A stretch of 41,656 nt of DNA from a virus: the IMG/VR virus record IMGVR_UViG_3300045431_000833, positions 1 to 41,656 of that record. The stretch is one strand, 5' to 3'. Within the stretch, counting starts at the first letter, position 1; every line of letters begins with the position of its first letter. The position numbers were made by a program, and so were the translations under genes. This document shows positions 1 to 41,656 of the stretch, piece by piece. The notes under the pieces were generated by a model. The model saw only the letters and a program-made list of their open reading frames with translations, was not told the DNA's origin and ran no database searches.

Positions 1-291
1 TCATTGACGATCCTCCCCAGGCTGCGGGTTCAGGCTAGCTCCAGTCACCTGCGCCACGTCAACGTCGCGCCTGTGGCGTCCCGCGCTGATGATCTCCGCC
101 GCCTTGCCCAGGAACAGCGTCCCGACGCCCAGGAAGTAAGCTCCGGCGAAGATGGCCCCGTCGTTCCCGTTCTCCACCTTGCCGGCGATGACGATGGTCG
201 CATGGGCCGCCGCATAGGCGGTCGACATGATGGCGAAGGGGCGGGCGATCTCGCCGATGAAGTGCGCGATGGGATCGAGGATGCTCTTCAT
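1..291 (-). CDS. Putative holin-like small membrane protein
   Basis: A 96-residue protein with two hydrophobic stretches (about residues 15-36 and 46-66) joined by a short polar turn containing ENGNDG, and a charged C-terminal tail with HRRDVD. Size, two predicted membrane segments and position as the last late gene fit a holin or holin-associated protein that permeabilises the inner membrane at lysis. Its start overlaps the stop of the upstream coiled-coil gene by four bases, so the two are probably co-translated. The stop codon is the first base triplet of the window, so whatever follows (an endolysin would be expected) is not visible. The membrane topology is seen; the lysis role is inferred from context. 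Confidence 0.5.
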   Translation of the reverse strand: MKSILDPIAHFIGEIARPFAIMSTAYAAAHATIVIAGKVENGNDGAIFAGAYFLGVGTLFLGKAAEIISAGRHRRDVDVAQVTGASLNPQPGEDRQ

Positions 292-755
292 GCCTTGCCC
301 TCCGTCCGGGTCATGGACGCCATGACCTGCTGCTGCTGCCGGAGCTGACCGTTCAGCATCTCGACCTTCTCCAGCGCCGCCCGGGCGTCCTCGCGTGCCT
401 CATCCCGCTCATGGCGGGTGCGCTCCAGCTCCGCGGTCAGCCTGGCAGCCTCGGCTTCCGCTGCCTCAACCCGCTGGTGGGCGTGCGCCAGGGCCGCCGT
501 GATCCGCGCGACATCCGCCTGCAGCCGCTCGATCTCCTCCCGGAGGCCGCTCGTCACCTCTGTGAAAGCGTTGGCGGTGGCGGCGATGACTGCGGCCTCG
601 CCGGTCGCGTGGTCCTTCGCGGCCGTGGCGTCGACCGCCCGAGCCGGAGGCCTCTGGATCAGGGCTGTCAGGATGCCCCCCAGCCCCAGAGCGCCCAACA
701 GGCTGGCTATCCCCTGCCACGAGGCGAGCGGGGTCATCGGGTCGCCTGAGGACAT
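288..755 (-). CDS. Membrane-anchored coiled-coil protein, possible spanin/holin partner
   Basis: A 155-residue protein with one hydrophobic segment near the N-terminus (about residues 12-34) followed by an almost uninterrupted alpha-helical coiled coil rich in Glu, Arg and Ala (about 65-145). This single-anchor plus periplasmic-coil build is typical of inner-membrane spanin subunits and of several unclassified phage lysis accessories. The start at 755 is supported by an AGGAG ribosome-binding site five bases upstream. It is directly followed by the holin-like gene with a four-base overlap. No outer-membrane lipoprotein partner was found next to it, so the spanin call is tentative. Confidence 0.45.
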   Translation of the reverse strand: MSSGDPMTPLASWQGIASLLGALGLGGILTALIQRPPARAVDATAAKDHATGEAAVIAATANAFTEVTSGLREEIERLQADVARITAALAHAHQRVEAAEAEAARLTAELERTRHERDEAREDARAALEKVEMLNGQLRQQQQVMASMTRTEGKA

Positions 756-776
756 GGCGGCTCCTGAGGTTGGCGG

Positions 777-796
777 GTCGACCGGAAACGGTCGAC
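777..796. other. Perfect 8-bp inverted repeat with GAAA loop
   Basis: GTCGACCG, GAAA, CGGTCGAC: an uninterrupted eight-base-pair stem closed by a GNRA-type tetraloop when transcribed rightward. It lies in the 97-base gap between the divergent coiled-coil gene and the acetyltransferase gene. Rightward it is followed by TATTTCG rather than a clear T-run; leftward there is no T-run. It could be a 5' untranslated-region hairpin, an operator or a weak terminator. Confidence 0.5.
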
Positions 797-852
797 GCTA
801 TTTCGCTTCACCGACCGGGCTGCGCGGACATACCCTGCAATCGGAGGTGGCT

Positions 853-1476
853 ATGCGGTTGGCGATCTACGGAGCAGGCGGACAAGCCCGAGAGAGCGCA
901 TGGGTTGCCCGGCGACTAGGCTTGGATCCCATCCTCGTTTCCGACGATCTCTCCGAGCACGGCCAAGTGCACGGCTTCCCGATTGTTGGCCTGGAAGAAG
1001 TGCCGTCGGATTGCCCGGTAGTCGTGGCGATAGCCGACGGCAGCGCGCGGCGCCGTGTCGTCGCGCGAGTAGAGCAGCGGCAGCTGGCATTCTCAAACCT
1101 GATCGCGCCAACTGCTGCTTATGTCGGCCCGGCTGTTATGGATGAAGGCGGGATCATCGGTGACTTTACGGTTCTGAGCGACGTTCGGATCGGTCGGCAC
1201 TTCCAGATCAACGTCAGTTCTTACGTTGGCCACGACTGTGTTATCGGCGACTTCGTGACGCTCGCTCCACGGGTCTCGGTCAACGGGAACGTCGTGATCG
1301 AGGACGACGTCTACATCGGCACCGGCGCCATTATCCGTAACGGAACCACAGAGCGGCCCATTACGATCGGACGGGGCGCGTTCATCGCTATGGGCGCTCT
1401 GGTTTCGAAGGACGTGGCGCCTGGGGCCAGGGTGATGCCGCGTTGGCCTAGGCCGACAAGTTCGCCTCATCCTTGA
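853..1476 (+). CDS. NeuD/PglD-like sugar O-acetyltransferase (accessory gene)
   Basis: 207 residues. The N-terminus has the Rossmann-like fold start of the NeuD/PglD family (IYGAGGQARE, residues 4-13), followed by a left-handed beta-helix of hexapeptide repeats (about 110-190) with the catalytic-type His in VGHDCVIGD. Members acetylate sialic acid or other sugars of surface glycans. The start at 853 has GGAGG six bases upstream; an upstream in-frame extension was rejected. The usual closing GNPA motif is absent: the last 14 residues are an unusual Pro/Arg/Ser tail, encoded where the gene overlaps the 3' end of the tailspike gene by 29 bases. It runs opposite to the late operon, has lower G+C than its neighbours, and looks like a lysogenic-conversion gene. 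The substrate is unknown. Confidence 0.75.
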   Translation: MRLAIYGAGGQARESAWVARRLGLDPILVSDDLSEHGQVHGFPIVGLEEVPSDCPVVVAIADGSARRRVVARVEQRQLAFSNLIAPTAAYVGPAVMDEGGIIGDFTVLSDVRIGRHFQINVSSYVGHDCVIGDFVTLAPRVSVNGNVVIEDDVYIGTGAIIRNGTTERPITIGRGAFIAMGALVSKDVAPGARVMPRWPRPTSSPHP

Positions 1477-3613
1477 GCACCGCCGTGCTCCCGACCACGC
1501 CGGCAGTCGTGCAGATCTTGCCGGGTGACGCCCCTGCTGACGGATCGGAGAAGACAATACGGTCACCTTTGGCGACGGTGAGACCGGTCAGCGTCGCCGC
1601 CGAAGTCGCTCTATAGGTGGTGATGAGTTCGCCTGAGCCGTTCATGTCATGGCCAACCGGGACGGCCCTCTGCCCGAAGATCTTGTTCGTCACACCTGCA
1701 CCGAACAGTATCTTGCCGTCGATCAGACCGATGGGCCCATCGGGCGTATCCGTCCCGGCCACAAGGGCAAAGCGCCCTGCTCCATGCGCGTGGATCGTCG
1801 GCCGGTTCCGGAAGATCACGCCCGTGGCACCAGCGGTTTCTTCAGTGTCCTGGATCAGCCGGATGCAGTGACCACAGGTCTCGTCACCCAAGAGCGCACC
1901 GAAGTGCCCGCCATCGAAGACCGCCCCCTCAGAGTCGCCGACCTGCACATCCGGGAACGGCAGGCCGGTGCCTGCATCGTCTGGGCCCTGGCTGCCGTAT
2001 TCGTCGGCCTCCGTGTCGATGTACTGGACCCCGACGCAACCATCTTCCTGAAGCGTGTTCTGGCGCCACGAGTGCGTGTACCGGCCGCCGATGAACTTCG
2101 TGTTCCGGGAGGCACTTGAACGCCTCGCCACGAGAAAGCCGGCCATCTCGCACTTCACGAAGGACCCGCCGTCGAGGTTCGTGGTGTTGATCCCGAAGGC
2201 GGCACCTCCCTCAGCGTCCGTGCGGCCGGTACAGTGCTCGAAAGTCACGTCGGTCGGGTAAAGCGCCGTGCCGCGAAGCGAGTCGTAGGCATAGTTGTCG
2301 ATCGCGGCTTGCACGTTATCCGCCTTTGAGTCCGCGCGGATGCCCTCGCCAGTTCCAGCATTCAGGACGTGACATTCGCTGAACTTGTTGCCGCGCAGAG
2401 CTCGGACAAAATCTTCCTGCCGCGCAAATTCATAGCCGAGATCGCCAGCGTGGTGGACGAAGCCAGACTCGGTTGTCCCGTGAACCATCACCCGCTCGAC
2501 CCGCATGCCGTGGCAGCCAGACAGCCGGACGCCGAAGGAGCCGCTGTCCGTCACGCCTGGCTGGATGGGACGCGAGAGTTCCTCGACGAGGATATCGAAG
2601 AAGTGGTTGTCGTGCGGGTGGGTCGTAAAGGCGTAGCCGGCCAGGAAGTTGATCCGATTGCTGGCCATCTGCGCTGGGTCGGAGAAGAAGGCTTGGCTCC
2701 CGTCGGGCTTGCGGCCGCGGACGGACCAGTCGCTGCCGATCCCCATCGTCAGCTTGTCGCTGGCGAGCACCCGTATGCGTCCAATGCTGCAGCCGGAGAT
2801 GTTGCCGCCGAGCTGGATAGCGGCTGCGCCGCCCGCGGAGATGGGGCCGAGATCCTTGTCTGAAATCAGCGCCAGGTCGCGAAGGACCACCCCGACGACA
2901 TCATCGAACTCATCCGGGGCGCCGACGGTGGATTCGTTGCCGTAGTCCACTCCGATCAGGACGCATGCGTGGGCAGATGCCGAGGAACCGGGCGTGCCGC
3001 TGGACCGGACGTCGATCTTGCCCCCCCGAACGGTGCAATGGCTCATGGGACGGATGCCTGCGACCCGGCCGCCCGCGAGGTTGGGCTGGAGGACGCCTCC
3101 GGCAAGATCGAGGTCGACGAATGGCCGTACGGCCGTTTCATCCTCGGTCGTCGTGGTCGCGCCGGGCTTGAGGCGGAGGATGCCTCCTTGGAAGGTCGAG
3201 TTGTTGCTGACCGCCTCGATGGCCGCAGCCAGCTTCAGTGTGTCGTCGGTTGAGCCGTCACTCTTGATCCCGAAGAATTCGCCATGGTTCAGGTAGGGGA
3301 GGGCGTCCCCCAGCGTCGTGACGATTGATGGAAAACTAGGTAGAGACGCGCCGACCATCTGGGCACCGGTCCCAGAGGCGAGGTCGGCAGTGTCGACCTT
3401 GTTCAGGATAGACGGAGCGTCCGGCGCGCCAGAGGCGAGGTCCTGGATCTGCTGCAGAGCATTCTCGACGGCCTCGCGATCAGCCGCGACCGCCGCAGCG
3501 TCGGGCCCTGTGACCTCCTCCACCTTGCGCTGCACCAGCGGGGCGATCAGAGCGGCTCCAGAGACGGTCACGACAGCCCGCCGATTGACGACTTCGATCC
3601 GACGGTCAGCCAT
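1448..3613 (-). CDS. Tailspike/tail fibre with pectate-lyase-type beta-helix
   Basis: 721 residues. A short N-terminal adaptor (1-110, with a helical segment at about 30-62) is followed by the phrase FFGIKSDGSTDDTLKLAAAI (113-132), the hallmark entry into the pectate-lyase-3/right-handed beta-helix fold of phage depolymerase tailspikes. The next 500 residues show repeating short Gly/Asn/Asp-rich beta turns consistent with a parallel beta-helix. The C-terminal 70 residues are probably a separate trimerisation or head domain. It should bind, and perhaps cleave, the host surface polysaccharide. Its start overlaps the stop of the upstream gene by eight bases. The enzymatic activity is inferred; catalytic acids cannot be assigned from sequence alone. 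Confidence 0.75.
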   Translation of the reverse strand: MADRRIEVVNRRAVVTVSGAALIAPLVQRKVEEVTGPDAAAVAADREAVENALQQIQDLASGAPDAPSILNKVDTADLASGTGAQMVGASLPSFPSIVTTLGDALPYLNHGEFFGIKSDGSTDDTLKLAAAIEAVSNNSTFQGGILRLKPGATTTTEDETAVRPFVDLDLAGGVLQPNLAGGRVAGIRPMSHCTVRGGKIDVRSSGTPGSSASAHACVLIGVDYGNESTVGAPDEFDDVVGVVLRDLALISDKDLGPISAGGAAAIQLGGNISGCSIGRIRVLASDKLTMGIGSDWSVRGRKPDGSQAFFSDPAQMASNRINFLAGYAFTTHPHDNHFFDILVEELSRPIQPGVTDSGSFGVRLSGCHGMRVERVMVHGTTESGFVHHAGDLGYEFARQEDFVRALRGNKFSECHVLNAGTGEGIRADSKADNVQAAIDNYAYDSLRGTALYPTDVTFEHCTGRTDAEGGAAFGINTTNLDGGSFVKCEMAGFLVARRSSASRNTKFIGGRYTHSWRQNTLQEDGCVGVQYIDTEADEYGSQGPDDAGTGLPFPDVQVGDSEGAVFDGGHFGALLGDETCGHCIRLIQDTEETAGATGVIFRNRPTIHAHGAGRFALVAGTDTPDGPIGLIDGKILFGAGVTNKIFGQRAVPVGHDMNGSGELITTYRATSAATLTGLTVAKGDRIVFSDPSAGASPGKICTTAGVVGSTAVLKDEANLSA

Positions 3614-4004
3614 TCTGGGTCGCTCCGGGCTGGATGGTGAAGGAGCCTTCCATCATGCGGGTCTTCTCAAGTCCACCGCCAGTGATGTGAAGATCGTAGG
3701 CGAGGATGACCGGCTTTCCGGCGCCTGAGGCGTTCAGGAGGAGGCCCTCGATGGTGGTCTCGTTGATCCTGATCTGGACCGTCGAGACTGTCTCTCCGTC
3801 GACCTCGATCACGCTGACACTGATGCCTTGGGCGTTGGAGGCGGCGTTTGCCAAGGCAATCAGCGGATCGCCCGGCGCATCCGGGCGCAGCCGGACGTGC
3901 ATCGCAAACGTCGCGGCCGAGAAGTCGAAGCCGGCGAAGTCCGTCTGGTCGACGAACACGCTCCATCGCTGGGCGACGAGGTCGACCCGGGCGGGTGTGA
4001 TCAT
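3606..4004 (-). CDS. Small tail-tip/fibre-attachment protein, unknown
   Basis: 132 residues, mostly predicted beta strands, with no signal peptide or membrane segment. It contains FAMHVRLRPDAPGDPLIALANA and a C-terminal FTIQPGATQNG. Small beta-rich proteins of this type lie between the J-like tail-tip protein and the tailspike in many alphaproteobacterial siphophages, where they probably adapt the fibre to the tail tip. Genes overlap downstream (eight bases into the tailspike) and are 23 bases from the upstream gene. The family is not recognised with certainty; the structural role is inferred from position. Confidence 0.55.
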   Translation of the reverse strand: MITPARVDLVAQRWSVFVDQTDFAGFDFSAATFAMHVRLRPDAPGDPLIALANAASNAQGISVSVIEVDGETVSTVQIRINETTIEGLLLNASGAGKPVILAYDLHITGGGLEKTRMMEGSFTIQPGATQNG

Positions 4005-4027
4005 GGCTGTCTCGTTGGTCTGGCCGC

Positions 4028-4276
4028 CTAGACGGCGACGTACTGCAGTTCGTAAGGGGGAGCGGTGACCCCGGCTGGCGCACTCGCGCTCAAGGTCAAA
4101 TCGCCGAGCTCCGACACCACGACGTGCGCGTCGTCGATGCAGAGCCCATCGTCATTGGCGACGACGAACAGGCTCTCGCCGGCCGCCACGTTGAGGGCCA
4201 ACATCCCAGGCGGCGCAATGATGGTTCGGAGGATCGCGCCGCTCGCATCGTCGACGACGAGGGTTCGCTCCGTCAC
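4028..4276 (-). CDS. Small beta-rich tail protein, unknown
   Basis: 82 residues starting at a GTG that overlaps the stop of the tail-tip gene (GTGA), implying coupled translation. The sequence opens MTERTLVVDDASGAILRTI and is dominated by short beta strands; no catalytic motif, cysteine pair or membrane segment is apparent (one Cys in LCIDD). Its place between the J-like protein and the fibre-attachment gene makes it a virion or tail-assembly component. I do not recognise the family. Confidence 0.5.
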   Translation of the reverse strand: MTERTLVVDDASGAILRTIIAPPGMLALNVAAGESLFVVANDDGLCIDDAHVVVSELGDLTLSASAPAGVTAPPYELQYVAV

Positions 4277-6612
4277 CGCTTCTCCTCCCGAACGCTGAGG
4301 AGCATCGAGGACACTTCCTGTGTCGCCGCCCCGCCGTTGCTGAGGGCGATCCAGACCTCGTACGTGTAGGAACCCGCGGCCAGGGTCTCGACTACCGACG
4401 GCGTCTGCCAGCCCTGCAGCAGGTCGCCGTTAATGGCCGTGAACCACTGGTCGTAGACGTTGCCGTTCGGCGGAACGCGCTTGATCTGGATGTTCGCTGC
4501 GATGTCGCCGGCCGCCGGGTGCCAGACGGTCAGGAAGAAGTTGGCCCTGATCTCTAGCCTGCCGCCTGAACTCGTATAGGTGACGGTCCCGACCTTCTTG
4601 TAGGTGGTCCCGGTCAGGGTCTGCGCCGCGCTTGTCGCGGACGAGGCGAAGTTCGTCACCGCGTTGGGAGTGATCTGCGCCGTGTCCGCCTCGTCCAGCA
4701 CCGAGAGGGTGCCCTGATCCACGAAGGTCGACGCTTTCAGACCAGTCAGGATGACGGGATCTAGGACCAACGGGTCAGAGGTGCGGTTTCCCCGGCGGTA
4801 GGAGATCGCAGCTTCCCAGCTGCCGGGCGGCAGGCCGCGGATGACCACCTTCTCCACGTCCGGGGCTTCGACCCGGGCGTCGCTCCAGTCGGTCGCGCCT
4901 ACGGCCCGGTGCTGGATGATGATCTGGTCCGCCAGGCCGTCCGTCATGGCCCCGGTGATGACGATGGCCGGCAGTTCGGAGCCGTCGTCGCCGGTCACCG
5001 TCCCCGCCACAGCGGTCCATTCGGTCGCCTCGGGAGCCGGCGGGGTAGGATCCACGGCCGTGAGGCTCGGGCTGTCCGGCGGGCTGGCGCTCTGGCCGAG
5101 CGCCCATGCGTGCTTCGCATCCGTCTCCGACCGGCATTCCAAGGTCACGATGGCCGAGGCCGGATCGAATGGCCGGCGCATCAGCACGACCTTTTGGCCG
5201 TTCATACCGGTCTCAGCGGCCTCGATGGTGAAGGCGTCCCCCGCCCGCAGGCCCAGCATGTAAGGCTTGGCCGGGATCGACGGCCGCAGGGTCTCGCGGG
5301 CGTTGGCGAGGTCATAGGCCGCCAGTTCCGCTGCTTGCTTGGCCTGGCGGACGTAGCGGTAGGAGACCTCGCGGGTGCGCGGCTCGCCCCGGTCTTCGGT
5401 GACGTAGGTCTCAGCCGAGACGGCGCCGGCCGGGACCTCCTCCCACTTGTGTGGCTCCGACCGATAGCGGGGGATGATGGTGTTCGGCCGGTCCCGGCGC
5501 GAGGCCATGACCCCGATCCGCACCGGGCCGACGATGTCCTCCTGCGTCAGGGTCAGGATCGACGCCCGGGGAGCCTCGGTCATACAGCCGATCATGGCGC
5601 CGCGGTTCAGCGGAACGGCCCCGCCGGCCTGCAGCATGGCGGCCAGCACCTGCCACTTGTCGTCAGACGTCGTCCACTCGCCGCTGATCTTCCAGCCGTT
5701 CGCGTCGGCGATGTTCGCGCCGTCGACAAAGCTGGCGATGTCGATAGTCGCGTCAGGAGCTCCGACACCGGCCAGCCGCTTTGTCCGGTCGATCGAGCCG
5801 TCGGTGTTCAGCTTGAAGTGCCCGCGCGCCCACGCCAGCGCGTGCAGATGCGGGTTCTCCGAATAGGCCCAGGTCGTCCAGTCGTCGCGGCGCTGAGAGC
5901 CCGAGCCGCCCGGATAGGTGCTGTCCAGTCGAGGATCCCAGACCAGCATCCCCAGCAAGGTCCAGAGCGGCCGCGGAACCCCGCTCTCGTAGCTGGCCCG
6001 CTTGGAGTTGTTCTTCAGGGTCCAGAAGCTGGCGGCGAGGCCCGGCGTCTTGTGGTTCGTCGTCCACTCGCTCATCGAGGGCGAGCCGTCCGCGACGCCC
6101 GACGGGGGCTGCAGGGCTGTATCGGTGGGGAGCCCCAGCCGATACGTCATCCACATCTTGTCCTTGTAGGGCTCGACGCTCGCGGCCAGGCCGTCAGGAC
6201 CCGGGAAGGTGACGACGGTGTCGTTGGCCTTGAACTCGGCCACGCCCGAGATCGGCCCGAGGCTCAGGGCCGTGGCGAACGACAGGTAGAGGTTGCCCTT
6301 TCCCCAGACGTTGGCGTGCAGCTGCCGGCCGCCGACGCCGAAGCGACCCATGACGCCAGAGATAGGAGCGGCCGGGTCGGCCTTGAAAGAAGTCGGAGAG
6401 CCGCCAGCGCCCACCTGCGGCTGCATCAGGGCGGTCATGGCGTACGACAGCGCGGCCGAGGCGGCGAGGCTCCCTGCCGCGCCCACGATGGCCGACGCCG
6501 CAGCGAATGACGCCTTGCCGACTCCGACCGCGAAGAGGCCGGACGTGAGCGCAGAGGTAGCCGCTGCTCCGACCCAGCTGATCGCAGTTCCTACGGCGGC
6601 GGCGACGAACAT
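4273..6612 (-). CDS. Tail tip / host-specificity protein (J-like)
   Basis: 779 residues. The first 65 residues are a hydrophobic Ala/Gly-rich helical region (VGTAISWVGAAATSALTSG) typical of the N-terminus of central tail-tip proteins in this phage type, followed by a beta-rich hub region, and a fibronectin-type-III-like domain at about 520-617 (VTGDDGSELPAIVITG, then PGSWEAAISYRRGNRTSD). The C-terminal 130 residues form a separate beta domain (FVDQGTLSVLDEADTAQI onward). Proteins of this class close the tail tube and carry the receptor-binding fibres. It starts immediately after the stop of the upstream peptidase-like gene, in the classical order tape measure, tail tip genes, peptidase-like, J. 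Confidence 0.8.
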   Translation of the reverse strand: MFVAAAVGTAISWVGAAATSALTSGLFAVGVGKASFAAASAIVGAAGSLAASAALSYAMTALMQPQVGAGGSPTSFKADPAAPISGVMGRFGVGGRQLHANVWGKGNLYLSFATALSLGPISGVAEFKANDTVVTFPGPDGLAASVEPYKDKMWMTYRLGLPTDTALQPPSGVADGSPSMSEWTTNHKTPGLAASFWTLKNNSKRASYESGVPRPLWTLLGMLVWDPRLDSTYPGGSGSQRRDDWTTWAYSENPHLHALAWARGHFKLNTDGSIDRTKRLAGVGAPDATIDIASFVDGANIADANGWKISGEWTTSDDKWQVLAAMLQAGGAVPLNRGAMIGCMTEAPRASILTLTQEDIVGPVRIGVMASRRDRPNTIIPRYRSEPHKWEEVPAGAVSAETYVTEDRGEPRTREVSYRYVRQAKQAAELAAYDLANARETLRPSIPAKPYMLGLRAGDAFTIEAAETGMNGQKVVLMRRPFDPASAIVTLECRSETDAKHAWALGQSASPPDSPSLTAVDPTPPAPEATEWTAVAGTVTGDDGSELPAIVITGAMTDGLADQIIIQHRAVGATDWSDARVEAPDVEKVVIRGLPPGSWEAAISYRRGNRTSDPLVLDPVILTGLKASTFVDQGTLSVLDEADTAQITPNAVTNFASSATSAAQTLTGTTYKKVGTVTYTSSGGRLEIRANFFLTVWHPAAGDIAANIQIKRVPPNGNVYDQWFTAINGDLLQGWQTPSVVETLAAGSYTYEVWIALSNGGAATQEVSSMLLSVREEKR

Positions 6613-7035
6613 CTAGATCGACCTCCACGCGTCGGCGTACTCGACAGGCTGGAACACAGTGCAGACCCCGGCCGCCTCCCAGAAGCCGAGGACGCGGCCG
6701 TTCCCGACAGAGACGGTCAGGGCCACGTCGCCCTCCTTTGACCTCAGCGAGAGGATGTCCCCGGGTAGGGCCATGGCCGGCGCGATCCGGGGCAGGCCCA
6801 GAGCGTCCACCGCATCGGCCAGGGTCTCGTAGCCGAGCCGCTTCATTACCCGCCTGGCGCCGACCTCCGACGAGTAGGAGCCCGCTTTCAGGAGGGAGGC
6901 CCGCACGCCCTGCTTGCGCAGCGCGAAGGCCGCCATACGGACGCAGTCGTCCGTTCCGAGCTTCAGCGGCTTGTCCCGGAAGCGGTCGATGGTGGCTTGC
7001 ACCGCCGCCACCCGGCGGATCATCGGGTTCGGCAT
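6613..7035 (-). CDS. Tail-tip NlpC/P60-like (DUF6950-type) protein, probably inactive
   Basis: 140 residues. LKLGTDDCVRMAAFALRKQG (24-43) matches the Cys-nucleophile helix of NlpC/P60-type papain-fold proteins, and the region around PGDILSLRSKEGDVALTVS corresponds to the beta strand that normally carries the catalytic His. There is no histidine anywhere in the protein, so peptidase activity is unlikely. It fills the slot of lambda gpK or the gene-transfer-agent tail peptidase, between the hub-like gene and the J-like gene. The start at 7035 overlaps the upstream stop (TGATG); a longer in-frame extension upstream lies inside the previous gene and was rejected. Confidence 0.65.
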   Translation of the reverse strand: MPNPMIRRVAAVQATIDRFRDKPLKLGTDDCVRMAAFALRKQGVRASLLKAGSYSSEVGARRVMKRLGYETLADAVDALGLPRIAPAMALPGDILSLRSKEGDVALTVSVGNGRVLGFWEAAGVCTVFQPVEYADAWRSI

Positions 7036-7730
7036 CAGAACACGCCCCGGATGAAGTCGATGGTCCCGCCGCCGATGCCGCCGCCGCCGCCAATCGGCGA
7101 GCCGCCATAGCCCCCGCCACCGCCGCCGCCCGTGGTGTCGCTCACCACCCGCGGCCGAGGCGCGTCGTAGCCCCACGGCAGATCGCGCTGGATCTCGGTG
7201 ACGTACTGCATCCCCAGCGCCCCCGGGTAGACTGACTGCCAGAAGGCATTGTTGAGCCGGTGGCCCTCGTTGGCCTCGAACAGCCGCTCCCATGCGGAGA
7301 CGGCGTCGAAGCTGATCACAGTGGCGTTTTCGCTGGCCTCGACCTCGGCGGTGTCCAGCTCGCCGGCGAAGAGAAGCTCCGGCTCGCCGATGACGGCCCC
7401 CGTCGCCTGATCGACCGCAGCGAACCAGACGTAGATCGGTGAGCCCTGGTTGGCCGGGCTGGTGATGTCCGCCAGTGCAGGGAGAATCGCCGGCAGGAAG
7501 TTGAAGCGCACCGTCGGAGCCTCGGTCCCGACCTGCTCCGTCATCTCCTCGACCGCATCGAGGACGCCGTAGACCTCATCCTCTCCGCTGTAGGTCTCTC
7601 CGTCGTGGACGACCTCGCCAGCCCTATCCACCAGCCGGATCGTGTGCCCCGGAAGCTCGATCTTGAGCAGCAGGCACACCAGCGGCGCCGCACCTTTCAG
7701 CGCGGCGTCGAGAGACGCATCTAGGGACAT
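7035..7730 (-). CDS. Tail tip/hub protein with Gly-rich C-terminus
   Basis: 231 residues, starting at 7730 behind a clear CGGAGG site five bases upstream. The N-terminal 180 residues are beta-rich (IELPGHTIRLVDRAGEVVHD, LLFAGELDTAEVEA) and end with SVYPGALGMQYVTEIQRDLP, a phrase type common in baseplate-hub proteins of alphaproteobacterial siphophages, just before the peptidase-like gene. The C-terminus is an unusual glycine tract (about residues 200-222, GGGGGGGYGG and GGGGGIGGG), encoded by GCC-repeat-like DNA at 7073-7130, and probably forms a flexible linker. The hub role is inferred from order and general fold. Confidence 0.65.
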   Translation of the reverse strand: MSLDASLDAALKGAAPLVCLLLKIELPGHTIRLVDRAGEVVHDGETYSGEDEVYGVLDAVEEMTEQVGTEAPTVRFNFLPAILPALADITSPANQGSPIYVWFAAVDQATGAVIGEPELLFAGELDTAEVEASENATVISFDAVSAWERLFEANEGHRLNNAFWQSVYPGALGMQYVTEIQRDLPWGYDAPRPRVVSDTTGGGGGGGYGGSPIGGGGGIGGGTIDFIRGVF

Positions 7731-7749
7731 TTTGCCTCCGGAACGAGGT

Positions 7750-8280
7750 CTAGTGCGAGCTCGCCAGCCGCTCCGCGTTCGCAATTGCGGCTGCGCGGGC
7801 CTCCATGCCGATCTGGTTCCGCTCGTGAGCGCTCCAGACCACATGGCCGAAGACCGCCACGAACAGAACGCCGCACAATTGGAAACCGTGAAGAACTGTC
7901 AGCGGAGCGACGATCCCGGAGTGGATGCCCGCGAAGCCCGACATGCTCAGGAAGATCGAAGCCGCGCCGTAAGCGATGCTCCCCCACTGGTAACGGTAAC
8001 CGGCCCTAAGCAGTCGGCTCCATTCAACTGGTTCTCGCGGCTGAATGATCGAGAAGCTGTAGATCGCGTCTGTGAAGATCCAGAACATGAATGCAGCTGC
8101 GATCATAATCAGCGCTGCAGCGAAGAACGGCGCCCCTTCTGATCCTGAGGCTACGAGTGCGGCACCCGGCAGCGCCGCCACCGCACCCATCAGCGCTTGG
8201 ATCCGCTGCCCTTCGAGCGTCTTGTAGTCTGTCGGTGTCACGGCGCCCTCCAGCCGAGAGCGTTTCATCTGGTCGAGCAT
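7750..8280 (-). CDS. Four-helix integral membrane protein inserted in the tail operon
   Basis: 176 residues with about four hydrophobic segments: roughly 29-47, 50-72 (ALIMIAAAFMFWIFTDAIY), 99-118 and 124-148, leaving both termini polar and probably cytoplasmic. No enzyme motif is seen. It separates two tail-tip genes that are normally adjacent, and its composition differs sharply: the 60 bases at 8041-8100 contain only 29 G+C, against 44 in 8401-8460 of the neighbouring gene. This marks an acquired accessory gene. Superinfection exclusion or a lysis-related role are possible; neither is shown. I do not recognise the family. Confidence 0.6.
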   Translation of the reverse strand: MLDQMKRSRLEGAVTPTDYKTLEGQRIQALMGAVAALPGAALVASGSEGAPFFAAALIMIAAAFMFWIFTDAIYSFSIIQPREPVEWSRLLRAGYRYQWGSIAYGAASIFLSMSGFAGIHSGIVAPLTVLHGFQLCGVLFVAVFGHVVWSAHERNQIGMEARAAAIANAERLASSH

Positions 8281-8284
8281 CTGT

Positions 8285-8878
8285 CTACTCGCGCTCGGTG
8301 ATCGTGAAGGAGAGGCCGACGAACATCCCGCGGTCGACGGTCCATTCGGTCGCCCGGCCGGAGATGAAGCCCTCGATCACCGGCTCAGCGAAGTTGGCGG
8401 CCGAGTTGTCGGCCGGCGAGCGGCGGATCATCGGGTTGATCGGCAAGGCCGCAGCCGCGCCGCCGGAAGCGACGGTGTCGGTGGCCACCTGGTAGAGGAA
8501 CTTCCGCCCAGAGACCGTCAGATTGAACCACTGGCCGGCCCGCGCGACGTACTCGGGGGTGAAGCCGTCGAGCGCGAGGGACGAACCCAGCTGGCCGCCG
8601 CCGTTCACCAGCGGGGAGCCGGGCGCGCCGACGTCAAACTCCGGCTGCGGGATCGGCAGGATGACGGTGTCGGCCTCGGCGCTGGTCAGGGCCGCTACCC
8701 ACGCCATGGCCTCGTCGTAGTAGAGGGGCGGCAGTTCGACATCGGCGGCCCACTTCGACCCCAGGCGGCGGATCCGGCTGGTCGGGCCGCCGAAGGTCGG
8801 CTCCAGGTCACGCCGACGGCTCACCAGCCGCCAGTTGATCACCACCGGCACGTCTGTCGTGGGAAGCACGATCGCCAT
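8285..8878 (-). CDS. Distal tail protein-like tail component
   Basis: 197 residues, beta-rich. The phrase SRIRRLGSKWAADVELPPLY followed by AVILPIPQPEF-like text (VILPIPQPEF, about residue 75-84) resembles the first gene after the tape measure in many siphophages with gene-transfer-agent-type tails, which builds the ring joining the tail tube to the hub. It begins at the tape-measure stop codon (shared base at 8878). The assignment rests mainly on position and general character. Confidence 0.6.
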   Translation of the reverse strand: MAIVLPTTDVPVVINWRLVSRRRDLEPTFGGPTSRIRRLGSKWAADVELPPLYYDEAMAWVAALTSAEADTVILPIPQPEFDVGAPGSPLVNGGGQLGSSLALDGFTPEYVARAGQWFNLTVSGRKFLYQVATDTVASGGAAAALPINPMIRRSPADNSAANFAEPVIEGFISGRATEWTVDRGMFVGLSFTITERE

Positions 8879-10959
8879 CAGCGGACGAAGCTCTGACGGG
8901 CGCGGCGGACGGCCTGGCGGCGCTCCTCACGCTGGACCGCATATCCGGTGAGGGCGGCGTTCGCTGCGATGGGCGTCGCCACCTCGGCCGCCTTGCTCTC
9001 GACGTAGGCGTTCAGGCCCTCCCGGTCGGCCGTCACCCGCACGTCGACCCGGGCGGCGATGGCCGCGGCGGAAGCGTCTCTGGACTGGGCGTCCCGGGCG
9101 CTGAAGGCGCGAACCGCCGCGGTGGAGGCTTCCGCGCTGGTGTTGTCGTTGGCGGCCGAAGGCAGGCTGGCCGCGCCACCGCCGCCGTTCTTGAGGCCGA
9201 GGCCTGCCAAGAGGCCGAGCATGGCCGCGACGGCCGGGAAGGCCCACGGCCCGAGCGCCTCGAACATCTTGGCCGCCCCTGCTGCCGTGGAGGCGGCACC
9301 CTTGGCCATGGAGTTGGCGACCGACGAGGCGGCTTCCTGCCGGCCGAAGAGGATCGACTGGAGCATCCCGGCCAGTTGCTGCGCCCGATAGACCTGCTCG
9401 ATGGCCAACATGACCCGGTAGCCGTCGGAGCCCTCGCGAAAGAACCCGCGAGCGGCGGCCGCCATGTCGCCGTAGCTCTGGATCTGCGCCTGAGACCGTT
9501 CCCGCTCCGCCTGCATCGCCGTGAGCCGGTGTTCGCGCTCGGCGAGGGCCATGCTGGCCAGCCGCTCTTCATAGCCGGTCATGGTGGTAAGCAGGTCGCC
9601 AAGCGCCCGGCCAGTTTCCCCGAACGCCGAGGAGAGCCCGTTGGCCATGTCCCGGGTCAGGTCGTCGATCAGGCGCAGCTCGTCGGCGGTCTGCTCGAGC
9701 GTGTCGTAGATGTCGACGAACATGCCCTGCAGGGGTTGCAGGTTCACCCGCTCAAGCTGCTGAAGGCGCTCAACGACATGGGCAGTCTCGCGAGCCCCGT
9801 CTCGGCTGGGGCTCCCACTGCGCCGTTCCGCGTCGGCGTCTCCGGCTTCCCCGCGGATACGGTTCCGCGCCGCGTTGGTGATGCTGCCGGCGAGCGCCGC
9901 ACGTTGCCGGTCCAGCCATGCGAGCCCGTCCTGGGCCCCCTGCGCCGCGCCGCGGGCGAACGCTCCGCCGGCTGCGCGCCCGGCCCCGGCGAAGCGGTTG
10001 GCGAATGCGGGAGCCTCGATCGCGCGGATCAGCGGCAGGTCAGCGCCCGGGCTGACCGCGTTGGACGCCAGGATGAAGGCGTTCAGCAGCGTCCGCCCCC
10101 GGTTGACCATGTCCACCACGGCCCGGATCACGTGATTTGCCGCCGAGATGGCGATGTCGCCGAGCGCCTCGGGCAGCATGCCCCACGAAGCGATGATGCC
10201 GCCCCGCGCCGCGCCGAACCCGGCCGCGATGTTCCGGATGCCCTGCCAGACGAAGGACGTCACCCGGTCCATGGTTTCGCTGAACCACTCGCCGAGCTTC
10301 GTCACCGAGGGCCCGACCTTGTCCCAGATGATGTCGCGCAGGTAGCTCAGCGAGCCCCCGACGACGTCGCCCATCGTGACGCCGCGGTTCTGGACGTTCT
10401 GGAGCTGCTTCTCCGTCAGGCCCATGCCTTCGGTCAGGTCGCCGAAGTCCTTGTTGAGCTCGCGCGTGGCGATGGCGAGGGTGCCTCCGATCGCAGCTGT
10501 TGCAGCCCCGACCGCAGCTATGAGCGGGAGGAACGGGGCCATCGCTCGCCACGTGGCCGCCGCCGCGGCGTTCATCGCCGCCGTGACGGTCGTTCCGGTG
10601 CGGGCCGCCGCCATCTGGAAGGTGTCCAGCACCTGCGGCCCCTGCTGGATCGCGATCAGGAGCGGGTTCATCCCCATGGCGGCGGTGACGCCGATGTCGG
10701 TGAACTGGCGGGACAGGTTCAGTCCTTCGGCCGCTGTCAGCCCCATGCCGCCCCGGACGGCCGCGAGGGTGGCCGCTTGCTGCCGGATCGCTGTGTTCGC
10801 GACCATCTGGGCGGCGCCCTGACCACGAGCAGCCGCAGCGAGCCGCTCGGTCGCCGTCTCGGCCCGGACCGCCGAAGCGGTCAGGTTGTCCAGGTGGCCG
10901 TCCGCCCGGGCGACCTCTTGGCTCTCGACGCGGATCCCGAGGGAGGCGAGGTCGGTCAT
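8878..10959 (-). CDS. Tail tape measure protein
   Basis: 693 residues, almost wholly helical and Ala-rich. An N-terminal helical domain (1-120) is followed by hydrophobic segments (FLPLIAAVGAATAAIGGTLA, about 143-162), long coiled regions, a second hydrophobic patch near residue 570-595 (AFPAVAAMLGLLAGLGL), and a low-complexity AANDN-containing tail section. It sits between the tail chaperones and the tail tip genes. At the usual 1.5 angstrom per residue the tail would be about 100 nm long, a siphovirus value. It starts four bases inside the end of the frameshifted chaperone product. The call is firm on size, composition and position. Confidence 0.88.
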   Translation of the reverse strand: MTDLASLGIRVESQEVARADGHLDNLTASAVRAETATERLAAAARGQGAAQMVANTAIRQQAATLAAVRGGMGLTAAEGLNLSRQFTDIGVTAAMGMNPLLIAIQQGPQVLDTFQMAAARTGTTVTAAMNAAAAATWRAMAPFLPLIAAVGAATAAIGGTLAIATRELNKDFGDLTEGMGLTEKQLQNVQNRGVTMGDVVGGSLSYLRDIIWDKVGPSVTKLGEWFSETMDRVTSFVWQGIRNIAAGFGAARGGIIASWGMLPEALGDIAISAANHVIRAVVDMVNRGRTLLNAFILASNAVSPGADLPLIRAIEAPAFANRFAGAGRAAGGAFARGAAQGAQDGLAWLDRQRAALAGSITNAARNRIRGEAGDADAERRSGSPSRDGARETAHVVERLQQLERVNLQPLQGMFVDIYDTLEQTADELRLIDDLTRDMANGLSSAFGETGRALGDLLTTMTGYEERLASMALAEREHRLTAMQAERERSQAQIQSYGDMAAAARGFFREGSDGYRVMLAIEQVYRAQQLAGMLQSILFGRQEAASSVANSMAKGAASTAAGAAKMFEALGPWAFPAVAAMLGLLAGLGLKNGGGGAASLPSAANDNTSAEASTAAVRAFSARDAQSRDASAAAIAARVDVRVTADREGLNAYVESKAAEVATPIAANAALTGYAVQREERRQAVRRARQSFVR

Positions 10960-11728
10960 GACGTGCTCTCCTTCGCAGCCTCAGCGGCGGCTTTGGCTTC
11001 GCGGGCTTTGATCGCCGCCCGCAGGCTGGCACGGATTTCCGCGACGTTCGTGGGCTTCGGCTTGCTCGACGGGCGGCCCGGCATGGCGGCCTCGTAGGCG
11101 TCGTCCAGCCGCCGGATCAGGCGCTTCTGCCAGTAGGGCAGGCCGCCCGGCACCGCCTCGGCGTAGGCATTGATCTCGGCCCAGGTGATCTGCTGCGTCG
11201 CGAAGCCAACAAGCCGGGTCGGCCTTAGAGCGGCGAAGTCGTCCCAGACGTGCCGGAGCGCCTCGGGGAAGGGCGGCAGCCGGGCGCCCGAAGCGCCCGC
11301 GGCGACGGCCTCGGCGAAGGCGATCAGCTCTCCGGCGAGGCCTTCATGAAATTTGCCCGGTCAGCGACGAAGACGCGGACCTGTTGCCGGAGCCAGCGCA
11401 GGCGCTTGTAGAGCTTCTTGGCGTTCTCCTCCGAGAACTTCAGGACCTCGCCGTCGAGGACGATGCCGCTCCAGCCGACCGTGGCCCGGGCGAGGCGGCT
11501 GATCTCCTTGGCCTCAGCCAGTTCGGCCGTGATCGGCTGCCCGCCACGGAGGCTGCGGTTGACCAGCTGGCGGTCGAACTTGACCAGCTCGTCGCTGTCG
11601 TCGCCGAGGAGCGTGATCGTGACGGCAGCCCCGTCCTCCTGCAGCACCGGCTGGCCGTCGGGGCCGTGCACCGGCATCGCGACGCCTTCGTTGGCGACGT
11701 CGGCCGTGTCGAGAGAAGCGAGGTCCAT
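10956..11728 (-). CDS. Tail assembly chaperone, -1 frameshift fusion product (GT-like)
   Basis: The upstream chaperone gene (11728 to 11324) and a second open frame running to 10956 are joined if ribosomes slip -1 on A AAT TTC at 11348-11354. The fusion would have 257 residues. The second frame is open from the slip site with no start of its own until the short MPGG at 11153, and encodes a plausible chaperone domain (LPPFPEALRHVWDDFA, then ITWAEINAYAEAVPGGLPYW). This is the gpG/gpGT arrangement of lambda and many siphophages, in which the fusion recruits tail-tube subunits onto the tape measure, whose gene follows directly. Frame and slip site are seen in the sequence; efficiency is unknown. 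Confidence 0.8.
11324..11728 (-). CDS. Tail assembly chaperone, short form (G-like)
   Basis: 134 residues, ending AnFMKASPES just after the slippery site when no frameshift occurs. The N-terminal half is beta-rich (VPVHGPDGQPVLQ-like text, VTITLLGDDSD) and the C-terminal half helical (EISRLARATVGWSGIVLDG, AKKLYKRLRWLRQQVRVFV), as is typical for tail tube chaperones. It follows the tail tube gene by 61 bases. It should be made in excess over the fused form, as in lambda. Confidence 0.8.
   Translation of the reverse strand: MDLASLDTADVANEGVAMPVHGPDGQPVLQEDGAAVTITLLGDDSDELVKFDRQLVNRSLRGGQPITAELAEAKEISRLARATVGWSGIVLDGEVLKFSEENAKKLYKRLRWLRQQVRVFVADRANFMKASPES
11348..11354 (-). promoter_or_regulatory. 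Programmed -1 ribosomal frameshift site (A AAT TTC)
   Basis: On the minus strand the zero frame reads GCA AAT TTC ATG. A AAT TTC fits the X XXY YYZ slippery pattern exactly and in the correct frame; slipping back one base gives AAA TTT CAT GAA and opens the downstream frame. The short form stops only eight codons later (TGA at 11324-11326). Confidence 0.8.
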
Positions 11729-11789
11729 GGGTTCTGTCCTTGGAAAAGGACGCCGGGGCGCGACCCCGACGCTGAAGTTGAAGGCGGGA

Positions 11790-12260
11790 TCAGGCGACGG
11801 CTTCGGACGGCTCTTCGAAGAAGACGTTCAGGCCGGCGTTGAAGGTGCGCTTGGTCACGTCGTTGGCGCCGCCGACGTTGTTGCGGGCGCTGAAGATCGG
11901 GCCGCGGCCGTAGAAGGTGGTCGGGGTGTCGTTGGCGTCGGCCTCGTCAGCCAGCACGATCTTGATCGCGTACTCGAACTTGGTGGCCGCGGCGGCGGCG
12001 AGCGCGATCTGGCCCGCGTCGAGCGGATCGCGGGCGACGATGATCGGCAGCATGCCGTTATCGACGGCGCCCTTCAGGTGCTGGACGCTCGGACCCTTCA
12101 GAGGAGTGAAGGTCACGTCCTGAGCCTGCGGGCCGAACTCGCCGATGCTCTCGACGCTGCCGATCTCGACGTAGCTCAGACCCTCAAGGGTCGCCTGATC
12201 AGTCGCGGCAGTGACCGGGCCGATGAAGACCGACGACCCTTCGGAAGTACCAATGGCCAT
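11790..12260 (-). CDS. Major tail tube protein
   Basis: 156 residues, beta-rich with one central helix. It opens MAIGTSEGSSVFIGP and contains VTFTPLKGPSVQHLKGAVDNG and RDPLDAGQIALAAAA, patterns found in tail tube proteins of alphaproteobacterial siphophages. It lies between the tail terminator and the tail chaperones, the standard position. Many copies polymerise to form the tail tube. No extra Ig-like domain is present. Confidence 0.8.
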   Translation of the reverse strand: MAIGTSEGSSVFIGPVTAATDQATLEGLSYVEIGSVESIGEFGPQAQDVTFTPLKGPSVQHLKGAVDNGMLPIIVARDPLDAGQIALAAAAATKFEYAIKIVLADEADANDTPTTFYGRGPIFSARNNVGGANDVTKRTFNAGLNVFFEEPSEAVA

Positions 12261-12320
12261 TGCGGCCTCCTGTGAAGTTGGTTCCGCAGCCCACGCGGCA
12301 GGAGAGGGCGGCCTGGCGCC

Positions 12321-12725
12321 TTAGGAGGCAGTCCAGGGAATGGTGACCGGCGTCTCGGTCCAGGCGTCGCCGGGCAGGGGGCTGGCGTGCCAAGGCTCGC
12401 CGAGCTTCACCCGGGCCGAGCCCTCGGTGAGGAGGAGCGCCTTCGGGAAGTGTGCCTTGACCGCGTCGACGGCCGCGCTGGCCTGCACGATGCCTTTGCC
12501 CTTGGGCCAGACGACGGTGATCTGGAGCAGGCCCTGATCGATCCGCCCCGTCTTCAGGCCCGACCAGAACGGGGCGTTCGGGAAGTGGTCGACCCGGAAA
12601 TACGGCTTGCCGGCTTCGGGCGTGAAGGTGACGTCCGGCATCGCCTTCCTCATGACCGGAGAGCCGTAGGCGAGGCTGTCCGCCCGGGAGAGCAGGGCCT
12701 TGGCCACTTCAGCCGCTGTCGCCAT
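12321..12725 (-). CDS. Tail terminator protein
   Basis: 134 residues from the ATG at 12725. It contains PYFRVDHFPNAPFWSGL and LQITVVWPKGKGIVQASAAV, matching the general pattern of the DUF4128/gpU-like tail terminators that cap the growing tail tube and bind the neck. Two bases separate it from the upstream neck gene, and it precedes the tail tube gene. A longer in-frame extension to 12809 lies inside the upstream gene and was not used. Confidence 0.7.
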   Translation of the reverse strand: MATAAEVAKALLSRADSLAYGSPVMRKAMPDVTFTPEAGKPYFRVDHFPNAPFWSGLKTGRIDQGLLQITVVWPKGKGIVQASAAVDAVKAHFPKALLLTEGSARVKLGEPWHASPLPGDAWTETPVTIPWTAS

Positions 12726-12727
12726 GC

Positions 12728-13171
12728 TCAGCCTCCGGTGCGGGCTTTCACCTCGTCGCAGACGGACGAGACGATCTGAGGCCAGCGCTGCGCCGCCAGA
12801 GCGACCCATCGATCGCCGGGCTGGCCCCGAGCGCCGTACTCGCGCGGACGGGCATATTTGGCCGTGTAGACGAAGGTCAGCGGCTGGGTGATCTCGGCCC
12901 CGGCGATGACCAGGCTGATCTGGCCGGCGTCGTAGGTGGAGGCCGCCGGGCCTTCCGGCTTTTCCCGCGTCGCCGGCAGGGCGACAGAAGTGGTCCCGAT
13001 GAGCGAGGCCCGCAGGAAGCCGGTGTCGACCCGAAGATTGCCCCCGAGGCCCCGAGGGGTCTGCATCACCTCAACGACGCGCTGGGCGCTCTCCTTGTGG
13101 ACCGCCTCCCGCCGCTCCTTCGTCTTCGCCACGAAGGCGCTGATCTGGGCGGAGAAGGAGCCTTGGGCCAT
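12728..13171 (-). CDS. Neck/tail-completion protein (HK97 gp10-like)
   Basis: 147 residues from the ATG at 13171. Helical N-terminus (QISAFVAKTKERREAVHKES), then RVDTGFLRASLIG, a variant of the TGxLR signature of HK97 gp10-type proteins, and a C-terminal AARWPQIV-like helix (ALAAQRWPQIVSSVCDEV). These proteins act at the head-tail junction. The start codon shares a base with the stop of the 47-residue gene upstream (TGATG), so translation is coupled. Confidence 0.7.
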   Translation of the reverse strand: MAQGSFSAQISAFVAKTKERREAVHKESAQRVVEVMQTPRGLGGNLRVDTGFLRASLIGTTSVALPATREKPEGPAASTYDAGQISLVIAGAEITQPLTFVYTAKYARPREYGARGQPGDRWVALAAQRWPQIVSSVCDEVKARTGG

Positions 13172-13314
13172 CAGATCGCGCGGTCGAAGCGCCAGTAGTC
13201 GAGCGCAGAGGCCCACGCCGAGCGCCACGACAGCCCCTGACGACGGAACAGGAACAGGTCCCGGAGCAGGTAGTGCAGGACCGGCGCATGGCCGGGGGCG
13301 CGATAGGGCCGCAT
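13171..13314 (-). CDS. Very small conserved-looking neck-region protein
   Basis: A 47-residue frame that exactly fills the gap between the MuF-like gene and the gp10-like gene: ATG at 13314, stop overlapping the next start. The product is rich in Trp, Tyr and Arg (VLHYLLRDLFLFRRQGLSW, then WASALDYWRFDRA) and is probably one or two amphipathic helices. Exact fit between coupled genes and non-random composition argue that it is real. The function is unknown; a small neck or assembly factor is likely. Confidence 0.6.
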   Translation of the reverse strand: MRPYRAPGHAPVLHYLLRDLFLFRRQGLSWRSAWASALDYWRFDRAI

Positions 13315-13318
13315 GCCG

Positions 13319-14359
13319 TCACCTCAGGTTGGCGAGGAAGTCGATCCGGGTCTCGCAGACGCACCGGCAGCCGATGATCTCCGACGCCGGGGCCCCGAGG
13401 CTGGTGTCCCCCGGGAACAGCATCCGGGCGCCGGACGGGCTAATGAAGGCCTCGGCCAGCCGGACGCTGTCGCCGCTCAGGCCCCGGTGAGTGTGACGGA
13501 CCCGCAGGTCGCCGGCCGAGCGCCAGACCCGGCGGACGGCCGACTCCGCGATCTTGCCCGACGCGACGGCCTGCCGGATGGCCTCGTAGGCGGCCCGGTT
13601 CAGCGGGGTCAGGGCTTCCGTCCGGCCGATCATCTCGCCCCGGAGCTGGAGCAGGCGGCGCTCGTAGGCGATGATGGCCTTGGCGGCGATCTCGGCCGGG
13701 ACCGGCTTCTCCTCCCGGATGGCCTTGGTCACCGACCGGTCGAAGCGCTTATCCCGGCGCCCGCGTGTCAGGTACTGGCGGAGCAGGGCAGGGTCGCCGG
13801 AGGCCAGTTCTTCCCGGGCGTTGCGGGCATAGCCCTCCTGCGCCTGTGTCAGGCCAAGGATGCCGCCCTCGCGCCGGCCGGTGGCCCGGTTCACCCGGCC
13901 CACGATATCCAGCGCGGCCGAGCGCGGGTTCCGGCCGCTCTCCATGCTGGCCAGCAGCGACATGCGGACCGCGGCGCGCTGATCTTCGGTGATGCGCGTC
14001 ACCAGCCGGGCCGAGTGGTCGCGAAGCCAGGCCTCTGCCTCAGGGTTCCGACCGTCGAAGCGGACAGTCAGCGCGGTCCCGTCGGGCAGCCGACGCGGCA
14101 GGGCCTCGGCCGCCTTCCTGCCACCCTCCGCATGCGCGTCCCGGATCCGGTCGAGCAGCTCGTCGTAGGCGGACGGATCGATGTCCAGCGTCTCCAGCGC
14201 ACCCTCGATGTCACGAGCCTCGATGCGCGAGATGAGCCGCTGAAGCTGGACGGTCGAGCGGATGTCCTCGACTGCCCGGAGGAAGGTTTCGGCGACCAAC
14301 CGGCCATAGCGGTCCTGCAGGTCGTTGAAGACCTGCTGGAACGCTCCGGTTCTGGCCAT
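13319..14359 (-). CDS. Phage head morphogenesis protein (MuF/SPP1 gp7-like)
   Basis: 346 residues. The C-terminal part (about 240-335) carries the signature of the phage Mu F-like head morphogenesis domain: GRTEALTPLNRAAYEAIRQA, then RVWRSAGDLRVRHTHRGLSG, and a terminal GCRCVCETRIDF with paired cysteines. The N-terminal two thirds are helical. Members enter the head as minor capsid proteins and may travel with the DNA. It is usually next to the portal gene, but here lies after the connector genes, a rearranged but known position. No toxin domain is fused to it. Confidence 0.82.
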   Translation of the reverse strand: MARTGAFQQVFNDLQDRYGRLVAETFLRAVEDIRSTVQLQRLISRIEARDIEGALETLDIDPSAYDELLDRIRDAHAEGGRKAAEALPRRLPDGTALTVRFDGRNPEAEAWLRDHSARLVTRITEDQRAAVRMSLLASMESGRNPRSAALDIVGRVNRATGRREGGILGLTQAQEGYARNAREELASGDPALLRQYLTRGRRDKRFDRSVTKAIREEKPVPAEIAAKAIIAYERRLLQLRGEMIGRTEALTPLNRAAYEAIRQAVASGKIAESAVRRVWRSAGDLRVRHTHRGLSGDSVRLAEAFISPSGARMLFPGDTSLGAPASEIIGCRCVCETRIDFLANLR

Positions 14360-14361
14360 CG

Positions 14362-14571
14362 TCAGTCCTCGATGATCGCCCTGGTGTGCACGCCCGCGGC
14401 GGCCATGTGGTCGAGATAGGCGTCCAGATGGGCGTGAGCCGCGGCCCGGATCGCTTCCTGATCGGCCTCAGGAGCCCCGCGCATCGCGCTGCCGGTGATC
14501 GCCTTGCCCTGCGAGATGATGTCCTGCAGCGAGGCCGTGGCCAGCACCAGCGCTTCCTTGCGGTCGGTCAT
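14362..14571 (-). CDS. Small helical protein in the neck region, unknown
   Basis: 69 residues, predicted all-helical and Ala-rich (QEAIRAAAHAHLDAYLDHMA). Its start overlaps the stop of the upstream head-closure gene by four bases, and the MuF-like gene starts two bases after its stop, so it belongs to the head operon. I do not recognise it. Confidence 0.5.
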   Translation of the reverse strand: MTDRKEALVLATASLQDIISQGKAITGSAMRGAPEADQEAIRAAAHAHLDAYLDHMAAAGVHTRAIIED

Positions 14572-14930
14572 CGGCGAGCCTGCACCCAGTAGAAGACGGG
14601 CACGCCGGCCGGGGAAAGCGGGTCGACGGCGATGACACTGTAGGCCTGACCGGCGGCGTCCAGCAACTGATGGTCCGTGGAAGGCTCGACTGCGAGCCCC
14701 TTGGCCGCGACGAGGATGCGCTTGTCGGTGGCGAGGATCCGGGTCCCGTCGATGTCGCTCTTCTCGAACTCCAGCACCGCCATGACGGCGTCGTCGTCGG
14801 TGATCGTCGGCTCGCCGGGGTCGTAGGAGGGGGCGGAGCCGGGCGTCTCGACCCGTAGCTTGCCGGTCTGGCCGAACTTCTGGATCAGGCGCTCGGCCGT
14901 GGCCGCGGCGCGGGTGTAGTCGAAGGTCAT
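14568..14930 (-). CDS. Head closure/head-tail adaptor-like protein
   Basis: 120 residues. It begins DYTRAAATAERLIQKFGQTG, as do many head-closure proteins of the SPP1 gp16 type, followed by a small beta barrel (DDAVMAVLEFEKSD, RILVAAKGLAVEPSTDHQLL, YSVIAVDPLSPAGVPVFYWV). Such proteins form the ring that closes the connector after packaging. Gene order (connector gene, this gene, neck protein) agrees. The start overlaps the upstream stop by four bases. Confidence 0.7.
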   Translation of the reverse strand: MTFDYTRAAATAERLIQKFGQTGKLRVETPGSAPSYDPGEPTITDDDAVMAVLEFEKSDIDGTRILATDKRILVAAKGLAVEPSTDHQLLDAAGQAYSVIAVDPLSPAGVPVFYWVQARR

Positions 14931-15415
14931 CCGACGGCCCAGATGCCGAGGCCTGCGACGCTCTCCGGACGCAGGAACGGGGCGAGCAGGCCTTCGACGG
15001 CCGTCAGGCGCACTGTGGCGTCCGCGACCACATCGCCGGAGCCGGAGACGTACTCGACCTCCAGCGGGCCGACCTTCTCGCGCTTCACAGCGGCGGCGGC
15101 GGATACGGCGACCGCGAGGCCGCCCGGGTTCTGCGCCTCGTACAGGGCGGCTGCATAGGAGGCCCGCTCAATGGTGCCGGGGATGCTGTCGGTGGGAACG
15201 TCGACGCCCTGCACAACCGCTCCGGTGCGCGGCCAGGCGCGCTCCTGCTCAAGCGGATCCGTGCGGGTGCCGATGAAGCGGCTCTCGTAGAGCCCGTCGA
15301 TGTAGTCGGACGCGCGCTGGCGGAGAATGGCGGGCTCCGGCGAGCCTTCGGGCAGGCTGTAGCCGATCCCGGCCAGCCATGCCGATAGGTCGTTGTCGGA
15401 GCCGTAGCCAGCCAT
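14927..15415 (-). CDS. Head-tail connector-region protein (DnaT-like phage family)
   Basis: 162 residues from ATG 15415, chosen because GGAGGG lies five bases upstream; the longer frame lacks such a site and would overlap the divergent gene. It contains SYLPEGSPEPAILRQRAS-like text (YSLPEGSPEPAILRQRASDY) and WPRTGAVVQGVDVPTDSIPG followed by an Ala-rich helix. This is the pattern of the phage family often labelled DnaT-like, which sits in the head-tail connector slot just after the capsid gene. The structural role is inferred from position; no DNA-binding role is supported. Confidence 0.65.
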   Translation of the reverse strand: MAGYGSDNDLSAWLAGIGYSLPEGSPEPAILRQRASDYIDGLYESRFIGTRTDPLEQERAWPRTGAVVQGVDVPTDSIPGTIERASYAAALYEAQNPGGLAVAVSAAAAVKREKVGPLEVEYVSGSGDVVADATVRLTAVEGLLAPFLRPESVAGLGIWAVG

Positions 15416-15455
15416 TGAGCCCTCCACTACGGTGCTCGCGAAGGGAGACCGACCG

Positions 15456-15671
15456 ATGGGATTGAGGTTCACCGGCCGTCAAAGCAGCACGGCTGAGTTC
15501 GAGACTGTTCTGGAGGCCTTCGACGGAGATCAGCGCGTCGTCGTCGTGACCTCACGTGAGGCACTGGACGATCACGGGCTTGAATTAGTCCGCGATCGCG
15601 CCTCAGAGAAATACTACGCTGGCGAGCGCGAACCTGACGGCCGGGTTCGGGTCTTCACGGGGGACCTTTAG
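15456..15671 (+). CDS. Small opposite-strand protein, DUF1488-like in outline
   Basis: 71 residues from ATG 15456, which has AAGGGAG eight bases upstream. It is the only plus-strand gene within the head module, divergent from the connector gene (40-base gap) and overlapping the 3' end of the next minus gene by 17 bases. The sequence (FDGDQRVVVVTSREALDDHG, then a helix, then RVRVFTGDL) resembles in outline the small DUF1488-type proteins of proteobacteria: beta strands, an EAL-type turn, a helix and a terminal D-L. The resemblance is weak. It is likely an accessory gene; function unknown. Confidence 0.5.
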   Translation: MGLRFTGRQSSTAEFETVLEAFDGDQRVVVVTSREALDDHGLELVRDRASEKYYAGEREPDGRVRVFTGDL

Positions 15672-16017
15672 ACCGCCCGCCGGCCCCTTCACCGTCGAGG
15701 ATGGCGGCGAAGGCGGCCTTGTCCTCGTCGGACAGGCCCTCGAAGGCCTTGGCGTCGTCCTCGCGGAGACCCTTGCCGACCTTCTGGCCCTTGCCGTCGA
15801 GGATGCTCCACCAGCCCTTGCCGCCATCCTCGACGGTGAAGGGGCCGGCGGGCGGCTCGTCGTTGTTGACGCCGGTCTTGTTGGCCGAGGAGCCGGAGAT
15901 GGTGCGGTAGCGGCCGCGCCAGCCCTTCGGCTCATTCTTGACCGTCAGCTCGGTGCCGACGGGGATTTCCTTGCCGTCGGCCCCGTAGATGCCGCGGCCG
16001 GTGATTTCGATGCGCAT
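15655..16017 (-). CDS. Capsid-associated small protein, unknown
   Basis: 120 residues. MRIEITGRGIYGADGKEIPV opens a small beta-barrel-like domain (1-50); a linker rich in Gly, Asn and Asp follows; the C-terminus is helical (LREDDAKAFEGLSDEDKAAF). It lies immediately after the major capsid gene, a place used for decoration or head-completion proteins. Function not recognised; a virion-assembly role is inferred from position. Confidence 0.55.
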   Translation of the reverse strand: MRIEITGRGIYGADGKEIPVGTELTVKNEPKGWRGRYRTISGSSANKTGVNNDEPPAGPFTVEDGGKGWWSILDGKGQKVGKGLREDDAKAFEGLSDEDKAAFAAILDGEGAGGRSKGPP

Positions 16018-16073
16018 GGTGCGCTCCTTCCTCAGGCGGGAAGGGCCCCGGCCGAAGCCGAGGCCCCAGCCGG

Positions 16074-17150
16074 TTAGCTGTCGATGTCGGTCGAGTAGAA
16101 GACGCCCGACTTGCCGTTGTAGTCGCCGCGGATCTCGATCCCGAGCGCGCCCATCACCAGGAACTGGTAGTTGTCGGTCGGGTTGAGGCGCGCCATCGCC
16201 GTGGTGTTCACGGCCATGCCGACGATCGGGCGGATGAAGCGAGCGTTCGGCACGAAGCCGAAGAACTCGTTGCCCGAGAGCTTGAAGGTCACCACGATCT
16301 TGGCGATGCGGCGGTTCTTCAGCAGGTGCTCGAGCAGCGTGCCGCCCTTGAAGCCGCTGGACGTCGACAGGTCGCGGTCCAGGTTCCGGCCGATCTCGGG
16401 CGAGATGTAGAGGTTCACCCGCTCCGTGATCAGGTTGGCGTCGAGCATGGCGCCGAGGGTGTTGTTGAAGAACGCGATGATCGCGTCCGTGGTGGTGGCG
16501 GGATCGCTCAGGTCGATGTTCGCGCCGCCGCCGGCCGTGCCGAGGTTGATGGCCTTGGACAGGCTGGAGGTGCGGATGCCGGCGGCCGGGTAGCCCTGGA
16601 AGGTGATGTTGTCGTCACCGTCCAGCACATAGTCGGCCATGTTCCGGTTCAGCTTGTCGAGCGCGCCTTCCTGGTCGTCGGCCAGCGCGTCGAAGTTCTC
16701 CGACCGGAGGGTGTTCCACTCCCGCCACTCCCGGCCGTAGCCGTCGGAGAAGATCGGCACCGGGGTCCCGCGGTAGTCGTAGACGGTGTTGTCCATCGGG
16801 ACCGGAACCTGACCCGACATGGAGCGGATCACCGGGTTGGCGGTGTCCGAGGCCACGCGGCTCATGTGGACCAGCTTGCCGATGTTCACCGGCTTCGCCA
16901 GCGCCATCAGATCCGTCATGAAGACGTTGCCGCCGTCGTCGCGCATCACGCGGGTGGTGATGGTGTCGAGCTCGAGCCAGGCATCGCGGGGCAGAACCGC
17001 CGCGGCGTTGGTCACGCCCGAGATGTCCCCGTAGAGGGCCGCGTGGGCGTCCTCGGTGCGGTGGAAGTGCTCGCGCGCCATGCTGACCTCGCCCCACCAC
17101 TGCTGGTGAGGCCGGGAGTTGGCGACGAGCTGTTCGTCGAAGTAGCGCAT
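16074..17150 (-). CDS. Major capsid protein (HK97 fold)
   Basis: 358 residues. An N-terminal helical arm (MAREHFHRTEDAHAALYGDI) is followed by the P-domain spine and E-loop-like region and a C-terminal NPTDNYQFLVMGALGIEIRG, typical of encapsulin/HK97-type major capsid proteins of the kind grouped in DUF6260. It follows the protease-scaffold and decoration genes and precedes the connector genes. There is no long N-terminal delta domain of its own, which agrees with a separately made scaffold. High-copy expression is expected; a GGAGGG site lies upstream of the start. Confidence 0.85.
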   Translation of the reverse strand: MRYFDEQLVANSRPHQQWWGEVSMAREHFHRTEDAHAALYGDISGVTNAAAVLPRDAWLELDTITTRVMRDDGGNVFMTDLMALAKPVNIGKLVHMSRVASDTANPVIRSMSGQVPVPMDNTVYDYRGTPVPIFSDGYGREWREWNTLRSENFDALADDQEGALDKLNRNMADYVLDGDDNITFQGYPAAGIRTSSLSKAINLGTAGGGANIDLSDPATTTDAIIAFFNNTLGAMLDANLITERVNLYISPEIGRNLDRDLSTSSGFKGGTLLEHLLKNRRIAKIVVTFKLSGNEFFGFVPNARFIRPIVGMAVNTTAMARLNPTDNYQFLVMGALGIEIRGDYNGKSGVFYSTDIDS

Positions 17151-17162
17151 CGTCAGCCCTCC

Positions 17163-17618
17163 TTAGGCCGCGGCGGTCAGGTGGCCGTTGGTCGCCGCGC
17201 GAACGCGGACCAGCTGGGCCGAACCGGTGTTGTTGTTGTAGGCCTCCTCCGAGTAGGCCACGACGAGGTCGCTGGTGGAGGCGATGGCGAGGGCGCCGTT
17301 GGCGGCCGGGGTCAGCGGCGTGCCGATCGACAGGTTGTTGCCGGTGGCGACGCGGGCGTTGAAGAACTGCTCGTCGAGCAGCTCCATGCCGATGCAGACG
17401 TCGCCGGCGTCGTAGGCGTCGTCCGGGCCGAGGAGCGCCAGGTAGTTGTCCTGGGCGATCCAGACCTTGCCGACGGTGTCGGCGGCCGCGAGCGCGAACT
17501 CGCCCGCGGTGATCACCAGCAGCGAGCCGGGGGTGATGGCTGCGGCGGCCGGAAGCTCGCGGACCTGCGGCTTCACCTGGTCGACCGGGCCGGCGTAGAT
17601 CTTGTTGAAGCGGGCCAT
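17163..17618 (-). CDS. Capsid decoration/cement-like protein
   Basis: 151 residues, beta-rich, no cysteines other than one in GDVCIGMEL. It begins MARFNKIYAGPVDQVKPQVR and shows PGSLLVITAGEFALAAADTV, a pattern shared with structural cement proteins that trimerise on HK97-type capsids. It lies 12 bases upstream of the capsid gene, the usual position for lambda gpD-like proteins. Confidence 0.65.
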   Translation of the reverse strand: MARFNKIYAGPVDQVKPQVRELPAAAAITPGSLLVITAGEFALAAADTVGKVWIAQDNYLALLGPDDAYDAGDVCIGMELLDEQFFNARVATGNNLSIGTPLTPAANGALAIASTSDLVVAYSEEAYNNNTGSAQLVRVRAATNGHLTAAA

Positions 17619-17621
17619 GGC

Positions 17622-18008
17622 TTAGGCCTCCTTCTTGGCGGCGGCCGGGAGCTTGAAGGCCGGCTTGGCGTCGCCCGAGGGCGCGAAGGCCCCGTTGAGC
17701 GCCGCGGCCTTGCCCGGCTCGGCCTTCGGAGCGAGGGCCCGCGCGGCGTTGAGCGTGAGCTCGCCGGCGGCGGCCTCGTCCATGAGGTTGGCCTTGACGA
17801 TCTTCTCGCGGAGCCCCTTCAGCTCCTCATCGTCCTTGGCCTTCTGGCTGTTGGCCTGCGCCTCCAGCTGGTCGGTGACCGGCTTCAGCGCGTTCGACAC
17901 GGCCTCGGCCACAGAGGTGGCGATGGTGGTGCCGATGCTCGCCACGCTTTCCGAGAGGGTCTTCACCTCACCGGACAGCGCATCGAACTGTTCTTTCGAG
18001 ACAGTCAT
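17622..18008 (-). CDS. Nested scaffold protein from an internal start (Nu3-like)
   Basis: An in-frame ATG at 18008 is preceded, seven bases upstream, by AAGGA, a good ribosome-binding site in the middle of a coding region. The 128-residue product is exactly the coiled-coil scaffold domain of the longer protein (MTVSKEQFDALSGEVK onward). Lambda makes its Nu3 scaffold from within the C protease gene in the same way. The site and domain boundary are seen; the use of the start is inferred. Confidence 0.6.
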   Translation of the reverse strand: MTVSKEQFDALSGEVKTLSESVASIGTTIATSVAEAVSNALKPVTDQLEAQANSQKAKDDEELKGLREKIVKANLMDEAAAGELTLNAARALAPKAEPGKAAALNGAFAPSGDAKPAFKLPAAAKKEA

Positions 18009-18821
18009 GTCAGCGTCCTTGTTTTGCTGCTCAGAGGGGACCCGCTCGGAGCCCCGGAGGGCCTCGATGAGGGCGGTTTTCACTCGCTCCAGCCACGACG
18101 CACGTTCGCGCCGCTCCAGAGCCTGGGCGAGGTGTTCCAGCGCCCAGTCGACGCCACGCTCAGCATCCTCGGTGAGAGTGCTGTTGATGACGTCGATCTC
18201 GTCGCCCGCGGAGTTGACCATCATGCCAACGCCCTGCTCGGGGGTGGCCGCGCCTTCCTCGTCGAGGAGGATGGCGTCGTGGTCGAACTCGATGTCGCGA
18301 GCCGTGAACTTGTGGGGGACGTCGCCGTTCGCGGCGTCCAGCATGGCCAGAAGGCCGGTGGAGGTGTGGATCGGGTCGCCGGCCTCGATGGCCGCCAGCA
18401 CGCGCCGGCCGCCCTCCAGCTGGTTGGCGAACTCGACGTCGATCACCTTGTCGAGCAGGACCCGGCCCTTCTCGCGCCGGACGTTCTCGTTCCAGGCACC
18501 GATGTAGTGGCCGTTGATGCCCTCGGGGTCGCGGGCCGAAAGGAACTTGCCGTTGATCGACGGGTGGCCCAGCGGCGCCGGGGTGCGCTCCAGCGTCTTG
18601 TAGGACTTCTCGATCTCGGCGGCCGGATAGAGGATGTCGTTCATGACGACGTCGTCCGGCAGGGTGGCCGAGGGGACGATGATCACGTCCCGGCCGTTGC
18701 GCTTCTCCTTGCGGATCGAGGCGGCGTTGACGGCGGTGCGGACGTTGACGCGGACCTGCGAGCCAGCGGCAAGGCCGCGGTTGATCAGGAAGGCGCGCGT
18801 CGGCGAAGCGGGCTGCTGCAC
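17622..18821 (-). CDS. Prohead protease-scaffold fusion (DUF2213/XkdF-like)
   Basis: 399 residues. The N-terminal 220 residues contain the DUF2213-type protease region: RDVIIVPSATLPDDVVMNDI, then RTPAPLGHPSI with a conserved His, then DPIHTSTGLLAML (candidate His/Ser), and FDHDAILLDEEGAATPEQGV. After an Arg/Glu-rich helix comes a scaffold-like domain (272-399): a long coiled coil (VSKEQFDALSGEVKTLSESV onward) and a C-terminal Ala/Lys-rich tail. Members mature the head by cutting scaffold and capsid proteins. A probable internal start yields the scaffold alone. Confidence 0.75.
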   Translation of the reverse strand: MQQPASPTRAFLINRGLAAGSQVRVNVRTAVNAASIRKEKRNGRDVIIVPSATLPDDVVMNDILYPAAEIEKSYKTLERTPAPLGHPSINGKFLSARDPEGINGHYIGAWNENVRREKGRVLLDKVIDVEFANQLEGGRRVLAAIEAGDPIHTSTGLLAMLDAANGDVPHKFTARDIEFDHDAILLDEEGAATPEQGVGMMVNSAGDEIDVINSTLTEDAERGVDWALEHLAQALERRERASWLERVKTALIEALRGSERVPSEQQNKDADMTVSKEQFDALSGEVKTLSESVASIGTTIATSVAEAVSNALKPVTDQLEAQANSQKAKDDEELKGLREKIVKANLMDEAAAGELTLNAARALAPKAEPGKAAALNGAFAPSGDAKPAFKLPAAAKKEA

Positions 18822-18849
18822 GCTGGCCTCCTTGCGGTTGTGGTGGGGA

Positions 18850-20238
18850 TCAGGTGTCGGCCGGAGCCGCGTCGTCGTTTTCGTCGGGCGTCAGGCCGGC
18901 GGCAGCATCGCCGTCCGCCTCGTCGGCCGGCTCCCGGTACTTCTCGTCGTCGGCGAGCGGCTCCCGGCCGGTGACGCCCCGCAGCTCCTCCGGCGTGAAG
19001 ACGAACTCGCCCGTGTCCTTCATCTTCACGTTCACGTCGGCCATCTTGTCGGCCAGCGCGACCTTCTCCGACGGCGAGCTCTCCGTCAGGTCCGTCCAGT
19101 CCAGGTGCCAGTCGGCCTCCTTCAGGATGCTGAAGCGGACCAGCCGGCGGACGACGGCCATGATGTTCGGGATCGTCTCGTCCGTGCGACGAGACATGAT
19201 CGTCTTGGCCCACTCCTCGGCGTCTTCGGTCGAGGCGCGCTCTCCGGTCTGGGAGCCGACGAGGATCTTGAGCGGGATGCTCAGGGAGGCGGCGAAGTCC
19301 TGCAGCGCGATGGCGAAGAAGTGCTCCGGCGAGGGGAGGGTGACCGGGATCGGCGTCGCCTTGATGCCCTGCAGCAGGATCGCCTTGTCGAAGCCCTTGT
19401 TGAAGCTCTCGACCTGCTCGTCCATGCGGTCGACGACTTCGGTCTCCGGGACGCCCATCGCCCGGGCCATGTCCGCGATCTTGGCGTCCTTGTCGATCTC
19501 GAGGCTCAGGCCCGCCTTGGCGTTCTTCCAGAAGCCCTCGCCGCCGGCGCCCCGGATCTTCTCCAGGTCGAGCAGGCTGTTGTAGCCGGGCTCCAGAGCG
19601 GAGGAGCCGTGAACGGTGCCGGTCTCGGACCAGATGATGACGCGGTCGGGGTGGACGTTGAACTGCCGAGGCTGCGACGTCTGCTTGTCGACAGCGGCCT
19701 CTTGGAACTGGAACATCTTCGGCTGGCCGTAGGTCTCCGACGTCTCGTCGGTGTCCCACTGGCTGACCGTGAGCTGCCCTTCCCACGCGGGGATGACCTC
19801 GACCAGCCCGTCGAGGCCGCCGGGGACGCGGCCGACCGGCTGATCGAACCGCTTGTTGTCGGCGAGGCGCAGGATGACGCCCGCATAGCGGCCGACCATG
19901 CCGCGGCGGTCGGCGGTGGCGAGGTTCTGCCAGACCCGGAGCTCGGCGAACCGCTCCCGGACCTCTTTCTCCGTCGGGGTCTCGGGTGTGTCGTCGCCGT
20001 CGTCCCGGGCAAACTCCTGAAGCCAGGGCGTGTCCTGCCAGGTCTTGTCGACGGTCTTGTCCACCCCGGCCCGGCCAATGCCGATGCGGCAGTAGGCGTG
20101 ATAGGCGAGGTCGAAGGTGACGACGTCGGGATACCCGAAGTCGCTGTAGTGGTTGTGCTTGGCCGTCGCGAAGAAGCCCGGGAACATGGTCGCCAGCGAG
20201 CGGCTGACGGTGTTCAGGAGCATGTGGCGGGCGCTCAT
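18850..20238 (-). CDS. Portal protein (DUF1073 type)
   Basis: 462 residues. It opens with NTVSRSLATMFPGFFATAKH and has YHAYCRIGIGRAGVDKTVDK, the entry region of DUF1073-type portal proteins, then a long beta/helical wing, a stem helix, and an acidic, probably disordered C-terminus (ENDDAAPADT). Twelve copies should form the DNA entry pore. Start overlaps the large terminase stop by four bases. Some databases label this family after an anti-CBASS protein because of domain naming; nothing here supports that activity. Confidence 0.82.
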   Translation of the reverse strand: MSARHMLLNTVSRSLATMFPGFFATAKHNHYSDFGYPDVVTFDLAYHAYCRIGIGRAGVDKTVDKTWQDTPWLQEFARDDGDDTPETPTEKEVRERFAELRVWQNLATADRRGMVGRYAGVILRLADNKRFDQPVGRVPGGLDGLVEVIPAWEGQLTVSQWDTDETSETYGQPKMFQFQEAAVDKQTSQPRQFNVHPDRVIIWSETGTVHGSSALEPGYNSLLDLEKIRGAGGEGFWKNAKAGLSLEIDKDAKIADMARAMGVPETEVVDRMDEQVESFNKGFDKAILLQGIKATPIPVTLPSPEHFFAIALQDFAASLSIPLKILVGSQTGERASTEDAEEWAKTIMSRRTDETIPNIMAVVRRLVRFSILKEADWHLDWTDLTESSPSEKVALADKMADVNVKMKDTGEFVFTPEELRGVTGREPLADDEKYREPADEADGDAAAGLTPDENDDAAPADT

Positions 20239-21806
20239 CCGCGGTGCCGCCTCGACAGGAACATTGCGACGGTCGAGGTCTGGCCGAGGGCCAGCTCGTT
20301 GATCGCGTCGGCGAAGGCGTCGACCTGATCGTCATGGGCGCCGGCCGGGAAGGTGCAGAGCTCGTCCATGAAGACCTCGTTCCATGGGCCGCGGAGAAGG
20401 CGGACGTTGCCGGCTTCGGCCTGGGCCGCGGCGGGAGTGGCGCGGGTGACCTTGTCGCCGGTCGGCGCGACCACCTTCACGGGGTAGCCGGCGAGGAGCC
20501 GGGTCAGCGTCTGGGCGTAGGCCTTGCCCGCGGCGCCCGGATCCTGCGGAAGGCGGAGGGTGACGTTCGGCCCGTCTTGGGTCGCTGTGGCGAGGATGGT
20601 GCGCTCGACCTCGGCCGGGCCTTCCTGACCGCGGACGACATCGCCGACGTAGAAGACCCCGTCCCGGCCTCTGGCGACCTTCACCCCGGCCGTAGGGTCT
20701 CCGCCGCCCTTCGTGGCCCCGATGTCCCAGGCCCGACAGGACTTCTCCAGATCGTTCGGCAGGGCGTCCACGATGGGGAGCCAGGCCCGCTTGAACAGTC
20801 CGCCTTCGCGCGGCGCAGGCCGCTGCTGGTACTGCCCGGCGTAGGCGTAGGAGCCGAGGCCCTTCTTCAGGTCATCGACCACCTTCCGGGGGAAGCGGTT
20901 CGGGTCGAGGAGCTCGCCGTCCTCAGTTCGAGGATCCCGCAAGCCGATCTTCGTCACCACGGAGCGGCCGGGCTCGTACTCCATCGGGAGCATGAGGTGT
21001 TCGAATCCCATGCCGAGCTTCAGGATCGCGCCGGAGACGTCCTGCTCGTGCAGGCGCTGCATCACCACCACGATGGCGGATCGCTCCTGGTCGTTCAGGC
21101 GGTTCAGGGCGCCTTCGCGGAACTGGCGGACGGCGGCGGCCCGCTCCGCCTCGCTCTCGGCCGTCTTGGTCGAGTGCGGGTCGTCGATGATGAGGCGATC
21201 CCCACGCTTGGCGGTCAGCGATCCGAACGGCGTGCCCTCGCGCGTCCCGGTGTCCCGGTTGGCGAAGCTCATCTCGCCCGTGCGGGTCAGCACCACCTCA
21301 GGCCAGAGGCTGCGATACCACTCCGACAGGGTCAGGTCCCGGTGCTTCCGGGTGTCCCGCTTGACGCTGTCCTCGGCGAAGGAGGTGGTGAGGTAGCGCA
21401 GGGAGCGGCGGCCGCGCGGACCCCATTCCCACGCCGGCCAGAGCACCGAGACGATCATCGACTTCGATGACCCAGGCGGGACGTTGATCAGGAGCCGGTT
21501 GATCCGGCCGTCGGTGATCGCCTCCAGATGCGAGCACAGCGCGTCGAGGTGCCAGTTCCAGACCAGCGGCGTGTTCGGCTCCAGCACGTGCCAGGCCTCG
21601 CGGACGAACCCGGCCAGGCTCTCGCACCGCTCCCGGATGGCGAAGAAGTCCCGCTCGATCCGGCGGCGCTCGGCCTCCCGAGCCTCCTCCGCCTCCCGCT
21701 GCCGGACCAGCTCGGCCTTGCGCTCCAGAAGCGCGAGGGCCTCAGCCTTCTTCGGGAGGGGCAGCCGGCTCAGAACCTCCGGCGAGAGCGGCGAGGCGAG
21801 CGTCAA
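20235..21806 (-). CDS. terL: Terminase large subunit
   Basis: 523 residues. The ATPase domain has a Walker A variant NVPPGSSKS (108-116) and Walker B RLIIDDPHS (204-212). The C-terminal nuclease domain shows the RNase H-like first acid in CRAWDIGATKGGGDPTAG (about 345-362) and the late acidic pair in DDQVDAFADAINEL (about 493-506). It drives DNA into the prohead and makes the terminal cut. The gene overlaps the small subunit by 65 bases. The N-terminal 60 residues form a charged helix. The packaging strategy (cos or pac) cannot be read from the sequence. Confidence 0.92.
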   Translation of the reverse strand: MTLASPLSPEVLSRLPLPKKAEALALLERKAELVRQREAEEAREAERRRIERDFFAIRERCESLAGFVREAWHVLEPNTPLVWNWHLDALCSHLEAITDGRINRLLINVPPGSSKSMIVSVLWPAWEWGPRGRRSLRYLTTSFAEDSVKRDTRKHRDLTLSEWYRSLWPEVVLTRTGEMSFANRDTGTREGTPFGSLTAKRGDRLIIDDPHSTKTAESEAERAAAVRQFREGALNRLNDQERSAIVVVMQRLHEQDVSGAILKLGMGFEHLMLPMEYEPGRSVVTKIGLRDPRTEDGELLDPNRFPRKVVDDLKKGLGSYAYAGQYQQRPAPREGGLFKRAWLPIVDALPNDLEKSCRAWDIGATKGGGDPTAGVKVARGRDGVFYVGDVVRGQEGPAEVERTILATATQDGPNVTLRLPQDPGAAGKAYAQTLTRLLAGYPVKVVAPTGDKVTRATPAAAQAEAGNVRLLRGPWNEVFMDELCTFPAGAHDDQVDAFADAINELALGQTSTVAMFLSRRHRG

Positions 21807-22203
21807 TCTCGGCCTCCGTCATGTTGGCGAACTGGACCGGGCCGCCGTCGGCGCCGGTGTGGCGAAGGGTCGAGGCGTCCCCGTAGACCTTCGGCTTCCG
21901 CTTCCCGGCCGACCACTTCTTGGCGTCGATGGCAACGCGGGCCGCCTGGGGGTCGAGTTCGCCCTTCTCGACGCGGCGGGCGATGTCCCGGATGTCGTCG
22001 TCGTCAGCGTCCGCCGAGGCTTCGCGCGCGAGCGCGTATTGGCGGCGAAATTCGGTGTGCTCTGGATCGGCAAGCCACCGGTTCACGGTCCGCCGGTCCG
22101 GATACTCGTCGCCCTCGCAGATCGACCGCAGGCTCTCGCCATCGGCGATGCGCTCGCAGATGTCGTGGGCCAAGGCCTCGTTGAAGAGCGTGGGGCGGGC
22201 CAT
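21742..22203 (-). CDS. terS: Terminase small subunit
   Basis: 153 residues. The N-terminal domain (1-60) is a helix-turn-helix with ICEGDEYPDRRTVNRWLADP, the usual DNA-recognition pattern of small terminases, followed by an Asp-rich helix (REASADADDDDIRDIARRVE), a linker with KWSAGKRKPKVYGDAS, and a C-terminal tail that overlaps the large subunit gene. It should bind the packaging site, often located in or next to its own gene. It is the first gene of the leftward late operon. The 116 bases upstream (22204-22319) contain no coding frame. Confidence 0.88.
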   Translation of the reverse strand: MARPTLFNEALAHDICERIADGESLRSICEGDEYPDRRTVNRWLADPEHTEFRRQYALAREASADADDDDIRDIARRVEKGELDPQAARVAIDAKKWSAGKRKPKVYGDASTLRHTGADGGPVQFANMTEAEIDARLAALAGGSEPAAPPEEG

Positions 22204-22319
22204 GCGGGCTCCTGGCTTTCGGGGCGCGCGACGGGTGCATGATCGCCCGTTACGGAAGGGCGGTTTGGGTGCACACTTCAGGTGCCGGCGTATCCTGCCG
22301 GCTCAACAGGGAGATCAGA

Positions 22320-22529
22320 ATGGCCAAGTTCATCGAAGTGACCAACTTCAGCGGCGGCAACACCCTTCTCGTTAATGCCGACCAGATCGTCTTTGTCCGT
22401 CACCACGTGGACACCGGGGGGACGCCGATGACGCTTCTGCGAATGGCGGCGACGTCCGGCGAGAAGAACGCTCAGCTGTCGATCTACGCATCCGAGTCCT
22501 ACGAGACCATTCGGGGGCTTCTGACCTAG
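22320..22529 (+). CDS. Small beta-rich protein, FlbD-like in outline
   Basis: 69 residues from the ATG at 22320 with AGGGAG seven bases upstream. FIEVTNFSGGNTLLVNADQI at the start and SESYETIRGLL at the end recall the short FlbD-type fold (beta strands, N-x-D-x-I, E-S-x-E at the end), but length and motifs are short, so this is only a resemblance. It is divergent from the small terminase gene and opposite to the late operon, and has lower G+C. Probably an accessory gene; its function is unknown. Confidence 0.5.
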   Translation: MAKFIEVTNFSGGNTLLVNADQIVFVRHHVDTGGTPMTLLRMAATSGEKNAQLSIYASESYETIRGLLT

Positions 22530-22660
22530 CGCAGCCAGGGACGCAGCTCCCGTTGGGCCGTACATGGTCAGGTAGACGGCGCCTGGGTGCGCAAAGAAGG
22601 GCCGTGCGTTAACCGCTATTCGGCAGGAACGGTAAAGCTAGATCAGTTATTGAAGCGCGC

Positions 22661-22801
22661 ATGACGCCTCAGATGACCGATGAAGAGCGCGAGCTGGACG
22701 CCCTTTGGCGCGAGCGGTTTGGGGAGCCGCTGCCGATTCTGGGGGCCGCCGACTTCGTCCGAGCGGTTCTGGCAGAGCCGTCGGAACCCAAGGCCGCCTG
22801 A
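22661..22801 (+). CDS. Small acidic protein, unknown
   Basis: 46 residues (ATG 22661; a second possible ATG at 22673). The sequence MTDEERELDALWRERFGEPL followed by an Ala-rich helix has ordinary alphaproteobacterial codon use and a clean stop three bases before an intrinsic terminator on the other strand. No clear ribosome-binding site is seen. Too short to assign; supported mainly by amino-acid character. Confidence 0.4.
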   Translation: MTPQMTDEERELDALWRERFGEPLPILGAADFVRAVLAEPSEPKAA

Positions 22802-22803
22802 CG

Positions 22804-22831
22804 AAAAAGTCCCCGGACGCAAGGTCTGGGG
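22804..22831 (-). terminator. Intrinsic terminator of the early-left operon
   Basis: Read leftward: CCCCAGAC, loop CTTGC, GTCCGGGG, then ACTTTTT. The stem has eight pairs including one G-U pair, directly followed by a T5 tract. It lies 62 bases after the last gene of the leftward early operon and before the packaging module, so it should keep early transcription out of the late genes unless overcome. Confidence 0.7.
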
Positions 22832-22892
22832 CCGTTCGGGCGCGAGTGCACCTATGGCTGGTGTCTGTGATTACCGTTCCGATGTCAAGGAA

Positions 22893-23360
22893 CTAGCGAT
22901 CGGTCCTCGCGGCCAACGGCCGCAAGCGGGCCTCCAGGATGTCCGCGATGAAGTCGGTGACCTCGGCCCCGTCCAGTCCATCGATCGTGCTCTGCCGCAT
23001 CGACCAACTGCTGTGGTTCTCCGAGGTGACGCGGAAGTGCACTTTCCCGGAGCGATGAAACCGGATCGACCCTCGAAGCATGCCAGGGCTGTCGCTCACC
23101 TTCACTACGATCTCAGCCAGATCAGTGCCTTGGTCGCGATCTGTCTTCGCGACAAGAGAGAGCCCTATCTTTTGGAGTTTGGCGTTGGCTTCATTGACCG
23201 CAGCATCAACCAACTGCAGTTTTTCCCCCAAGAGGCGCTGCACGCGGGCCGCTTCAGCTTCCTCCTGCCGGACCTTCATTTGCTGACGAGCTATCTCCTC
23301 GGCCTTCGCTGCCTCAGCTGCTGCGATCTGGGTGATCAGGCTATCGATCCTGTCGGTCAT
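22893..23360 (-). CDS. Coiled-coil protein of unknown function
   Basis: 155 residues. The N-terminal half is a long coiled coil (about 5-75, rich in Ala, Glu, Gln); the C-terminal half has beta strands (RGSIRFHRSGKVHFRVTSEN) and a short helix. No membrane segment. It is the last gene of the early-left operon, two bases after the DUF6456-like gene, with lower G+C than its neighbours. Function not recognised. Confidence 0.5.
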   Translation of the reverse strand: MTDRIDSLITQIAAAEAAKAEEIARQQMKVRQEEAEAARVQRLLGEKLQLVDAAVNEANAKLQKIGLSLVAKTDRDQGTDLAEIVVKVSDSPGMLRGSIRFHRSGKVHFRVTSENHSSWSMRQSTIDGLDGAEVTDFIADILEARLRPLAARTDR

Positions 23361-23363
23361 TGC

Positions 23364-24170
23364 TCACTCCAATCCGTAGGCGATAGCGGCACAGTCGAGA
23401 GCGACGATCAAGGCCGAGCTGGTCCGCGCGATCACCGACCCGCTGTTGCTGAGGCTCCGCAGGTTCGACCCCTTCCCGGCGATCTCCCGCAGGGCCCAGA
23501 CGGCCCGGCCGAGCCGCTCGACGTCTGACCGGCCGAGGGCACCGCGGAAGGACGTATCCTCCTCCTGGATCATGGCCTCGAGGTCGCGGACGAACAGCTC
23601 GCGCTCAGCCCGCTTCTCCGCGAACCCATCGCCGCCGCGGACAATCTTGCGGCTCTTGTCGATCGGCGGAGGGGTCAGTCCCTTCTCCGGGTCGAGGAGC
23701 TCGTAGTCGGCGCGGTAGCGGAGGCCAGCGGCGTGCTGGGTGTTGGTGATGGAGCCGGAGGTGAGGAGCGTCTCCAGTCCGTCACGGCTGGCCCGGGGGG
23801 CGCCGGCGCTGCCCGGCTGGCGGGAGACGCCGATGTCCAGGCCGCGGAGTGCCTCGAGCCCGCGCAGCTCCTCAAGGTTCGCCTCGGCCTCCCGGGCCCG
23901 GAGGGTGGCGTCGATTTCGCGGTCGAGCGTCTCCAGCATGTGATGGCCCCAGCGCTTGGTGGCCAAGTCGTCCGAGGCGAGCTTCGCCTCCGCATTCGCC
24001 AGGCGCAGGGCCTGCCCGTCCGTCAGCTGGACGCCGCGGATGGAGATCGGCGACCAGTTGTCGTTCGCCGTGGCGATGTTGTCGTTCGCCCCGATCACGC
24101 GGGGCAGGGACGGCTTCGCGTAGCGGGCCCGCTTCTGCTGGCGCTTCTTGGCGCGGTCGGACTTGCTCAT
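23364..24170 (-). CDS. DUF6456-like protein, candidate late-gene regulator
   Basis: 268 residues from ATG 24170, preceded by AAGGAAA. The first 40 residues are basic and disordered and contain two ANDN motifs. The middle (TSGSITNTQHAAGLRYRADY, about 130-149) and the last part (ALIVALDCAAIAYGLE) match the outline of the DUF6456 family: a t-x-x-Q-x-x-A-G-x-R-x-R-x-D-Y phrase near the start and an A-L-D-x-x-A-x-x-Y-G end. Such proteins often lie between replication and packaging genes in alphaproteobacterial phages, where a late activator or antiterminator would be expected. The resemblance is from memory; the regulatory role is inferred. Confidence 0.55.
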   Translation of the reverse strand: MSKSDRAKKRQQKRARYAKPSLPRVIGANDNIATANDNWSPISIRGVQLTDGQALRLANAEAKLASDDLATKRWGHHMLETLDREIDATLRAREAEANLEELRGLEALRGLDIGVSRQPGSAGAPRASRDGLETLLTSGSITNTQHAAGLRYRADYELLDPEKGLTPPPIDKSRKIVRGGDGFAEKRAERELFVRDLEAMIQEEDTSFRGALGRSDVERLGRAVWALREIAGKGSNLRSLSNSGSVIARTSSALIVALDCAAIAYGLE

Positions 24171-24541
24171 GCGGCGGTTTCCTTGGGCGGAGTGTCGTTG
24201 GCGGCGAAGAGGTCCGGCTGGCCAGCCTTCCGCCAGCGAGTGATCCCCGCGTTCATGGCGTGGTGCTTGGCGTCGTAGGTCAGGTGGCAGCGCTGGCACA
24301 TGGCCATGAGGTTCGGCCGGTCGCCGGGCTCGCCGTTGTTCTCCGGCGTGTGATCGAGATGAGCGACGGTCAGGACGACCTTGGAGCCGGTGACCGGGTG
24401 CGGCTCGCCATGGGCGGCTCGGCAGTCCGGGTAGTGGCCCGGCGAGCCCTCGCACCTCCAGCCGGCGCGCTCCCGCACCTCCAGGCTGATCGCTTTCCAG
24501 TCCTTCGGGTAGCGGGCTTTCTGACACGGGCGGATCGGCAT
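24167..24541 (-). CDS. HNH endonuclease
   Basis: 124 residues. Zinc-binding cysteines (Cys30 and Cys40, Cys82 and Cys85) flank a HNH motif: VAHLDHTPENNG (59-70) with His61/His64, Asn77 in RPNLMAMC, and CHLTYDAKHH (85-94). Free-standing HNH proteins often work with the terminase or in DNA metabolism. Here it sits between replication and regulator genes, coupled to both by short overlaps. The C-terminal AANDTPPKE is an example of the recurring A-N-D-x tail. Confidence 0.8.
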   Translation of the reverse strand: MPIRPCQKARYPKDWKAISLEVRERAGWRCEGSPGHYPDCRAAHGEPHPVTGSKVVLTVAHLDHTPENNGEPGDRPNLMAMCQRCHLTYDAKHHAMNAGITRWRKAGQPDLFAANDTPPKETAA

Positions 24542-25557
24542 CAGGCGGCTCCCGCGAACAGGTCAGGCTTGGGGTCATTGGCGGCGTCGACCGAGACGGT
24601 GACCTTCACCCGGGCCAGCCAGGCGGCGAGCTCGCGGTTCAGGGTCGCGGCGACGGCCGGCGTGCGGGCCAGCAGGGTCCGGTCGGCCTCCCGCCAGCGG
24701 CAGTAGTGGTCGAGCCAGCGGACGGCGAAGTCCTCGTCCTTCTCGGCCACGATGCTGGCGCGGAGGGCCGGAGGGCCGTCGAAGGTCGGGGAGGGGGGCA
24801 CCGCGGCCGGCGCCGCCTCGGCCGGCGCGAGGTACTCCTTCCACCGGTCCTTGTTCAGCACCACGGCCGCGCCGCTGGCGAACTGGCCGCCCTCCTTCGT
24901 GCTGGCCGGCAGGGCATAGTAGGCCTGCACCGCTCGCCAGATCGCCGAGGGCAAGCCACCCCGCTTCAGGGCCCCGCCCAGGGCGCGCTGCACGTCCGGC
25001 GCCGTCGACCTCCGCTTCCCCTCGACCAGCGGCTGGGCCTTGTGGATGCGGTCGACCAGCAGGTCGAACGAGCAGCCGGCGTCAGCCGCGACGATCAAGG
25101 CTTTCCCGAAGCGCTTCAGGTCGATCTCGCCCCCTTGGGGGCTGGGGGTATCTTCTTTTGATTCTGGTTCTGGTTTTGTCGGCAAACCGGAAGCATTTGC
25201 TTGCCGATTTAACGCACGTTTTCCGGCACTTGCAGTTCCTCCCGATTTTCCGGCCTCTTTTCGCTTACCGGAAGTGTCGCGGTACTTCGTCAGGTCCTCC
25301 GTCACGCGCGGTTGGGTCAGCTTGCCCCGGCTGATGCGGAAGAGGGGCATCAGCTTCGGCTTGATCGCCAGCCATTCCTTGACCGTCAACTTGGCGTAGC
25401 CGGCGAGCACGTCATCATCGGCCGTCAGCTTGCCCTCGTTGTTCCAGAGGGCACCGATCAGCAGCAGGTAGGCCCCATGCTCCCGGGCGTGGCCGAGATG
25501 GGCGGTGTGCTTGTGGTAGGAGCCCCAGAAGAGCTTCTGGTACGGAGGGGCGGCCAT
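24541..25557 (-). CDS. DUF1376-type replication protein
   Basis: 338 residues. YQKLFWGSYHKHTAHLGHAR (6-25) followed by EHGAYLLLIGALWNNEGKL is the hallmark of the DUF1376 domain, found in phage replication initiators and paired here with DnaB. A low-complexity basic linker (about 95-145: RKEAGKSGGTASAGKRA, then many Pro, Glu and Ser) is encoded by strikingly AT-richer DNA carrying repeated CCGG sites. The C-terminal part is helical and ends in AANDPKPDLFAGA. This two-domain layout with an origin-like linker is that of lambda O. It probably loads the helicase at an origin in its own gene. Confidence 0.75.
   Translation of the reverse strand: MAAPPYQKLFWGSYHKHTAHLGHAREHGAYLLLIGALWNNEGKLTADDDVLAGYAKLTVKEWLAIKPKLMPLFRISRGKLTQPRVTEDLTKYRDTSGKRKEAGKSGGTASAGKRALNRQANASGLPTKPEPESKEDTPSPQGGEIDLKRFGKALIVAADAGCSFDLLVDRIHKAQPLVEGKRRSTAPDVQRALGGALKRGGLPSAIWRAVQAYYALPASTKEGGQFASGAAVVLNKDRWKEYLAPAEAAPAAVPPSPTFDGPPALRASIVAEKDEDFAVRWLDHYCRWREADRTLLARTPAVAATLNRELAAWLARVKVTVSVDAANDPKPDLFAGAA
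25150..25280. other. Candidate replication origin inside the replication gene
   Basis: Within the linker-coding part of the DUF1376 gene is a clearly AT-richer stretch with four CCGG-centred repeats: ACCGGAAG at 25186-25193, TTTTCCGGC at 25219-25227 and 25246-25254, ACCGGAAG at 25267-25274. The CCGG cores are 36, 27 and 18 bases apart. The outer two are in one orientation, the inner two in the other. The layout is like the iterons of the lambda origin within gene O. The repeats are seen; origin function is inferred. Confidence 0.5.
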
Positions 25558-27062
25558 CAGTCGCCACCTCCGAAGCTGAAGACTTCCCGGGGCAGGCCTA
25601 CGGCGTCGTAGCGGTCATCCCGAGCAAGATTGCCGAACTTCGTCGTGTCCTCGTGGAAGGACAGGCGGACGGTGCCGATGGGCCCATGACGCTGCTTGCC
25701 GATGATGACCTCGGCCTGGCCCTGGCACTGCTGGAGCGCCTCGGTCCACTTCAGGTGTTCATCGCTGCCCGGCTTCGGCTCAGCACGGCTCAGGTAGTAG
25801 GCGTCGCGGTAGACGAACATGACGCAGTCGGCGTCCTGCTCGATGCTCCCCGACTCCCGGAGGTCGGACAGCATCGGGCGCTTGTCCTCGCGGGCTTCGA
25901 CCTGCCGGGACAGCTGCGACAGAGCCAGCACCGGGACGTTCAGTTCCTTCGCCAGCGCCTTCAGGGCGCCGGTGATCTGGCTGACCTCCTGCACCCGGTT
26001 CCCGCCCTTGGCGTCCGTGGTGATGAGCTGCAGGTAGTCGATGACGATCAGGTCCAGCCCGGTCTTGCGGTGCTGGCGCCGTGCCTTGGCGCAGAGCCGG
26101 GCGATGTTGATCCCGCCGGTCTCGTCGATGTGGAGCGGGATGTCCCGCAGCATGGCCTGGGCGTCCTTCAGGTCTGCGAACTGGTCCGGCGTGATCAGGC
26201 CCTTCCGGATCCTGTCGTTGGACACGCCGGCGGCGTCGGAGACGATCCGTAGGGCCAACTGCTCCTTGGACATCTCGAGCGAGGCGACGAACACCCGGCC
26301 GCCGGCGATGGTCCGCATGCCGCCCGGGGCGTCCGGGTCCGGCTCGCCCCGCCACTTCTTCGCGACGTTGAAGGCGATGTTGGTGGCCAGCGCCGTCTTC
26401 CCCATCGACGGGCGGCCGGCGAGGATCAGAAGGTCGGATGGGTGCAGGCCGCCCAGCTTCTGGTCGAGGTCCACCAGATCGGTCGCCAACCCGGTCAGCT
26501 GGCCGTCGCGCCGATAGGCGGCCTCGGCCTGCTCGATCGCGCCGTCCAGCGCCTCGGCGAAGGTCGCCACGCCCTTGCCCTGCTCACCCGTCTCCGCCAG
26601 CGCAAAGAGCGCTCCCTCGGCCTTGGCGAGGTGGTCCGCGGCCGGGACGGAGGTGTCCTCGGCCTCCTTGGCGATCTCGGCGCCGATGCGGATCAGGTCG
26701 CGTCGGACGGCCAGGTCGTAGATGGCGCGCGAGAAGTCGACGGCTACGCGCACCGGCGGCGCCCGCTCGACCAGCCGGTTCAGGTAGGCGAGCCCGCCGA
26801 ACTGGTTGAAGGCCTCGTCACCGGCAAGCGTGGTGGCCAGCAGGGTGGGCGAGGCGCTCCGGCCGGCCGCGCTCGCCTGCAGGATGGCGTCGAACAGACG
26901 CTGGTGGAACGGCTCGTAGAAGTGGGCGCCGCGCAGCCGGTCGTTGATCCGCTCCACGACGGCGTTGTCGTAGAGCAGGGCGCCCAGCAGGTCCTGCTCG
27001 GCTTCCAGATTGTGCGGGAGGGACTTGGTCTCGGCGGTGTCCCGCGGATCGCTGTCGACCAT
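25557..27062 (-). CDS. dnaB: Replicative DNA helicase, DnaB family
   Basis: 501 residues from the ATG at 27062 (which overlaps the upstream stop as TGATG). The N-terminal helical domain (LPHNLEAEQDLLGALLYDN, about 15-33) and a RecA-like ATPase domain with Walker A AGRPSMGKTALA (215-226) and Walker B LDLIVIDYLQLI (336-347), followed by the DnaB motif QLSRQVEAREDKRPMLSDLR. It unwinds DNA at the phage fork. Its gene follows a small gene and precedes the DUF1376 partner. Length and motifs are normal for the family. Confidence 0.95.
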   Translation of the reverse strand: MVDSDPRDTAETKSLPHNLEAEQDLLGALLYDNAVVERINDRLRGAHFYEPFHQRLFDAILQASAAGRSASPTLLATTLAGDEAFNQFGGLAYLNRLVERAPPVRVAVDFSRAIYDLAVRRDLIRIGAEIAKEAEDTSVPAADHLAKAEGALFALAETGEQGKGVATFAEALDGAIEQAEAAYRRDGQLTGLATDLVDLDQKLGGLHPSDLLILAGRPSMGKTALATNIAFNVAKKWRGEPDPDAPGGMRTIAGGRVFVASLEMSKEQLALRIVSDAAGVSNDRIRKGLITPDQFADLKDAQAMLRDIPLHIDETGGINIARLCAKARRQHRKTGLDLIVIDYLQLITTDAKGGNRVQEVSQITGALKALAKELNVPVLALSQLSRQVEAREDKRPMLSDLRESGSIEQDADCVMFVYRDAYYLSRAEPKPGSDEHLKWTEALQQCQGQAEVIIGKQRHGPIGTVRLSFHEDTTKFGNLARDDRYDAVGLPREVFSFGGGD

Positions 27063-27244
27063 CACTCGGCCTCCGCGTCGAACAGAGGGCCACAGCGGAT
27101 GGCGTCCGCCCGGGCATCGGACATGTCAGCCCAGCGGCGCAGCTCGGCCGCGCGCTTGGGGTAGCGCTTCTCCCGCAGCTCGGCTTCTCGGCGCATCCGG
27201 GAGCCGTAGAAGGTTTCGAAGGCGAGGAGGTCGTCCCGGTTCAT
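27062..27244 (-). CDS. Small charged helical protein, unknown
   Basis: 60 residues from ATG 27244, very rich in Arg, Glu and Asp (LLAFETFYGSRMRREAELRE). It fits exactly between the helicase-methyltransferase gene and dnaB: two bases after the first and overlapping the second. All-helical, no motifs. Probably a small early protein; a longer frame reaching upstream lies in the neighbouring gene and was rejected. Confidence 0.5.
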   Translation of the reverse strand: MNRDDLLAFETFYGSRMRREAELREKRYPKRAAELRRWADMSDARADAIRCGPLFDAEAE

Positions 27245-27246
27245 GG

Positions 27247-29787
27247 TCAGGCCGCCTCCGCCGAAGGCTCGTCGTCGTTGGCCAGCAGGTCGAACAGCGA
27301 GGGGATCGCGAGCTCGCGCTCGGCCGCCTGCAGGTGCTTCACCCCGTCGAGGAAGTAGGAGGTGTTGAGCTCCGCGGCCCGGCCCTTCCGGCCGAGGCGG
27401 ATCGCGCGGTTCGGAACCGTGAAGAGCCCGCCAAACGGGTCGTAGACGGTCTCGCCCTTCATGCTCCACCGCTCGATGCAGCGGTCGACGATGTCGAACT
27501 GGAGCGGGCAGATGTGGTTCTCCAGCCCGCGCCGGGTCTGCTCGCCGTTCAGGGTCAGCATCCGGGCGACGTCGTGCCAGACGTCCGGATCATGGCTGCC
27601 CGGCGCCAGGGCCATGAAGGTCGAAGGCAGAGCCCCGCGGACTTCAAGGGCCTCGCCGATCCGGACGTGCGTCTCGTAGTCGTAGACGTCGGCCAGGCTG
27701 GCGGCGGTGAAGGCGCGGACCAGCTTGTCCGGCGGGAGTGCGGCGAGTTCTTCGGCTGTCATGGCCCGGTTGCCGCTGGACCGCCAGAAGGCGTGGGCGT
27801 CGACCTGCCAGCGCGCGAGGCTGTAGTCGGCCTTAGAGCGCGCAATGCGCTTGTCGGCGTAGCCCTTGGACCGGTCCGTCTGCGGCTTGAAGAACAGGCA
27901 GACGTACTCCGGCGAGCCGACGCCCATGCGGCTGCCGTCCTTGCACATCTCGGTGTAGCCGAGGCGATAGGTCTGGTTGTTCTCCCGGACCACGTCGGTG
28001 ACGACGGTGATCATGCCGGCGAAGACAAAGCCGTGCTTCTGGTAGTGGCCGATCGTCTCGGCATGGAAGGGGGAGACCGCCGGCCGGCCGTGGCCGGTGA
28101 CCGATCCGAACAGGATCCGGTCCTTGACGTGGATGGCGGCGATGCGGCCGGGCGCCAGGACCCGGAACAGTTCCGGCGTCAGGAAGTCCATCTGGGCCCA
28201 GAAGTGGGCGTTGTCGTCGGTGTGGCCGAAGTCGTTGTAGTTCGGGCTGTACTCGTAGTGGTTGGAGAAGGGGATCGAGGTCACGATCAGGTCGACCGAG
28301 TTCTCCTCCATGCGCCGGGTCTCCTCGACGCAGTCGTTGTTCGCGACCAGCCAGCCGTCGCCGGAGGCCTCGATGCGCTCCACGCCCGAGGCGCGGGCCA
28401 GTTCGGCGCCCATCTCCCGATGGTTCAGCCCGTATTTGCGGATGATTTCGGTCATGATCTGGCGGAGCTCCTTGTCGCGAGCCCACTTCGCTTCCAGGTC
28501 CCTGCGGACCTCGCGTTCGGTCTCGGCATAGACGATGTCGATCTCGACCGGCCGGGTCTGGCCGAAGCGCTGGATGCGGTGGATCGCTTGGATGAAGTCG
28601 TTGAACTTGAAGCCGACGCCGGCGAACACGGCGCGGTGGCAGTGGCGCTGGAAGTTGCAGCCTGACCCCGCGATCACCGGCTTGGCGGCGAGGTCGGTGA
28701 TCTTCCCGTCGGAGAAGTCGATGATGGCCTGTTCGCGCTCGTCGAGGTCCTGCGTCCCGTAGACGGACACGGCGCCCGGGATGGCCTGCTCAAGGGCCCG
28801 GCGCTCATCCTCGAGATCGTGCCAGAGGATGAAGCGATCGTCTGGGCTGGCCTGACGGATCTCCGCCACCTTGGCGATCCGGGCCGGAAGGGTGTCGCGG
28901 CGCTCCTTGGCGGCCTGCTGGAGGCCCATGGCGGCGTTGCGGAACAGGGCGATCTGGCCGTCGCGGTCCGTGTCGGTCGACGTCAGGTCGGCCTGCACCT
29001 CGTGCCAGCGGACCGTGATCTCCGGCAGGACATAGCCGTCGTCGGAGTAGCCGAGGTCGGAGGGCTTCTGCAGGAAGATCGCCCAGCTGTTCACCCAGAG
29101 CCAGAACTCCCGCTCCTTGTGCGGGTAGAGGGTCAGGTCGCCGGCCTTCTCGCTGTTCCGCTGGAAGAAGCGGGTCAGGGCCTGGCCGGTGTCCATGATG
29201 CCGAGGAAGCCGGCGTAGTGGATCAACTCCTTGAAGCGGTTCGGCGAGGGCGTGGCCGTAGCGACGTGCCGGTACGGGACCTGATCGAAGAGCGGCAGGA
29301 ACGTCTGGAAGGTCTTGGACCCGAAGGAGCGGAGGCATGACGCTTCGTCGAGCGACGCCCAGGTGAAGGCGGCCGGATCGACCTTCCCGTCCCTGACGCT
29401 CTCGTAGTTGGTCAGGCTGATGCCTTCGCCGGCCTCGTCGGTCGAGCGGATGAAGCGCGGCTCCTCCTCCCAGCCGAGGACCTGCACGGCATCGCGCTTG
29501 AACTCCTGCCGAACCCCGAGGGGCAGGACGATCAGGCCCCGCCGGTCCATGCCGTGCGCGCGCGCAGCCGCGTCGAGCACCAGGCGGCCGGTCTCCAGCT
29601 GGATCGTCGTCTTGCCGAGGCCGAAGGCGGTGAAGTAGGCGCGCCGGCCGCCGCGGACGCCCCACCGGGTGATGGCGGCGGCGTGCGGTTTCATGGCCGG
29701 ATTGATGGCCTCGGCCGGGATGTCGAAGCCGGTCTCTTCCGCCGGCGGGGCCTTGGCGGCGATGAACTCGCGGTAGGCGTCAGACAT
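27247..29787 (-). CDS. SF2 helicase fused to beta-class DNA methyltransferase
   Basis: 846 residues from ATG 29787, which has GGAGG six bases upstream. The first 430 residues are a SNF2-type superfamily 2 helicase: AFGLGKTT (54-61, Walker A), DEAS box (147-150), ATATPSP (176-182, motif III), QAIHRIQRFGQTRP (400-413, motif VI). The rest is a DNA amino-methyltransferase with motif IV as TSIPFS (503-508, instead of the usual S/N/D-P-P-Y/F), then a recognition region, motif X (about 757-774) and motif I as DPFGG (783-787): the beta-class order of N6-adenine or N4-cytosine enzymes. No endonuclease domain is present. The last residues include LANDDEPSAEAA. Likely roles are modification of phage DNA against host restriction or at the replication fork; the target sequence is unknown. 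Confidence 0.85.
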   Translation of the reverse strand: MSDAYREFIAAKAPPAEETGFDIPAEAINPAMKPHAAAITRWGVRGGRRAYFTAFGLGKTTIQLETGRLVLDAAARAHGMDRRGLIVLPLGVRQEFKRDAVQVLGWEEEPRFIRSTDEAGEGISLTNYESVRDGKVDPAAFTWASLDEASCLRSFGSKTFQTFLPLFDQVPYRHVATATPSPNRFKELIHYAGFLGIMDTGQALTRFFQRNSEKAGDLTLYPHKEREFWLWVNSWAIFLQKPSDLGYSDDGYVLPEITVRWHEVQADLTSTDTDRDGQIALFRNAAMGLQQAAKERRDTLPARIAKVAEIRQASPDDRFILWHDLEDERRALEQAIPGAVSVYGTQDLDEREQAIIDFSDGKITDLAAKPVIAGSGCNFQRHCHRAVFAGVGFKFNDFIQAIHRIQRFGQTRPVEIDIVYAETEREVRRDLEAKWARDKELRQIMTEIIRKYGLNHREMGAELARASGVERIEASGDGWLVANNDCVEETRRMEENSVDLIVTSIPFSNHYEYSPNYNDFGHTDDNAHFWAQMDFLTPELFRVLAPGRIAAIHVKDRILFGSVTGHGRPAVSPFHAETIGHYQKHGFVFAGMITVVTDVVRENNQTYRLGYTEMCKDGSRMGVGSPEYVCLFFKPQTDRSKGYADKRIARSKADYSLARWQVDAHAFWRSSGNRAMTAEELAALPPDKLVRAFTAASLADVYDYETHVRIGEALEVRGALPSTFMALAPGSHDPDVWHDVARMLTLNGEQTRRGLENHICPLQFDIVDRCIERWSMKGETVYDPFGGLFTVPNRAIRLGRKGRAAELNTSYFLDGVKHLQAAERELAIPSLFDLLANDDEPSAEAA

Positions 29788-30157
29788 CGTCGCCTCCGTC
29801 GTTCGCGTGGTCTTCGTTCGCCGGCCGCTGGAGCTTGGCGAAGGCCTGCTCGGCCGCGGCATTCTTGATCGCGCGGGGCAGCCGGAACACGGCGCAGATG
29901 TCGGTGGCGACGGAGTTGAAGCTGGTCGCCGCATCGACGCGCCCGGTCAGGGGCCAGAGCTTCTCCCCGATGATGTCCAGCGCATCCTTGAGGATGGCGG
30001 CCTGCTCGGCGGGATCTTCGATGTCCGCCAGCATGGCGCCCACGGTCCGGCGGGCCTGCATCCGCAGGAACATCGCGCGGGCGGTCCGCTGGGCTTTCCG
30101 GGCCGGGGCTTCCCGGCTCCGGTCGATACGCTCGACAAGGTACTGTTCTCGGCTCAC
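29780..30157 (-). CDS. Small helical early protein, unknown
   Basis: 125 residues from a GTG that overlaps the stop of the LexA-type gene; its end overlaps the helicase-methyltransferase start by eight bases. Strongly helical with an Arg-rich N-terminus (IDRSREAPARKAQRTARAMF) and an acidic tail containing ANEDHANDGGDD. No recognisable domain. Its tight coupling to the helicase-methyltransferase gene suggests a shared job, but none can be named. Confidence 0.5.
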   Translation of the reverse strand: MSREQYLVERIDRSREAPARKAQRTARAMFLRMQARRTVGAMLADIEDPAEQAAILKDALDIIGEKLWPLTGRVDAATSFNSVATDICAVFRLPRAIKNAAAEQAFAKLQRPANEDHANDGGDDV

Positions 30158-30477
30158 GCGGCAGCCTCCGCACGGCGGGCGATCTCGGCGGCGACGATGT
30201 CGAGGGCGCCGGCGAAGGCCTCGTCGGACAACGAGCGGAGCCGCGCGGCGAGGCCGACCTCGGCTTCGGCGGCCGGGAGCGAGACGACCTGTAGCGTCTG
30301 CCGGCAGCCGAAGTTGCGGCGGATGAAACCCTGCCGCTCCAGCCCCTTCACCATGCGGCAGACGCCACTCTTGGAGGCGATGCCGATATGCGCACGAAGC
30401 TGATCGTAGGTCGGGCTGACGCCGTCGACGGTCAGGTCCGCGATCGCCTGCAGGAGGTCACGTTGGCGAGGGGTCAT
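30154..30477 (-). CDS. Stand-alone LexA-type winged-helix DNA-binding protein
   Basis: 107 residues. MTPRQRDLLQAIADLTVDGV followed by SPTYDQLRAHIGIASKSGVC and VKGLERQGFIRR reproduces the N-terminal winged helix of LexA (T-x-R-Q-x-x-L-L, S-P-T-Y-x-x-L, L-x-x-x-G-F-I-x-R) almost point for point. The second half has no Ser-Lys autopeptidase domain and is a short helical region. It could bind SOS-type boxes without being cleaved. It lies in the middle of the early-left operon, coupled to its neighbours by four-base overlaps. Confidence 0.75.
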   Translation of the reverse strand: MTPRQRDLLQAIADLTVDGVSPTYDQLRAHIGIASKSGVCRMVKGLERQGFIRRNFGCRQTLQVVSLPAAEAEVGLAARLRSLSDEAFAGALDIVAAEIARRAEAAA

Positions 30478-30662
30478 CCGATCCAGTTCCTGTCGTGGTC
30501 GTTGGCGGCCGTGAGCCGCTCCAGTTCACTCTCGAGGCAGGCCTTCAGCCCGGAGATCCCTGCGAGGTGGAAGATGCGGTGCATGCAGGTCGTGAGGCGG
30601 GCCCGCTCGATGGCGAGGGCGTCCGCCTTCTCCCGCATGGCCTGAATGGCGGCGTCAGGCAT
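30474..30662 (-). CDS. Small helical early protein, unknown
   Basis: 62 residues from ATG 30662, chosen because AGGAGGG lies six bases upstream. Helical, with a Cys in the middle, ending TAANDHDRNWIG (an A-N-D-x tail). Its start overlaps the end of the GcrA-like gene by eight bases. Function unknown. Confidence 0.5.
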   Translation of the reverse strand: MPDAAIQAMREKADALAIERARLTTCMHRIFHLAGISGLKACLESELERLTAANDHDRNWIG

Positions 30663-31308
30663 AGGCAACCCTCCTGAGGCTGCGCTCGTAGGCCTTCGGG
30701 TCCGGCTTGGAGCCGAGCATGGAGCGGGAGATGGCGCGGGCCGCGTGGGCGGCGCAGTACGTCGGGACCGCCCGGTTCGCGTCCTCCGGGACCGGCTGGC
30801 CGCAGCAGAGCTGTGCAGCCGGCCGGACCGGATCCCCGACGGGCCAGGAGCACTGGAAGGGGCGGCGATTGATCAGCAGGACCGCGTCGTCGTTGGCCGG
30901 CTCCGCGAAGGCAGAGACCAGCTTGCGCCCAGCGGCGGCTGAGGCTTCCGACCGCTTCCGGACTTCCTCAGACGTGGTCGACGGGACGTAGCCGGCGCCG
31001 AAGACCTCGGCAGGCTTCAGGTGCGGGCCCGGCTTCCGGCCGCGCGGGTTGGCTGGGGCCTTCCGGACTTCCGGTGCGATCGCCTGTCGGCGGGCGTATG
31101 TCGTGCCGTTCTGGCTGACGAAGCTGGCGGGCGTCGCCCGGCCTTCCAGCCCGAGCCGGTGAACCTTGCCGATCACGCCGAGGCGCGTGACTCCGCCCCC
31201 AAGCTCCCGAGCGATCTCGGACGCCGAGCGACCGGCGGCCCAGCGCTTCCGCAGAAGCGCGACCCGGTCGTCGGTCCAGCCCGCGCGGTGTTCGTTCGGC
31301 GCGTTCAT
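30655..31308 (-). CDS. gcrA: GcrA-family cell-cycle regulator homologue
   Basis: 217 residues from ATG 31308 behind AGGAGGG. Residues 11-60 are the GcrA DNA-binding domain: WTDDRVALLRKRWAAGRSAS, then EIARELGGGVTRLGVIGKVH and RLGLEGR. The C-terminal part carries a GcrA-type Cys-rich segment: QCSWPVGDP, CCGQPVPEDANRAVPTYCAA, with HAARA. Cellular GcrA activates transcription from promoters with methylated GANTC sites together with sigma-70. A phage copy could redirect this, or act on phage promoters. It is coupled to the RuvC-like gene by an ATGA overlap. The central linker is Pro/Arg-rich and contains PANDDA. Confidence 0.85.
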   Translation of the reverse strand: MNAPNEHRAGWTDDRVALLRKRWAAGRSASEIARELGGGVTRLGVIGKVHRLGLEGRATPASFVSQNGTTYARRQAIAPEVRKAPANPRGRKPGPHLKPAEVFGAGYVPSTTSEEVRKRSEASAAAGRKLVSAFAEPANDDAVLLINRRPFQCSWPVGDPVRPAAQLCCGQPVPEDANRAVPTYCAAHAARAISRSMLGSKPDPKAYERSLRRVAYA

Positions 31309-31811
31309 GACGCCCTCCTGAAGTTGATGGGGTCCCACCGGCCGGCGTCCCGCGGGAAGCGGGTGCGCACGGCGTGCAGCCAGAGCCCGAAGGCGTCGGC
31401 CTCGTCGGCGTTGGCGGGGGTGAGGGAGTAAGCCCGGGCCGCTTGGACCATCTGGTCCTTGTCGGCCTTGCCCGAGCCGGTCAGGGCCTTCTTGACGGTG
31501 ACCGGGTAGACCTCGCAGCACTCCACCGAGGCGCGGATCGCGACCATCTCGGTGATGCCGGCGAGGGCGTGAAGCTTGCGGGTGACGTGCGGCGTCGCGC
31601 TGGAGGCGAGGATAGGAGCCTCGAACAGCAGCAACGCGGGCTCGACCTCGCGTATCTTGGCCGTCAGCCACTCCTCGAAGGCGACGAGGAAGGAGCCGAC
31701 GTCCTCGCCAGTCGACGGCAAGCGGACATGGCCGATCTCCGGCAGTTCGCCGGTGTCAGGCTGGCCGAAGCAGAAGCCGGTGCAGGTCGCGAGGTCGAGC
31801 GCCAGGAACAT
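31305..31811 (-). CDS. RuvC-like Holliday-junction/branched-DNA endonuclease
   Basis: 168 residues. The RNase H-fold acids are in place: Asp6 in LALDLATCTG, Glu64 in LLFEAP, and Asp136/Glu137/Asp139 in NADEADAFGLW. This set is that of phage RuvC-like nucleases, which trim branched DNA from replication or recombination before packaging. Length is normal. It sits between a hypothetical protein and the GcrA homologue, joined by overlapping start and stop codons. Confidence 0.8.
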   Translation of the reverse strand: MFLALDLATCTGFCFGQPDTGELPEIGHVRLPSTGEDVGSFLVAFEEWLTAKIREVEPALLLFEAPILASSATPHVTRKLHALAGITEMVAIRASVECCEVYPVTVKKALTGSGKADKDQMVQAARAYSLTPANADEADAFGLWLHAVRTRFPRDAGRWDPINFRRAS

Positions 31812-32371
31812 CAGGCGGCCGCCTGTTCGTCAGTAGCGCCGGCGTCGTCGTTAGCTGGGGCCTGCCCGAACGCCTCGGCGCGGCGCCGTTGGGCGGCATG
31901 CCAGCCCTTCATGAAGGCGTCGGTGTAGTTCGGGCTGATGTGGTCCGGGACGACCGGGTCCTCGCCGCGCAGACCGCGCTGGTAGCCCTCGAACTCGGCG
32001 TCGATCTCGTCGCGCGCCGGAGAGGGGAGGTCGAACAGGTCGGGCTGCGAGCCCGCCGGAAGGCCTGCCCAGGTCCGCAGCTTGGCGCGCCGCTCTTCCT
32101 CGGCCACGAGGTCACGGCGCGAGGCCTTGCCGTCGTCGAGGATCGCCTGCAGCTCCTTGCGGGTGAAGCCGTCGGCCTTGGCCTCGCGGAACAGGTCCGT
32201 CTCCGTCGACTTCTCGGCGTCGTAGGCCGCCTTGGCGATGGCGGTCTTGTTCTGCTGGGTCCGGATCCGGTTGAGGTGATGGACGAAGACGTCCTGCTCA
32301 TTCCGGTTCGGGATCTGCGGTGCGGACCCGGCGTCCGGGCCCTCCGCTTCGGCTTTCAGCTTCTTGGCCAT
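31811..32371 (-). CDS. Hypothetical early protein with helical core
   Basis: 186 residues from ATG 32371 behind AAGGAGGG. A helical core (FVHHLNRIRTQQNKTAIAKA, ETDLFREAKADGFTRKELQA) and a second part with DAFMKGWHAAQRRRAEAFG resemble proteins of phage early operons that carry a short GW-type helix near the end. The tail contains PANDDAGATDEQAAA. I do not recognise a function. The 47-base gap to the upstream CII-like gene has no features. Confidence 0.5.
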   Translation of the reverse strand: MAKKLKAEAEGPDAGSAPQIPNRNEQDVFVHHLNRIRTQQNKTAIAKAAYDAEKSTETDLFREAKADGFTRKELQAILDDGKASRRDLVAEEERRAKLRTWAGLPAGSQPDLFDLPSPARDEIDAEFEGYQRGLRGEDPVVPDHISPNYTDAFMKGWHAAQRRRAEAFGQAPANDDAGATDEQAAA

Positions 32372-32418
32372 CTGGCCCTCCTTCGCGACCGCTCAACGGG
32401 GCGGTCAGTCCCGTTCGG

Positions 32419-32877
32419 TCAGGCCGCTCGCAGCGGCGAAGGGCATGCGGCGTCGATCGCTCGCCGGGCGGCCTTGAGGCGGTCGAGCGCGGCTTCGGCG
32501 TCCCGCTCAGCGGCGGCGATGGCGTCGATCTCGCGCGGGGTAAGCTGGCCGTCCGACAGGGCCCGGCGGATCAGGGCCTGAGCCTCGAGGGTCTGTTCCG
32601 ACAGTTCGCAGGCCAGATCGGCCAGGTTGCCGGCCGGGACCGGGAACATGCGGCGCTCGGCGATGGCGCCGGAGTAGATCGGGCCCTGCTGGGCGTACTC
32701 CTCCAGCGCGTCGATGATGTCTGCCGGCATGGTCGATGGGTCGTGAGCCGTCTGGTATCCGGACAGGGCGGACTTCTTCACCCGGCAGGCCCCGGCCGCC
32801 TCTTCCAGCCCGCCGCAGGCTTCGATCAGTTCCCGGGCCAGACGGGCATGTTCGCGGGGGCTGAGCTTCTTGTTCAC
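32419..32877 (-). CDS. CII-like phage regulatory protein
   Basis: 152 residues from a GTG. The first 60 residues look like the phage CII regulatory family (PF06892 type): an N-terminal helix, LIEACGGLEEAAGACRVKKS, then LSGYQTAHDPSTMPADIIDA and a LEEYAQQGPIYSG-type end, that is a GG-x-x-x-A-A helix-turn-helix followed by a MP-x-D-I-x-x-L-E segment. The C-terminus is a helical region rich in Ala and Glu. It may activate lysogeny or regulate early promoters. The gene is in the leftward early operon, second after the Cro-like gene group. Confidence 0.65.
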   Translation of the reverse strand: MNKKLSPREHARLARELIEACGGLEEAAGACRVKKSALSGYQTAHDPSTMPADIIDALEEYAQQGPIYSGAIAERRMFPVPAGNLADLACELSEQTLEAQALIRRALSDGQLTPREIDAIAAAERDAEAALDRLKAARRAIDAACPSPLRAA

Positions 32878-32931
32878 TGGATGTCTCGTGGTGCTTTCCG
32901 GATGACCGCCGTCTGTCGGCGGCCGTACAGG

Positions 32932-33240
32932 TCAGGCGGGTTGTTCGGAGGTGGCGGGGTGTTCGTCGTTGGCGGCGTGCAGATGTGGTTCGGGACGCTC
33001 CCGGAGGGGGAGGCGGCAGCCTGGGGTCCACTGCGCCCGGTCCAGATGCTTTGCGGCCTGCGCTTGGGCGGCGAGGACGCCGCGGAGGAGGGGCTTCTGT
33101 TCGGCGACGATGGAGGCTGCTTCGCAGACCAGCGCCCGCAGCTTCGCCTCGTCGCCGGCACGGACGTGCATCCGGGCCCGCTCGATCAGGTCGTAGACGC
33201 GGCCGGCCTCTGTCAGGACGTCATGCGAGAGCATGCGCAT
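32932..33240 (-). CDS. Small helical early protein, unknown
   Basis: 102 residues from ATG 33240 with AGGAG six bases upstream. Helical N-terminus (VLTEAGRVYDLIERARMHVR), a second helix (ASIVAEQKPLLRGVLAAQAQ), and a disordered tail with HAANDEHPATSEQPA. No function recognised. Confidence 0.5.
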   Translation of the reverse strand: MRMLSHDVLTEAGRVYDLIERARMHVRAGDEAKLRALVCEAASIVAEQKPLLRGVLAAQAQAAKHLDRAQWTPGCRLPLRERPEPHLHAANDEHPATSEQPA

Positions 33241-33352
33241 CGGGGACTCCTGTGATCGGGGGTTGCCCGCCGCGGGCTGACGAAGGGGAGGGGCCCGCGG
33301 CGGGCGCCATCGCGAGCAGCCGGGCGCTCAGCGATGAGGGGGAGGCGGCCAT

Positions 33353-33610
33353 TCAGGCGGCCTCACTGCTGGGGCTGGCGTCGTTGGCGGCTTCCAGCCG
33401 GAAGGAGCGGACGAGCGCCACGTCGGGATTGAGATCGGAGGCCGGGATCCGGCCTTCGGAGACACGTTCGATCTCCAGTGCGACGCGCACGCTTGGCGTC
33501 TGCTCGCCACGTTCGATTTGGCTCAGATGACCTTTGCTCTTGAGGCCAACACGAGCGGCGAACGCCTCTTGCGAGAGGCCCAGGTCTTTACGGAGTTCGG
33601 CGATGTCCAT
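33353..33610 (-). CDS. Cro-like helix-turn-helix protein
   Basis: 85 residues from ATG 33610. A classical XRE/Cro helix-turn-helix: LRKDLGLSQEAFAARVGLKS and then KGHLSQIERGEQTPSVRVAL. The C-terminal tail (AANDASPSSEAA) is short. It is the first gene of the leftward early operon and divergent from the repressor, as expected for the lytic switch protein. No ribosome-binding site precedes the start, and the predicted transcription start is only about one base upstream, so this mRNA may also be leaderless. It would repress the repressor promoter. Confidence 0.8.
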   Translation of the reverse strand: MDIAELRKDLGLSQEAFAARVGLKSKGHLSQIERGEQTPSVRVALEIERVSEGRIPASDLNPDVALVRSFRLEAANDASPSSEAA

Positions 33611-33617
33611 GCGGCGA

Positions 33618-33645
33618 AGTTTGCATATGCCGAACATTTCGGCAA
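33618..33645 (-). promoter_or_regulatory. Early-left promoter overlapped by operator
   Basis: Leftward: TTGCCG (33645-33640), 16-base spacer, CAAACT (33623-33618). Predicted transcription start near 33611, adjacent to the Cro-like start at 33610. The region 33635-33616 (GTTCGGCATATGCAAACTTC) is identical to 35889-35908 in front of the right early operon. The operator at 33628-33644 covers the -35 and spacer, so a bound repressor would block it. Confidence 0.65.
33628..33644. promoter_or_regulatory. Operator O1: perfect 17-bp palindrome
   Basis: TGCCGAACATTTCGGCA: seven-base arms TGCCGAA/TTCGGCA around CAT. The sequence in the middle of the intergenic control region and its recurrence in the right control region point to the phage repressor or Cro-like protein as binder. 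Confidence 0.7.
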
Positions 33646-33660
33646 GCCCGATGTTCGGCA
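33646..33660. promoter_or_regulatory. Operator O2 (degenerate)
   Basis: On the minus strand TGCCGAACATCGGGC: the first ten bases equal O1, the second arm is degraded. It lies directly upstream of the -35 of the left promoter and of the -35 of the repressor promoter. Confidence 0.5.
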
Positions 33661-33668
33661 TTGCCGTA

Positions 33669-33697
33669 CTGACGGCGCGCGGCATGGTTCGCATACT
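33669..33697 (+). promoter_or_regulatory. Repressor promoter, leaderless transcript predicted
   Basis: CTGACG (33669-33674), a 17-base spacer, CATACT (33692-33697). The expected transcription start is position 33704, the A of the repressor ATG. No ribosome-binding site is present before that ATG. Confidence 0.6.
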
Positions 33698-33712
33698 CCG
33701 AACATGTCGGAG
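33696..33712. promoter_or_regulatory. Operator O3 overlapping the repressor start codon
   Basis: CTCCGAACATGTCGGAG: arms CTCCGA/TCGGAG, core CCGAACAT shared with O1 and O2. It covers the end of the -10 element and the start codon of the repressor gene, so binding here would shut off the repressor itself or be used by the Cro-like protein. Confidence 0.6.
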
Positions 33713-34096
33713 AAGCCCCGGAAGACGCGCCCCCTCGAGCTCTACGAGGAGTATCGTGAGAAGAGCGGCTGGTATCTGGCCGCTTGGAGAGACTTTGCGG
33801 GCCTGACGCTTGAGGACTTGGCTTCCGAGCTCGGCAGGTCGCGCGGGTACATCTCCGACCTTGAGACCGGCGCCGTCCGTGCTGGCCGGCCAGCGACGCG
33901 GTTCAATCGCGACCTGGTGGATCAGGTGGCCAAGGCCGTGCACACGACCGGCGGGCGACTGATCGATGTGAACCCGTTTACGGCATGGGAGCACTCCGCT
34001 CGTCTCGATGAGACGATCCGCGCCCTTTCCTCAGAGGACAGGGAGGCTGTCTTGGACATGGCCGAGCGGCTGGCCCGCAAGAGCGTTGCCGCTTGA
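33704..34096 (+). CDS. Prophage repressor (XRE helix-turn-helix)
   Basis: 130 residues from ATG 33704. Helix-turn-helix at about 24-55: FAGLTLEDLASELGRSRGYI followed by SDLETGAVRAGRPA, a recognisable XRE motif. The rest (DLVDQVAKAVHTTGGRLIDV, LSSEDREAVLDMAERLARKS) is helical and may dimerise. No S24 autopeptidase domain is present, so induction must work differently from lambda, possibly by another protein. It faces the Cro-like gene across an operator-rich gap of 93 bases and is the first gene of a four-gene lysogeny operon. Confidence 0.75.
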   Translation: MSEKPRKTRPLELYEEYREKSGWYLAAWRDFAGLTLEDLASELGRSRGYISDLETGAVRAGRPATRFNRDLVDQVAKAVHTTGGRLIDVNPFTAWEHSARLDETIRALSSEDREAVLDMAERLARKSVAA

Positions 34097-34127
34097 GTGC
34101 AGCGACTATGAGCCTGGGGAGGGCATA

Positions 34128-34631
34128 ATGAAGAAGATCGCAATTGCCGGGCTGATTGCGGCATCGATGCTTTCAGCGTGCGCGACCAATGTCGGAACGC
34201 AGACCGTCAACGACTTTGGTCGCTTTCAGCAAGCGGTCGCCGGGCAGACCACGAAGACGCAGATCCACGACCTGTTCGGCCAGCCCCACCGCGTGACATA
34301 CATTCCGCAGAGCAACGAGAGCCTGTGGCAGTACTATCAGGTCCGTTCGACGACGAACCCGACCACCTTCATTCCGTTCGTCGGAATGGTGACTGGAGGC
34401 AACGACCTCGACATCACCCGCGCCGACTTCTTCTTCGACGCCGAGGGGATCCTTCTCCGCACGCAACGGGAGCAACGGACCCGCTACAAGAATCAGTGGC
34501 TGGGTATGGCAGACGCGCTCACACGCGACGGCTCTGTCGCTGAGGTTGAGGCAGAAATGCAGCGGCTGAACCTGCCCTTCGACAGGCAGGAAGCGCAGAT
34601 TGCCGCCGGATGGGCGGACTGGGATGACTAG
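34128..34631 (+). CDS. BamE/SmpA-like outer membrane lipoprotein
   Basis: 167 residues. Signal peptide MKKIAIAGLIAASMLSACAT with lipobox LSAC (cut before Cys18). The mature part opens with AVAGQTTKTQIHDLFGQPHR and shows SLWQYYQVRSTTN, which is the outline of the BamE/SmpA/OmlA fold (an x-G-x-T-x-x-x-V/I-x-x-x-x-G-x-P segment followed by W-x-Y). BamE is a part of the outer membrane assembly machine; a phage copy may alter surface proteins. ATG 34128 is preceded by GGGGAGGG. It follows the repressor by 31 bases and is likely on the same mRNA in the lysogen. Confidence 0.7.
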   Translation: MKKIAIAGLIAASMLSACATNVGTQTVNDFGRFQQAVAGQTTKTQIHDLFGQPHRVTYIPQSNESLWQYYQVRSTTNPTTFIPFVGMVTGGNDLDITRADFFFDAEGILLRTQREQRTRYKNQWLGMADALTRDGSVAEVEAEMQRLNLPFDRQEAQIAAGWADWDD

Positions 34632-35013
34632 TCGGCTGCTTGCCTGCTTCGCCGTCCTCTTGTCCGGCTGCGCAGGAATGGCAGAGGGGACGGTCGATCA
34701 GTCACGCGAGATACTTCTGACCTCTTCTCCGAGCGACGCTCGCGTCAGTCAGGGCGGCCCCACGATTTGCCGGACACCGTGCACCGTTCGTCAGCAGCGG
34801 CTCAACCTTCTGGAGCCGCTAGTGTTCGAGTTTCCTGACGGTCGGCGTGCGGAGACGCGCACTGGCCAGAACTGGAACGCCACGACGCTCGGCAATGCCG
34901 CGTTCGGAGGGCCTCTCGGTGTGGCTATGGATGTAATCTCAGGACGGGTAATTCTCGCAGATCGGCACATCCACGCGGTGGCGGAAGATCAGGCTGCAGG
35001 AACTTCCGAATGA
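34624..35013 (+). CDS. Putative lipoprotein, PEGA-like
   Basis: 129 residues from ATG 34624, overlapping the previous gene by eight bases. Signal peptide with lipobox LLSGC (Cys15 or so). The mature part has LLTSSPSDARVSQGGPTICR then TPCTVRQQRLN, a pattern like PEGA-type domains (S-x-P-x-x-A-x-V...T-P-C), and a Gly-rich end (GNAAFGGPLGVAMDVISG) that could be a membrane-associated turn. Probably anchored in the outer membrane. The repeat of a lipoprotein next to another suggests the pair works together. Confidence 0.6.
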   Translation: MTSRLLACFAVLLSGCAGMAEGTVDQSREILLTSSPSDARVSQGGPTICRTPCTVRQQRLNLLEPLVFEFPDGRRAETRTGQNWNATTLGNAAFGGPLGVAMDVISGRVILADRHIHAVAEDQAAGTSE

Positions 35014-35444
35014 TCGTCTGGCAGGACCCGCCTCCCTACGTTCAGTACCTCGCCGAAGCAGAGGCTCTCGGCCGACTGTCCCTTGCGAGCGGCGCATGTA
35101 GTGCACTGAACTACGAAACCGACGTGCAGCGCGGGATCGCCGAGACCGAGGCATATGTCCGTCGAGCGGCCATTGATCGCGTTGGGTCTGACTTCGCCAG
35201 TCAGACGTTCGAGGCGGCCGTCGAGCGGGAGACTGCCGAGTGGCAGATGATGACGGCCGAGGGACCTGACGATACCGAGGAAGAAGCGGACGCTAGAATG
35301 GTCGACGGCGCCGCTTTCGTCGTCAGCCGGTGCGCCCTCTCCGCAGAAGAGTACCCGTCGGTCATCAAGGCCAACGGGGACGAGCCCAAGACAGCGGCCG
35401 AGCTGTTCGAACTCATCATGCGGCAAGGACCTGATAGCGAGTAA
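35010..35444 (+). CDS. Unknown protein of the lysogeny operon
   Basis: 144 residues, ATGA overlap with the lipoprotein gene. No signal peptide. Helical, acidic, with two cysteines (Cys30, Cys107) and text such as LGRLSLASGACSALNYETDV. Not recognised. Coupling suggests it acts with the two lipoproteins. Confidence 0.5.
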   Translation: MIVWQDPPPYVQYLAEAEALGRLSLASGACSALNYETDVQRGIAETEAYVRRAAIDRVGSDFASQTFEAAVERETAEWQMMTAEGPDDTEEEADARMVDGAAFVVSRCALSAEEYPSVIKANGDEPKTAAELFELIMRQGPDSE

Positions 35445-35452
35445 CGACGCGC

Positions 35453-35731
35453 CTAGGCGGCGGCATCGTCCAGCCAGGGATCTCGGCCTTCCGGGTCGAT
35501 AGCCAGCGCCGCCCGTGGCACCGCACCGTGCTCCGCCAGCACCTCCGGATCCGCATAGATTTCGGCCTCGGCGTCGATCCACTGCTGGTAGACCAGAACT
35601 CCGTCGGCCGACTTTGCCAGGATTAGGCCGCCTTCCTCGGCGTCGACCGCGCACAGGAACTCGTAACGCTCCGCGGGCTCATGGCGGTCGTTCCAGAATG
35701 GCTGTGCGAAGTAGCGAAGTCGGCGCGGCAT
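35453..35731 (-). CDS. Small acidic protein on the opposite strand, unknown
   Basis: 92 residues, a beta-strand-rich first half (RRLRYFAQPFWNDRHEPAER) and an acidic second half ending in WLDDAAA. It converges with the lysogeny operon (8 bases between stops) and is divergent from the right operon (gap of 199 bases with two GANTC sites and the right promoter). Function unknown. Confidence 0.5.
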   Translation of the reverse strand: MPRRLRYFAQPFWNDRHEPAERYEFLCAVDAEEGGLILAKSADGVLVYQQWIDAEAEIYADPEVLAEHGAVPRAALAIDPEGRDPWLDDAAA

Positions 35732-35863
35732 GGCCGTTGTTCCTCCAATCGTTAATCCGATTCCGCACGGCGGGCTCCGAGAGTCCAGACGGCCGCGTCA
35801 GGGGTGCGTCCGGTTCTGACGTGTGGCTTCTGCCGAACCACGGCCCCGCGGCGGGTTTGTGAA

Positions 35864-35908
35864 TGCCGAACATTTCGCTTGCGACGAGGTTCGGCATATG
35901 CAAACTTC
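35864..35908 (+). promoter_or_regulatory. Early-right promoter with operator half-sites
   Basis: TTGCGA (35879-35884), 16-base spacer, CAAACT (35901-35906). 35889-35908 is identical to the left promoter block. TGCCGAACATTTCGC at 35864-35878 equals the first 14 bases of operator O1, plus one; another TGCCGAAC lies at 35831-35838. The expected transcription start is near 35913, with a GGAGAG ribosome site before the ATG at 35931. This promoter is likely controlled by the same repressor as the left one. Confidence 0.65.
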
Positions 35909-35930
35909 TCTCCATCAACGGAGAGACCTC

Positions 35931-36239
35931 ATGTCCCTGCACCCGACCTTCTCGGACCTCCTCCGCCGCCCGGCGGCTCTGGACGCCGGGCTGCCGCTGC
36001 AGACCATCACGGCCCCGACCGGTGAGCAGGTCCGTGGCCGCCTGACCGACAAGCTGCACGCCAAGGCGTGGGGCAAGCTGATGGTCGGGGGCGTGTCCGA
36101 GGCCCCGGTTCTCGATCACGACGACCTGTCCGACTGGCTCGACTTCCACGTCATCGATCTGGTGGGGAATGGGAGCCGGGATCGGTACGAGGCTGGCGCT
36201 GCCCGGTGGGCCGCCCGTCGGCAGAAGGCGGCGGCGTGA
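35931..36239 (+). CDS. Early-right protein, unknown
   Basis: 102 residues, first gene of the rightward early operon, ATG at 35931 with GGAGAG upstream. It contains a beta-rich stretch (LPLQTITAPTGEQVRGRLTD) and a helical end (RYEAGAARWAARRQKAAA). No known motif. The next gene overlaps its stop. Confidence 0.5.
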   Translation: MSLHPTFSDLLRRPAALDAGLPLQTITAPTGEQVRGRLTDKLHAKAWGKLMVGGVSEAPVLDHDDLSDWLDFHVIDLVGNGSRDRYEAGAARWAARRQKAAA

Positions 36240-36451
36240 TGGTCGCCAAGCGCTTCACCCACTTCCACGACAGGACCGACGGCCGGGGCGGCTATCGGGA
36301 CACCGACAAGGTCAGAACGGCGCTCCGCTGGCATCGGGAAGCGGTCGCTCGCGAAGGGACGGATCGCTCGTGGATATACGAGTACGACCGTGAGTCAGGC
36401 GAACGCGTGGCCACAATCGCGAACTGGTCACGCGAAGGGGTGGAGGCCTGA
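36239..36451 (+). CDS. Small early-right protein, unknown
   Basis: 70 residues from ATG 36239 (TGATG overlap). Rich in charged and aromatic residues (KRFTHFHDRTDGRGGYRDTD, then SWIYEYDRESGERVATIANW). Probably a small beta protein. No function recognised. Confidence 0.45.
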   Translation: MVAKRFTHFHDRTDGRGGYRDTDKVRTALRWHREAVAREGTDRSWIYEYDRESGERVATIANWSREGVEA

Positions 36452-36452
36452 C

Positions 36453-36791
36453 ATGGTCTTCGCCTGCTCCTCCACCCCCGGCGAGCGCCAAGGCCTGCGC
36501 CTGATCAAGGGCGAGGTCGACGGCATCGTCGAGCGCCTCGGCATTCCGGCTGAGCCCGACCGCCGCCCCCGCTATTTCGCCGAGAATGCCTATGTCGTGG
36601 TCACCGCCACGAAGCGCCGGATGACGCTGGAACAGGCCTGGGCGGAGGCAAACGACCTCCTGCTGACGGCGACGTGTCCGAGCGTCGGAACGCTGGCCGA
36701 CGCAGCGGCGGACGAGCTCCAAGACATCATCCGGGCGATGCGCGAGGCGGGAACGCCGACGCCGCCGGCCGCCATGGCGAAGGCTGCGTGA
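36453..36791 (+). CDS. Small early-right protein, unknown
   Basis: 112 residues from ATG 36453. Mixed alpha/beta with LIKGEVDGIVERLGIPAEPD and YFAENAYVVVTATKRRMTLE; a helical C-terminus ends in PAAMAKAA. Not recognised; spacing to both neighbours is minimal, so it is part of the operon. Confidence 0.45.
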   Translation: MVFACSSTPGERQGLRLIKGEVDGIVERLGIPAEPDRRPRYFAENAYVVVTATKRRMTLEQAWAEANDLLLTATCPSVGTLADAAADELQDIIRAMREAGTPTPPAAMAKAA

Positions 36792-36982
36792 TGGAGCTCC
36801 GCATTTGCCCCGGCATCAACAAGCTGTACCGCCTCGCGCTGGTCGAGGGGGACGACAGCTTCACCACCCTTTCGGAGCACGACACGCCCGCTCAGGCCGT
36901 CATGGCCAAGTTCCGGGCTGAGGTCGCGGCTGACCTCGCTGAACTGCGGCTGGCGCACATCGCCAAGGCGAGGGCAGCGTGA
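36791..36982 (+). CDS. Small early-right protein, unknown
   Basis: 63 residues from ATG 36791 (TGATG overlap). LRICPGINKLYRLALVEGDD and a helix KFRAEVAADLAELRLAHIAK. Not recognised. Confidence 0.4.
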   Translation: MELRICPGINKLYRLALVEGDDSFTTLSEHDTPAQAVMAKFRAEVAADLAELRLAHIAKARAA

Positions 36983-37161
36983 TGAGCCGCCAATCCTTCT
37001 CCCTTCACGTCGGGGCAATCATCGTTTGGCTCGCGGCCTTCAACACGGCGCTGGAGACCATTCAAGCGCTCGCCGACGCGAGCTGGCTGCTGGCCTCCGT
37101 CAAGGCGGTTGCCGCCGTCGGAGCGGTCCTGATCGGTCGCGACATTTGGCGAGCCGCCTGA
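36982..37161 (+). CDS. Small two-helix membrane protein
   Basis: 59 residues from ATG 36982. Two hydrophobic segments (VGAIIVWLAAFNTALETI and VKAVAAVGAVLIGRDIW). It overlaps the stop of the previous gene and the start of the next. A role in host membrane or superinfection is possible but not shown. Confidence 0.45.
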   Translation: MSRQSFSLHVGAIIVWLAAFNTALETIQALADASWLLASVKAVAAVGAVLIGRDIWRAA

Positions 37162-37262
37162 TGCCGCCCCTCGCCGAAGCCCTCATCCACCTGATCGTCG
37201 CTGCCGTCTGGATTGCCGGCGGCCTGGCGGTCCTCACCCGCCTTCCGAACCGGGAGCCCTGA
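37161..37262 (+). CDS. Very small membrane peptide
   Basis: 33 residues from ATG 37161, one hydrophobic segment (ALIHLIVAAVWIAGGLAVLT). It shares the ATG base with the previous stop (TGATG), and the next gene starts three bases after its stop. Likely partner of the preceding membrane protein. Confidence 0.4.
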   Translation: MPPLAEALIHLIVAAVWIAGGLAVLTRLPNREP

Positions 37263-37265
37263 GAC

Positions 37266-37535
37266 ATGAACCGACCGATGCTGAGAACCGTCGACGCGCT
37301 GACCCCCGCCGAACTGGCGATGCAGCGTGAGGCAGAGGCCCGCCAGTTGGCCGAGCAGGAGGCCCGCGCCATCGAGGCCGACGCCCGCGCCCTGCTGGCC
37401 CGGTGCGAGCAATACACCCGGCTCAACAGCGTTCACGCCGGCTTCCGCCACGCGACGGTCGAGCTGATCTGCTCGCTGCGGCTCAAGGTGCCGACGCTGA
37501 GCGCGATCCTTGGCGCACAGGACGGTGCGGCGTGA
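37266..37535 (+). CDS. Helical early protein, unknown
   Basis: 89 residues, Glu/Ala/Arg-rich helix (AELAMQREAEARQLAEQEAR) in the first half and LRLKVPTLSAILGAQDGAA at the end. It precedes the exonuclease gene with a GTGA overlap. It may assist recombination or be a small regulator; nothing specific is seen. Confidence 0.45.
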   Translation: MNRPMLRTVDALTPAELAMQREAEARQLAEQEARAIEADARALLARCEQYTRLNSVHAGFRHATVELICSLRLKVPTLSAILGAQDGAA

Positions 37536-38485
37536 CCCTCGCGAACCCCATCAAGTTGCCCGACGGCGAGAAGATCGCGGCGCCCGGCGTCTACGACCTG
37601 ACCATGGCGCAGTATCACGGCGACTGCTGCGCCGAGCCGTCGATCTCGTCGTCGGGCCTGCGGACCATCTGGAGCCAATCGCCGGCGCACTACTGGTACG
37701 CCAGCCCCTACAACCCCAACCCGCCGGAGCCGGAAGAGCGGCCGCACTTCTCCATCGGTCGCGCCGCGCATCACCTCCTGTACCTGGGCCGCAAGGGCTT
37801 CGATGCGGAATTCGTCGTCCGGCCGTCCGAGTGGAAGGACTGGCGGACCAAGGCCGCTCAGGAATGGCGCGCCGAGCAGATCAAGGCCGGCAAGACTATC
37901 ATCACCGACGGCGAGCTGGAGAAGATCACCGGCATGGCCCGGTCTCTCGGCGCCCATCCGTTGGTGAAGGCCGGGATCCTCGACGGCGCCGTTGAGCGCT
38001 CGCTGATCTGGCGCGATCCGTCCGGCGCCTGGCTGAAGAGCCGGCCCGACAACATCCCGACGGGCTCCGGCCTCTTCGCCGACCTGAAGACGACGGAGAG
38101 CGTCTCCGACGAGAGCCTCGCCCGGTCGCTGGCCAGCTTCGGCTACCACATGCAGGCCGCGCTGGTCGGCATGGCCTCCGAAGCCGTTCTCGGCCGCCAG
38201 ATGGAGGAGTTCGCCCTCGTCTGGGTGGAGAAGGCGCCGCCGCACTGCGTCCGCGTCACGGTCCTGACCGGCGCTGATCTGGAGCGGGGCCGCATGCAGG
38301 TCCGCCGCGCCATCGACCTGTTCGCCTCCTGCGTCGCGTCCGGCGAATGGCCGGGCCCAGGCGGCGACAGGACCGATGCCGAATACCTCGAGCTGCCCCC
38401 GTGGGCGGCCAAGCAGATCGACCAGCGGCTCGAGATCGCCGCCGCCGAAGCCAACGACAACCACCAGCACCCCGAGGCCGCCTGA
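37532..38485 (+). CDS. RecE-like exonuclease (DUF3799, PD-(D/E)XK family)
   Basis: 317 residues from a GTG that overlaps the previous stop (GTGA). The nuclease core: GRAAHHLLYLG (77-87, His80), RPDN at 171-174 and DLK at 184-186, giving the D...DxK signature; then YHMQAALVGM, a Gln-containing motif typical of the family. These proteins resect double-strand ends for single-strand annealing and are paired with Bet/RecT. The Bet-like gene follows immediately. The last residues (EANDNHQHPEAA) are again an A-N-D-x tail. Confidence 0.85.
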   Translation: MTLANPIKLPDGEKIAAPGVYDLTMAQYHGDCCAEPSISSSGLRTIWSQSPAHYWYASPYNPNPPEPEERPHFSIGRAAHHLLYLGRKGFDAEFVVRPSEWKDWRTKAAQEWRAEQIKAGKTIITDGELEKITGMARSLGAHPLVKAGILDGAVERSLIWRDPSGAWLKSRPDNIPTGSGLFADLKTTESVSDESLARSLASFGYHMQAALVGMASEAVLGRQMEEFALVWVEKAPPHCVRVTVLTGADLERGRMQVRRAIDLFASCVASGEWPGPGGDRTDAEYLELPPWAAKQIDQRLEIAAAEANDNHQHPEAA

Positions 38486-38486
38486 T

Positions 38487-39338
38487 ATGAGCAACACCGC
38501 CGTCGTCCAATTTCAGGCTCCGCGCCTGCCGTATCACGCCGTGGTCGAGGAGCGCTTCGGCGTCGACAAGGCCGGCTGGAAGGTGCTGTGCGAAGCCGTA
38601 TTCCCCGCTGCGGCCTCTCCGGACAGCGTCGTCATGGCGCTCGCCTACTGCAAGGCGCGGAACCTCGACATCTTTAAGAAGCCCGTCCAGATCGTGCCCA
38701 TCTGGGACAAGAAGGCCGGGCGCATGGTCGATACCGTGTGGCCGGGCATCGCCGAGCTTCGCACGACCGCCATGCGGACGGGCTCCTTCGCCGGCTTCGA
38801 CGAGACGCTGTTCGGGCCGATGATCGACCTGGAGCTGTCCGGGGTGAAGGTCTCGGCGCCCGAGTGGGCGCAGTGCACCGTCTACCGGATGCTCGGCGGG
38901 CAGCGTGTCCCGTTCGTCGGACCGAAGGTCTACTGGATCGAGACCTACGCCACGGCGAAGAAGGACACGAAGGCCCCCAACACGATGTGGGCCAAGCGCC
39001 CGCGCGGCCAGCTGGAGAAGTGCGCCGAAGCCGCCGCCCTCCGCCGTGCCTTCCCGGAAGAGCTCGGCAACGACATCGCGGCAGAGGAGATCGCGCCCTA
39101 CGGGGCCCTCCGCGACGTCACCGCCCGGGAGACTCCGAACCTCGCCGCCCGCTTGGCGGATCACTCGGGCGATCACCCGACCGAGGGCTTCACCGCCGTT
39201 CACAGCGAATCCGAACCCGCCAGCCCCCTCGGCGACGACGACATCCCGACCTTCGACCAAGAGCAGGTCGAAGCCAGCGAAGGGCAGGGGGCTGAGGCTC
39301 CGACCGGGGATGACGACGGCTTCCCGGGGGATCGGTGA
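38487..39338 (+). CDS. bet: Bet/RecT-family single-strand annealing protein
   Basis: 283 residues. The core has LPYHAVVEERFGVDKAGWKV, then FPAAASPDSVVMALAYCKAR and NLDIFKKPVQIVPIWDKKAG, the classical entry of phage Bet proteins (recombination protein Bet/RecT), followed by VWPGIAELRTTAMRTGSFAG. The last 60 residues are an acidic disordered tail. Works with the RecE-like exonuclease in phage recombination. Confidence 0.88.
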   Translation: MSNTAVVQFQAPRLPYHAVVEERFGVDKAGWKVLCEAVFPAAASPDSVVMALAYCKARNLDIFKKPVQIVPIWDKKAGRMVDTVWPGIAELRTTAMRTGSFAGFDETLFGPMIDLELSGVKVSAPEWAQCTVYRMLGGQRVPFVGPKVYWIETYATAKKDTKAPNTMWAKRPRGQLEKCAEAAALRRAFPEELGNDIAAEEIAPYGALRDVTARETPNLAARLADHSGDHPTEGFTAVHSESEPASPLGDDDIPTFDQEQVEASEGQGAEAPTGDDDGFPGDR

Positions 39339-39703
39339 TGTGCAACGCGTGCGGCTTTCAATGCTGCGCATACGACGGCTTTTCGGGATGCGGCTGCGAT
39401 CACTGTGATGAGCCGGACTGCTGGTCCGAGGACGCGTTCGACGAAGAGCTCGGGGATGATGACGACCCGGCCGAGCGCCACGCGATCACCGCGAGGGCGA
39501 AGGTGAGCACGTCCGCGAGGTTGGCGAGGGCGGCTAGGATTTGTGTGGCCATGGAGGCGGCTCCGAGTGGTGAGTCGCCAGAGCTTCGGTCCTTTCCCGA
39601 AACGGCAACGCGGCTCTGGAGCTCAGTCAAACCTGACGTCTTCCCTTCGTCAGGACGGGTGCGGTGCCATCGGCTTTCGCGCGTGTTGGTGCATCGATCG
39701 TGA
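39338..39703 (+). CDS. Cys-rich zinc-binding-type protein; C-terminal end uncertain
   Basis: The frame begins MCNACGFQCCAYDGFSGCGC, continuing DHCDEPDCWSEDAF: a tight cluster of nine cysteines in 30 residues that suggests a zinc-binding domain. A longer Arg/Ser-rich tail (after residue about 48) looks like a shadow of the antisense frame, so the true protein may be about 50-60 residues if sequence or stop differ, or the frame is used as read (121 residues). Start at ATG 39338 shares its base with the Bet stop. Confidence 0.5.
   Translation: MCNACGFQCCAYDGFSGCGCDHCDEPDCWSEDAFDEELGDDDDPAERHAITARAKVSTSARLARAARICVAMEAAPSGESPELRSFPETATRLWSSVKPDVFPSSGRVRCHRLSRVLVHRS
39400..39552 (-). CDS. Possible small membrane protein antisense to the Cys-rich gene
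   Basis: 50 residues from ATG 39552 with GGAG eight bases upstream on the minus strand. One clear hydrophobic helix (LAALANLADVLTFALAVIAW), followed by a Ser-rich end. It lies fully within the plus-strand Cys-rich frame. Either could be real; the clean ribosome site and membrane helix favour this small gene for the downstream part. Low confidence. Confidence 0.35.
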   Translation of the reverse strand: MATQILAALANLADVLTFALAVIAWRSAGSSSSPSSSSNASSDQQSGSSQ

Positions 39704-40128
39704 TCGAGAAGCGCCGCCCCCTGACACGCGCCGAGTTCGGCCAGCTGATGGTCGACCAGGCCGGCCGCTGCGCCTGCCCCTGCCGGGAGAAGCTGCAGCC
39801 GCTGACCGAGGGCGTAATCGACGAGCACAGGATCCCGCTCGCCCTCGGCGGCTCCAACGATCTGTCGAACCGGGAGCTCTGGCGGAAGCCCTGCGCCGCG
39901 GCGAAGACGGCCGGCCGAGATGCTCCGGCCATCGCGAAGGCGAAGCGCCAGGGCGGCGAGACCGGCCAGCGCGCCCGGCGTGAGAAGCGAGGTGGCGGCT
40001 CGATCAAGTCCAAGGGCTTCGGCTCCGTCTCCCGAGGCTTCGACGGGAAGGTGAAGCTGACGAAGCGGGCCCAGCGGGAAGCCAAGGCCAACGACGATGC
40101 CCCCGAGGGGGAAGGGAGGGCGGCGTGA
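39664..40128 (+). CDS. HNH endonuclease-like protein
   Basis: 154 residues if started at GTG 39664 (alternative GTG 39700). Cys pair in CACPCREKLQPL, then IDEHRIPLALGG and SNDLSNRELWRKPC followed by AAAKTAGRD: the pattern of small phage HNH nucleases (C-x-C, D-E-H-x-x-P-L, N, C, K-T-x-x-D). The last third is a basic tail (KTAGRDAPAIAKAKRQGGET) with KANDDAPEG. It precedes a hypothetical gene via a GTGA overlap. Confidence 0.7.
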   Translation: MPSAFARVGASIVIEKRRPLTRAEFGQLMVDQAGRCACPCREKLQPLTEGVIDEHRIPLALGGSNDLSNRELWRKPCAAAKTAGRDAPAIAKAKRQGGETGQRARREKRGGGSIKSKGFGSVSRGFDGKVKLTKRAQREAKANDDAPEGEGRAA

Positions 40129-40424
40129 ACCCGACCGCTGCGAACGACAGAAGCGCTCGGCGCGAGGTCCGTAACCCCATGCTGTCGCTGCCAGCAATCC
40201 ATCGGCTTGACGAGCTATCGCCGGAAGCGCTGGACGTGCTCGACGCCATTGTCGGCGACGTGGTGACTGATGCTCGCGCTCGCGCCCAGGAGAGCTGGCG
40301 AAAGAACAAGGGGCCTATGGCCGCCTACTGGAAGGCTCTCGGCGCCTACGCCCACCACTTCCGACGCGTCATCCGGGCAACCCGGCGCGCGCACCAGGCG
40401 GACCTTCTGAGGCGAGCCGCATGA
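40125..40424 (+). CDS. Small helical protein, unknown
   Basis: 99 residues from a GTG (GTGA overlap). It begins with AANDRSARREVR, the A-N-D-x motif at an N-terminus, and continues with two long helices (LDVLDAIVGDVVTDARARAQ and FRRVIRATRRAHQADLLRR). Not recognised. Confidence 0.5.
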   Translation: MNPTAANDRSARREVRNPMLSLPAIHRLDELSPEALDVLDAIVGDVVTDARARAQESWRKNKGPMAAYWKALGAYAHHFRRVIRATRRAHQADLLRRAA

Positions 40425-40507
40425 CCCCTTCTACCTGGGCCGCCAATGCCGAGCGCCGGGCGATGCCTGACCAGCCCGATCTATTCCAAGAGCAAACCAA
40501 TGCCTGA
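40421..40507 (+). CDS. Possible 28-residue peptide
   Basis: ATG 40421 overlaps the previous stop (ATGA); the peptide ends PDQPDLFQEQTNA. The -PDLF- phrase occurs in tails of other proteins here (QPDLFAAND in the HNH gene, KPDLFAGA in the DUF1376 gene). Supported only by the coupling; low confidence. Confidence 0.3.
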   Translation: MTPSTWAANAERRAMPDQPDLFQEQTNA

Positions 40508-40568
40508 CGACCTGAAAGCGGTAGTGGCTCGCGGGCCCTCTGGCTGGGCAGGTGACGGGCTGAAACGC

Positions 40569-41105
40569 TTAGCGCACAGGGCTGAGCCAAAGGTCGCGCC
40601 GCAGGAGCGGAGACAGGCGCCCGTACAGGTGCACACGGACCTCAAGCGGCACGATGGGCGCCGGGGACCAGACCACGAATTCGGCGCCGCCCTGTCCGGC
40701 GCGGCTGGCTCCGTCAATTGTCAGCGCGAGGTTCATCTCGATCGCCCGCCGCCCGCCGTGAGGCTGGTAGGTGTTGAAGTCCAGCCCGTGGTCCACATTA
40801 CCGAAGCCGTCGTCCTCGATGGGGCGGCGGAAGTCGCCGAGGTAGGCGAGCTTGTGCTCGAACAGCGCGTCCTTCGGGAGCTTGATCTTCACATAGGCTT
40901 GGGCGTGAGGCTCGAGGTCGGCTACGGTGAGGGTGACGAGCCAAAATTCGTTGCCTTGGTCCTCGGCCACCAGTTGGATGCGGCGCCGTTCCCGTTCTGC
41001 CCGCGTCAGCCACTGCCACCCCAGCGAGCCCATCGAAAGGGCGAGAGCAGCGGCCGTTCCCACCCCCTGCAGCCAGTCTGTGATCGTCGGCCCCGCCATA
41101 GACAT
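40569..41105 (-). CDS. Membrane-anchored protein of unknown function
   Basis: 178 residues (ATG 41105; alternatives at 41117 and 41099, none with a clear ribosome site). One N-terminal hydrophobic segment (about 10-30, VGTAAALALSMGSLGWQWLT), then a beta-rich soluble domain (WLVTLTVADLEPHAQAYVKI, RRAIEMNLALTIDGASRAGQ). It points against the right operon and converges with the peptide gene at 40507. Probably an accessory gene; not recognised. Confidence 0.5.
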   Translation of the reverse strand: MSMAGPTITDWLQGVGTAAALALSMGSLGWQWLTRAERERRRIQLVAEDQGNEFWLVTLTVADLEPHAQAYVKIKLPKDALFEHKLAYLGDFRRPIEDDGFGNVDHGLDFNTYQPHGGRRAIEMNLALTIDGASRAGQGGAEFVVWSPAPIVPLEVRVHLYGRLSPLLRRDLWLSPVR

Positions 41106-41108
41106 ACG

Positions 41109-41135
41109 CTGGCACAACAGAACGCTGTTCGCCAG
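41109..41135. other. Interrupted inverted repeat between divergent genes
   Basis: CTGGC, six-base bulge, GAAC, GCT, GTTC, GCCAG: a nine-pair stem with one bulge. It lies just upstream of the minus-strand membrane gene, where an operator or attenuator could be. The remaining bases to 41239 contain a G+C-rich tract and nothing else recognised. Confidence 0.3.
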
Positions 41136-41239
41136 TGCGGCGCGGCGCGGCCGGCGCGGGCGCGGGTGTCCAAGATGGAACGTCGATATACGGTCTTTGA
41201 GAATGGCCGTGGCGGAGGACCCACTAGGGGGGCGCGGGA

Positions 41240-41656
41240 ATGATCTTGGAACTGTTCTGCGTCACCCTCGCCATGCACGACGGCGACTCCGGCCGCTGCC
41301 ACACCGCGGACGGCCGGAACATCCCGGTCCGTCTGCAGGGCATTGACACTGGTGAGACGGCGCCCTTCACCCGCTGCCGGCAGCGCCCGAACGTCTGGGC
41401 CTGCTCGCCTATCGCGCGGCAGACTGGCGGGGAGGCGAGAGCCCGCGCCCGACAGCTCGCCGCGAACGGCGCCCGCTGCACCGACACCGGCCAGCGGACC
41501 TGGGATCGGCGGGTTGTGGTCTGCACCGTCAACGGCCGGGACCTCGGCGGCGCCCTCGTGCGCGAAGGGCTGGCGGTCTCGGAGACGAACTTCGGCGACC
41601 CCTACCGGCGCGAGGAGCGGCAGGCCCGGGCGGAGCGGCGGGGGATCTGGAGATGA
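41240..41656 (+). CDS. Thermonuclease-like (SNase family) protein
   Basis: 138 residues. The SNase motifs are present: HDGDSG (13-18), VRLQGIDTGE (30-39) giving Arg31, Asp36 and Glu39, and RTWDRRVVVC (87-96) with Arg90 as the likely catalytic Arg, then LGGALVREGLAVSE and YRREERQARAERRGIW. The first residues (LELFCVTLAMHD) are moderately hydrophobic and could be an uncleaved secretion segment. The gene ends with the last base of the window. In phages such proteins may degrade DNA or RNA; the role is unclear. Confidence 0.8.
   Translation: MILELFCVTLAMHDGDSGRCHTADGRNIPVRLQGIDTGETAPFTRCRQRPNVWACSPIARQTGGEARARARQLAANGARCTDTGQRTWDRRVVVCTVNGRDLGGALVREGLAVSETNFGDPYRREERQARAERRGIWR

Follow-up and report, generated by a model that had tools for sequence, protein, structure and literature searches.

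The question raised by this locus is why a viral DNA should carry the same 20 bases twice, once on each strand. The window, by which we mean the whole 41,656-nt stretch that was analysed, had been predicted to share one promoter/operator cassette between its left and right early operons, and an exact-match scan of the whole window does place the 20-mer GTTCGGCATATGCAAACTTC at 33616-33635 on the minus strand and at 35889-35908 on the plus strand. The identity is not due to chance, as had also been claimed: zero copies are expected in shuffled sequence, and a third copy with up to three mismatches was not found anywhere in the 41,656-nt window. The similarity is wider than the 20-mer, because when 33669 down to 33616 is compared with 35855-35908, 42 of 54 bases agree in inverted orientation, and the left block's next-best ungapped matches fall mostly on the dyads beside it. 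From the comparisons below we conclude that the region very probably serves a temperate-type phage as immunity region and lysis-lysogeny switch, arranged like lambda in mirror image, and we infer a model for the binding that would operate it.

The shorter sequence TGCCGAACAT had been proposed as the operator. It is indeed present at all three predicted positions, 33628-33637 (plus), 33651-33660 (minus) and 35864-35873 (plus), and a one-mismatch copy lies within the second 20-mer, but it is only half of the 17-bp dyad GTTYG-N7-CRAAC that forms the operator unit. Four perfect dyads occur in the window (33619, 33687, 35855 and 35889) versus 0.17 expected, all of them within the two array regions, and a fifth, at 33653, has one mismatch. 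The left array thus holds three dyads in exact 34-bp steps (33619, 33653, 33687) between the divergent Cro-like and repressor genes, and the right array holds two, 34 bp apart (35855, 35889), before the right operon. The original prediction missed the third left site, at 33687-33703 and directly before the repressor ATG. The five putative operators are as follows.

33619-33635, minus strand: O1, GTTCGGCATATGCAAAC, over the -10 of the left promoter
33653-33669, plus strand: O2, GTTCGGCATTGCCGTAC, with one arm mismatch, its centre at -43 from the predicted repressor start
33687-33703, plus strand: O3, GTTCGCATACTCCGAAC, over the repressor -10 and directly abutting the repressor ATG
35855-35871, plus strand: R2, GTTTGTGAATGCCGAAC, a perfect dyad
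35889-35905, plus strand: R1, GTTCGGCATATGCAAAC, over the -10 of the right promoter

The genes around these arrays are listed next.

24541-27065, minus strand: replication genes of the left side, DnaB-like helicase (phrog_19, 1.8e-104) and primosomal protein (phrog_9327, 6.3e-17)
32419-32877, minus strand: CII-like activator of the left operon (phrog_101, 6.9e-10)
33353-33610, minus strand: Cro-like repressor gene, 85 aa (Pfam HTH_3, 1.2e-12), first gene of the left early operon
33704-34096, plus strand: prophage repressor gene, 130 aa (HTH_31, 8.4e-9), with a helical C-terminus and homologues in L003-L008, L067 and L073
34128-35444, plus strand: three genes in a rex-like position between the repressor and the right operator (phrog_3135, 7.8e-12; phrog_1119, 0.009)
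35931-36239, plus strand: first gene of the right early operon, 102 aa, with no match in Pfam or PHROGs
37532-39338, plus strand: recombination genes of the right operon, exonuclease VIII-like (phrog_412, 3.3e-77) and RecT-like annealing protein (phrog_2449, 2.4e-70)

The left operon encodes Cro-like, CII-like and RuvC-like proteins, a helicase, the DnaB-like helicase and the primosomal protein. The first gene in the rex position is lipoprotein-like, its signal having been read by eye, and weakly matches Cor superinfection exclusion (0.009). The features of a lambda-type bipartite immunity layout are all found: divergent repressor and Cro-type HTH genes surround a shared operator region, a second matching operator set stands at the other early promoter, and cro, CII and replication genes lie on one side with the exonuclease and annealing protein on the other. 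Read from the sequence, the early gene order is that of the lambda early region in mirror image. As in lambda (OL/PL - rex - cI - OR/PR - cro), there are three operators between the divergent repressor and cro, another set of operators ahead of the recombination operon, additional genes between that set and the repressor, a CII-like gene after cro, and a repressor operon that points into the recombination operon. The window differs from lambda in its mirror orientation, its operator sequence, the 34-bp step, its two right sites, a repressor without an S24 peptidase, and a right-operon Shine-Dalgarno held in a hairpin. A PF00589 tyrosine integrase was not found in the window, which is a linear fragment record, and is above cut-off in four of the six relatives.

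The claim that the repressor differs from that of lambda in having no autopeptidase agrees with our searches, in which peptidase S24 (PF00717) was absent from the window and six related records while the same search was positive in 10 of 14 control genomes. The 130-aa protein thus falls outside the lambda CI family, which joins an HTH domain to an S24 autopeptidase. The window likewise gave no match to the ImmA/IrrE metallopeptidase PF06114, and the protein is not assigned to the ImmA/IrrE-cleaved DdrO/ImmR type, a DdrO-like HTH fold match alone being weak. Its AlphaFold model (pLDDT 82) matches generic HTH proteins including DdrO, SinR, ClgR and lambda CI, all at E of 0.001 or higher; the model of the Cro-like protein (pLDDT 88) is all-helical, and its best fold matches are HTH regulators including YdaS and lambda repressor. 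A Phenylobacterium prophage (L072) that shares this layout has, after O3, a gene for an HTH-S24 protein (S24, 1.2e-17). That a repressor with S24 occupies the corresponding position there supports our reading of the 33704 gene as the one that encodes the prophage repressor. On these sequences the layout carries repressors both with and without the autopeptidase, and the lack of one in the window would imply another induction route here.

The original prediction was of a lambda-like OL/OR design, and a search of related phages for the paired blocks bears this out, with a matched two-array layout in about 30 phages (shared ancestry of related phages inflates some counts across relatives), fixed -35 and extended -10 positions, early genes in lambda order, and two cultured phages with an equal layout. 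Searching with the repressor protein yielded six related viral loci of at least 39% identity and a seventh, L009, with a short partial match; searching with the Cro-like protein added L010/L073, and the dyad scan added a Brevundimonas MAG, L067. In those of these relatives that were examined, the switch carries three dyads at offsets of 0, 34 and 68 bp, of which the second is degenerate in some, and two further dyads with a 34-bp step lie downstream of the repressor. Both the 34-bp registers and the relative orientation of the second array are retained in the six homologous loci. From the repressor stop to the second array is 0.4 to 3.8 kb in the protein-found relatives, so loop length is not conserved. 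A scan for geometry, in which only a pair of dyads in a 34-bp step was specified and the linker and flanks were left free, matched 31 viral contig stretches and 28 genome contig stretches, and most of the viral matches have a second, matching array 0.4-5.3 kb away. The genome-contig matches include Brevundimonas, Caulobacter, Phenylobacterium, Sphingomonas and Aureimonas. The TTG linker is present in 8 of the 23 genome matches tested and missing from many in non-Alphaproteobacteria; the genome matches without TTG, which are largely non-alphaproteobacterial, are probably chance. In the genus of the Brevundimonas MAG, one of 131 genomes has a repressor match, and a host for the window phage in that genus is only suggested. 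Against 50,697 phage records, neither blastn of 33000-36700 nor tblastn of the window repressor gave a match. The literal cassette first proposed, TGCCGAACAT-N3-GCTTGC-N5-GTTCGGCA, has no matches in viral contigs; the conserved feature is the dyad and its step rather than the letters of that cassette.

The promoter at each copy had been described as having a 16-base spacer and CAAACT. Its TTGC element stands, but a better reading has a 17-bp spacer and an extended -10, TGC-AAACTT, which we prefer because the TG is the part conserved across phages. The predicted promoters are these.

33617-33645, minus strand: left-operon promoter, -35 TTGCCG at 33645-33640, TG at 33625-33624, -10 AAACTT at 33622-33617
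33669-33697, plus strand: repressor promoter as read from the sequence, CTGACG at 33669-33674, 17 bp, CATACT at 33692-33697
35879-35907, plus strand: right-operon promoter, -35 TTGCGA, TG at 35899-35900, -10 AAACTT at 35902-35907

A canonical sigma-70 scan of the region finds no promoter, so the predicted promoters are weak by the E. coli consensus, and the argument for them is carried by conservation of position. TTG[ACT] stands at position 7 or 8 of the linker in 29 of 31 viral arrays versus about 5% expected per linker, a count in which the window and L007 are included though neither is a pattern match. TG is found at positions 11-12 of the gene-nearest operator in 29 of 36 promoter arrays, compared with 3 of 36 for the mirrored arm and 7 of 36 for the upstream operator, and we read this asymmetry as the directional mark of an extended -10 lying 17 bp from the -35. 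The CTGAC of the repressor promoter is kept in most close relatives. The left-operon transcript is predicted to start at about 33610 and to be leaderless, and the right-operon transcript would start at about 35914. In most phages the cro ATG is 9 bp past O1, where the promoter geometry expects the transcript to start, and no base separates O3 from the repressor ATG in the relatives of the window and in several other phages; thus the Cro-like and repressor mRNAs are both probably leaderless. A LexA-regulated promoter was also considered and rejected, the window having been scanned with no SOS box found at the arrays.

When whole records are searched for single dyads, each yields only a few, which in most records fall into two clusters. 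In the 30 phages that have two arrays, the nine unspecified dyad positions agree at 0.72 within a phage and at 0.51 from one phage to another (p = 5e-5 by permutation). The arrays were paired by hand, and the test compares one phage's two arrays irrespective of the labels switch and distal; these labels are probably swapped in five GTTTGC-type phages, where the 34-bp array is followed by a gene that looks Cro-like. The result is the same after close relatives are dropped. From this matching we infer that the two operator sets are bound by the same protein, with repression of both promoters.

That protein could be the repressor or the Cro-like protein alone, with the other using other sites or acting by anti-repression, a reading that we consider unlikely while giving it real weight: similar dyads accompany Cro-like and repressor proteins of non-homologous types, and each phage shows a single dyad class, but the three switch sites, one over each promoter start, fit shared sites of the lambda kind. 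In lambda, repressor and Cro share three operator sites. It is very improbable that the dyads are instead sites of a host regulator such as LexA rather than of the phage repressor and Cro. The half-site GTTC/GAAC does resemble parts of the alphaproteobacterial and Bacillus SOS boxes (Table 1, PMC9578287), but the window has a single Caulobacter box, GTTC-N7-GTTC, which lies away from the arrays, the Bacillus-type SOS box is absent from the window, and the dyad changes from phage to phage jointly at both arrays, which sites of a shared host factor would not do. Least credible of all, the matched blocks might be a recent duplication, recombination or attachment-like repeats with no regulatory meaning, as the inverted 42-of-54 identity could suggest, but that identity is concentrated in the dyads, TTG and TG while the linkers differ within one phage, and the layout persists where the dyads have diverged, each phage's two arrays diverging jointly.

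The mechanism that we propose from sequence, covering repression, activation at O2, transcript starts and the role of the hairpin, starts from the preferred reading, in which one set of 17-bp dyads most likely provides the binding sites of both the 130-aa repressor (33704-34096) and the Cro-like protein (33353-33610). With repressor on O1/O2 and R1/R2, the left and right promoters would be covered from -35 to -10 and both shut, the left promoter serving cro, the CII-like gene and replication and the right one the exonuclease and RecT. In lambda, OR2 lies at -42, where bound CI activates PRM. O2 is centred at about -43 from the predicted repressor start, close to the position of lambda OR2, and repressor bound there may activate its own promoter, a tentative step that may not be general because O2 is degenerate in many relatives. 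Filling of O3, by Cro or by excess repressor, would shut off repressor synthesis, because O3 overlaps the repressor -10 and abuts the start codon.

Among cultured phages, Pseudanabaena phage Pam1 (ON014753) has the GTTYG dyad type of the window, with O1 and O3 68 bp apart, a further pair 34 bp apart with a TTGAC linker, the repressor ATG directly after O3, and both arrays beside genes annotated CI, Cro and CII. It differs in its half-sites, GTTCGC/GTTCGT, and tblastn of the window repressor has no match there. The Pam1 paper predicts the CI, Cro and CII functions from modelled structures, and the word "operator" is absent from it (PMC9382816). In the Microcystis phages Mae-JY04/JY28 (PP395637, PP438420), the Cro-like protein is 56% identical to that of the window over 68 residues, the registers are near-identical (69 and 35 bp), and the second pair again has a TTGAC linker. 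Mae-JY04 differs from the window in having GTTTC-N7-GAAAC half-sites at both arrays and another repressor type, and its repressor ATG lies directly after O3. This cultured phage is the clearest case of both arrays sharing a changed half-site. The operators of Rhizobium phage 16-3 are different, ACAA-N4/6-TTGT. That temperate, alphaproteobacterial phage has left and right operators oL1, oL2, oR1 and oR2, and the Sinorhizobium phiLM21-like prophages are reported to have no operators identical to those of lambda or 16-3, their real ones having been left open (PMC12429752).

We tentatively suggest, as a generalization that may well fail, a widespread and mostly alphaproteobacterial chassis in which the operator step and the positions of promoter and start codon are fixed, the half-site, the repressor class (with or without autopeptidase) and the Cro class are exchanged, and a hairpin from which only right-promoter transcripts escape guards the right operon against repressor-operon read-through. 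As far as the sequence records and papers searched show, three things are new: the fixed geometry, the occurrence of that geometry in about 30 phages among which half-sites and repressors vary, and the hairpin of the leader. The fixed-geometry dyad provides a rule for finding the switch, operators, promoters and start codons from sequence in unstudied phages, and it may be of use in predicting cross-immunity among prophages. Because nature has exchanged half-sites and induction domains on one fixed layout, repressor specificity and induction can be tested as separate modules.

The hairpin lies in the leader of the right operon.

35907-35926, plus strand: hairpin TCTCTCC-ATCAAC-GGAGAGA, which holds the right operon's Shine-Dalgarno (-11 kcal/mol, z = -3.5)

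Its stems differ between phages (CTCTCC/GGAGAG, CACTCC/GGAGTG, GTTCCC/GGGAAC, GGCTCC/GGAGCC, TGCACTC/GAGTGCA) and pair within each. Because a multiple alignment of the right leaders left the hairpin arms unaligned, we employed a test that swaps arms between phages, in which a phage's own arms give -9.6 versus -6.5 kcal/mol for swapped ones (p = 5e-5, n = 29 phages). A control stretch further downstream shows no effect of arm matching (p = 0.76), nor does the cro side (p = 0.14). The hairpin is not present in every phage, and an Rfam search of the region returned no family. In most phages the 5' arm lies about 3-8 bases past the operator and upstream of the predicted start at +9, so transcripts from the right promoter would lack it and read-through from the repressor operon would include it. 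A simple scan found no terminator before the right promoter, downstream of the repressor operon. In read-through transcripts from that operon, which runs in the same direction, the hairpin would hide the ribosome site, and right-promoter transcripts, starting inside the hairpin, would leave it open; the hairpin is possibly a lock against repressor-operon read-through. Were the true start 6 bases further upstream, every transcript would begin with the hairpin, whose function would then be a different one. In the T4 gene e leader, the Shine-Dalgarno is hidden in long transcripts and free when transcription starts inside the hairpin (PMC3014915), a device that parts early from late transcripts, whereas here it would part lysogenic read-through from lytic transcripts.

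The Shine-Dalgarno sequence of the right operon lies inside a covarying hairpin (window 35907-35926), and a covarying Shine-Dalgarno hairpin is also found in the leaders of the related loci L003, L007, L008, L014, L021, L038, L042, L062, L077, L083, and L094 (Pam1). The 5′ arm of the right-operon hairpin is placed upstream of the predicted transcript start, and it is possible that the hairpin acts as a lock against read-through coming from the repressor operon.

Upstream of this leader is a group of genes:
34128-35444, three genes between the repressor gene and the right operator, two of them lipoprotein-like
The first of the three weakly matches Cor superinfection-exclusion, and all are candidates for expression in the lysogen.

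In Mae-JY04 (4894-4979 and 5482-5533), both arrays carry GTTTC-N7-GAAAC half-sites with the geometry of the window, which, judged from sequence, would be a natural specificity swap. The locus L087 (G029:C1:42509-42647) holds six GTTTG-N7-CAAAC dyads within 140 bp, spaced mostly 19-23 bp apart, close to lambda's operator spacing; these are the same kind of dyad as the window's, arranged differently. A Phenylobacterium prophage (L072:1004-1609) has the switch layout of the window with an HTH-S24 repressor of the autocleaving type, and comparison of the two suggests that the operator layout is fixed while the induction module is swapped. The switch layout is mostly alphaproteobacterial; the recorded hosts of Pam1 and Mae-JY04, which share it, are cyanobacteria, though their actual hosts could differ.

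Elsewhere in the window a further protein is encoded:
27247-29934, 895-aa protein with DNA helicase and DNA methyltransferase family matches
The helicase matches extend over the greater part of the protein and the methyltransferase matches lie at its C-terminal end; it may be a helicase-methyltransferase fusion.
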